A stretch of 35,467 nt of DNA from a virus, in IMG/VR virus record IMGVR_UViG_3300034166_000229, positions 1-35,467 of that record, one strand, 5' to 3'. Positions 1 through 35,467 of the stretch are shown here, in pieces (positions within the stretch are counted from its first letter, which is position 1; every line of letters begins with the position of its first letter). The notes beneath the pieces were generated by a model that did no database searches, was not told the DNA's origin, and worked only from the letters and a program-made list of their open reading frames with translations. The position numbers were made by a program, and so were the translations under genes.

Positions 1-127
1 CCTGACCGCCATCGCAAGTCGTGGAGATTGCTGTTGTCTGCGAAGCTGCGGTTGTTCTTCTCGCCAAACGCAGGGTTCGCCTTGAGCGTTGACGAATTAT
101 CATGCTCAACTTCAGCATCCGAAACCA
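1..127. repeat. Terminal direct repeat, left copy (circular-assembly overlap)
   Basis: Bases 1-127 are identical to 35341-35467. An exact 127-base end overlap is what a de Bruijn assembler with k=127 leaves on a circular contig. The GT2 reading frame continues in phase across the join (35,340 is divisible by 3). The overlap is therefore best read as redundancy, giving a unit genome of 35,340 bp. A true terminal repeat is possible but less likely. Confidence 0.93.
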
Positions 128-602
128 TGACAGAGATGTTGAATGCTTTCGCACGTTGCTCATAGTCGTTGTCCTCAAAGTAGGCGGGAACGTAACATTC
201 CGAGAATAGACCGATCTTGCTGACCACATCCTGCCCAACCCACACACACGACCAGTTCCGTTCAGTGCGAACAATCATGTCATCTTGGCAGTCATCGTAG
301 AAATGTTGCAGTTGTCCAGGCTTGAACCAAGCATCCGAGTTCAACATGATCCAGCCTCGTGCGTGAGGGGTTGCTTTGATACCAAGATTCCATGATGGTG
401 CGACACCGAGGTTGGTTGGCATTGACCAGACGTGATAGTTACTGACCAATCTGCGGTCAATAACCCAAGGATAAAATTGCAGGCTGGACTCGCCGCCGTT
501 GTCAATGATGATCAGATGTTCAACGGGATAGTCAATGGATTGCAGGCACCGTTCCAGTAGGTCATACCGGTTCAGGACGGGGATGATGATGACAGGCACC
601 AT
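1..602 (-). CDS. Family 2 (GT-A) glycosyltransferase, 5' part of a gene crossing the origin
   Basis: The ATG at 602 begins MVPVIIIPVLNRYDLLERCL, the usual first beta strand and helix of a GT2 enzyme. NLGVAPSWNLGIK and then a NSDAWF acidic (DxD-like) motif follow around residues 80-115. In circular form the gene runs 602 to 1 and then 35340 to 35283: 219 codons, short for GT2 and so probably a single catalytic domain. It would transfer a sugar from a nucleotide-sugar donor in the host cytoplasm; donor and acceptor are unknown. It overlaps the end of the GT4-like gene by 31 nt and the start of the GT17 gene by 1 nt, so the three are probably co-translated. Confidence 0.85.
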   Translation of the reverse strand, partial: MVPVIIIPVLNRYDLLERCLQSIDYPVEHLIIIDNGGESSLQFYPWVIDRRLVSNYHVWSMPTNLGVAPSWNLGIKATPHARGWIMLNSDAWFKPGQLQHFYDDCQDDMIVRTERNWSCVWVGQDVVSKIGLFSECYVPAYFEDNDYEQRAKAFNISVMVSDAEVEHDNSSTLKANPAFGEKNNRSFADNSNLHDLRWRS

Positions 603-1882
603 TCATGCAGCTCCTTCATGATCGGCTTCCAGTGAGCCTCGTAGACGGTGTCTGCGTTGTACCCTTGGGCAAAGTCCACAGCGGTCTTGTCCACACCTCT
701 AGGAGCGTTATAGGCCTGTCTGAGGGCATCCACGATGGAAGGAACCTGTGGGGTGCAGAACCATGCTTTCTGATGGGCATCCCAGAACGGCTGCACATCC
801 ACCTTCCACCCAGACCCAACCAACTCAGGCTGAGCCGTGAAGTCTGAAACGATCACAGGAGTGCCACAAGCCTGAGCCTCAATGACCGCCAACCCGAACC
901 CTTCACCCATCGAGCAAGACAACAACACGTCAGCTGCCGAATACATCGCAGCCAAAGCCTCTTGCGGGAACCCAATCCGATAGGCGTACTGGTCAACGAT
1001 CTTGTACTGATGTTCCTCAAGCCCAACTGCCTTGATCAGATCAAGCACACTGATCCCACCAGATGAACCATCACGCTCGACATGCAGATAGATGACTGCG
1101 TCAGGATGAGTCTTGGCGAAGATGCCGAACGCCAACAAGTTCTCTCCAAACGATTTGCGTGAAGGGTTCGCACCCTTGTTCGCTGCATTCATCATGACCA
1201 CAAACTTGTCTTCAGGTATGCCCATCAGTTCACGGCCAGTTGCCTCACCTGTAGAACTCTTATATTTCTTTGTTGGCTTGAACACAGGTTCAATACCGTG
1301 AGGAGCGTAGAAGTGTTCGATGCCTGCCTGATCTAACATCTGCCCACCGAACTTAGACATCGCTATCGGCTTCACGTTCGGACGCGCACACCAACGCAAC
1401 ACATCCTCTGGACAAGGTGAGTGATCTATTGGAACCCATGAAGCGATGTTCGGACACAGATCAAACGATGGAGATTTGAACACCCACACATCAAACAGAG
1501 TCATCAGGATTGGTGGGATGTCTTTGTTGCCGTTAGCCCAATCCATCCAATGCGCAACCATGATGTCATCGGAATATGGTGCGTTCCCTCGCGGATAAAT
1601 CTTGACACCGTTCCACATTGATGTTGAACCTTCCAGTCCATACATTGCGTGGATCGCTACTTCGTGTCCTTCTTGCGTGAGCCTTGGGACGATTTGCGCT
1701 GTTTGTTGGCCGTAGCCGGAGTGCGTGAAGGGCGCGTTGGAATACCAGAGCGTCCTGAGTCGGTTGGTGTTGGCAAGTCTGCCACTTCGGGCAAGTGTGC
1801 CACGCCCCGCTGCAAGAGCAGGGTCGCCTCCAGGTCGGGTAGGTCGATTGGTGTTCCCTTGATGATGACGAGCATCTTTCAC
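572..1882 (-). CDS. GT4-like (GT-B fold) glycosyltransferase
   Basis: 436 codons from a GTG at 1882, which lies 6 nt after AAGGAG. Residues from about 43 on are typical of the family: LWYSNAPFTHSGYGQQ is the N-terminal glycine-rich loop, and SCSMGEGFGLAVIEAQACG near residues 325-345 is the E-x7-E donor-site motif of GT4 enzymes. It would move a sugar from a nucleotide sugar to an unknown acceptor. The first 42 residues look like low-complexity read-through of an overlapping frame (see 1657-1875), and no ATG/GTG lies closer to the conserved domain. It is the first gene after the capsid terminator and leads a cassette with GT2, GT17 and a methyltransferase. The fold is sure; the exact start is less so. 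Confidence 0.85.
   Translation of the reverse strand: MKDARHHQGNTNRPTRPGGDPALAAGRGTLARSGRLANTNRLRTLWYSNAPFTHSGYGQQTAQIVPRLTQEGHEVAIHAMYGLEGSTSMWNGVKIYPRGNAPYSDDIMVAHWMDWANGNKDIPPILMTLFDVWVFKSPSFDLCPNIASWVPIDHSPCPEDVLRWCARPNVKPIAMSKFGGQMLDQAGIEHFYAPHGIEPVFKPTKKYKSSTGEATGRELMGIPEDKFVVMMNAANKGANPSRKSFGENLLAFGIFAKTHPDAVIYLHVERDGSSGGISVLDLIKAVGLEEHQYKIVDQYAYRIGFPQEALAAMYSAADVLLSCSMGEGFGLAVIEAQACGTPVIVSDFTAQPELVGSGWKVDVQPFWDAHQKAWFCTPQVPSIVDALRQAYNAPRGVDKTAVDFAQGYNADTVYEAHWKPIMKELHEWCLSSSSPS
1657..1875 (-). CDS. Small post-capsid protein overlapping the glycosyltransferase N-terminus
   Basis: 72 codons from an ATG at 1875, 7 nt after GGAA. The start MLVIIKGTPIDLPDLEATLL looks like the short proteins that often follow the capsid gene in actinophages: a beta strand, then an acidic helix. 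The C-terminus is Lys/Arg/Ser-rich (KQRKSSQGSRKKDTK). The frame lies almost wholly inside the first 75 codons of the GT4-like gene but in another phase, and both starts have good ribosome sites. The N-terminal half looks like real protein and the C-terminal half overlies conserved GT sequence, so it may be overprinted. Function unknown; it may be a minor head protein. It could also be a chance frame. Confidence 0.5.
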   Translation of the reverse strand: MLVIIKGTPIDLPDLEATLLLQRGVAHLPEVADLPTPTDSGRSGIPTRPSRTPATANKQRKSSQGSRKKDTK

Positions 1883-1917
1883 TTCCTTCTCCTTCGCAGT
1901 AGCAGGGTAAATAGAAA

Positions 1918-1954
1918 TAGGGTCGCAACGCCCTGCGTGTTCGTTGCGACCCTA
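1918..1954 (-). terminator. Rho-independent terminator after the capsid gene
   Basis: A perfect 13-bp inverted repeat (arms 1918-1930 and 1942-1954, core AGGGTCGCAACG) with an 11-nt loop. On the minus strand it is followed by ATTTCTATTT. It lies about 40 bases past the capsid stop and 36 bases before the next start. It would end or thin transcription between the highly expressed capsid gene and the glycan/tail genes. Confidence 0.85.
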
Positions 1955-1970
1955 AGCCTAGGGGATTTAT

Positions 1971-1985
1971 GGGGATCAAGTCCCC
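1971..1985 (-). terminator. Small second hairpin next to the capsid stop
   Basis: GGGGA-CTTGA-TCCCC forms a perfect 5-bp stem 8 bases after the capsid stop codon. The following bases on the minus strand are ATAAATC. It sits just before the larger terminator and may act with it or protect the 3' end of the capsid mRNA. It is weak on its own. Confidence 0.45.
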
Positions 1986-1992
1986 TTCAGCC

Positions 1993-3171
1993 TTATGGCT
2001 GGAGGAGGTGCTTGATGTGTGATGTTTGTGGCAAGTTGCCGTCAACACGGAATGTGCAACGGAACGTACGGAGGTCTGCGCTGAATGCGAAGTCATCCGA
2101 AACATCAATCTTGATTCCACCAACTTGTCGCACATAGTACGAAGGTAGGTGTCCAACGATGACGCTCTTGCTTGTTGTGGCAAGGTCGGCCATTGCTGGG
2201 TTCTCAAAGATTTGCTTGCCGAGCAAGGTGTCTGGGACATCAACTGCCAGCGATGGGCTGAACAAGTAGATGCCGTCAGTTGACTTGATCTTGCGAACCG
2301 AAGCGATGGTCTTACCGTTCATCATCCAGCCAACACCTGGAAGGTTGCGAGCTGCACCATCAAGGCTGTAGTAGAGGTCGATAAGTTCGTTTCCTGCAAG
2401 AACTGCCGTGCCTGCTGCGGTACCGCCAACAGACGATGCTGTGACGATGCCCTTTGGCTGGTTGGTTCCGGAACCTGTGGTCAAAGCTGCACCAACACGG
2501 AAGCCGAGTTCGGCTCCAGCCTGGCTTGCGATGAAGGACAGAATGTCCACGCCTGCGTCTTCGATCATTTCACGGGAGACCTGTACAAGGAACGAGTACT
2601 TGTAGGCCGACATCGTGATGAAGGAGTTGAACACTGGATCGGATTCTGCGATTGCAGTTGCTTCGCCAACGATTGCTGCCGTCGAGTACTGCGCCTGTGA
2701 TGGAATCTGCAAGTTCTCTCCACCATTGGTGTTCAACACCGTTGATGTTTGGAGGACTGGTGCAGCCATACGGGCGAGGCCGATGACTTGGTCGTAGAAC
2801 GACGTTGGGACTGGCGAACCAGTTTGGGTCTTGATGACATCGCGCTTCTCAAAGTGTGCGCTGCGAATCTCGCCCTTGGTCAATGAACGCATGATTGCTG
2901 CGTCATCGGCTGCTGGTGCGGATGCGACTGGGCGAACCTGGTCGGAGATTTCGCGGGTTGCTGCATCGAAACGCAGTTCACGAGCTTCATCTTCACGGAT
3001 TTTTGCGATGGTCGCTGCGCGGTCATCGAGTTCCTTGTTGATGCGGTCGTAGGTCTGTGATTCTTCTGCTGTGAGATCACGCTTCTCGGCAGTGGCTTTG
3101 TCCAAGATTGACTTGGCTTCGTCCCATGCGCGTTGACGGATTTCAACTTGACGGTCTAGATATTCTTTCAT
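1993..3171 (-). CDS. HK97-fold major capsid protein
   Basis: 392 codons. Residues 1 to about 85 are a charged coiled coil (RQVEIRQRAWDEAKSILDK and on), as expected for the scaffolding delta domain. The mature domain begins near residue 100, with SPVPTSFYDQVIGLARMAAP and IVGEATAIAESDPVF typical of the N-arm and spine helix of the family. It follows the prohead protease gene, which would remove the delta domain. A two-hairpin leader lies upstream and a strong terminator downstream, fitting separate control of the most abundant virion protein. Start: ATG at 3171 after AAGAGAAATATC, a modest ribosome site. Confidence 0.95.
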   Translation of the reverse strand: MKEYLDRQVEIRQRAWDEAKSILDKATAEKRDLTAEESQTYDRINKELDDRAATIAKIREDEARELRFDAATREISDQVRPVASAPAADDAAIMRSLTKGEIRSAHFEKRDVIKTQTGSPVPTSFYDQVIGLARMAAPVLQTSTVLNTNGGENLQIPSQAQYSTAAIVGEATAIAESDPVFNSFITMSAYKYSFLVQVSREMIEDAGVDILSFIASQAGAELGFRVGAALTTGSGTNQPKGIVTASSVGGTAAGTAVLAGNELIDLYYSLDGAARNLPGVGWMMNGKTIASVRKIKSTDGIYLFSPSLAVDVPDTLLGKQIFENPAMADLATTSKSVIVGHLPSYYVRQVGGIKIDVSDDFAFSADLRTFRCTFRVDGNLPQTSHIKHLLQP

Positions 3172-3231
3172 GATATTTCTCTTTTCAGTTTGATTACGGA
3201 TAGGGGTACGCAGGGAGAACTCAACTCAACC

Positions 3232-3280
3232 TGATGCGGCTCCGCAATCAGCAACATTGCAGCGGCTCCGCTGAACAATG
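3232..3280 (-). promoter_or_regulatory. Two tandem hairpins in the protease-capsid spacer
   Basis: Two neighbouring dyads, 3232-3250 and 3255-3280, each centred on GCGGAGCCGC. The first is TGA-T-TGCGG-AG-CCGCA-TCA with one bulged base. The second is CATTG-TT-CAGCGG-AG-CCGCTG-CAATG with a 2-nt bulge. They occupy the only long spacer (122 bp) in the head genes and would lie in the capsid leader. There is no T-tract, so mRNA processing or stability is likelier than termination. I found no convincing promoter here. Confidence 0.55.
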
Positions 3281-3293
3281 CAGTACTAGAAGA

Positions 3294-5144
3294 TTAGACG
3301 GTCTTCTTCAACAATTCAAGGTGCTTCGCCATGATGCCGATGTGGGCTGGCGCAGCCTGTGGTGTTGGTTCTAGTTTGGCAACTGTTTCACGAAGCAACG
3401 CTGCGTGATCTGGTGACAATGTTTGACCTGCTTCAAGGTTGGTGATCGCTACAGCAAGCCGATCAGCGTCGATGCCGGTTCGGGTAGCAAGCGCATCAAA
3501 CGACCTTACCGATGCAGATGTTGCCGAATACGCTGGGAAGCCTGTGACGACCGAAACTTCATACAGTTTGATCTGACGCAGTTCACGGTACTGGCCGTCA
3601 TCCGACCACTTGTCACCACCTGAAGGAACAGTGAAACCGAAAGACATCGAGTCCACGTCTTTGCGTTGCATCAACACGGACAGGTCACGGCCAACAGTGG
3701 TGTCAGGCAAACTGGCATCCACGAGCAAACCTTTGGAATCTTCTGAAAGACGCAAAGTCTTTGCGCGTGTTGTGGCGAGAAGCATGCTTGAATCGTGGTT
3801 CATATACATGCGGATATTGTTCCGAGACTTCAGGGACTTATTGAACGCACCAGGTGCGATCCGCTCAATAAACGGTAAAGGCTCGGAATCAGAATTGAAT
3901 ACTGCGGCATAACCTGTGAACGACATACCGTCGCCAGACTTGTCTGCTCGCAACTCAAACTCGTTGAACGTGACGCGGCGTGTTTCAACCTGTTCTTCCA
4001 TGTTTGAAAGACTAACAGGAAATGAACTCAGCATTCTAGAAGATTTGGGGTGAGCCTTCGGAAGCAGATCGTTGTCACCGATGTAAGCATCATTCTCTGG
4101 CCGACCATTGCGCAACAAATACAGGAACGCATTTACACGGGCATAAGCCCACTGATCACGAGTCATACCTGGACGATGCGAAGTCGAATACGCTCCAGCA
4201 CCACGACGGAACACGGTGCGCAACATCCCAACCGTTGCCCGCTTGCCAGGGTTATCCCCAACAGAATCATTGTGTTCATCAGCCTTATTCTTCAAACCTG
4301 TCTCAATCGCCTCAGACAACTCAATCGTGGAAGCACCAGCAGGAGCCTTGGCTGAACCTGGAGGATTCTTCTCCGAACCAACGATCTGATCCTTCTTCGG
4401 TGCCGGAGCATCAGCCCGTTCATCTTTGATCTGCTCAGCCTTCGACATGAACCAATTCATCGCAGGCTCAGGATCAAGCGGGTTGATTCCCCACAAATAG
4501 AACGCCACAGCACCGGCACCAGGGAACTCATCGTTGTCAGCATCAGAGTTCTTTGGTGCATCAAGATCGACTAGATGTCGCGCACCCCAAGCATTGGTGC
4601 GAATCACCTTGTCTTCTGTGATGTCACCTCTGGCCATGTCACGAGCCTCACGCACTGTGCGCTCAACCAAACCGTCACCAGCCAAGCCTTGACCGTAGTA
4701 GTCCAAACCTTTGCGAGCTGCGTTGCGAATGTACGTTGGCAGATTGAGTGCAACTTGACGCACCTCATCTTCCATCTCGTCTTCTTCCTCTTCCTCGTCT
4801 TCGTGGGGTTGCCAGGCGTTGCAATAGAAACCGCCATCAACATACGCATCCCAACGCTCACACCAAGCCTTCAGATTGTCGCCCTCACCTTGAACATCAT
4901 CTTCGTTGTAGAACGCACAGTTCCCACATGCTCGACCTTCAGGAACATCAGGTGACAACGCAGGCCGATAGTTGTCCGGCAACGCACGTTCACCACCAGG
5001 TTCCATATCTTCAGCAATCGACAAAGCAACCATCTGATCAATCGCATCCTGCTTCGTCGTATGGCAACCAATGACTTCACCGTCATCCTTGATGGTTGCC
5101 CAACCGGCGCAGCCCTCCGCTTTGTCTGTAATGAAATAAGGCAT
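3294..5144 (-). CDS. HK97 prohead protease with a large N-terminal extension (HiPIP-like Cys module)
   Basis: 616 codons, about three times a plain prohead protease. Residues about 385-545 are the protease: FTGYAAVFNS, then YMNHDSS with candidate catalytic His450, then DSMSFGF with Ser499, and VSVVTGFPAY. Before it come three other pieces. Residues 1-50 are a short domain (GCAGWATIKDDGEVIGCH). Residues 73-108 hold CxxC-x18-C-x12-C followed by NAW, the spacing style of high-potential iron-sulfur proteins. Residues about 130-370 are two helical segments (AREARDMARGDITEDK-like and MTRDQWAYARVNAFLYLLR). An acidic EDEEEEEDEMEDE tract separates them. It should cleave capsid delta domains inside the prohead. 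The extension may be scaffold- or DNA-related; whether the cysteines bind Fe-S or Zn is unknown. Confidence 0.9.
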   Translation of the reverse strand: MPYFITDKAEGCAGWATIKDDGEVIGCHTTKQDAIDQMVALSIAEDMEPGGERALPDNYRPALSPDVPEGRACGNCAFYNEDDVQGEGDNLKAWCERWDAYVDGGFYCNAWQPHEDEEEEEDEMEDEVRQVALNLPTYIRNAARKGLDYYGQGLAGDGLVERTVREARDMARGDITEDKVIRTNAWGARHLVDLDAPKNSDADNDEFPGAGAVAFYLWGINPLDPEPAMNWFMSKAEQIKDERADAPAPKKDQIVGSEKNPPGSAKAPAGASTIELSEAIETGLKNKADEHNDSVGDNPGKRATVGMLRTVFRRGAGAYSTSHRPGMTRDQWAYARVNAFLYLLRNGRPENDAYIGDNDLLPKAHPKSSRMLSSFPVSLSNMEEQVETRRVTFNEFELRADKSGDGMSFTGYAAVFNSDSEPLPFIERIAPGAFNKSLKSRNNIRMYMNHDSSMLLATTRAKTLRLSEDSKGLLVDASLPDTTVGRDLSVLMQRKDVDSMSFGFTVPSGGDKWSDDGQYRELRQIKLYEVSVVTGFPAYSATSASVRSFDALATRTGIDADRLAVAITNLEAGQTLSPDHAALLRETVAKLEPTPQAAPAHIGIMAKHLELLKKTV

Positions 5145-5830
5145 CAGATCAACAACAATACTTCAGCATCGTCATCCAAGATGCTGAATGTGATCAAACC
5201 TGTTGCAGCGATGACCGCACCACCCAGCATGCTCGACCCGACAGCAGACACCAGACGTGGCTTCTTTGGTTCATTGATCTGAATCGGAATCTCTTTGGGC
5301 TTCGGTCTCGGCTTCGGTCTCGGCTGCGTGTAGGGCTGATAGCCCACACCGTCATCAACCGGTGGAGGTGCAGGAGGCGAAGCCTGTGCTGTAGCAGTGG
5401 CATCCAAACCACCAAGACTGGCCGCAGCGACCACATCTTTCTTGACCTTCGTTGTGGCAGTTGCGTCAAGCCCACCCAAAGTTGCCTCAGCAATCACATC
5501 CTTGGCAACCTTCGTCGTGGCAGAAGCATCAAGCTCACCCAAACTCGCCACCGCAACAGCAGCCTTCCTTGTCTTGGCCTGCGCAGCCGCAACCAAACCA
5601 CCCAACGCCGACGAAGCCACCGCCACCTTGACCACAGTTGCAGTGGCCGTACTTGCAAGGCCACCAAGAGTCGATGCCGCAGTTGCAACAGTTAGAAACT
5701 CGCCACCATCCAAGACTCGGTCACCGTCAAGAGCTGACGAGTCAAGAATGAACGCGGCACCACCATCAAGGCCGAAGCCTGTGTTGTCAAGTGTGGTTGA
5801 GTCGAGAACGAACCGTTGAACGGCCATCAC
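5144..5830 (-). CDS. Repeat-rich structural protein with LDSS motifs and a C-terminal hydrophobic segment
   Basis: 228 codons, family not recognised. Residues 6-41 carry two LDS-type units (FVLDSTTLDN, FILDSSALDGD). Residues about 47-150 are about five degenerate 22-25-residue repeats built on SLGGLDATATTKV-KKDVVAA. Then come a Pro-rich linker, a basic stretch with alternating RPKPRPKPK, and a hydrophobic segment near residues 195-218 (SSMLGGAVIAATGLITF) with an acidic end. The stop overlaps the protease start. Its place between the portal-side gene and the protease suggests a head-associated or decoration protein; the C-terminal helix could be membrane-seeking. The LDSS motif recurs in the minor tail protein at 27190. 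Confidence 0.72.
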   Translation of the reverse strand: MMAVQRFVLDSTTLDNTGFGLDGGAAFILDSSALDGDRVLDGGEFLTVATAASTLGGLASTATATVVKVAVASSALGGLVAAAQAKTRKAAVAVASLGELDASATTKVAKDVIAEATLGGLDATATTKVKKDVVAAASLGGLDATATAQASPPAPPPVDDGVGYQPYTQPRPKPRPKPKEIPIQINEPKKPRLVSAVGSSMLGGAVIAATGLITFSILDDDAEVLLLI

Positions 5831-5834
5831 AAAC

Positions 5835-6218
5835 CTATGAGGCGAGCGTCAACGAAGCGGTGAGATTGCCAGCGTCAATCGCATAGGTATCACCAGCATC
5901 ATACGGGTTCGCAGTAATCGTTCCAGAGAACAAGAAGTTGCCTGTCGTCAAACTATCCCAAGCTGTGAAATGATTGGCATCCTCAGACCCAGCAATGTTC
6001 GTCCAAGTCACATCGTCATCAGAAGTCAACACACCAGCCGAAGCCACCCCAAACGACACAGCCTTGCGTGTTGTCTCAGTTGCAGGGTTCGCAGTCCCAT
6101 TAGCACCAGGATCACCGACATGAAGTTTCACATACACCTGTGCAACAGCGAACGATGTGTTGTTGCCCAAAGCATTCAGCCAAGCGTTGCCAAGATATGC
6201 ACCGATTCCGTGTGCCAT
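5835..6218 (-). CDS. Small beta-rich virion protein (unnamed phage family)
   Basis: 127 codons. Segments YVKLHVGDPGANGTANPATE, TTRKAVSFGVASAG, FTAWDSLTTGNFLFSGT and a final Thr/Ala/Leu-rich strand match a small family common among siphovirus structural genes. I know the pattern but no proven role. No signal peptide or membrane segment. The ATG shares one base with the portal stop, so it is translated with the portal. A head decoration or minor tail role would fit the position. This is inference. Confidence 0.75.
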   Translation of the reverse strand: MAHGIGAYLGNAWLNALGNNTSFAVAQVYVKLHVGDPGANGTANPATETTRKAVSFGVASAGVLTSDDDVTWTNIAGSEDANHFTAWDSLTTGNFLFSGTITANPYDAGDTYAIDAGNLTASLTLAS

Positions 6219-7762
6219 TAGTCTTCAACCCTTTCGGTGATTGTCAGAATGCGTCCTTCAGCGTCACGTTCAACAGTGCGCACAGTAGGCCGTGACTCTG
6301 GGATGTTGACACGAACCACAGTCTCAGGCACATTGATCACAGGTGCAGGAACATTCACTGCTGGTGGCGTGTAGTTCAGCACCACTTCAGGCATGTTGAT
6401 GTCCATGTTCTGTGACTTCACTTCGTAAGCTGCGGCAGGATCGGCAGGGTTGATCGTGGCCAATGGCTGCAACTGGGTTGATGGGACACCAGTGTGCGCG
6501 ATAGATGGCAATTCCAAAGCACTCATCACCTCAGCAGGATCAAAGCCTGCGAGGATAAGACGCTGAGCAATCACAGACTTCTTATCTAGTTCAGCCAAGT
6601 TCGCCGCACCAATGTCCACATTCGCTAGTGGCACACGATACGAATCGCCACCAATCACAGGTGACATGTCCTCGATGCGATGGATGTCGTTGATTGACAA
6701 GAAGCCTGACTGGAGACCTGTAGAGAATGACGCATAGCGGGAAGCCTGATCGCCACGCAATAGACCGTCCACGTTGAACTTCAAGAATGCTCGACCGTTG
6801 AGCAACTTCTGGTAGCCGTCTTCGATCTTGGAGATGTACGGCCTCAGAGTGTGGGTGACGAAGTTGATGCCGTTCATTTCCACCGACGCATACGACATCG
6901 CCCCAGCCGAGTTGTGTCCAAGCATTGCTGGTGGCACACGGAAGATACGAGCAATCTCTTCAATGGCGAAACGACGTGACTCCAAGAACTGTGCAGAATC
7001 GTTGTCCACTGTGGTCTTGGTGAACTTTGCGCCACCGAACAGAATGCCTGGTCGATGTGAACGACGCAACCCTCGATGACCTTCCTCAAAGCCATTCACC
7101 AAATCTTTCGCCTGCTCACGAGTCAAGTTGCCAGGGAACTCGATGATGCCGGAAGCACTTGAGCCTTGACCGAAGAAACGTGCAGCGAACTCTTCCAACG
7201 CTTTAGCCAAACCTAGATTCTCTTTGACGAGATCAATGCGGGAACGGCCACGCATGTCACCAGGCAAACGCAGCTCAGTGATGTGGATCATGTCTTCAAG
7301 TGGGATCACATCACGGTTGTCATACACAAACTCTGGACGACGTGTCTCACGGTTGCGGGTGCATTCAACCTTCTCAGGGTTCAACACCACAAGCGCGGCC
7401 ACACCCTGATCGTCACGCACAATACGAGTGAACGAGTTGCCGTTCAACAGCAACGACACCAACACCTGCTGGAAGTGTTCGGTGCGGGTGATACCAGACT
7501 CAGGGCTATCCAACCACATTGGTCGTGGGCGGAACGCTTGACGCTCAGCACCGACACGAATGTATGTGTCAACTGGCAAAGTGGAGATTGAATCGGCAAT
7601 GATTCGCACACACGAATACACAGCCTCGATCTTCAACGAATCTTGCTGGGTGATGACAGTTCCAGAATTGGTTGTCATCGAGAAGCCGTCGCCTAATGCG
7701 AACAGCGATTGGAATGAAACTGCGCGTTGCTCACCTCCATTGTTCAAGAGTCGTGACAGCAT
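6218..7762 (-). CDS. HK97-type portal protein
   Basis: 514 codons. The N-terminal SLKIEAVYSCVRIIADSIST is the signature helix of the HK97 portal family, and GILFGGAKF and FRVPPAMLGHNS follow in order. It forms the dodecameric ring at one capsid vertex through which terminase pumps DNA. After the portal core, from about residue 430, there is an extension with a beta-repeat style (PAVNVPAPVINVPETVVRVN) and a charged end. Such V-x-V-P repeats are seen in other phage structural proteins but are not part of the basic portal. It follows terminase with only a small membrane protein between. Confidence 0.95.
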   Translation of the reverse strand: MLSRLLNNGGEQRAVSFQSLFALGDGFSMTTNSGTVITQQDSLKIEAVYSCVRIIADSISTLPVDTYIRVGAERQAFRPRPMWLDSPESGITRTEHFQQVLVSLLLNGNSFTRIVRDDQGVAALVVLNPEKVECTRNRETRRPEFVYDNRDVIPLEDMIHITELRLPGDMRGRSRIDLVKENLGLAKALEEFAARFFGQGSSASGIIEFPGNLTREQAKDLVNGFEEGHRGLRRSHRPGILFGGAKFTKTTVDNDSAQFLESRRFAIEEIARIFRVPPAMLGHNSAGAMSYASVEMNGINFVTHTLRPYISKIEDGYQKLLNGRAFLKFNVDGLLRGDQASRYASFSTGLQSGFLSINDIHRIEDMSPVIGGDSYRVPLANVDIGAANLAELDKKSVIAQRLILAGFDPAEVMSALELPSIAHTGVPSTQLQPLATINPADPAAAYEVKSQNMDINMPEVVLNYTPPAVNVPAPVINVPETVVRVNIPESRPTVRTVERDAEGRILTITERVED

Positions 7763-7911
7763 TACTTCCTCGCCTCTTTCTTCCCGCGCTCAATAGCGAA
7801 GGCAAACAATAGAAATACAGACCCGACAAAGATCAGGCCGATAGGGATTGACAACAAGAATATCCCAACTGCGATGAGTGATGCGGCGAATAGTTCCATC
7901 AACAGAATCAT
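7762..7911 (-). CDS. 49-residue membrane protein between terminase and portal
   Basis: ATG at 7911 after AGGAGCATC, a strong ribosome site. MILLMELFAASLIAVGIFLL and IGLIFVGSVFLLFAFAI are two hydrophobic segments separated by Ser-Ile-Pro, then a basic tail (ERGKKEARK), giving a two-helix hairpin with the tail probably cytoplasmic. The stop shares a base with the portal ATG (TAATG). Small membrane proteins at this spot are common in actinophages; the role is not known. It is too hydrophobic and too well placed to be chance. Confidence 0.75.
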   Translation of the reverse strand: MILLMELFAASLIAVGIFLLSIPIGLIFVGSVFLLFAFAIERGKKEARK

Positions 7912-7918
7912 GATGCTC

Positions 7919-9397
7919 CTAGACTACAAAGAAACCAGGCACGGGTGCGACCTCTTCACGACGAGTTGCACGATCAACAGCAATCGCACACGCAATCGCA
8001 GCGTCGATCTTGCGCTTTGATTTACCTTTGGACAGTCTCAGACCTGCATCCGTTTGACGTGGCACAGCCGACAACACCTGATCAGTGAACATCGGGTCAC
8101 CATCATGAGCCAACACCTGACCAACAATCGCCTCATACAACGTGCCAATCGCAGGCACCATGCGTTGAGCAGACTGAGGAAACTCAACCATCGGCAAACC
8201 ATCATCGGCTAGAACCTCAGCGGTGCGTTGGAAGAACGCAGGGTCATAGGCGAACTCGCGCACATTGAAGTTCAGATGCAACTCACGCAGATAAGCCTCA
8301 ACAGCTGCGACATCCATCGCATGCGCATCAGGATGCCAAATCTTTGCCCGCACCACAATCCGACCATCACGCGGCTGAGCAACAACCACAGCAATCGAGT
8401 CATGCTTCAACGCCATGTCAATCCCAACAAACGCAGGCAACTCAGCATCCAACCCCAACTCAGACTGACACTGCTCCCACCCGCCCATCGGCAACCAGGG
8501 CGAATCCTCTTGTCTGACCCATTGGTTCAGCCTGTATCTGCGATACGGGATTTCAGCCGTCTGATTCATACTGACCTCCATGTCCTCCAAGTCCAGCAAG
8601 CCTTCAGCTAGGTTCGGGTTCGCAGCCGCCCAAGCGTCACGGTCTGAGATGGGACAACCCTCTGGTGCTTCCCACCAGAAGAACCCGAACCGCTCATCGT
8701 CCTGGTCGCCAGAGATGACGCGTTTGCCATAGTTGTACAGACGGCCACAGATGGTGTCAAAGTCGTAGCCTGCGGTCGTGATCGCCACGATCTGCGGGTC
8801 GCGTCGAGCACCGGAACCCAAGGTCAACGCATCCCACAACTCTGAGTCTCTCTGAACGTGTAATTCGTCAAATACGACACACGAAGGATTGAGGCCTTGC
8901 TGAAGTTTGGCGTCACTAGACAACACGCGATAGATCGCACCGGTGGACGGAACTTCAATCACATCTCGATACACCTTGCAGATACTTGACAACGCAGCCG
9001 ACTGGGTCACCTGCCACTTCGCCTCATTGAATACCACTCGTGCCTGCTGACGGTCACCAGCAGCGGAATACACCTCAGCCCCAGACTCACCCTCAATTAA
9101 ACCGTACAAAGCAACCAGGGAACCAAGAAGCGACTTGCCGTTCTTCCTAGCCAAACCAATCAAACTGCGCCGATATCGAAGCAGCCCATCAGGCCGACGC
9201 TCATACAAAGCCTCCATCAAATCCCGTTGCCAAGCAGTCAAATCCAACGGCTCACCAGCCGCCACACCCTTGCTGACACGCATGAAAGTTGCCGCAAAGT
9301 CGGCAACCAAATCACCGTCAGAAGTCTCGTATCTCCTCGACGTTGACCACGTCGGTGCGTCTGGCTGCTTTACGTTCACGGAATTGTTCAAGTTCAT
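7919..9397 (-). CDS. terL: Terminase large subunit (ATPase and nuclease)
   Basis: 492 codons. Walker A is GLARKNGKS at residues 81-89; Walker B is SCVVFDELH at 172-180 with the catalytic Glu after the Asp. A coupling ITTAGYD follows near residue 206, and the nuclease domain opens with FVGIDMALKHDS near 325, an acidic RNase H-like motif. The length is usual for the Terminase_1 family of HK97-like phages. It drives DNA into the prohead and cuts concatemers. The ATG at 9397 lies 80 bases inside the end of the small-subunit gene; GGAGG is 11 bases before it, so the start is acceptable but a slightly later one cannot be excluded. Confidence 0.95.
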   Translation of the reverse strand: MNLNNSVNVKQPDAPTWSTSRRYETSDGDLVADFAATFMRVSKGVAAGEPLDLTAWQRDLMEALYERRPDGLLRYRRSLIGLARKNGKSLLGSLVALYGLIEGESGAEVYSAAGDRQQARVVFNEAKWQVTQSAALSSICKVYRDVIEVPSTGAIYRVLSSDAKLQQGLNPSCVVFDELHVQRDSELWDALTLGSGARRDPQIVAITTAGYDFDTICGRLYNYGKRVISGDQDDERFGFFWWEAPEGCPISDRDAWAAANPNLAEGLLDLEDMEVSMNQTAEIPYRRYRLNQWVRQEDSPWLPMGGWEQCQSELGLDAELPAFVGIDMALKHDSIAVVVAQPRDGRIVVRAKIWHPDAHAMDVAAVEAYLRELHLNFNVREFAYDPAFFQRTAEVLADDGLPMVEFPQSAQRMVPAIGTLYEAIVGQVLAHDGDPMFTDQVLSAVPRQTDAGLRLSKGKSKRKIDAAIACAIAVDRATRREEVAPVPGFFVV

Positions 9398-9803
9398 TTT
9401 GGATCTTCACCTCCACGAAGCCAAGCCGCGCTCGATCAACAGGAGTAAATCCGAGCAGGGATAAACAATCTAACACCTGAGAATCCAACGCACGAAGAGC
9501 AGACCGATCACGCCAATCACCCTCACGCAAAACCTTCACACGCAGAGCAGCTCGCTCATCAATCTGCTCCGAAACAATCTGCAACAACTCAACATCCATC
9601 TGAGGGCTGATCCAAGTAAACCCAACATTCCACACACGCTCCCAAAACTGGCGACCAGCAGAACCCAACGGCCGATGCGGCTCAGGCGCAACAGCAGAAG
9701 TCGGAATCGCAATCACCACATCAGGCAACGGACGCTTCCCAGGATTCCCAGCCCGCCGCTTCTGCTCAACCGGCTTCGGAGGACGACCAACAGGCTTAGA
9801 CAT
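9318..9803 (-). CDS. terS: Terminase small subunit, P27 family
   Basis: 161 codons. The N-terminus GRPPKPVEQKRRAGNPGKRP is the clear P27-family signature (basic, probably unstructured). A helical body follows with APEPHRPLGSAGRQFWERVW. It would bind the packaging site and feed the large subunit. It overlaps the ParB-methyltransferase stop by 8 nt and the large-subunit start by 80 nt. With an HNH nuclease gene about 1.3 kb upstream in the same operon, the set resembles cos-type packaging in HK97-like phages. Confidence 0.92.
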   Translation of the reverse strand: MSKPVGRPPKPVEQKRRAGNPGKRPLPDVVIAIPTSAVAPEPHRPLGSAGRQFWERVWNVGFTWISPQMDVELLQIVSEQIDERAALRVKVLREGDWRDRSALRALDSQVLDCLSLLGFTPVDRARLGFVEVKIQNELEQFRERKAARRTDVVNVEEIRDF

Positions 9804-10992
9804 TGAGGAAGTCGTGAACCTTCCCAGACGACTCTAACACCGGCAGAACACCAGTGTGCTTCTGGTATCGGGCACAAATCACATCCACATAGTGCGGATC
9901 AAGTTCCATCAGGTAAGCGATGCGGTTTGTCTCTTGCGCTGCGATCAGGGTGCTACCTGAACCACCGAACAGATCAACGACCACGCAACCCTTGCCTGAC
10001 CAGCGTTCAATGATTTCAGCTATCAAAGCAATCGGCTTCTGCGTTGGATGCACTCGCTTCTCATTCTTTTCTTTTGCAGTAAATCCATTCCATAGGTAAC
10101 GCAACAGATCTTGTTTATGTTTAGTTGCAGACCAACAAAGTTCAAATCCACTCCCAAGAACCTTGTCACTTCCTTCATTACGTTTATCCCAAACCAACCA
10201 TGAGCCATCAAGGTCTTTATTGCTCAATGTTGCTCTGTAATAATTCGCACCCCACCAAAATTGTTCATCAACATCATTGAAGTATGTTCTAAGAAGTGAA
10301 GCATCAAATGGCTTATCATCACCGATCACTTTGGAATACTTGACACCCTTCACGGTTCTATCTGGCATTTGTGTGTAGTCGGTATTCAAATCAATTCCGT
10401 ATGGTGGATCAGTCAGAACGCAACCAGCCTTATTGCCTTTCATAAGTAGATCAAGATTGGCAACCACAAGACTGTCACCGCACATCACTCGATGCTTGCC
10501 TAGCAACCACACATCGCCCAACTTAGAAACAGCAGGCACATGCTCTGGAACATCATCGACATCAGTTGGCAACTCAATCTGCTCAACCCGATCCAACAAC
10601 TCCTGAACAGCTTTGTCATCCCAACCTGACGACTCCAGCAGACCAGGGTTCAGCGAGCCAACATCGTTGATCAAATCAGCCAACGCCTCTTCGTCATAGT
10701 CGCCAAGTTCTGCCGTTCGATTGTCGGCCAACGCAAACGCCTTAGACGTGACATCATCATCGTCAACCCACACCACCGCAATCTCATCCCAACCCAAAGC
10801 CTGCGCAGCTTGCAAAGTGTGGTTACCTGCAATGACCACGTTGTCAGACCGGCGAACCACGATGGGCTTTCGCTGGCCAAATGCGTCAAGGCTGCGCTTC
10901 ACCGCCTCGATGTCTCCACGTCGCGGATTGCCTGGGAGCAACTGCAACTGGTCGATGGCGAATGCAAGTGATGTGAGGTCGGCGGCGATCAT
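9796..10992 (-). CDS. ParB-like nuclease domain fused to a DNA methyltransferase
   Basis: 398 codons from the ATG at 10992. Reading further upstream in frame only overlaps the HNH gene and gives low-complexity sequence. Residues about 8-100 are ParB/Srx-like (LLPGNPRRGDIEAVKRSL, VIAGNHTLQAAQALGWDEI). The C-terminal half has the catalytic TDPPYGIDL motif IV before the SAM site DLFGGSGSTL, which is the beta-class order of N6-adenine or N4-cytosine methyltransferases, and VHPTQKPIAL. It likely methylates phage DNA; the target is unknown. It lies between HNH and terminase, so modification may be tied to packaging or protection from host restriction. Confidence 0.9.
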   Translation of the reverse strand: MIAADLTSLAFAIDQLQLLPGNPRRGDIEAVKRSLDAFGQRKPIVVRRSDNVVIAGNHTLQAAQALGWDEIAVVWVDDDDVTSKAFALADNRTAELGDYDEEALADLINDVGSLNPGLLESSGWDDKAVQELLDRVEQIELPTDVDDVPEHVPAVSKLGDVWLLGKHRVMCGDSLVVANLDLLMKGNKAGCVLTDPPYGIDLNTDYTQMPDRTVKGVKYSKVIGDDKPFDASLLRTYFNDVDEQFWWGANYYRATLSNKDLDGSWLVWDKRNEGSDKVLGSGFELCWSATKHKQDLLRYLWNGFTAKEKNEKRVHPTQKPIALIAEIIERWSGKGCVVVDLFGGSGSTLIAAQETNRIAYLMELDPHYVDVICARYQKHTGVLPVLESSGKVHDFLNV

Positions 10993-11074
10993 AGGAAACA
11001 CCCTAGTTTCGCGGGTGCGCGTCTTGCGCACGGCTTGGGGTCTTTCCCGCCTAGGGCTGCCCAAGACAAAGCCA

Positions 11075-11097
11075 CCCCCCGAGATGACGTGGGGGGG
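11075..11097 (-). terminator. GC-only hairpin just after the HNH gene
   Basis: C6 at 11075-11080 faces G7 at 11091-11097 round a 10-nt loop, starting 2 bases past the HNH stop. No T-run follows on the minus strand, so it is a weak terminator at best. It may instead stall polymerase or ribosomes, or mark a site for HNH or terminase. Confidence 0.4.
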
Positions 11098-11098
11098 T

Positions 11099-11404
11099 TC
11101 ATGTGGTCGGCCTTGGTTTGCCACGCGACGAATTGCATGAGCGGTGAGCTGCGAGAAGGATTGAGTCGTCTTCTGGGTAGATGTGGTCGGCAGTCCAAGG
11201 GTCGTCGGGTCTTGCGCCTTGGTTGCATATCCAGCAGATGGTGGCGTTGTCTCTGACCCATTTGGCTCGTTGTTGGTAGTTGCCTGAGTACTTTGTTCGC
11301 TTGCCTTTGGGGTGTTGCTGGTGCCAGACCACCTGGCACCCGTCGCATCTTCTTTGGTTTGATGTGAGTCGATGACAGTCAAGACATGGGCGTTGGATGG
11401 GCAT
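11099..11404 (-). CDS. HNH endonuclease
   Basis: 101 codons. Two zinc-knuckle pairs (CLDC, CDGC) open the protein. The HNH core is CWICNQGARPDDPWTADHIY, then AAHRSCNSSRG: the ADH histidine, the Asn of the last motif and two CxxC-type pairs are present. It nicks or cuts DNA using one metal ion. HNH proteins next to terminase in HK97-like phages are needed for cos cleavage and packaging, and this fits the position. The ATG has no visible Shine-Dalgarno; the upstream bases on the coding strand are a run of CCCACCC units, the complement of a G-quadruplex motif. Confidence 0.9.
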   Translation of the reverse strand: MPIQRPCLDCHRLTSNQRRCDGCQVVWHQQHPKGKRTKYSGNYQQRAKWVRDNATICWICNQGARPDDPWTADHIYPEDDSILLAAHRSCNSSRGKPRPTT

Positions 11405-11408
11405 GGTT

Positions 11409-11430
11409 GGGTGGGGTGGGTGGGCTGGGG
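11409..11430 (+). other. Four-tract G-quadruplex motif with one-base loops
   Basis: On the plus strand GGG-T-GGGG-T-GGG-T-GGG-CT-GGGG fills almost the whole 26-bp gap between the prim-pol/helicase stop and the HNH start. One-base loops between G3+ tracts are the most stable parallel G4 type. Because all genes are on the minus strand, the G-rich strand is the template strand. Confidence 0.75.
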
Positions 11431-13425
11431 TTACCAGAGTTCGTCGGGCATGATGTTGTCGTGATCAGGATTTGATTGGTCGTTGTCAGGCTCAGTACGG
11501 AACTGTGGTGTAACTACGTTACACACACTGGTTCCCTTGTACCCGTTGGGTTCTGTGGGGTGGTTCCCGAGGGTGGTTCCCGTGTTGAGGGGGTCTGGTG
11601 ATGGTAGTTGGCGGCATTGGACGGCTCGGGAGATTGTGGTTTTGCGGGCGAGTGTGATGCCTTGTTCTTTGGCTTGCCGGATGATTTCGTTGACTCCCAT
11701 GTGTGTTGGGTAGCCGAGGTCGTCTAGGCGTTTGGCTAGGGCTATCTCTTGGGTTGTAAAGCCTGTGCGTTCTTTGGTCTTCAGTCTGATGTTGATGATG
11801 TCATCAAAGTCTTCGACGATGAGGTCGATGTTGTCTGGTACCCAGCTGATGCGTGTGTGGGTGCGCTTCAGTCTGAGGCCGTCATCGGTCTTTATGAGTT
11901 GGAAGACGATGTCTACGTCATCGTTCTTGGCTGATGATCCTCGTTGACCTAACTTGGCGTTCTTGCCTGCGTGGTCGGTGCGCACACATGCTACGCCTCC
12001 TCGCTTGAGGGCTAGGCCTGTGGTGCGGGCGAACTCACGGTAGGAGTCAGCTGAGTTCTCTTCACCGTCAATGGCGCGTCCTGTGGTGTCTATCACCACG
12101 ACCTCAGCCTTGACCAGGTTGATGAGGTGCATGAGGGCTGAGGCACCTTCGGTGGTGTTAAGTGGTGGGAGTGAGGGGATGATGGCGTAGTGGAAGTGGG
12201 AGAGGTCGTCGTCTTCTGTGTAGCCGAATTGTTCTAGGCGTTCGTAGAGGTCGGACTCGATCATCTCATAATCCAAGTACAGGCAATGGACTGGTGGTTG
12301 TGCTGCTTGTCCGAGGATGGGTTTTCCTGTGGCTAAAGCTGCGACAGCATTCAAGGTGAGCCAAGATTTGCCTGTCTTAGCTCCGGCGAAGATGGCGGTC
12401 TGTCTGCCTCGGGCTATGAGTGGTTTGCAGATCCAGTCTTCTGTGGTGTGTTCTTGTGTCCAGAAGTCTTTCCAGTTGATGAGCATGTCAAGCATTTCGT
12501 CACCTGTTGGGATGGGGGTGACTGGTTCAAGTTTGCCTTCTGTGGTGGCTAGGTAGGCTTGGGCTGCTTGTTTCCAGTTGCCGTTGTGGTCTCGTGCTGC
12601 CATGTAGCCGAAGCGGTTGTATCCGCCTTCTGGTAGCCAAGGGATGGAGCTGGTGAAGACGATGAGTGCGTCGTTGCCGTTGTGGCCGATGGTGGCTGAG
12701 GTGCCGTCTCGTGGGTCTTTCCCTGGTCGAACCCAGTGTTGTTCGCCGTGTCGGTCTGTCTTGGCGAGTGTCCAGCCGTCTCGGGTGAGTAGGTCATCCC
12801 ATGTGGTTTGGGCGTTGTATCGGGCTGAGGGGGTGTTGGGATCGTTCAGGAACGTGTCTGGTTGGTCTTTGGGTGTGAACATTGCGGGTTGGCTGGTGAG
12901 GAGCGTTAGGAGCCACTGTGGTGCGTCTGCGGGCTTCCTGTCTGTGGGTGAATGGCCGTCTTCCCATTCGTACCGGCGGCCGTTGGGGTGCAAGGTTGGG
13001 TGGGCTAAGACTTGGCCGCCTTCACCACGAATGTCTAAGCCGACTCCTAGGCGTGAGCCTGCATCATTTCTAATCTCGACTGGCGCATAGAAGTACAGGT
13101 GACGGCCACCGGTGCCGGTGATTGCCTCCACCGTGTCTGGCAGCTTCCCATAGCGTTCTTGCAGGTCATGCAGCGTGTCTGACCCTCGGTACTGCTCACG
13201 ATCATCCACATCAACCACAAACACCTGCCCGTGCTGGGTGCGACCTGTCGCAATACCAATCCCGTAGGTGGCATACTCCCCACCCCACCAAGCCTTGATC
13301 GTGTCAACGTCTGTGGTCGCCTTAGTCTGCCAAGCCTCAATGCCAGGGTATTTGTGACCTGGTTTGATAGGGATAACCCTGATGCCCTTCTGGGCGTAGC
13401 TGAGCGCGATATCTAATGTGTTCAT
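11431..13425 (-). CDS. Bifunctional primase-polymerase / superfamily 4-like helicase
   Basis: 664 codons. Residues 1 to about 180 are an archaeo-eukaryotic-type prim-pol: VFVVDVDD at 68-75 has the metal-binding Asp pair, GTGGRHLYF at 104-112 has the catalytic His, and DIRGEGG at 131-137 follows. A linker domain (about 200-300) precedes a RepA/DnaB-like ATPase: Walker A GAKTGKS at 348-354, LYLDYEM near 382-388, Walker B VVVIDTTGR at 442-450, and a RTDHAGK motif. It would prime and unwind phage DNA, using host polymerase for bulk synthesis, since no DNA polymerase gene is seen. It is the core replication gene. ATG at 13425. Confidence 0.93.
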   Translation of the reverse strand: MNTLDIALSYAQKGIRVIPIKPGHKYPGIEAWQTKATTDVDTIKAWWGGEYATYGIGIATGRTQHGQVFVVDVDDREQYRGSDTLHDLQERYGKLPDTVEAITGTGGRHLYFYAPVEIRNDAGSRLGVGLDIRGEGGQVLAHPTLHPNGRRYEWEDGHSPTDRKPADAPQWLLTLLTSQPAMFTPKDQPDTFLNDPNTPSARYNAQTTWDDLLTRDGWTLAKTDRHGEQHWVRPGKDPRDGTSATIGHNGNDALIVFTSSIPWLPEGGYNRFGYMAARDHNGNWKQAAQAYLATTEGKLEPVTPIPTGDEMLDMLINWKDFWTQEHTTEDWICKPLIARGRQTAIFAGAKTGKSWLTLNAVAALATGKPILGQAAQPPVHCLYLDYEMIESDLYERLEQFGYTEDDDLSHFHYAIIPSLPPLNTTEGASALMHLINLVKAEVVVIDTTGRAIDGEENSADSYREFARTTGLALKRGGVACVRTDHAGKNAKLGQRGSSAKNDDVDIVFQLIKTDDGLRLKRTHTRISWVPDNIDLIVEDFDDIINIRLKTKERTGFTTQEIALAKRLDDLGYPTHMGVNEIIRQAKEQGITLARKTTISRAVQCRQLPSPDPLNTGTTLGNHPTEPNGYKGTSVCNVVTPQFRTEPDNDQSNPDHDNIMPDELW

Positions 13426-13443
13426 TTGTGCAGGGTTCTTTCG

Positions 13444-14862
13444 TTAGATGTTGAGAAGATGTTTGGCTATCCATTGGGCTACGGGTGACGCAACACCGTT
13501 GCCGCATTGTTTGTATCTGTGCGTGTCGGCTTGGGTGGTGCCGTCGGCTTTGGTGAGGGTGTGGTTGTCTGGCCATCCCATCAGCCGTTCACATTCAAGT
13601 GGGGTGAGTCGACGCACCGCCATCGTTGGTTCAGTGACTAGGTGTTCTCCTCGGCTTGATGGTACGCCTCCGTCACCGCCGGATCGCAATGTTGCAGCGA
13701 CTTCACTGCCAAGCAGTACACCTGTTGATTGTTTGGTTCCTGCACGAAGCGCATGATGCACCTCATTCGTGGTGTCGTTGTATTCATCGTAGGCAACGGC
13801 GTTCACGTGGGCTGAGGTAAGTGTTGCCATAGGGTCGCCATCGTTGCCGATGCCTAAGCCTTGACGGTTTTGTGCATCATATTTATCGGGGTCACGCAAA
13901 GCGTTTCGGGTGTCTATCGGATAGGCCACGCTCGGTGATTGTTGTGATGATTTCAAGGTTGGTGCCACATCTTCTGTCACATTGGCGTTGCTACCAAACT
14001 GGGTATTAAACGCCAGCAATGTTTCACTGCCACCACCTAAGTCACCACCGTTTGAACGGAGTGTTCCTACGCCTTCTTGATATTGCGCAAATGAGGATGA
14101 TGTAAAACATTCGTTCACCACCAGATCAGTCGCATCCTTGTAATCTCTTGCTTTAATTGCCGAAGCCGTGTCGTCGCTTATGTAGTCACCGAAGCCTCGC
14201 ATACGACTACCGATTCCAACGCTTGTTGAAGTCTTGATGGCAGCACTTTGCCTCTTCGGTTTGCTCTTCGCAAGATGCCCTGGCAAGCTTTCGGCGACAG
14301 GTAGTAGCGGGTTTGGACTTCGGTTGGCGAGGACAGGATCGAAGATAGCGATGACGAACACGCGCCTTCGTCGTTGGGGTACTCCGAAGTATTGTGCGTC
14401 CAGCACTGCCCATTCGATTGCCAACGCCCCTGCTTGAGCCATTTCGTTGAGGATGACCCCGAAGTCAGCACCTCCGTTGGAGTTGAGTGCCCCGACGACG
14501 TTTTCCCAAATAGAGATTCTTGGATATTGTCCATTAGTTTCCTCCTGTAGTTCTTTGATGATTCTGATGCCCTCGTGGAATAAGCCGGATCGGCCACCTT
14601 CTAAGCCTGCTCGTTTGCCTGCGACTGAGAGGTCTTGGCATGGCGAACCCCATGCAACGACATCAACGACTGTTGCGTTGGCAAGGATGTGTTTGCCTGT
14701 CAGCGTTGATACGTCATCCCATTTGGGGACATCAGGCCAATGACGATGCAGGATGCTGTTGGCGTGTTTGTCCCATTCACATTGGAACACTGTTTCCATG
14801 CCTGCGTTTTCTAAGCCCATGTCAAATCCGCCGACACCGCTGAAGAGGCTGAGTACTTTCAT
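13444..14862 (-). CDS. DNA (cytosine-5) methyltransferase, Dcm type
   Basis: 472 codons. Motif I is LFSGVGGFDMGLENAG (6-21); motif IV is GSPCQDLS with catalytic Cys75; motif VI is WENVV (119-123); motif VIII is QRRRRVF (163-169). Motifs IX and X are LTPLECERLMGWP and KQCGNGVASPVA at the end. The stretch between VIII and IX (about 210-410) is long and carries about six degenerate repeats of the form ATLRS/K-x(5-9)-VAY. It would put 5-methyl groups on phage DNA, most simply as protection from host restriction; no partner restriction enzyme is seen. The ATG overlaps the HTH gene stop by 4 nt. Confidence 0.95.
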   Translation of the reverse strand: MKVLSLFSGVGGFDMGLENAGMETVFQCEWDKHANSILHRHWPDVPKWDDVSTLTGKHILANATVVDVVAWGSPCQDLSVAGKRAGLEGGRSGLFHEGIRIIKELQEETNGQYPRISIWENVVGALNSNGGADFGVILNEMAQAGALAIEWAVLDAQYFGVPQRRRRVFVIAIFDPVLANRSPNPLLPVAESLPGHLAKSKPKRQSAAIKTSTSVGIGSRMRGFGDYISDDTASAIKARDYKDATDLVVNECFTSSSFAQYQEGVGTLRSNGGDLGGGSETLLAFNTQFGSNANVTEDVAPTLKSSQQSPSVAYPIDTRNALRDPDKYDAQNRQGLGIGNDGDPMATLTSAHVNAVAYDEYNDTTNEVHHALRAGTKQSTGVLLGSEVAATLRSGGDGGVPSSRGEHLVTEPTMAVRRLTPLECERLMGWPDNHTLTKADGTTQADTHRYKQCGNGVASPVAQWIAKHLLNI

Positions 14863-15095
14863 GCGTTAACCCCGTCGTCAATCCAGGTCATCCATAGTTC
14901 TGCTGGGTGGATGCCAAGTTTGATGGCGTATTTGTCAGCTGCATATTCGCTGATGGTGATGTTTGGGTCGTTGCGCCATTTGCTGACTGTGGTGCGAACA
15001 ACACCGAAGTGATCTGCGATGGCTCCTGCACCCAAGTCTGGTGGGAATAGGTTGATGAGTTCTTTGACTGTGTATCTTTTCGTTTTTCGTTTCAT
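14859..15095 (-). CDS. Small helix-turn-helix DNA-binding protein
   Basis: 78 codons. A basic start (MKRKTKRYTVKELINLF) leads to GAGAIADHFGVVRTTVSKWRN, a plain helix-turn-helix with the recognition helix TTVSKWR. The C-terminus (YAADKYAIKLGIHPAELW) resembles the second helical part of small phage Cro/excisionase-size regulators. It begins after GAGGGAAC and is coupled by ATGA to the C5 methyltransferase. It probably regulates an early promoter or recognises the origin. No separate operator was found. Confidence 0.8.
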   Translation of the reverse strand: MKRKTKRYTVKELINLFPPDLGAGAIADHFGVVRTTVSKWRNDPNITISEYAADKYAIKLGIHPAELWMTWIDDGVNA

Positions 15096-15117
15096 GTTCC
15101 CTCCTCAAGGAATGTTT

Positions 15118-15342
15118 CTAGTCTTCGTCCATTACTTCAAACGATCTGGCAATACGGTACTTCTCGGCAGCTGACGCTGATTCGAGTAGACCGAGAGTAG
15201 TTGATGCGGTCTGATTCTTCAGTGTTGTTATCCAGAAGGACGGCTGACCTGACGCACGTTGCACAGTTGCGATGACAACATAGGCATCGCACATTCCTTC
15301 GGTGCAGGCATCAATGTATTCTGCTATCGGGTCTTCAGTCAT
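15118..15342 (-). CDS. Hypothetical 74-residue early protein
   Basis: The chosen ATG at 15342 lies 9 nt after AGAGGAG; an in-frame TTG three codons earlier abuts that site and is unlikely. Sequence: acidic start (MTEDPIAEYIDACTEGMCD), then an alternating beta/alpha pattern (AYVVIATVQRASGQPSFWIT, LGLLESASAAEKYRIA) and an acidic end. No signal peptide, membrane segment or known motif. It stands between the PP-loop protein and the HTH gene in a tightly spaced run. Function unknown. Confidence 0.65.
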   Translation of the reverse strand: MTEDPIAEYIDACTEGMCDAYVVIATVQRASGQPSFWITTLKNQTASTTLGLLESASAAEKYRIARSFEVMDED

Positions 15343-15436
15343 CGTCTTCAACTCCTCTATCTCCGCACAATGGTTTAGCAGGTATCGGCTGTCTGCACGG
15401 GCATGGGTTGAGTCGAGTGAGTCCAGGCAAGGTCAT
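15335..15436 (-). CDS. Possible 33-residue Cys-containing ORF
   Basis: The ATG at 15436 overlaps the PP-loop stop by 4 nt (ATGA) and the stop overlaps the next ORF by 8 nt, the same pattern as its neighbours. Product: MTLPGLTRLNPCPCRQPIPA, then a short segment with one more Cys, ending EDDD. It fills what would otherwise be an 80-bp gap. There is no clear Shine-Dalgarno, so it would depend on coupling. It may be chance. Confidence 0.3.
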   Translation of the reverse strand: MTLPGLTRLNPCPCRQPIPAKPLCGDRGVEDDD

Positions 15437-16224
15437 TTGATCTCATCCATAAAACATCCGCAACTTCCCCAATCGTCCTTGTCAAACATGGTTGGCTGAT
15501 CCTCTAGTCGTTCCCTGAATCGTCTCAAGGTCAGTGGTGTTGTCTTTCCATCTTTAGTTTCTTTCAACATTGCCACATCCTTGTTGAGGTAGTCACGACT
15601 CTTCTGTTCTTCGATTTCCCATTCAAGGAATCGAGGACGATTCCAATCCAGCAACATCTTCCAAGCTGCTTGGCCACCCCTGACACACGCACCGCCACAG
15701 TTGGCATGGCTGAAGCCGACTGAGTAGAGGCGTGGTGGTGTGATTCCCATTTTGTGATATTTATCTAGTAGGGCGGGTTTCTCTATGTATGGTTCACGCA
15801 TGAGTGGTGAGTCAATTTTGTAGGGAAGCCATAGTGGTTCTGCTCGGTTGTGCCGGTGTGGTTCTGTCCAGTCAAAGCCAAGGTAGATGATTGAGGTTGC
15901 TGGATCGCAGTTGTGTTTGATCCATTTGTTGAGTGCATCTCTTTTGAGTATTTGACTACAGACTGCAAGTCTGTCTGATGGTACGACTTTGCGGTCTCGT
16001 CCAACTTGGAGCGGGGTTCGTCCGTCTCTTATGGTTATCCATTCCCAGCGTGTGGAAAGGGCTTGCACTACGTCGTTGGCGAATCTCCAGTTGTCTTCAT
16101 CCTCGACCATTGTGTCTGCGGTAAGTAGGACAAGTCGGTCGTCAGGTTGTGCTAATTCTTGTACACGGAATGCAACTTCTGCTGAACCGATACCTGTCGA
16201 GAATTGGACACAGTGGAGCGTCAT
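15433..16224 (-). CDS. PP-loop ATPase, PAPS-reductase-like, with a Cys cluster
   Basis: 263 codons. FSTGIGSAEVAF at residues 8-19 fills the place of the SGGxxS pyrophosphate loop of PAPS reductase/QueC/DndC-type enzymes, and LLTADTMVEDED gives the next acidic strand. Later FSHANCGGACVRGGQ and the end WGSCGCFMD supply five cysteines that could bind an Fe-S cluster or metal. Such proteins adenylate a substrate; in phages they are usually labelled PAPS reductase without proof. It lies near the methyltransferases and nucleases, so a nucleic-acid modification role is possible. The first Gly of SGG is replaced by Thr, a mild deviation. Confidence 0.82.
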   Translation of the reverse strand: MTLHCVQFSTGIGSAEVAFRVQELAQPDDRLVLLTADTMVEDEDNWRFANDVVQALSTRWEWITIRDGRTPLQVGRDRKVVPSDRLAVCSQILKRDALNKWIKHNCDPATSIIYLGFDWTEPHRHNRAEPLWLPYKIDSPLMREPYIEKPALLDKYHKMGITPPRLYSVGFSHANCGGACVRGGQAAWKMLLDWNRPRFLEWEIEEQKSRDYLNKDVAMLKETKDGKTTPLTLRRFRERLEDQPTMFDKDDWGSCGCFMDEIK

Positions 16225-16415
16225 GGTTGTGTTCTGATGTCGTCATGGACTTCGCTCGCTGTCCGGTACTCGCTGTGGCTGCCTGCCATCATGCGGCCTT
16301 CTGGGGTGATAGCAATCCATGTTGGTGCGTCTGGGTCACATAAGCAGCCTGTGACACGTTGCGGGTCGTGACGAATCAACGATTGACACTTCAAACATTC
16401 GGCTTGGAGAATCAT
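16221..16415 (-). CDS. 64-residue Cys-rich (zinc-ribbon-like) protein
   Basis: MILQAECLKCQSLIRHDPQR has CxxC, and GCLCDP follows 14 residues later with CxC, which together could hold one zinc ion. The rest is a short beta/turn region (APTWIAITPEGRMMAGSH) and a charged tail. ATG overlaps the previous stop by 4 nt and its own stop overlaps the PP-loop gene by 4 nt. Small zinc-ribbon proteins are common in early phage operons; the function is unknown. No homologous family recognised. Confidence 0.68.
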   Translation of the reverse strand: MILQAECLKCQSLIRHDPQRVTGCLCDPDAPTWIAITPEGRMMAGSHSEYRTASEVHDDIRTQP

Positions 16416-16576
16416 TGGGTGTCCATTCGTAACGCATGCAACATGCCGTGAAGTTCGTTGACGGTGTCTGTGAGTCGTGCCACCTGCACTTCTAGGAGTG
16501 CAATGGTGTATCGCTGTTCAGCAATGGTGAACTCGTGGTCGATGGATTCTTGGTGCATTGTCTTCATCCAAGCCAT
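16412..16576 (-). CDS. 54-residue coiled-coil protein
   Basis: The ATG at 16576 shares a base with the stop of the gene before (TGATG). Residues about 18-50 (FTIAEQRYTIALLEVQVARL) form a heptad-patterned helix. The Met/His-rich ends give no motif. It is one of three neighbouring short coiled-coil ORFs (with 16802-16984 and 16981-17193). They could form hetero-oligomers or be related by duplication, but I cannot show identity between them. Function unknown. Confidence 0.6.
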   Translation of the reverse strand: MAWMKTMHQESIDHEFTIAEQRYTIALLEVQVARLTDTVNELHGMLHALRMDTQ

Positions 16577-16815
16577 CAGCGTCGTTCCAACTGTATTGGT
16601 GGTGACCAAGTTGCGTCCCATGCGGTGCCAGGTTTGGTGGCGATGCGCATGAGGCCGTCTGAGTCAAGCATGATGAGAAGGTAGATGCCACCGGCAACTG
16701 CGGCTGATGTGATGTCATGGTTCTTGATGTGTCCTACCCAGCGGGCTTCGCCGTCTCGATCTGCGAGGACGGTGACTGTGTAGGGCGCGTCTGGGAATGT
16801 GTCAGCTGCGGTCAT
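16576..16815 (-). CDS. 79-residue small beta-rich hypothetical protein
   Basis: Alternating pattern: PYTVTVLADRDGEARWVGHI, then a helical or turn region, GGIYLLIMLDSDGLMRIAT, and WDATWSPPIQLERR. This looks like a compact beta-sheet protein. No Cys pairs, signal or membrane helix of normal length. The start at 16815 overlaps the coiled-coil gene stop by 14 nt, and the end is joined to the next gene by TGATG. I do not recognise the family. The tight spacing supports a real gene. Confidence 0.65.
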   Translation of the reverse strand: MTAADTFPDAPYTVTVLADRDGEARWVGHIKNHDITSAAVAGGIYLLIMLDSDGLMRIATKPGTAWDATWSPPIQLERR

Positions 16816-16984
16816 CGTAAGCCTCCAGATGTTTGTTGATTTCTCGCAGAAGGTTCAACTCGTATTTGGTTTCTTCTAGTTCTTTTTTGACCGCTGCAAG
16901 TTCGCGTGACAGTTCCATGCTTTGCTGGCGACAGAATCGCAGGTCTTGTGACAGACCGTAGGTGCCTTGCTGATATCGGGTCAC
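16802..16984 (-). CDS. 60-residue coiled-coil protein
   Basis: After a short head (MTRYQQGTYGLSQDLRFCRQ) residues about 20-55 are one continuous charged helix (ELSRELAAVKKELEETKYEL) with Leu/Met at heptad positions. ATG overlaps the previous stop by 4 nt (ATGA). Nothing shows what it binds. It sits just before a beta-rich partner-sized ORF and after another coiled coil. Confidence 0.62.
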   Translation of the reverse strand: MTRYQQGTYGLSQDLRFCRQQSMELSRELAAVKKELEETKYELNLLREINKHLEAYDDRS

Positions 16985-17193
16985 AGCTCTGCTCCTTGGG
17001 CTAGGTAGACACGGAGGCGGGAGATGTCTGAGTGGGCTTGGGTGAGTGTCACTTTGCAGGCTTCTAGTTCTCGGAAGAGTGAGTCGGCGGTGTCTTTGTA
17101 GTTGTTGCGTTCTTCGGTGACACGTTCGAGTGCTGTGTGGAGTTCCGATACACGGATTTCTAGTTCAGCGAATTGTAGGGCTAGGTCGTTCAT
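16981..17193 (-). CDS. 70-residue coiled-coil protein
   Basis: MNDLALQFAELEIRVSELHT starts a helix that runs almost to the end (LERVTEERNNYKDTADSLF, LEACKVTLTQAHSDISRLRV), all heptad-like. A single Cys, no membrane segment. ATG overlaps the stop of the 44-residue ORF before it. Likely an oligomeric accessory protein; function unknown. Low-complexity helices can arise by chance, but the coupling at both ends argues for a gene. Confidence 0.62.
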   Translation of the reverse strand: MNDLALQFAELEIRVSELHTALERVTEERNNYKDTADSLFRELEACKVTLTQAHSDISRLRVYLAQGAEL

Positions 17194-17324
17194 TTGGGTT
17201 TGCTCCTTTTGGCTAGTTCTAGTTTGAGTGCTTCGATGGTTTTGAATAGTCGTTCTTGGTCACCTTGTCCTACCCAACTGCGTTCTAGGAATTGGATGGC
17301 GTTGATGATGTCTTGTTTCGTCAT
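17190..17324 (-). CDS. 44-residue helical ORF
   Basis: ATG at 17324, 21 bases after the SSB-side hairpin. Product MTKQDIINAIQFLERSWVGQ, then GDQERLFKTIEALKLELAKR and a basic end: two short amphipathic helices. It is the first gene after the terminator-like hairpin and couples by ATGA to the coiled-coil gene. Upstream bases on the coding strand (TAAGAAAGACCACAG) offer at most a weak ribosome site. Function unknown. Confidence 0.55.
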   Translation of the reverse strand: MTKQDIINAIQFLERSWVGQGDQERLFKTIEALKLELAKRSKPK

Positions 17325-17345
17325 CTGTGGTCTTTCTTAGTAAAG

Positions 17346-17383
17346 GTTCGGCAGGGTGCCAGGGGTTGATCACCCTGCCGAAC
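17346..17383 (-). terminator. 13-bp hairpin terminator after the SSB-like gene
   Basis: Perfect arms 17346-17358 and 17371-17383 (GTTCGGCAGGGTG and its complement) with a 12-nt loop. On the minus strand it is followed by CTTTACTAAG, a short T-tract. It lies 14 bases past the SSB-like stop and 22 bases before the next start, so it separates the first early block from the string of tiny ORFs. Partial read-through is likely since I see no strong promoter after it. Confidence 0.75.
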
Positions 17384-17396
17384 TGGGGTTAGTGGT

Positions 17397-17795
17397 TTAC
17401 CACATTGATTCGGAGTCGTCCTTGGCGGCTGCTTCTACTTTGGCTTTGAATAGTTTCGGTGCGTTGAAGCCTTTCTTGGCTTCTCCGAGTCCGGTGAACT
17501 TGACTGACAGGTTGGTGCCAACCATTGTGGTGACTCCAGCTGCGGTTGCGGCCTCTCTTATCGCCTTCACCATATTTCCACGCGCCCACAAATTGCCAAA
17601 GCCGTCTGTAGTGGTAATGGTGAATACGAAGACGTAGCGGGTGTCGCCGTTGTCCCATGTCTTCACGTTGCCTGCTGGGTCACGGTCTTCAAGTTTCTTC
17701 ACCTCGATGACTTTGCCTGTGTGGCTGTCACCTGCGGTATCAAACTTGAGGGCAGGATATTTGTTCCCACCTTCGCCTAGGAATATGTCTGTCAT
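17397..17795 (-). CDS. SSB-like (probable OB-fold) DNA-binding protein
   Basis: 132 codons. Beta-rich body: KYPALKFDTAGDSHTGKVIE, TRYVFVFTITTTDGFGNLWA, GTNLSVKFTGLGEAKKGFNA. It ends in an acidic tail finishing DDSESMW, like the acidic tip of SSB proteins that recruits partners. Proteins of this sort stand next to nucleases and replication genes in many actinophages and are thought to bind single strands. Here it follows the RecB/Cas4-like nuclease and one unknown gene. ATG overlaps the previous stop by 4 nt. The OB fold is inferred from pattern only. Confidence 0.7.
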   Translation of the reverse strand: MTDIFLGEGGNKYPALKFDTAGDSHTGKVIEVKKLEDRDPAGNVKTWDNGDTRYVFVFTITTTDGFGNLWARGNMVKAIREAATAAGVTTMVGTNLSVKFTGLGEAKKGFNAPKLFKAKVEAAAKDDSESMW

Positions 17796-18223
17796 GATGC
17801 TTTCTCCTGTATCTGGAAGTTGTTGGATTTTGGGTTATAGATGAGATGCAGGTCGTCATTCTTGATTCGTTGGCAAACAGTTTTGAACTGTTTTGCGTGA
17901 CGATGATCAAGGTTGGCTAGTGCTTCTCCTGCTTTTGTGTATTGCTGTTTCGTGATGTGCGAGCAGATGCCCATCACTAACTCTGCATCGTATTGTTGAT
18001 CCAACATCAGACACAGGATGCCTGTGGCGATGTCAATTCTCCGATGAGATTTCACTGCATGCAGACCGATTGAGCGGCCTGCTGATGCAGATTCGATAAT
18101 CAGATCAATATATGTCTGACGTGTTGACGCTGGTAGTTGTTCAATGGTTTGACGTATGTGCCTGAGCGCAGTCATCTCATGAACTTGCACCTCGTAGATG
18201 GTGCCTTCAATGTCGTCAATCAT
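17792..18223 (-). CDS. Hypothetical 143-residue protein in the recombination block
   Basis: Mostly helical and soluble: ALRHIRQTIEQLPASTRQTY, DLIIESASAGRSIGLHAVK, ATGILCLMLDQQYDAELVM and a basic C-terminal part. No catalytic motif, Cys cluster or membrane segment that I can name. It couples by ATGA to the nuclease upstream and the SSB-like gene downstream, so it probably works with DNA recombination or replication. I do not recognise the family. Confidence 0.7.
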   Translation of the reverse strand: MIDDIEGTIYEVQVHEMTALRHIRQTIEQLPASTRQTYIDLIIESASAGRSIGLHAVKSHRRIDIATGILCLMLDQQYDAELVMGICSHITKQQYTKAGEALANLDHRHAKQFKTVCQRIKNDDLHLIYNPKSNNFQIQEKAS

Positions 18224-19371
18224 CCTGGGTACGCATCCTTCGGATTGTCAAAGCCTGCGATTTTGCGTGACTTCGGCTTCGGTTTCGTTGGGTCAGGTTG
18301 AAAGAACGGTGACGAATGATCAGCTTCAACATGTTCGATGGCTTTGATGAGCGCATCAAGTTGATCGTTGTCACAGTTCTGCAACTTTGGTACATCAGCA
18401 GGCCAGGCAAGGATGAGGAGGGCTTGAGCGTCTTTGGTGAGTGCGCTGATGCGTTGTTTCACCCATTCGGCTCGTGTTGCTAGTGCGGTGTTACCTGATG
18501 CGATAACGCCTCCAGCCTGTGGCTTCGGACTGGCCACAGGCTGGTCGGCACTCCGCTTCTCTTCGGAGAACTTGTAGGGCTTGAATAGGTCTTTGCGTTT
18601 GCGCCATTCACGGGTGGCGATTGACATGTTCAATGCGTCTAATCCTGCGACCAGGTCAACGGTGTAGAACTTGCAGTCTGCTTCTCCTGCTGGGAGGTGG
18701 CAGATGATGCCTTCTGTTTTGTCCAGGTTTGGGAGCGGTTTGCGTTCACCGGTGCGCCAGTCATAAATCCATTCGGCGTTCGCATACGCAGCCAACTGCA
18801 CTGCTATCGAACCATACGAGTACGACAGATCGGTGCCTGTCTTCAAGTCAAAGATGACCAGACGACCGTCACGCAACTGCACGATGCGGTCAGCTGTGCC
18901 AGCGTATTGAAGTTCGTCGTTGATCAACAACACCTCAATCCACTCAGCCTGCATCCGCATATCCCATGCCGCACATGCAGCGACATAGGTTTCAATGTCT
19001 CCTTGTAGACCTTGCAGGATTTGTGGCTTCTGACCTCGATCAATCTGTTCAGTGATGGCATGCAATGCGGTACCAAGGTTGGCTCGCCCGTAAGCACCAG
19101 CAGCTTCAATCGCATCGTTGGCAATCTTGTTCAGTTTGCTTCGATCATCCAACGCTGTTGATGCCTGTGCAAGAAGATCGGCACGTTTCACAATGCCTGT
19201 CAACGCCATGCGTGTCTTCCAATCAGCAAGCGAACCCGTGTCATCAAGTGTTTTGGCAATTGTTGTCACTCGGGTGTAGCCAAGTTCTTTGCCTGTGTCA
19301 GGGTGTTGAATCTTGTATCGCCCCCAACGATCTTTGGGTGCTTCCTCGGTCAGGAATTGTTCGGCGGTCAT
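18220..19371 (-). CDS. RecB/Cas4-like PD-(D/E)xK exonuclease
   Basis: 383 codons. Core motifs in order: LGTALHAITEQI (His of motif I), LQYAGTADRIV (Asp), VIFDLKTG (DxK, motif III) and SIAVQLAAYANAEW (Gln-Tyr helix), the PDDEXK_1 pattern of phage RecB/Cas4-type nucleases. No Fe-S cysteine set is evident, so it is closer to the phage RecB-type exonucleases than to true Cas4. A linker near residue 280 leads to a separate C-terminal helical and basic region (KPKPKSRK). It would trim DNA ends for recombination together with the resolvase and SSB-like protein. Start after AAGGAGACCCTGCACC. Confidence 0.85.
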   Translation of the reverse strand: MTAEQFLTEEAPKDRWGRYKIQHPDTGKELGYTRVTTIAKTLDDTGSLADWKTRMALTGIVKRADLLAQASTALDDRSKLNKIANDAIEAAGAYGRANLGTALHAITEQIDRGQKPQILQGLQGDIETYVAACAAWDMRMQAEWIEVLLINDELQYAGTADRIVQLRDGRLVIFDLKTGTDLSYSYGSIAVQLAAYANAEWIYDWRTGERKPLPNLDKTEGIICHLPAGEADCKFYTVDLVAGLDALNMSIATREWRKRKDLFKPYKFSEEKRSADQPVASPKPQAGGVIASGNTALATRAEWVKQRISALTKDAQALLILAWPADVPKLQNCDNDQLDALIKAIEHVEADHSSPFFQPDPTKPKPKSRKIAGFDNPKDAYPG

Positions 19372-19450
19372 GGTGCAGGGTCTCCTTGTAGTTTTGGGAA
19401 TTATTTAGATTGGTCAAGATAGCAGGTCTTTCACGCCTGCGCGGGTATGT

Positions 19451-19816
19451 CTACTTCGGGGGTGTCACAGGGTTCAATTCGGCATCCACAACGGTCATCA
19501 ACTCAGCCCACAAACGGGCAGGCATAATCGCATACCAGTCATCCACATCCGTTGATCCACGCCGTTTCGCCAGAACACACCCAGTCCAAGCCTGAGCGTT
19601 ATCCATCTCCACATCCAACTCGCCAAGCCAACCAGGAATATCAATCGACTTGCAGTTCTTTACCTCAATGCAGACACCAGGAACACCGTCAATGTCGCCA
19701 CGATCATCCGTCCAACCGGCACGACTGCGCTCAGCATTCACCCAACCCCAAGTGCGCAACCACTTCGCCACAGCCAACTCAGCTGACGAACCCTTGCGCT
19801 TCTGTGGTGATGTCAT
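19451..19816 (-). CDS. Hjc-like Holliday junction resolvase / PD-(D/E)xK nuclease
   Basis: 121 codons. KRKGSSAELAVAKWLRTWGW carries the conserved Glu helix, DDRGDIDGVPGVCIEVKN carries the catalytic Asp and ExK, and AQAWTGCVLAKRRG gives a later strand. The order and size match archaeal-Hjc-type resolvases found in many phages. It would cut four-way junctions before packaging. ATG overlaps the WhiB stop by 4 nt. A restriction-like nuclease of the same fold is an alternative. Confidence 0.78.
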   Translation of the reverse strand: MTSPQKRKGSSAELAVAKWLRTWGWVNAERSRAGWTDDRGDIDGVPGVCIEVKNCKSIDIPGWLGELDVEMDNAQAWTGCVLAKRRGSTDVDDWYAIMPARLWAELMTVVDAELNPVTPPK

Positions 19817-20100
19817 ATTCTTCTCCTCGGCTTGTTCGGTTTCCTACGGCCACGCTCAACAGTAGTTGTCCCAGCCCACACACCATACTCCTCGTTATCT
19901 AACGCAAACTGCAAGCACGGTTTGCGCACAGGACACATCGCACAAATCTCTTTCGCTTTGCGTATAGATATTGATGAGCCTTCGTTGAAGAACAAGTCCA
20001 GCATCCCTCGACATCGGGCTTGATCTTGCCATTTTGGTCTGTCAGGTCTGAAGACTCCTTCGCCTTCAGACCACAAATCGACAACGTGTGCGTTGCTCAT
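19813..20100 (-). CDS. whiB: WhiB-family Fe-S transcription regulator
   Basis: 95 codons. Four cysteines in the WhiB pattern: Cys30 in QARCRGM, then ICAMCPVRKPC (CxxCx5C, residues 53, 56, 62). The GVWAGTT turn stands for the family G[VI]WGG motif, followed by a basic tail RGRRKPNKPRRR for DNA contact. WhiB proteins bind a 4Fe-4S cluster and are confined to Actinobacteria and their phages, so this is the best host marker in the genome. Phage copies can alter host cell division or exclude other phages. It overlaps its two neighbours by 4 nt each. Confidence 0.93.
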   Translation of the reverse strand: MSNAHVVDLWSEGEGVFRPDRPKWQDQARCRGMLDLFFNEGSSISIRKAKEICAMCPVRKPCLQFALDNEEYGVWAGTTTVERGRRKPNKPRRRI

Positions 20101-20387
20101 CGTGCAGTTGGATGACTGTGACGAGCGTTGAGTTGTGCGCGACGTGCAGCCACAAGATGTGCAGTCTTTACTGTGCGAGCCTCACGCTTCTGTTCCCGTG
20201 ATGGTTGCGATATCCAATAATGAACCGCACCCAACGCAACAACATTGATCCCGATCCAAACAATCCAATCTGTCCGACTGGCAGGTTCGGCATCTGGTAG
20301 GTCTTCAGCTGATGGCATAAACATCAACACCCAACCAACTGCGATCAGTGCTGTAGTCCAACCAATCTTGATTCTGTTTCTCTCCAT
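20097..20387 (-). CDS. 96-residue two-helix membrane protein
   Basis: ATG at 20387, directly after AAGGAGGAAAC, one of the best ribosome sites in the genome. Residues 8-27 (IGWTTALIAVGWVLMFM) and 42-60 (DWIVWIGINVVALGAVHYW) are hydrophobic; a basic cytoplasmic-type tail (REQKREARTVK, RRAQLNARHSH) follows. The stop overlaps the WhiB start by 4 nt. A membrane protein in the early block could change the host membrane or exclude other phages. No family recognised. Confidence 0.75.
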   Translation of the reverse strand: MERNRIKIGWTTALIAVGWVLMFMPSAEDLPDAEPASRTDWIVWIGINVVALGAVHYWISQPSREQKREARTVKTAHLVAARRAQLNARHSHPTAR

Positions 20388-20448
20388 GTTTCCTCCTTGT
20401 AGTAGGTCACTCCAAGGTAGGACACAGGTGGCACTTAGTGGTGGATGG

Positions 20449-20970
20449 TCACCAACCACCAGGTGGAGGAGTCCAAGGATCCCAACCTGCGATCTTGAAC
20501 AGGACGAATCCTGCTTTGAGATTGGTGAGGGCATCAAGTAGTGGGGCTTGTTCGCATGCGATACCTGCAAGACATACCGCAGCTCGGTCGTTGCGTTCAA
20601 GGTTGTAGTTGACACCGTTGATCTGAAGCAGACCTGAGTCAGACTTGTTCGTTGCTTTGGTGTAGCCCGTGATGTTGCAGTTCTTGTCAACGATTGAGGA
20701 GCCGATACGGTTCGGGCATCCTCCTGATTCTCGAAGGATGATGGTGCCTAGTTTCGCCCATGTTTTGCGTGGCCATCCTGCCTGAGATGCAAGGATTGGG
20801 AGCCAACTGATGTCGCCGTGTTGAAACACGATGCGAGGCTGGTCTTCTTTGAGGTGGCGTGGGATGCTGGTGTGGGTTGGGTGAGGTTCGGGGGCTTGGG
20901 TGGCTTTCGCTACTCCTAAGCCGAAGGTGAGTGAGGATATGGATATGACGATTGCGGTAATGCGTTTCAA
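20449..20970 (-). CDS. Secreted lysozyme-like (SLT/GEWL fold) protein in the early block
   Basis: 173 codons from a TTG at 20970, 7 nt after GGAAGG. An N-terminal signal peptide is clear: MKRITAIVISISSLTFGLGVA with an AKATQA cleavage region. The body has TIILRESGGCPNRIGSS with the likely catalytic Glu, DSGLLQINGVN, and a C-terminal LTNLKAGFVLFKIAGWDPW, the order seen in lysozyme-like transglycosylases and Rpf-like domains. It would cut glycan strands from outside the membrane. It is not in the lysis cassette but lies between the RHH protein and WhiB. Secretion plus position suggest wall remodelling, or late lysis if transcribed late. Confidence 0.85.
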   Translation of the reverse strand: MKRITAIVISISSLTFGLGVAKATQAPEPHPTHTSIPRHLKEDQPRIVFQHGDISWLPILASQAGWPRKTWAKLGTIILRESGGCPNRIGSSIVDKNCNITGYTKATNKSDSGLLQINGVNYNLERNDRAAVCLAGIACEQAPLLDALTNLKAGFVLFKIAGWDPWTPPPGGW

Positions 20971-21000
20971 TAGGTTGCCTTCCGTTTGTCCGATATATAA

Positions 21001-21027
21001 CCCGCACCCAAGGAGGGGAGATGCGGG
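21001..21027 (-). terminator. Bulged hairpin upstream of the lysozyme-like gene
   Basis: On the minus strand CCCGCA-TCT-CCC-CTCCTT-GGG-TGCGGG folds as a 9-bp stem with a 3-nt bulge, then TTATATATC follows. It lies between the RHH gene and the TTG start at 20970. It could weakly terminate the short leading operon, and the TATATAT just after it might serve as a -10 element for the lysozyme gene; no good -35 is seen. Confidence 0.4.
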
Positions 21028-21075
21028 GGATGTTCCATGCGCCCGCCGAGGTCGCAGAACGATCCGCTTCTCAGC

Positions 21076-21228
21076 CTAGTCGGTGGGGTGGTACTTGGTT
21101 TGGTAGTAGAGGTTCAATGCTTCTCGGACTATTTCGCCTTTGGTTAGGTCATATTTGGCGCATTCATCCTCCACCCAATCAATGGTGTATTGGGGGAGGC
21201 GAACGGTAAGGGTCGGATATTTGGTCAT
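21076..21228 (-). CDS. 50-residue ribbon-helix-helix protein
   Basis: MTKYPTLTVRLPQYTIDWVE followed by an 8-residue turn and TKGEIVREALNLYYQTK. This is the full RHH (Arc/MetJ/CopG) layout: one beta strand (PTLTVRLP) for the major groove, helix A (TIDWVEDECAKY) and helix B beginning at the Thr-Lys-Gly turn. It should dimerise and bind an operator, most simply near the promoter at 21624-21652 ahead of its own operon. It starts inside the stop of the ORF before it (ATGA). Too short for automatic callers but convincing. Confidence 0.8.
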   Translation of the reverse strand: MTKYPTLTVRLPQYTIDWVEDECAKYDLTKGEIVREALNLYYQTKYHPTD

Positions 21229-21356
21229 CGTGCGAGGATTTCGGCTTCGTGAGCATCATCCAAACAGGTTTCGCATTGGTCGTGTTTGTTCATGACACTT
21301 GCATCCAAGTGATCTGCACAAACGATGTTGCCTTGTGAGTCTGTGGTGAGGTTCAT
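21225..21356 (-). CDS. 43-residue Cys-containing small protein
   Basis: MNLTTDSQGNIVCADHLDAS then HDQCETCLDDAHEAEILA: CxxH and, 15 residues on, CxxC, which could hold one zinc ion. It overlaps the stops and starts of both neighbours by 4 nt. The gene before it also has two Cys groups (ACNKH and CESC), so the pair may be related in type. Function unknown. Confidence 0.6.
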   Translation of the reverse strand: MNLTTDSQGNIVCADHLDASVMNKHDQCETCLDDAHEAEILAR

Positions 21357-21580
21357 CGTCCGCTCCTGCATGATTCGCAGATGGAGTGGTCAAGACCAAC
21401 AAGTTCGGAGAACTCGCTTGCTTCCTCATCGGTCATCTTGAACCACTTGGTCATTGATGTGGTGATGGTTTTGGCTGATGATCGCTTCTGCAATCTTGCT
21501 GAGGCTTCCACTCCGATGTGCTTATTGCATGCGATCCGACCGCCAAGGTCTGACCAGAATGTTTCGGTAACTGCTTGCAT
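21353..21580 (-). CDS. 75-residue Cys-containing protein, first gene of the early operon
   Basis: Start: ATG at 21580, directly after AAAGGAGGGACATC, an ideal ribosome site; a longer reading would begin inside the promoter. MQAVTETFWSDLGGRIACNKH and the end GLDHSICESCRSGR give one CNKH group and one CESC pair, possibly zinc binding. The middle (ARLQKRSSAKTITTSMTKWF) is basic. As the first gene after the best promoter it is probably expressed at once on infection. It may be a host-takeover factor, but nothing in the sequence says which. Confidence 0.7.
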   Translation of the reverse strand: MQAVTETFWSDLGGRIACNKHIGVEASARLQKRSSAKTITTSMTKWFKMTDEEASEFSELVGLDHSICESCRSGR

Positions 21581-21623
21581 GATGTCCCTCCTTTGAGACT
21601 CAAGGTATTTCCTTGATGACTTC

Positions 21624-21652
21624 AATCTAGGGGCATTGTAAGACAAATGCAA
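21624..21652 (-). promoter_or_regulatory. Candidate early promoter
   Basis: Minus strand: TTGCAT (21652-21647), 17-bp spacer, TAGATT (21629-21624); an A-rich UP-like stretch (CTCAAAAAATATCTCAG) lies just upstream. Predicted start near 21617, about 37 bases before the first early ATG. It stands in the widest gap of this part of the genome, after the last late gene. The boxes are moderate matches (TTG+3, TA-A-T). Confidence 0.45.
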
Positions 21653-21678
21653 GCCAATTCTGAGATATTTTTTGAGCC

Positions 21679-21936
21679 TTACTGGGTAAGGGTTTGCGGG
21701 CTACAGACCTGAATCTTGCGCACCATCGCCACAGGAATGTGCAGAATGTGGTCTAAATCGTCATCAGCTGTGCGGGATTGGAAGACGGTCACATGGTCAG
21801 CCTTGCCACCATCGCTGGTCGCCAACAGGAACCCGCACGTTTGGATGAGATATTCGTCTTGGTCGATGTCTGAGATAGGTGTCCAGCCTGTGCCACCTGA
21901 ATGAGTGTCAGCCCAAGTCACCAGCACGATAGTCAT
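21679..21936 (-). CDS. 85-residue conserved-looking phage protein
   Basis: ATG at 21936 overlaps the phosphoesterase stop by 4 nt. Product begins MTIVLVTWADTHSGGTGWTP and has IQTCGFLLATSDGGKADHVT and a final LHIPVAMVRKIQVCSP. This beta-rich layout, a W-x-D-x-H-S-G-G opening and a closing I-P-x-x-x-V-R-K-I strand, recurs in small actinophage proteins of unknown role. It is the last gene before the early promoter. No membrane segment or catalytic set. Confidence 0.68.
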   Translation of the reverse strand: MTIVLVTWADTHSGGTGWTPISDIDQDEYLIQTCGFLLATSDGGKADHVTVFQSRTADDDLDHILHIPVAMVRKIQVCSPQTLTQ

Positions 21937-22907
21937 GGCTTGCCTGCCAAATAATCTACGCCACGCCACCTTGCCCAACCGTCACGGATGGGTACGAGTT
22001 CAAGGTTGAAGTCGCCGTCACCAGGTTCGTACTCGACAACTGCGAGACCTTGTTGCCAGTCTTCTGACCGGTACAACGGACGGCCATCCAAGTCGTGACC
22101 ACCTCGGGTCGATGGCACAGCCCCATCGGTTCTAGCCAAACAGCCTGGCGATGCAGCCAAGATCGTTCTCGCCCCGTCGTAGTCGTCTCTGGTTCGTTCA
22201 GCCCATTCGCGCCGGTGGATGTGGCCGAAGATGACTGAGGTTTTCTGGGTTGCCAAATACTTGTGGGCAGTTGAGCCACCTGATGCAACCTTGTCGCCGT
22301 GAATAACGTGCAGGCGTTCGTTCACCCAATGCACCCCAGTTGGGTAGCCGCTCAGGTACTCAACCTCAGACTCGTCAAGCCTGCACAAATATGGCACTGA
22401 CATGACAGGCCAGTCGTGCGGTGTGTGTCCACGTCGAAGTCCGAAGGCTGCGGAGGCTGAGTCAAGGATCATGTTGCCGAGGCGTTCTTCGTGGTTGCCT
22501 GCGATCCAGATGATGCGGGCTTTCGGTGCGAGCGTTCTGATTTGTGCGCACAGTTCTGTGGCACGGTCAATGGCGGCTTGGGTGGTGCGGGCGAACGCTG
22601 GTGTGTAGCGATATTTGCCGAACTCGCACAGGTCGAGGTTGTCGCCTACCAGGACGACTTGTGAGGGTTTGGCTGCTTTGACGATGGCTAGTGCGCAGGT
22701 GATTGCGTCTTCATCGTGGATGGCTTCCAGTGTTCCGTTCGCTTGGTGGAAGTAGCCGATCTGCATGTCGGGCAGAATGACCGCCTTCTCGTAGACACCG
22801 ACGGTGGGTGGTTGGATGTTGAGTTTGGGGACTGCGTACCGTTTGCCTGGTGTTACCACTGGCCACGCTGGCGTGAGTCCGTTGCGGATGGTGTCAGCGA
22901 GCGACAT
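21933..22907 (-). CDS. Calcineurin-like metallophosphoesterase
   Basis: 324 codons. Motifs in order: ILPDMQIGYFH (44-54; the family DxH is DxQ here), VLVGDNLD (85-92, GDxxD), IAGNHEERLG (135-144), then VIHGDKVASGG and FGHIHRREW near 205-235. All other metal ligands are present, so it should be active. Phage members cleave phosphodiesters in nucleic acids or cyclic nucleotides; the substrate here is unknown. It follows the lysis genes and a small HTH gene with a 14-nt overlap, at the end of the late run, an unusual place for a DNA-processing enzyme. Confidence 0.88.
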   Translation of the reverse strand: MSLADTIRNGLTPAWPVVTPGKRYAVPKLNIQPPTVGVYEKAVILPDMQIGYFHQANGTLEAIHDEDAITCALAIVKAAKPSQVVLVGDNLDLCEFGKYRYTPAFARTTQAAIDRATELCAQIRTLAPKARIIWIAGNHEERLGNMILDSASAAFGLRRGHTPHDWPVMSVPYLCRLDESEVEYLSGYPTGVHWVNERLHVIHGDKVASGGSTAHKYLATQKTSVIFGHIHRREWAERTRDDYDGARTILAASPGCLARTDGAVPSTRGGHDLDGRPLYRSEDWQQGLAVVEYEPGDGDFNLELVPIRDGWARWRGVDYLAGKP

Positions 22908-23121
22908 TGGTTGCCCGATATCTGGTGATGATTGAGCCGTGAAGTGTTATCCCTCGCGCTTGGAGGGCTTTGATGATTTGGGCGGGTGTGATCGTTGGGT
23001 CGATCAGGGCTTCTAGTAGGTCTTTGCCATCTTGGTCGTTGAGTCCAGCAACGATTTCGCTGATCCGGTCACGCCTTTTTTGTGGGCTTTCTTGCCGTAT
23101 TTCGTTTAGAAACTTGCCCAC
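22894..23121 (-). CDS. 75-residue HTH-like small protein
   Basis: The start is a GTG at 23121, after AGGGGACGAACA; a longer reading would overlap the membrane protein more and has no signal of its own. VGKFLNEIRQESPQKRRDRI is a charged helix. DLLEALIDPTITPAQIIKAL, RGITLHGSIITRYR then reads as a helix-turn-helix with the last helix for DNA contact. Small proteins of this style are frequent in actinophages. It may regulate the phosphoesterase or the late operon. Confidence 0.62.
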   Translation of the reverse strand: MGKFLNEIRQESPQKRRDRISEIVAGLNDQDGKDLLEALIDPTITPAQIIKALQARGITLHGSIITRYRATNVAR

Positions 23122-23323
23122 TGTTCGTCCCCTTGAGATGCCAGTCGATGTGTGAATCCAACTTACTGTCAATCTTGTCCACATTTCCACCGATGGTGCG
23201 AATTGCTTCCATCACCGTTGCGTGGTCATCGTGGTTCTCTTTGCGGAACGCCATCATCAGCGTTGTCAACACGGTGCCAACCAAGCCGATCAGAGCTGCG
23301 AGAACGATTCCCCAGTCCATCAT
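23069..23323 (-). CDS. Small membrane protein with coiled coil (DUF2746-like)
   Basis: 84 codons. Residues 4-26 (WGIVLAALIGLVGTVLTTLM) are one membrane helix. A coiled-coil stretch ATVMEAIRTIGGNVDKIDSK follows, with a His-rich turn and a basic tail (RNTARKPTKKA). This is the layout of a small membrane protein often found beside actinophage lysins. ATG overlaps the endolysin stop by 4 nt. It may be a second holin, an antiholin or a spanin-like factor. It completes a lysis cassette with holin, endolysin and the 55-residue protein. Confidence 0.72.
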   Translation of the reverse strand: MMDWGIVLAALIGLVGTVLTTLMMAFRKENHDDHATVMEAIRTIGGNVDKIDSKLDSHIDWHLKGTNSGQVSKRNTARKPTKKA

Positions 23324-23889
23324 GCGGGCTTGGACGCTTCGTAATCGAGGACGGCTTGAGGCATGGCTTGACCTTCAGTGAACCGAATGTGCCAAGGCTC
23401 AGCACCAGGCATCTCCACAACCTCATGGCTGAAGCCGAAGCGTTGCTCGTTGGCAAGCAACCAGTCCATCACTTTCTTGTTGCCGGTATTCGCAATGTCA
23501 ATGGCGATACCCAGCATGTGACGTGAGCAAGTCTTCGGGTCATCGTTAGGTGCGGCCAGTGGGGCGTTGCCTGGCTTGAGATACCACTTCTCACCGTTCC
23601 AAGTGCGTGTCGAGGCATTTGGCAGAGGGGTCTTGCTGTAGCGAACGACGAACCCAGCGGTCTGTTGTTGGATGCTTCGGAATGTGTCGCCGGAACTCGT
23701 CGGTTTCAAGATGACACCGTCAGCCTTTGCAGCCGCGATCATTGCCTCAACTGCACGAGCTGCACAATGGTGCATCATTCCGCCACAAGACAGTCGACGC
23801 AACATCGGTGTCGTGATCTCGGACGGCTTCTTGCCTTTGAGATGTTCACAGAACTTGATCGGCACCAAAGGCCAAGGCATCTTGGTCAT
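23320..23889 (-). CDS. Endolysin, M15 (VanY-like) L,D/D,D-carboxypeptidase or endopeptidase
   Basis: 189 codons from the ATG at 23889; an upstream in-frame GTG overlaps the holin end and is unlikely. Zinc site: SRHMLGIAID near 130-139 (HxxxxxxD) and EPWHIRF near 166-172, the Glu-x-x-His pair of the M15 family. No signal peptide, so export depends on the holin. No separate wall-binding domain is visible; the N-terminal third (about 1-50) may fill that role. It would cut peptide stems of peptidoglycan at the end of infection. Confidence 0.9.
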   Translation of the reverse strand: MTKMPWPLVPIKFCEHLKGKKPSEITTPMLRRLSCGGMMHHCAARAVEAMIAAAKADGVILKPTSSGDTFRSIQQQTAGFVVRYSKTPLPNASTRTWNGEKWYLKPGNAPLAAPNDDPKTCSRHMLGIAIDIANTGNKKVMDWLLANEQRFGFSHEVVEMPGAEPWHIRFTEGQAMPQAVLDYEASKPA

Positions 23890-23893
23890 GCGT

Positions 23894-24127
23894 TTACTTC
23901 TTTTTCGCACCGAAGGCTTCGTTGATTTCTTCCATGCTGAGGTTGCCGTCGAGCGATGCGGCGGCCAACTTCTGGATCACGGTCGCGCAAGCTGCGAATC
24001 CGGCAAGACATGCCGATTTCCAGATGGCGAGTTCAGGGGCTAACACTGCCGAGCCACCCACGATTGCTAGTGCTGACGATAGGAACACAGCCACAATGCG
24101 GCTGGCGACATCTTGCATCTTCTTCAT
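23894..24127 (-). CDS. r1t-like holin
   Basis: 77 codons. Residues 8-30 (ASRIVAVFLSSALAIVGGSAVLA) and 34-55 (LAIWKSACLAGFAACATVIQKL) are two membrane helices. The C-terminus is charged (DGNLSMEEINEAFGAKKK) with an EF-hand-like SMEEINEAF end typical of actinophage holins of this family. It lies directly before the endolysin gene. It would open the membrane at the set time for the leaderless lysin. It overlaps the 55-residue gene by 4 nt. Confidence 0.85.
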   Translation of the reverse strand: MKKMQDVASRIVAVFLSSALAIVGGSAVLAPELAIWKSACLAGFAACATVIQKLAAASLDGNLSMEEINEAFGAKKK

Positions 24128-24291
24128 GACTTGTCTTCTTTCTTGGTTAGGACACCCACAAGATGAAGAGCCAAAGTTCCAACCGTCACCCAGATGGCAA
24201 GTTGCTGGGTGAACCCAGACAACGTGCCAATCGTGATGATGGATGCGCCGATAGTCCAGAGGAGTGCGTGAATCTCGCCCCAGAATCTCAT
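24124..24291 (-). CDS. 55-residue membrane protein before the holin
   Basis: MRFWGEIHALLWTIGASIIT and LSGFTQQLAIWVTVGTLALH: two hydrophobic helices, then VGVLTKKEDKS as a charged tail. ATGA overlaps at both ends tie it to the PA14-protein gene and the holin. Its size, topology and place fit an antiholin or second holin. No family recognised beyond that. Confidence 0.72.
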   Translation of the reverse strand: MRFWGEIHALLWTIGASIITIGTLSGFTQQLAIWVTVGTLALHLVGVLTKKEDKS

Positions 24292-25703
24292 TGTCGTCTC
24301 CGTAAAGTAGGCGCAGGACTTGCCGCTAATAGTACCGCACCCAACGCAACTAACGCACGACGCTCAGACACAGGGATGCGTGAATCGAACGGAACATAAC
24401 TATCGGCGAACCCTGAGAAGATATTCAACACCGATTCAAACGCTTGACGCACCGAAGGAGGTGCATCCTGCACCGCAGCCACCACCTCAGCAGCCTGCTC
24501 CACAGACAACTCATCCGTGCTGATCTCACTGAACAAAGCCTCAGCCTGAACGCTGCTGATGGCGGCAAGCACGGCAGGGCTGGAGACGAATGCGGCTGCT
24601 TGGCTGGTGTCAAGGTCTTTGGTGATGAGGTCGTCGACTAGCGCAACGATTTGTTCTTCGGTGGCTTCTGAGAGCTGTTCGATGACGGCATCAAACTGTT
24701 CTTCGGTCAAGGCTTCTTTCACGTCTGGTGGGGCTGGGATGGTCTGAGGTGGCGCAGGTACGGTGTCGGGGATTGGCAGCGTCTCGGGGGCTTGTGGCGC
24801 GTCTGGTGGGCTTGTGAAGTCAGGCAACGGTAGGGTTTCGGCTGGAGGAACAGTAGGGTTTGTCGCTGGAGGGTCTGATGGGATTGGTTCTGGAATTGGT
24901 TGTGTCTCTGGTGGTGTGGGTTCCGTATCTGGTGGTGCTGGCATCGTTGTGGGCGGTTGCTCAACCGTTGCAGGTGGCTGCGCTGGCGGTGGCGATACGG
25001 GTTCTGTACTGGTCGTGGTTGCAGGCACCGTCGAGGTGGTCGTCGTTGAAGTGGTGGATGTAGATGCTTGAGTGGTTGACGGTTCTAGCATGGTCGTCGT
25101 TGATTCTGTTGATGTTGTTTGGGGTACGGAAGAAGTAGATGCCTCAACCGTTGTGGACACATCAGTTGTCGTTGAGGCCACATGGCTAGTGCTGAAGGCT
25201 TCGTCCGGCACAATCTCCCAGCCTGCGTCATCAATGTTCCAAGCCAACATCAGGCATGCACCACCGCCGTTCTCGTACATCCACACCTCAAGTGGCAGAC
25301 TGCCAGGCTGAAGGCTGAGGTTCCCAGACTGCCAAGCCGAACAACCCTGATCAGTCCATGATCCCCAAGTATTGCCACCGATAGTTGCTTCACCACCATC
25401 ATCAGAAGCCAACATGAACTCAATGGTGGTGTGTTCTGGAATCATGATGAAGCCCGACAGATGCACCATGAACAGATCATCAGGACAACCCTCAACAGGT
25501 TCACCGTCATAGCTGCGATTTATATTGTTCTCAACCTCACTCGCACACAACGTATACAAACTCGTTGACTGCTGAGGCGGTATCTCGTCTACAACGTAGT
25601 AAGAGGCATCCAAGCCTTGAACCGCATCAGCACGAGCAACGAACGGAAAGAAACTTAGAACTACAGCAGGAAGAACTATCAGCCAGCGGGGTATGCGACC
25701 CAC
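24288..25703 (-). CDS. Secreted PA14-domain surface protein with Thr/Pro stalk and C-terminal anchor
   Basis: 471 codons from a GTG at 25703. Signal peptide: MGRIPRWLIVLPAVVLSFFP with an ARA cleavage site at 23-25. Residues about 30-170 form a PA14-type domain (GLDASYYVVDE, GFIMIPEHTTIEFMLASDDG, LEVWMYENGGGACLMLAW), a fold often binding glycans. Residues about 178-325 are a Thr/Ser then Pro-rich stalk. Then comes a helical domain (TEEQFDAVIEQLSEATEEQI and on) and a C-terminal ERRALVALGAVLLAA hydrophobic segment with an RRRQ tail. This is the design of a wall- or membrane-anchored surface protein, not of a tail fibre. It lies between tail fibre-type genes and the lysis genes. A role in host adhesion, superinfection exclusion or lysis timing is inference. 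Confidence 0.8.
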   Translation of the reverse strand: MGRIPRWLIVLPAVVLSFFPFVARADAVQGLDASYYVVDEIPPQQSTSLYTLCASEVENNINRSYDGEPVEGCPDDLFMVHLSGFIMIPEHTTIEFMLASDDGGEATIGGNTWGSWTDQGCSAWQSGNLSLQPGSLPLEVWMYENGGGACLMLAWNIDDAGWEIVPDEAFSTSHVASTTTDVSTTVEASTSSVPQTTSTESTTTMLEPSTTQASTSTTSTTTTSTVPATTTSTEPVSPPPAQPPATVEQPPTTMPAPPDTEPTPPETQPIPEPIPSDPPATNPTVPPAETLPLPDFTSPPDAPQAPETLPIPDTVPAPPQTIPAPPDVKEALTEEQFDAVIEQLSEATEEQIVALVDDLITKDLDTSQAAAFVSSPAVLAAISSVQAEALFSEISTDELSVEQAAEVVAAVQDAPPSVRQAFESVLNIFSGFADSYVPFDSRIPVSERRALVALGAVLLAASPAPTLRRRQ

Positions 25704-26023
25704 GACAACGAATCCTCATCCCAGTAGAAGTGACCTTCTGGCATTGATGTCGGTGGTTGCCAATCATTATTCTCATCAAGCGACCAAGACGGAAATGGTT
25801 GAGGAGCAACAAACTCATCAGTTACCTCATCATAAGTAAAACCGATACCTGCATATTGTTTGCGAATCTTGTTGTTGTACGAAGTTCTCACACAACGCTG
25901 ACCACGAAACGCACCATAGTGCGCCTCCCAATCAGAGATTCCATCAACAATCTCATCTTCATTTCGACCAACAATTACTTCAGTCACAACATTGTTCTCA
26001 TCAAGGAATGCGTAGTGTGCCAT
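25679..26023 (-). CDS. 114-residue conserved phage protein (YAFLDENN-type)
   Basis: ATG at 26023 shares a base with the stop before it (TAATG). MAHYAFLDENNVVTEVIVGR, RCVRTSYNNKIRKQYAGIGF, DEFVAPQPFPSWSLDENNDW and FYWDEDSLSWVAY make a family that I know from many aquatic phages, always near tail or adhesin genes; no function is proven. Repeated W/F/Y plus DEN turns suggest a small beta protein. It overlaps the PA14 gene by 25 nt. Confidence 0.72.
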   Translation of the reverse strand: MAHYAFLDENNVVTEVIVGRNEDEIVDGISDWEAHYGAFRGQRCVRTSYNNKIRKQYAGIGFTYDEVTDEFVAPQPFPSWSLDENNDWQPPTSMPEGHFYWDEDSLSWVAYPAG

Positions 26024-26796
26024 TATGCCCAACTCACATTCCCAGTACCAGCAGTGACCGTAGTGACTTTGTTTGCTCCAACAGTTGATGTTGAACCTGT
26101 CAAACCTGCACCAATCGTGATTGTGAACTCGGAAGAATAACGAAGAGCAACAAATCCAGAACCACCAGTCCCACCTGTACCAGTACCGAAAATCGCATCA
26201 CGACCGCCACCAGCACCACCACCAGTATTTACTGTTCCAGATGCAGCAGGCTGAGTTGAGCTACCTGCACCATTGGCTCCACCGCCAGAACCACCAGTTC
26301 CAGCACCAGCGCCAGTATCCAAACATCCACGACCACCACCACCACCACGAGTGACAGAACTGCCTGTCACCGAACTTGCTAAACCATTGCCTCCATTGAC
26401 AGTGGAACCTGCACTTCCAGAACCTCCACCTCCACCAGAAGCCGAACCTGAATATCCTGATGTTCCAGCCGCACCACCAGTACCAGTAGAAACACCACCA
26501 GCACCACCAGTTGAAGTGACTGTGCTAAAAACGGAACTACTTCCTGTAGCAGCAGTTCCAGATGATACTCCAGTTCCACCAGCACCAACTGTGAGTGTGT
26601 AATTCGTATTCAAAACTAATGTGAGTGAAGATTCTAAAGGTTGACCTCCTCCAGATGATTCACCAGTTATAGATGAACGATAACCTCCTGCTCCTCCTCC
26701 TCCTCCTCTATCACCACCACCACCGCCTCCACCAGCAACAATGAGATACTCAACTGTTAGAGGAGTAGCACCACCTACGCCCGCAAGGAGTTGCAT
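26023..26796 (-). CDS. Glycine-rich tail fibre / receptor-binding protein
   Basis: 257 codons from the ATG at 26796. VEYLIVAGGGGGGGDRGGGG near residue 16 opens a body that is mostly Gly, Ser, Thr and Ala, including GGSGGGANGAGSS and GGGAGGGRDAIFG. Such Gly-rich domains, some shown to be packed polyglycine-II helices in other phage adhesins, occur at the tips of tail fibres. The end returns to beta type (SEFTITIGAGLTGSTSTVGA). It follows two tail genes, so it is probably the main host-binding tip. Triplet repeats in the DNA make this region prone to length change. Confidence 0.8.
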   Translation of the reverse strand: MQLLAGVGGATPLTVEYLIVAGGGGGGGDRGGGGGAGGYRSSITGESSGGGQPLESSLTLVLNTNYTLTVGAGGTGVSSGTAATGSSSVFSTVTSTGGAGGVSTGTGGAAGTSGYSGSASGGGGGSGSAGSTVNGGNGLASSVTGSSVTRGGGGGRGCLDTGAGAGTGGSGGGANGAGSSTQPAASGTVNTGGGAGGGRDAIFGTGTGGTGGSGFVALRYSSEFTITIGAGLTGSTSTVGANKVTTVTAGTGNVSWA

Positions 26797-26798
26797 GA

Positions 26799-27182
26799 TT
26801 ACGCCGAGACGTTGCCGAGCATAACCCAAGCATCAGTATCAATCTTGAGTACGGTACAAACTGCATATTGTGTTGAAAGTTTCAACTTTGATCCAGCGGA
26901 GCGAATCACAGCAGTACCACCAGCGGCAAAGGTTGCTGTTCCGGTGGACAGGTTCATGAAGTTCACTTGGTCACCGATAGCGAATGCGACAGAGGCGTTC
27001 GCTGGAATGGTAATTGTTTGTGCAGCAACATTGCTCAAGGTGACAAGTTTGCCGACATCGGCAGTGCCGATTGTGTATGCGGTTCCTGTTTGCGCTGCAA
27101 CAGCGATCAAACTGTTTGCAATGATGTTCATATTTGCAGCGGTCAGCACATCTGCTGGAGCGAATGAAGGTCTGAGTGCCAT
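26799..27182 (-). CDS. 127-residue minor tail protein
   Basis: Chosen ATG at 27182 after TAGGAGAAC; a longer reading overlaps the previous gene and has no site. MALRPSFAPADVLTAANMNI is a helical N-terminus of the type used to attach to a baseplate. The rest is beta structure rich in Thr/Ala (TGTAYTIGTADVGKLVTLSN, TITIPANASVAFAIGDQVNF). It lies between the large minor tail protein and the Gly-rich protein. Probably an adaptor or a short fibre. The exact role is unknown. Confidence 0.72.
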   Translation of the reverse strand: MALRPSFAPADVLTAANMNIIANSLIAVAAQTGTAYTIGTADVGKLVTLSNVAAQTITIPANASVAFAIGDQVNFMNLSTGTATFAAGGTAVIRSAGSKLKLSTQYAVCTVLKIDTDAWVMLGNVSA

Positions 27183-27189
27183 AGTTCTC

Positions 27190-28443
27190 CTATTGTAGTC
27201 CAACGGTTGCATCGTCAAGTTGCGACGTGTCAAGTATAAACGGTGTGATCAAATCAATCTTGCCGAAGCCAATATTCACTTCATGTCTGGCAGGGCTGAG
27301 GCGATGTTGGATGGATTCGACAACCACATTCTGGGTGACGGTTAGCGGCACACCGCTAGTGAACACTCGGGTCACTGACAGGATGTCACCAATCTCCAAA
27401 GCTGCAATCTGTTCCTGTTGTGCAGCCGTCAACATGTTGACCAGCACCGAAGCCTCCGAGAACCTCACCTCCGGCTCACTGAACCTACCCACCAGATTCG
27501 TAGCCAAAGCCGACCCAGCCGCAGCTGTATCCAACGGGATGTCAGTCAACGAGAAAGTCTTGATGCCGTACTCGGTTTGGCTGGCCGTACCATTCGCCAC
27601 ACTCGACACCGTCCCACCAGATATCTGCACCGTTGCACGGTTCACCACCGTCTCAGCACCATAAATGTTTGACAACGACTGAATCGGAATAGCACCCTTC
27701 GCAGTACCACCAAGACTTGCCACAGCCGTCCCAAACGAAGTGGACACACGCGCATCAAAATTGATGTTCCCAGAACGGTCAGCAAACAAACGACCATCCT
27801 CAGCGAACTGCACAGCCTGCAAAGCAGCCAACGCATTCGTCGCATCCTCATAGGCAACAGACCCACACGTTGCGACACCAGTAGAGATCGAACGCAACGC
27901 TGTAGACCAAGCCACCTCACTCCTGTTCAGGATGGTGTTGACGCGGGCTGAGGTGAGTTCAGCCGATGGGGTGAATGCGGTGAGTGTCGTTTGTGATAGT
28001 TGGGCTAGGGCATCGACACCGAGGATGGTGGCGGTTGAGAGTTGTGGTTCGGCATAGTCGATGTTCAAGTCGAAGACGTAGCCTGAGAACATCGCAGCTG
28101 TTCCAGCGGTGCCACCGTACACCTGCACCTGGCGACGTGGAGCAATACCGAGATCACCCTGATACCAAGTCGAGTCGGTGTTGAGTGGGTCAAACTGGCG
28201 GCCTGAAGCCTGATCGTTCGCAACGATGTTCAAAGTTCCGGCGTTGAAAGTATCTAACTGGGTTTGACGGCCACGATTGATGTTGACCGCTTGCACATAT
28301 TCGGTGATGTCCACAAAGTCTGTTGAACCATCCAGCGTGTCACCGCCATCCAATGTTGATGAATCAAGTGTGAAAGCGTCAGCAAGAAAGCCGACATCCA
28401 ACAACACCTTGACCGTTTCCCCCCACTTCATAACCTTCGCCAT
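27190..28443 (-). CDS. Minor tail protein (417 residues) with LDSS motifs at both ends
   Basis: The N-terminus carries FTLDSSTLDGGDTLDGSTDF at residues 24-43 and the last 16 residues are FILDTSQLDDATVGLQ, the same motif as in the head-side protein at 5144-5830. The core is beta-rich with VDITEYVQAVNINRGRQTQL and a late SVTRVFTSGVPLTVTQNVVV, typical of proteins following the tape measure. It probably forms part of the tail tip. The start overlaps the tape-measure stop by 1 nt (position 28443). Inside it, near 27,925, the wobble-base preference of the codons changes sharply. Confidence 0.82.
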   Translation of the reverse strand: MAKVMKWGETVKVLLDVGFLADAFTLDSSTLDGGDTLDGSTDFVDITEYVQAVNINRGRQTQLDTFNAGTLNIVANDQASGRQFDPLNTDSTWYQGDLGIAPRRQVQVYGGTAGTAAMFSGYVFDLNIDYAEPQLSTATILGVDALAQLSQTTLTAFTPSAELTSARVNTILNRSEVAWSTALRSISTGVATCGSVAYEDATNALAALQAVQFAEDGRLFADRSGNINFDARVSTSFGTAVASLGGTAKGAIPIQSLSNIYGAETVVNRATVQISGGTVSSVANGTASQTEYGIKTFSLTDIPLDTAAAGSALATNLVGRFSEPEVRFSEASVLVNMLTAAQQEQIAALEIGDILSVTRVFTSGVPLTVTQNVVVESIQHRLSPARHEVNIGFGKIDLITPFILDTSQLDDATVGLQ

Positions 28444-30620
28444 CAGCCGAACGTTCCCGTAAACGGGTTCCCTCCATTGTTCCTAGCACGACGATTCAGA
28501 ATGTCCTGAATCTCCTGAGCCACCTGATCAGGACTAGACACCAACCCAGCATTCACCACCACATTTGTTTGACCACGATAGATGTCAGCCATGCCACCAC
28601 TAGCGTTGCCAGTCACCGTAGACCCGACAGTGCCGGTGAACTCTGACATCGGATTGTTCGCAGCAATCTTCGGATACAACTTCGCCAACTCACCCTGCTT
28701 CTCATTAGCATCATTCAAACGTTCCTGAGCGTCAGCTTCACGATCAATCGCATCAGCCACAGCCTCAGAAGCATCAGCCTGACGCTTCTTCGCATCATTG
28801 ACAAGATTCAACGCCTCCTCATAAGCCTTACTACCATCAGTCGCACCAGACACAGCCTCATTCAACAACTGCTGCTGATCCTTCAACTCACCAGTCGCAT
28901 CAGACTGATCATCAGTCGCATCCTTCAAAGCCAACTTCGCCTCAGCTAACGCAATCTCAGCCTCACGAATAGCCTGAGGAGAAGACTCAGGGTCTTTACG
29001 AACCTTCGCCAACTCCAACTCAGCATCCTTCACAGCGAACGTCGACTGCTCAATCCGATATCCAGCCCGCTCAACGCCACGCTGAGCCTTATCCAAAGCA
29101 ACCGCAGCCGCCTTAGCCTCAGGAGAATCAGCACCGAACCCAGCCGTGATCTGCGCCAAGTTAGCTTCCGCTGTGGCTAGATCAGAATCAGCCTGAGCCT
29201 TCGCCTCATTAGCCCGCTTGGAATCATTCTGCGCTTGAGTGAACGCCTTGGATGCTTTGGTTGAAGCCCGCATCGCATCCGTGTACTTCTCCAACTTCTG
29301 CTTCGCAGTTTCCACAGCCTTAGCCGCGCCAGTCGTTGACTTGGTCTTGTCATCCTCTTCCTCTTTGCCAGTCCGAATGACCTTGCCAACACGCTCAGCG
29401 TTCCGAACCTGCTGCTCAGTGGTTCGATTGCTAGAGAACTTCAACGCATCCAACTCCAACCGAGCAGTCCTGACACCATTCGCCAAATCTAAGAACAGTT
29501 GATCCGCACCAGCAAGTTGCTCATCAATACGGTCTCCTACGTTGCTGGCCGTAATACCAAGAGCAGCCGACTTGAACGCACCAGACACATTTCCTGAGAG
29601 AGCTGAAGCAACGATTCCAACCTGACCCAACTTCTCAAGAATGTCAGCCAAACTTCGGGCGAACTCAAGTGTTGCAATATAGGCAGACTTCATCACCGCA
29701 ATCGCTTGGATGCCGAAGTCGCCCATCGCAGCAATTGCAAACTCAAAGGATCGACCAAGACCCTTCTCGTCAAGGTTCTCAGCGAACGCTGTGATCGCAG
29801 GAACAATCCTGTCGTTGATGAATCCAACAAACTCTTTGAAGTAAGGCAACAAGACCAAACCGACTTCAGTTGCAGCGTCAGACAACGAAGCCTGCAAGAT
29901 GCGCATCTGGTTGGCGAAGCCTTCCGAGGTTCGAGCGAAGTCGCCCTGAGCCAGGTTCGTATCTTTCAGAATCAACGCATAGGCGGCTTGAGTCTTGGCT
30001 GTGATGTCAAGCGCACCCTTGCCGCTATACAACCCCAGAGTCCTTGCTTCTTCTTTCAAGCGAACATCGTTGATCGCAACACCAAATCTCTTCAACGGTT
30101 CTGTTTCACCAGACAAACCTGAACGCAATGCAATGATGGCATCTTCAATGCTGGTGTTGTTGAATGAAGCCAAGTCAGCAGCTAACTGAACCAATGTGAT
30201 TGACATGTTCGCAGCTTGACCCTCACCAATGCCGAAGGCTTGGATCAAGTTGCCGAACGTGCCTGATGCTTCCAACGCAGCTTGCTTCGTGATACCGAAT
30301 GAAGATGCTGAAGTCTTTGCGAAGTTATCAATGATGAACGCCGAGTTGCCGAACACCGTGTTCACCTTGGACTGGGACTCCTCAAGATTTGATGCCTGTT
30401 GCACCAATTTGAATGATGCCGCAGCAACCGCACCAGCCGCAGCAGTACCAGCAATCGCCATCGTCTTGAACGACGGGATCAGGTTCTTCAACGCTGAGCC
30501 AACACCCTTCTCTAGTTGACCACTCAACCCAGAGAAACTCTTGGCCATCTTTCCAATGCCAGTAGTCGCATCACCAATATCGGTAACAAACTTGACAACA
30601 AACGTGCGCTCACCAGCCAT
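28443..30620 (-). CDS. Tape measure protein
   Basis: 725 codons. Residues about 45-72 are hydrophobic (TMAIAGTAAAGAVAAASFKL). NLEESQSKVNTVFG and ALEASGTFGNLIQAFGIGEG follow, typical of the TMP N-terminal domain. The region about 400-650 is long Ala/Glu/Lys/Asp coiled coil (DSDLATAEANLAQITAGFG, ELEKVRK-like segments). At about 0.15 nm per residue it predicts a tail near 110 nm. It follows the tail chaperone as usual, but with the gp10-like and primase-like genes between. No lysozyme or peptidase motif seen inside. Confidence 0.94.
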   Translation of the reverse strand: MAGERTFVVKFVTDIGDATTGIGKMAKSFSGLSGQLEKGVGSALKNLIPSFKTMAIAGTAAAGAVAAASFKLVQQASNLEESQSKVNTVFGNSAFIIDNFAKTSASSFGITKQAALEASGTFGNLIQAFGIGEGQAANMSITLVQLAADLASFNNTSIEDAIIALRSGLSGETEPLKRFGVAINDVRLKEEARTLGLYSGKGALDITAKTQAAYALILKDTNLAQGDFARTSEGFANQMRILQASLSDAATEVGLVLLPYFKEFVGFINDRIVPAITAFAENLDEKGLGRSFEFAIAAMGDFGIQAIAVMKSAYIATLEFARSLADILEKLGQVGIVASALSGNVSGAFKSAALGITASNVGDRIDEQLAGADQLFLDLANGVRTARLELDALKFSSNRTTEQQVRNAERVGKVIRTGKEEEDDKTKSTTGAAKAVETAKQKLEKYTDAMRASTKASKAFTQAQNDSKRANEAKAQADSDLATAEANLAQITAGFGADSPEAKAAAVALDKAQRGVERAGYRIEQSTFAVKDAELELAKVRKDPESSPQAIREAEIALAEAKLALKDATDDQSDATGELKDQQQLLNEAVSGATDGSKAYEEALNLVNDAKKRQADASEAVADAIDREADAQERLNDANEKQGELAKLYPKIAANNPMSEFTGTVGSTVTGNASGGMADIYRGQTNVVVNAGLVSSPDQVAQEIQDILNRRARNNGGNPFTGTFG

Positions 30621-30629
30621 GCGCCGATT

Positions 30630-31334
30630 CTACTCGCCTGCCTCCAACCGCTGACGCAAAGCACGAAACTCTGTTGAAGCCGCCTTCCACTTCTCAGCAC
30701 CTTCCAAACCTGTCCACGACCAAACCTTTGCAGGTTCATTCCAGAATTGCTCAGTGAATAAATACGATTCATGTCGACGCGCACGAGGTTGACGAACCTG
30801 CCGAGACTGCACAGGCTTAGATTGCTCCACAACATCCCAACTGAAATCAGTATCCAACAACACGCCACGACCCTCATGAAACTCAAAGGTCTCACCAGGC
30901 GCATGCTGAGGAAGATAGAACAACCGTGCAGGATCTTTCGTCTGCGGGTCACCAACAAGATTCAACCGCTCATGCAACCCCTGCCACACAGCCCGCCACA
31001 ATGAAGCAGGCACACGCTCAGCCAAAGGCAACACCAAGTGATAGTGAGGATCATCATCACAATGCGAATACGTTGAATACGCAAACCACTCCAACCCATC
31101 AAGCCTTGCCTCACGGAACGACTCACCGTCCATGTCCACAACCAACGCCTCAATGAACCGCACATTACGGTTGCCACGAGTCGTGTCAGGGTAGTACTCA
31201 ACAGGAGACCACAAAGCCCCATCAGTCTTGGAAGCATTCTCCTCGTGGAACGCCAACAGCTCACGCAGCTGCTCCCAAGACGAAGCCAACGGCTTCGGCT
31301 CAATCGCCTTCACATTGCTAAACAGAACTGCCAT
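30630..31334 (-). CDS. Orphan primase-polymerase-like (AEP-type) protein within the tail operon
   Basis: 234 codons from the ATG at 31334, directly after AGGGAGGGAGGTAGTC, one of the strongest ribosome sites present. FIEALVVDMDGES at 60-72 has the Asp-x-Asp pair; YSTYSHCDDDPHYHLVLPL at 86-104 has the His-containing strand; KDPARLFYLP at 133-142 is the third signature. This order is that of prim-pol N-terminal domains of phage and plasmid replication proteins. No helicase or PriCT domain follows; the C-terminal third is basic (RQVRQPRARRHES) then Trp-rich. A separate prim-pol/helicase exists at 11431-13425. Alternatives: an inactive DNA-binding or Rep-derived protein. Confidence 0.72.
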   Translation of the reverse strand: MAVLFSNVKAIEPKPLASSWEQLRELLAFHEENASKTDGALWSPVEYYPDTTRGNRNVRFIEALVVDMDGESFREARLDGLEWFAYSTYSHCDDDPHYHLVLPLAERVPASLWRAVWQGLHERLNLVGDPQTKDPARLFYLPQHAPGETFEFHEGRGVLLDTDFSWDVVEQSKPVQSRQVRQPRARRHESYLFTEQFWNEPAKVWSWTGLEGAEKWKAASTEFRALRQRLEAGE

Positions 31335-31348
31335 GACTACCTCCCTCC

Positions 31349-31381
31349 CTGTCAGGGTAGCGGAATGACAGCCCGAGTCAA
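31349..31381 (-). promoter_or_regulatory. Candidate promoter with overlapping dyad ahead of the orphan primase-like gene
   Basis: TTGACT (31381-31376), 16-bp spacer, TACCCT (31359-31354) on the minus strand. A 6-bp inverted repeat, CTGTCA at 31349-31354 and TGACAG at 31366-31371, spans the spacer and -10, and could be an operator. The start would lie close to the ribosome site. The spacer is 50 bp, unusually wide for the tail block. A modest match only. Confidence 0.33.
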
Positions 31382-31384
31382 GTA

Positions 31385-31996
31385 TCAATCAGGGACGAAG
31401 GTGAGACCCTGATCCGTCATGTTGTAAACCCCACCAGCAGCCTGACGGGCTGCGGCTTCCTGCATCTTGGTGTCTTCTAACTTTTTCAGAACTCGGTCAA
31501 TCGCATCGAGATATTCTTTGGCAATATCCTTCTTGTGCTTCCTGACGGTAGGCCAGAAGAAGTAGCCCGACTTGCCTCGATGTCGAAGGAACTGCTGGGT
31601 CTTTGGGGTTCTGGCACCACCGAACTCAGCACCAAAGAACACGTCACCCCGAGTCACCTTGCGCTTGCGTTTACGGTTCGGACGGGACTTGGACACAAAG
31701 TTTGAACTACTTGAAAGAACTGCTGCTGGTAGAGAATTGAAAGTCCTAGCCTTCATTCCCTTCATGACCTCAGTTGCCTGACGGTTACGAGTGACCGAAC
31801 CTGCCTCAAACTTGGCGGCCACAACCAACAAATTGGCAATCGCAGTGGAAGCCTTGTTGGCTTCTTTCCTGAAGTTCTGATCGGATTTGGCTAGGTCACG
31901 AATGAACTGGGTGATGCCAACAATCTCAACACCGGTATTTCCAGCAGGTGTGAAACCGACCTGGCCTGCTCGACCGATTGCGTTGTTGATTGCCAT
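31385..31996 (-). CDS. HK97 gp10-like tail completion / neck protein
   Basis: 203 codons. VGITQFIRDLAKSDQNFRKE is the typical first helix; VVAAKFEAGSVTRN and a very basic stretch (SRPNRKRKRKVTRGD) follow; QFLRHRGKSGYFFWPTVRKH and an ending helix close the fold. In HK97-like phages such proteins complete the head-tail joint. It is placed after the tail chaperone rather than beside the gp6-like connector, a moved position. Start ATG at 31996, 10 bases after the frameshifted chaperone ends. Confidence 0.72.
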   Translation of the reverse strand: MAINNAIGRAGQVGFTPAGNTGVEIVGITQFIRDLAKSDQNFRKEANKASTAIANLLVVAAKFEAGSVTRNRQATEVMKGMKARTFNSLPAAVLSSSSNFVSKSRPNRKRKRKVTRGDVFFGAEFGGARTPKTQQFLRHRGKSGYFFWPTVRKHKKDIAKEYLDAIDRVLKKLEDTKMQEAAARQAAGGVYNMTDQGLTFVPD

Positions 31997-32005
31997 TCGC
32001 TCAGA

Positions 32006-32415
32006 CTACCTCTTCAGATGAATTGCTCTCCAACGAAGATAGGCGAGCATTGTGAAGATCATTCGTGGTGATTCTGCCAGCAAACTGGAGGGAGCAATCC
32101 CCGTCTCGACCGCCAAATAGGCGATCATCCAGTGGGCTGACTGATCTCCAAAGGGACGATCACTGCTTCAGCAGCATCTCCCACTTCTAGCGATTCAATC
32201 TCATCGCACCATGATTCAAAGTCAAGGCCAGTCTTCTTCAAACGATGCTCAGCATGCCAACCCAAATACGCAAGGTCAGTCAACGTGAGTTCTGTTTCAA
32301 ACTTGGCGACGCTTCGATTGAACTTGTTCTCAAACGCAATGAAGTCTGGGAACGCAGCCACAATCTTTCGTGACTTGCCATCGAGCGCACTCGTAAGTTC
32401 AAGTGCAATCTTCAT
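32006..32415 (-). CDS. Tail assembly chaperone, -1 frameshift (gpGT-type) product
   Basis: After 89 codons of the short form the slippery heptamer C CCT TTG (32155-32149) allows a -1 shift. The new frame then reads GDQSAHWMIAYLAVETGIAP and ends at a TAG at 32008-32006, adding 47 residues for a 136-residue product. The W-x-I-A-Y-L-A-V-E-T-G-I-x-P motif is the well-known T-part of tail chaperones in siphoviruses, so the shift is nearly certain. The longer form binds the tape measure and the tube protein during tail growth. Two coding frames overlap by about 25 bases here. Confidence 0.88.
32125..32415 (-). CDS. Tail assembly chaperone, short (gpG-type) form
   Basis: 96 codons from the ATG at 32415, after GGAGGTATAT. 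MKIALELTSALDGKSRKIVA then ALYLGW-like content (TDLAYLGWHAEHRLKKTG, FESWCDEIESLEVGD): a helical, acidic protein of standard size for a G-form. It lies between the tube protein and the gp10-like gene. It would be made in excess over the frameshifted form. The last eight or so codons lie past the slip site. Confidence 0.88.
   Translation of the reverse strand: MKIALELTSALDGKSRKIVAAFPDFIAFENKFNRSVAKFETELTLTDLAYLGWHAEHRLKKTGLDFESWCDEIESLEVGDAAEAVIVPLEISQPTG
32149..32155 (-). promoter_or_regulatory. Programmed -1 frameshift site CCCTTTG
   Basis: The heptamer fits X XXY YYZ exactly in the zero frame (GTC CCT TTG). The zero-frame stop lies 8 codons on. The -1 frame continues into the conserved T-part for 47 codons. 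I see no strong stem just after it. An internal Shine-Dalgarno-like TTGGAGATC follows directly and is too close to act as the classic upstream stimulator. Confidence 0.85.
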
Positions 32416-32450
32416 ATATACCTCCGCAGGTAAGGGTTGTTATGTTGAAA

Positions 32451-32873
32451 CTATGCGCCAGTGCCAGTCTTGGTGATTGCACCAGAGATTGGATAGGTGA
32501 TGCTCACTACAGCAAGGTCACCAACGGCACCCGATACAGGTGTCCAAGAAACGGGCAGAGCCGAGAATGCGTACTGCGGATTCGCAGAAGAAGCAGCAGC
32601 AGTTCCGTTTGGCTTGATCGTCATCGGTACAGCAGTGCCAGCAGTGTAAGCATCCCAGAACAACTTCTCAATCGTTGGGAAATCCTGATGCAACTCAAGC
32701 GTGACCGAGTTGTCGATCAAACCTTGGATTCGTGTCACAGCCGAGGAACCCATTGCAGTTGTTGCAACTTCAGCAGCTGTCGTGGACAGGGTCACGGACG
32801 AAACGTACTGGGTGATATCTGTGTTGGCAGTACCGAAGGTGACTGTCACGTTTGTGAAAACTTGCTTTGCCAT
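32451..32873 (-). CDS. Major tail (tube) protein
   Basis: 140 codons. MAKQVFTNVTVTFGTANTDI, ITQYVSSVTLSTTAAEVATT, VTLELHQDFPTIEKLFWDAY and LPVSWTPVSGAVGDLAVVSI form the single-domain beta fold of siphovirus tube proteins, and the size is right. ATG after GGCAGGAGCATCAA, a strong ribosome site suited to an abundant protein. It sits between the tail terminator-like gene and the chaperone. A 97-bp spacer before it holds a short dyad (ATCGGCT / AGCCGAT) but no clear promoter. Confidence 0.88.
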   Translation of the reverse strand: MAKQVFTNVTVTFGTANTDITQYVSSVTLSTTAAEVATTAMGSSAVTRIQGLIDNSVTLELHQDFPTIEKLFWDAYTAGTAVPMTIKPNGTAAASSANPQYAFSALPVSWTPVSGAVGDLAVVSITYPISGAITKTGTGA

Positions 32874-32970
32874 TTGATGCTCCTGCCTTATCGGCTATCG
32901 AGTTGAACTACTTCTGCTCGGCTGAGCCGATGCGATAACTCTACACGCACCAGCCACAAGCGGGCAACCG

Positions 32971-33384
32971 TTAGGCGTAAACGATGACACGGAAATCCAC
33001 CATCAGATAGGTGGTGTCGTTGCCTTCCATCGTGGAAATGTTTGAAGCCGACTCGACCAGCAGGTTCGCGACCACACCACCCAAGGTGCGATCCCCTTCC
33101 AAAGCGGCACGAATAGAAGTCGCACCCTCATAGGACAAGAAGCCATCCAACGCAGCTTGGGCAGATCGCTCAGCTGACCGACCCACCACCACAGAGATTG
33201 TGAACACATGGGTGATGAGACCGCCACGCATCGCACCGTTGTAGGTGATCGTGTCCAGCATCGGCCAAGCAAACGGGGTGTTCAGATTGTCAGGCTGATA
33301 GGCGTAAGACCTCAGCCCGCTAATCGTTGCAAGGCGTACCTGCAACCCCTGTTTGATTTGCGTGACGGTTGTTGCTTCGTTCAT
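32971..33384 (-). CDS. Tail terminator / tail completion protein
   Basis: 137 codons. TQIKQGLQVRLATISGLRSY, then PMLDTITYNGAMRGGLITHV and LMVDFRVIVYA at the end: an alpha/beta layout with the closing strand typical of siphovirus tail completion (tail terminator) proteins. It overlaps the connector gene by 4 nt and precedes the tube gene, the usual place. It would cap the tail tube and join it to the head. Family assigned by pattern and position. Confidence 0.75.
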   Translation of the reverse strand: MNEATTVTQIKQGLQVRLATISGLRSYAYQPDNLNTPFAWPMLDTITYNGAMRGGLITHVFTISVVVGRSAERSAQAALDGFLSYEGATSIRAALEGDRTLGGVVANLLVESASNISTMEGNDTTYLMVDFRVIVYA

Positions 33385-34007
33385 GCGAAGAGTCGCATCC
33401 GTCGATACGGTTCGACAAGTTGTGCCATGTCCGGATCAAGGAAACGAGAAACACGAATGGCACCCAAGTCACCGAAACCTGCAACACCAAGCGGTGAGTC
33501 ATATCGTTTGAAGATTCGTGAAGCCTGAATGATCGTGGCCTGTGTTACAGGTTCAGGCACAGACGGCCAACCGAACACAGCAGTCACCTGAACCAAAGCC
33601 TGCTCGCCATAGTTGCCGTTGACCGTTGGGAACAGATAGTCACCAACTGCACGAATCTTGTCGTATGACCATTGCAAGCCATCCAAGCGACCATTCAATG
33701 GTTCCAACTGATAATCGGTTGTAGACCAAGTCACATCAAAGGTTCCATCGGTAGCACCTGAAGTCTTCAAGATGATTGCAGTTCCAGCGATGTCATCAAT
33801 GTGGCAATAGAAATCATTCTCTGCCATATACACACGAGTGGTTGCAGAACCAACAGACCAGAACTGGCGGTTGCAGTAACCGTCAATCAGACGTGAAGCA
33901 GCCCCAGCACAGTTGTCAATCAGATCGTCATCAATAGTGTCAGCCGTCCCAATGCGGAGAGCTGCTTTGATCTGGTTGCGTGTGGCATAGCCGTTGGTGA
34001 TCGCCAT
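33381..34007 (-). CDS. Head-tail connector, gp6-like adaptor
   Basis: 208 codons. YATRNQIKAALRIGTADTID, LIDNCAGAASRLIDGYCNRQ is the helical core of gp6-like adaptors; a longer beta insertion with WSTTDYQLEPLNG, VTAVFGWPSVPEPVTQATI and a last helix (AQLVEPYRRMRLF) follow. It forms the ring under the portal. Start ATG at 34007 after AGAGGAAC. In most HK97-like phages this gene lies directly after the capsid gene, but here about 3.3 kb of glycan genes separates them. Confidence 0.85.
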   Translation of the reverse strand: MAITNGYATRNQIKAALRIGTADTIDDDLIDNCAGAASRLIDGYCNRQFWSVGSATTRVYMAENDFYCHIDDIAGTAIILKTSGATDGTFDVTWSTTDYQLEPLNGRLDGLQWSYDKIRAVGDYLFPTVNGNYGEQALVQVTAVFGWPSVPEPVTQATIIQASRIFKRYDSPLGVAGFGDLGAIRVSRFLDPDMAQLVEPYRRMRLFA

Positions 34008-34019
34008 AGTTCCTCTATG

Positions 34020-34547
34020 TTACTTCACAAACCCGACAAAGTAGAGGTCACAGGAATCCTCATTCACCTCAAACGACCACTCACCAAACATCTCATCCAA
34101 ATCAAACTCAGCCACAAAATCAGCCTCAGTCAAGTTCCGATAGTAATCCCACAACTCCACAGACAAAGGCGACGAACCAGGATGACATCGAGAAGTCCCA
34201 TGCTCCTCACGACCAGAAGTCGCACAAGACATCAACACCAAACCCCTACACATCCGAACCATATTCGCAAACGTCGCCACCCACTCAGGATTATGTTCAA
34301 AACATTCAGCCGACAAACACACATCAAAACTGCCATCCTCAAACTCAAGACTCTGCCCAAAGCCAACAACATCAACCCCAACCCCATCAGCCACATCCAC
34401 CCCAAGATATGAGCCGCCGGTGAAGAAGTCCCGAACCGTCCCATTGATGTCAAGCGAACCGACATCAAGAACAGACGCATCCACAAAGAACTTAGGATGC
34501 TTATCTTTGACTCGTTGGAAGAAATCCCTTTGCTGACTATGAGCCAT
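34020..34547 (-). CDS. Class I SAM-dependent methyltransferase of the glycan cassette
   Basis: 175 codons from the ATG at 34547, overlapping the GT17 stop by 11 nt. SVLDVGSLDINGTVRDFFTG holds motif I (V-L-D-V-G-S); YLGVDVADGVGVDVV gives the second acidic strand; SFDVCLSAECFEHNPEW matches motif IV of type-11 methyltransferases; GLVLMSCATSGREEHG follows. Such enzymes methylate sugars or other small targets. Together with three glycosyltransferases it suggests an O-methylated glycan. It could instead act on a protein. Confidence 0.82.
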   Translation of the reverse strand: MAHSQQRDFFQRVKDKHPKFFVDASVLDVGSLDINGTVRDFFTGGSYLGVDVADGVGVDVVGFGQSLEFEDGSFDVCLSAECFEHNPEWVATFANMVRMCRGLVLMSCATSGREEHGTSRCHPGSSPLSVELWDYYRNLTEADFVAEFDLDEMFGEWSFEVNEDSCDLYFVGFVK

Positions 34548-35283
34548 AACGCTTCTTTGAACGCCATGACTCAGGATGCAAATCAGCCTGAACCCACCAA
34601 GGCCAATCAGAATCAATCTCCACTTCGTTCATGATTTCCCCATTCACAAACTTTCCGTAGGTGAAACAATCCTCAATCATTGTGCGAGTGTTACCCACGT
34701 TGTATTCCTGATGAGAGAACTCAGTCAATTTGTTTACACACCAATCCACCCCACCCATCCAACCAAGATGAAAACCACCAAACACAACAGGCATCTTCGT
34801 GCGATTGAACCTGCGCATATCATCCAAAGAATCGCCAGCACTGCCACGAGTACCAGCAACCATCGTGATATGCAAAGGTCGTTCCCAATGCACACTGAAC
34901 GCAAAGTTGCGCATCAAAGCATGATGCCAACCAGTTGCGAACTGATCAACCGAACTCGGCTTCCAAATCTCATCAGCGTCAGACACAGTGATCACATCAT
35001 CAGACTTGCAGCCAAGGCGATCAAACTCGATGAGCAACTGGTCACGGGTCGCCTTCTCAACCATCCAAGGGTTCGGATCGGTAGGGGTGTCAAAGTCCAC
35101 CCAATGAATTAGATCAGCCCACTTGGCAAACCGATCCCGTGACTCCCTGACCCGAGGCTTGCCGGTGAAAGTCTTGTCACCCTCAATGATGACCATCGCA
35201 TCAACAGTGTCAGCCAACTCCCACAAACGACACTCAAGAACATCAGCCTCACCGTTGTATAGAACACCATCAAAGACGCGCAT
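34537..35283 (-). CDS. GT17-family glycosyltransferase
   Basis: 248 codons from the ATG at 35283. MRVFDGVLYNGEADVLECRL, ADTVDAMVIIEGDKTFTGKP is the hallmark opening of GT17 (beta-1,4-N-acetylglucosaminyltransferase-type) enzymes. VSDADEIW supplies the DxD-type metal site, and FGGFHLGWMGGVDWCVNKL follows. A longer frame upstream runs inside the GT2 gene and is discarded. The start shares one base with the GT2 stop. It would add a GlcNAc-like sugar to a glycan begun by the others. Members are known from bacteria and phages, with few tested. Confidence 0.88.
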   Translation of the reverse strand: MRVFDGVLYNGEADVLECRLWELADTVDAMVIIEGDKTFTGKPRVRESRDRFAKWADLIHWVDFDTPTDPNPWMVEKATRDQLLIEFDRLGCKSDDVITVSDADEIWKPSSVDQFATGWHHALMRNFAFSVHWERPLHITMVAGTRGSAGDSLDDMRRFNRTKMPVVFGGFHLGWMGGVDWCVNKLTEFSHQEYNVGNTRTMIEDCFTYGKFVNGEIMNEVEIDSDWPWWVQADLHPESWRSKKRYGS

Positions 35284-35467
35284 CAGTCCCATCCGAGTGT
35301 TCGTCGTCTGCCCAAGTCCCAAGCCCCCGCATCTGGTATCCCTGACCGCCATCGCAAGTCGTGGAGATTGCTGTTGTCTGCGAAGCTGCGGTTGTTCTTC
35401 TCGCCAAACGCAGGGTTCGCCTTGAGCGTTGACGAATTATCATGCTCAACTTCAGCATCCGAAACCA
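35283..35467 (-). CDS. Family 2 glycosyltransferase, 3' part (continuation across the origin)
   Basis: In the right-end copy the same frame continues from the 127-base overlap and ends at a TGA at 35285-35283, with C-terminal residues DAGAWDLGRRRTLGWD. The TGA shares its A with the ATG of the GT17 gene (TGATG), typical of translational coupling. The frame stays open on both sides of the join, which supports both the gene call and circularity. It must be joined to the 1-602 part to describe the whole protein. Confidence 0.82.
   Translation of the reverse strand, partial: VSDAEVEHDNSSTLKANPAFGEKNNRSFADNSNLHDLRWRSGIPDAGAWDLGRRRTLGWD
35341..35467. repeat. Terminal direct repeat, right copy
   Basis: Second copy of bases 1-127. 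It holds the 3' half of the GT2 glycosyltransferase that starts at 602. Trimming this copy and joining 35340 to 1 restores the gene intact. Confidence 0.93.

Follow-up and report, generated by a model that had tools for sequence, protein, structure and literature searches.

The tail operon of the lake-actinobacterium phage analyzed here carries a gene for a stand-alone nucleotidyltransferase of the archaeo-eukaryotic primase (AEP) type, and the reading we favor, at roughly even odds, is that its product is an accessory polymerase, which is made from a host-type promoter of its own and acts on phage DNA that is single-stranded or gapped, alongside whatever replication system is present. The gene occupies positions 30630 to 31334 of the stretch of DNA under study (35,467 nucleotides, here called the window) and encodes 234 residues, with its ATG at 31334 and its stop codon at 30632 to 30630. 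The sequence-only reading that preceded this work had these coordinates right; the strand is minus. A raw list of open reading frames gives a TTG-started frame of 252 residues that is longer only at its 5′ end, and we set the start at 31334 because the ribosome site lies there and orthologue conservation begins there. The match to phrog_9765, orthologue alignments, the AlphaFold2 model, and dN/dS together divide the protein into a catalytic domain (approximately residues 1 to 165) and a variable tail (166 to 234).

A perfect direct terminal repeat of 127 bp (1 to 127 and 35341 to 35467) suggests that the window is a complete genome, 35,340 bp long, with almost every gene on the minus strand. 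A WhiB transcription factor gene (19813 to 20100; Pfam 2.1e-19) marks it as an actinophage, and among phage records the capsid comes closest to that of Pontimonas phage phiPsal1, whose major capsid protein is 42% identical. The AEP gene does lie, as had been proposed, between neck and tape-measure genes. On its 5′ side is a tail-completion (HK97 gp10-like) gene (31385 to 31996, minus strand), recognized by a weak phrog_5 match (0.0022) and placed in type A by comparing gp10 clusters with AEP presence; on its 3′ side is the tape-measure gene (28443 to 30620, minus strand), recognized by phrog tape-measure matches and bearing the type A N-terminus MAGERTFVVKF, whose ATG follows the AEP stop after 9 nt.

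Stand-alone AEPs outside replication modules are, to our knowledge, few (CRISPR-associated Prim-Pol, Thermus Ppol), and a search of the literature, in a library that is itself incomplete, found no description of a tail-operon AEP gene of this kind. The gene combines a fixed genomic address, its own predicted promoter, at least four diverged groups, and close relatives that do without it. This natural comparison between phages with and without the gene makes a phage AEP role separate from replication directly testable.

Family assignment, motifs and predicted fold

Searched against a phage profile library, the protein matches phrog_9765 (annotated as DNA primase; E 2e-16) and phrog_256 (DNA helicase; 2.6e-7), and both profiles are likewise matched by 20/20 members of a diverse orthologue set. 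The protein had zero matches when searched against Pfam, NCBIfam, PADLOC, and PDB sequences. A pattern scan of genome contigs returned 22 matches, none of them a relative, and scanning with the Vibrio primase instead brought up no viral relative. By tblastn, the protein is ~24 to 32% identical to the AEP portion of phage primase/helicases.

Three AEP signatures follow one another in the protein: ALVVDMDG (residues 63 to 70), PHYHLVLPL (96 to 104), and GDPQTKDPARLFYLP (128 to 142). Their presence, already noticed in the sequence-only reading, is thus beyond chance, as the phrog_9765 match and the 20 matching orthologues attest. Across 20 orthologues, the others of which range from 93% down to 36% identity with the window protein, D67, D69, H99, D129, and R137 are invariant, as expected of the Asp pair and His on which the assignment had been made to depend. 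We compared these positions with published AEP motif definitions (I, hhhDhD/E; II, sxH; III, hD/E; IV, a conserved Arg; PMC5862659). Motif I fits, D67 and D69 being invariant in groups A1, A2, and A3, and motif II fits with an H99 that is invariant throughout the tail-operon family. More distant phage primases outside this family have Arg at the H99 position; Arg or Lys in place of the motif II His is known from the DR0530-like family (PMC5862659). Motif III fits with D129, which is invariant in all distant relatives aligned as well and, from the alignment, would be the third metal ligand. For motif IV, R137 followed by Leu or Ile is invariant in the orthologues and may correspond to the conserved Arg (Rh) downstream of motif III in the PrimPol-PV1 supergroup.

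The AlphaFold2 model has a mean pLDDT of 71, rising to 81 to 89 over residues 51 to 120, and is unreliable over residues 167 to 195. Its best fold match in the PDB is the AEP domain of cyanophage S-2L PrimPol (6zp9; Z 9.6, rmsd 3.6 over 138 residues; Foldseek E 6.5e-5), followed at Z 5 to 7 by RepB', PriS, Prim-PolC, CAPP, and LigD-Pol, so the check by structure prediction also returned an AEP fold. The nearest solved structures, S-2L PrimPol among them, share only ~14% identity with the window protein. One unrelated-looking entry in the VIA list, 2atz (Z 7.7), falls under the tool's "common arrangement" level and was set aside. In a library of viral structures (BFVD), the top match is a 58%-identical uncharacterized protein, and phage primases and helicase-primases come next. 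By sequence, motifs, and predicted fold, we therefore assign the 234-residue protein to the AEP superfamily.

The catalytic part is under strong purifying selection, with dN/dS of 0.05 to 0.20 over residues 1 to 160 compared to 0.1 to 0.85 in the tail. The tail is short and is modeled with one long helix (213 to 232) at low confidence, and a helix-bundle (PriCT/HBD) domain is not visible in the protein, for which Pfam is silent even over the AEP part. In NrS-1 and ORF904, de novo priming needs the helix-bundle domain (PMC8718748). Because no such domain is visible here, de novo priming is doubtful, and the primase identity proposed earlier holds for the AEP-type domain and its conserved catalytic residues, whereas the strict label of primase is uncertain. 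Polymerase activity would be a safer guess than priming. The protein also has no C-terminal helicase domain, ending ~70 residues past the catalytic domain, and is not a helicase-fused phage primase. It is a stand-alone and probably catalytic protein, without a helicase or a visible helix-bundle domain.

The closest parallels in other phages differ from the window protein in build and in address. The primase/helicases that match phrog_9765 and phrog_256, such as Corynebacterium phage Adelaide gp43 and that of Streptococcus phage 315.6, have a homologous catalytic domain of ~110 to 140 residues with the same motif order; however, they are ~790 to 805 residues long, are encoded next to genes for Pol A and a helicase, and carry the Arg at the H99 position, whereas the window gene encodes the catalytic domain alone and sits in a tail operon. 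Free-standing primases of the same AEP sequence family occur in Vibrio phage henriette 12B8 (308 residues) and phage C48C1 (314 residues), but these are ~75 to 80 residues longer than the window protein, are encoded among replication genes, and have Arg in motif II. Within the 36%-identity orthologue group (L239 at 5391 to 6113, L303, L324, L329, and L333), we observed a conserved C-terminal CxC-x5-C-x2-C cluster, possibly a zinc site, which is missing from the window protein.

A predicted promoter and the timing of expression

Between the tail-completion gene and the AEP gene lies a predicted promoter, TTGACT-N16-TACCCT, at 31354 to 31381 on the minus strand (−35 at 31381 to 31376, −10 at 31359 to 31354). 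A −35/−10 pair resembling TTGAC-N16-TANNNT is found just 5′ of the gene in every orthologue group, with −10 variants TAGGGT, TAACCT, or TAGCCT in other groups; the 36%-identity group has TAGACA or TTGATT-N17-TANNNT, the −10 element ending ~7 nt upstream of the ATG. The two top promoter scores are reached by 50 of 54 non-redundant upstream regions, at a fixed spacing, compared to ~3% of shuffles, and the upstream regions of four neighboring tail genes, taken as a control, are without such a signal. In four AEP-bearing genomes (G029, G041, G044, and G046), no consensus-like promoter apart from this one was found in the intergenic DNA of the main strand, and in G049 there are three, this one included; the scan bypassed the site in the window, where the gene call used the longer TTG start. 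A loose promoter pattern is no more frequent in the window alone than expected by chance, so the evidence for this promoter is comparative. It nevertheless points to a conserved sigma-70-type promoter of the gene's own in all clades.

The Shine-Dalgarno sequence GGGAGGGAGGT (31339 to 31349, minus strand), identified from the sequence and its orthologues, ends 4 nt upstream of the AEP ATG. The very strong ribosome site reported earlier is accordingly real in the window's clade, where it is kept, but is missing in the 36%-identity clade, which looks leaderless. A palindrome (CTACC..GGTAG) over the −10 element and the ribosome site was considered and rejected; it is inconsistent between clades and may just reflect TACCCT facing AGGGAGG.

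The predicted promoter leaves the earlier description of the gene as late-expressed without support, and being placed in a late operon is no proof that a gene is expressed late. Perhaps the gene is separately expressed and acts early. Under the reading of an accessory polymerase, host RNA polymerase would transcribe the gene from this promoter soon after DNA entry, and not solely within the late tail transcript. The product would then be a small DNA polymerase in an auxiliary role, acting where phage DNA is single-stranded or gapped, with gap filling, primer extension, or restart as candidate tasks beside the phage's own or borrowed replication machinery. No terminator-like site was found in the 9 nt between the AEP stop and the tape-measure ATG, so the promoter would also transcribe the tape-measure gene and might be a secondary promoter for the tail. 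With a predicted promoter of its own and no terminator, the gene is moron-like but is not classed as a moron.

A moron-like slot could also house a function in competitor exclusion, in which the polymerase intercepts incoming foreign DNA. The own predicted promoter, the optional presence of the gene, its independence of the replication module, and its location in a structural operon all agree with this idea, and there are precedents: the moron Tab has its own promoter within a late operon (PMC10884400), and loss of Thermus Ppol raises transformation 100- to 1000-fold while replication of its own element is unaffected (PMC7693054). The Ppol of Thermus thermophilus ICETh2 resembles the window protein as an AEP of a mobile element that the element does not need for its replication (PMC7693054), but its gene is accompanied by one for a helicase, it affects the uptake of DNA, and it lies outside any phage tail operon. 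Against such a role, we noticed no integrase in the window, and the relative phiPsal1 is lytic according to its authors (PMC6106888), so there is perhaps no lysogen to protect; moreover, PADLOC is silent, and a partner nuclease or Argonaute does not adjoin the gene. We consider competitor exclusion rather unlikely.

Replication-module context

The window has, in addition, a full prim-pol/AAA helicase in its replication module (11431 to 13425, minus strand; Pfam Prim-Pol 3.6e-43, AAA_25 7.5e-22), which bears out the earlier statement that the tail-operon protein lacks a helicase part and coexists with a complete prim-pol/helicase. Pairwise similarity between the two proteins is undetectable, and the prim-pol/helicase is, by this comparison and its Pfam match, of a different AEP type. 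The two genes occur together in G001, G002, G004, G029, G046, and G050. The pairing highlighted in the sequence-only reading thus holds for the window but is not general: in five AEP-bearing genomes of ~34 kb (G041 to G045, the L239 type), a prim-pol/helicase, a DnaG zinc ribbon, DnaB, and Pol A were not found, and the AEP is the only primase/polymerase detected among those tested for, although many of the contigs compared are fragments, in which a missing polymerase is no proof of absence. G041 encodes an SSB, a Sak-type annealing protein, and an HTH initiator-like protein, and the same kind of SSB/annealing genes occurs in G053, which has no AEP. The AEP gene is therefore independent of the type of replication module. 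Another gene of the L239-type phage G041 (L343, 7064 to 7729) encodes a Mom-family DNA-modification protein (Pfam 2.5e-39).

The protein could also be a back-up replication primase or polymerase, starting a second replication mode or replacing the host primase. Such a role would suit the homologues that other phages encode next to Pol A and helicase genes, as well as the L239-type genomes just described. AEP-less relatives whose SSB module is of a similar kind, the AEP gene's occurrence in phages that already have a prim-pol/helicase, and the lack of a visible helix-bundle domain weigh against it, and we regard it as unlikely. The idea that the AEP is the phage's replication primase out of order was rejected as the main reading, since the gene is found together with a full prim-pol/helicase and since the other replication module is shared by phages that have no AEP.

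Linkage to tail-completion and tape-measure types

The search for the same gene beside tape-measure genes of other phages was productive. Of the loci fetched, 182 have the AEP gene immediately 5′ of the tape measure, compared to 32 in which gp10 and the tape measure are ~4 nt apart without it (some contigs were fetched more than once), and nearly all placeable relatives share this address. With type A gp10, the AEP gene is present in 227 loci with only two exceptions, L250 and L271; with type B, it is absent in 53/53. The L250 contig is cut just after gp10. An inverted AEP gene in L271 was rejected, as the contig is chimeric; its two inverted gp10 copies (2387 to 5945) are ~79% identical, and the arrangement is probably an assembly product. 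The tape-measure N-termini differ as well, reading xFxV[KR]F with the AEP gene and MA[VI]I[IVF]PI[LT][ST]TF without it.

The gene is missing from relatives of the window phage, namely phiPsal1, L110, and G053, and hence is dispensable for such a phage plan. phiPsal1 (MG835450) has the structural gene order of the window, but there the tape-measure gene comes immediately after the gene in the tail-completion slot. No cultured phage carrying the AEP gene was found. AEP-less relatives show a gap of ~4 nt at the slot, but the flanking gp10 and tape-measure N-terminus are of the other type. In phage 80alpha, the end of the DNA is capped by the tail-completion protein, which also pairs physically with the tape-measure N-termini (PMC11661146). 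Contact of this kind would explain the joint swap of gp10 and the tape-measure N-terminus, and a gene lying between two co-swapped genes would be carried along by its position, barring a function in the tail. Position most simply explains the linkage to one tail-completion/tape-measure type. AEP distances correlate with those of the neighboring gp10 (r 0.90) and weakly with those of the tape-measure N-terminus (r 0.45), which shuffles.

If the tail-completion protein, the AEP, and the tape-measure N-terminus instead form a stable tail-operon block, the AEP might be an immediate-early or even virion-delivered polymerase, which we think quite unlikely. It would be made first, from the main host-type promoter, and would act at entry on the genome end or on gaps; if true, it would be a replication-module-independent polymerase of abundant freshwater actinophages. 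An enzyme carried in the tail or neck and working on the end of the genome or on gaps while the DNA is ejected would make the linkage to type A gp10 functional, and the 80alpha tail-completion protein at the DNA end lends this some appeal. The linkage already follows from the position between two co-swapped genes, however, a promoter of its own is unexpected for a tail part, and the AEP tracks gp10 far more closely than the tape-measure N-terminus, which leaves such a virion-associated enzyme decidedly improbable. Loss of catalysis, with the fold repurposed as a nucleic-acid binder, regulator, or the decoy once suggested, would suit the variable C-terminal part but is highly improbable in view of the invariance of all four motif positions and the selection on the catalytic part.

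Several other genes of the window drew attention in passing. Adjoining the terminase genes is a ParB-like/N6-N4 methyltransferase fusion (9796 to 11382), and a C5-cytosine methyltransferase (13444 to 14862) has its conserved N-terminal match split by a long, repetitive-looking middle. A 263-residue protein (15433 to 16224), for which Pfam is silent at 0.01, has a C-terminal Cys cluster that by eye is PAPS-reductase-like. Between the lysis and tail genes, the product of 24288 to 25703 combines a weak PA14-domain match with a long Ser/Thr/Pro-rich stretch.
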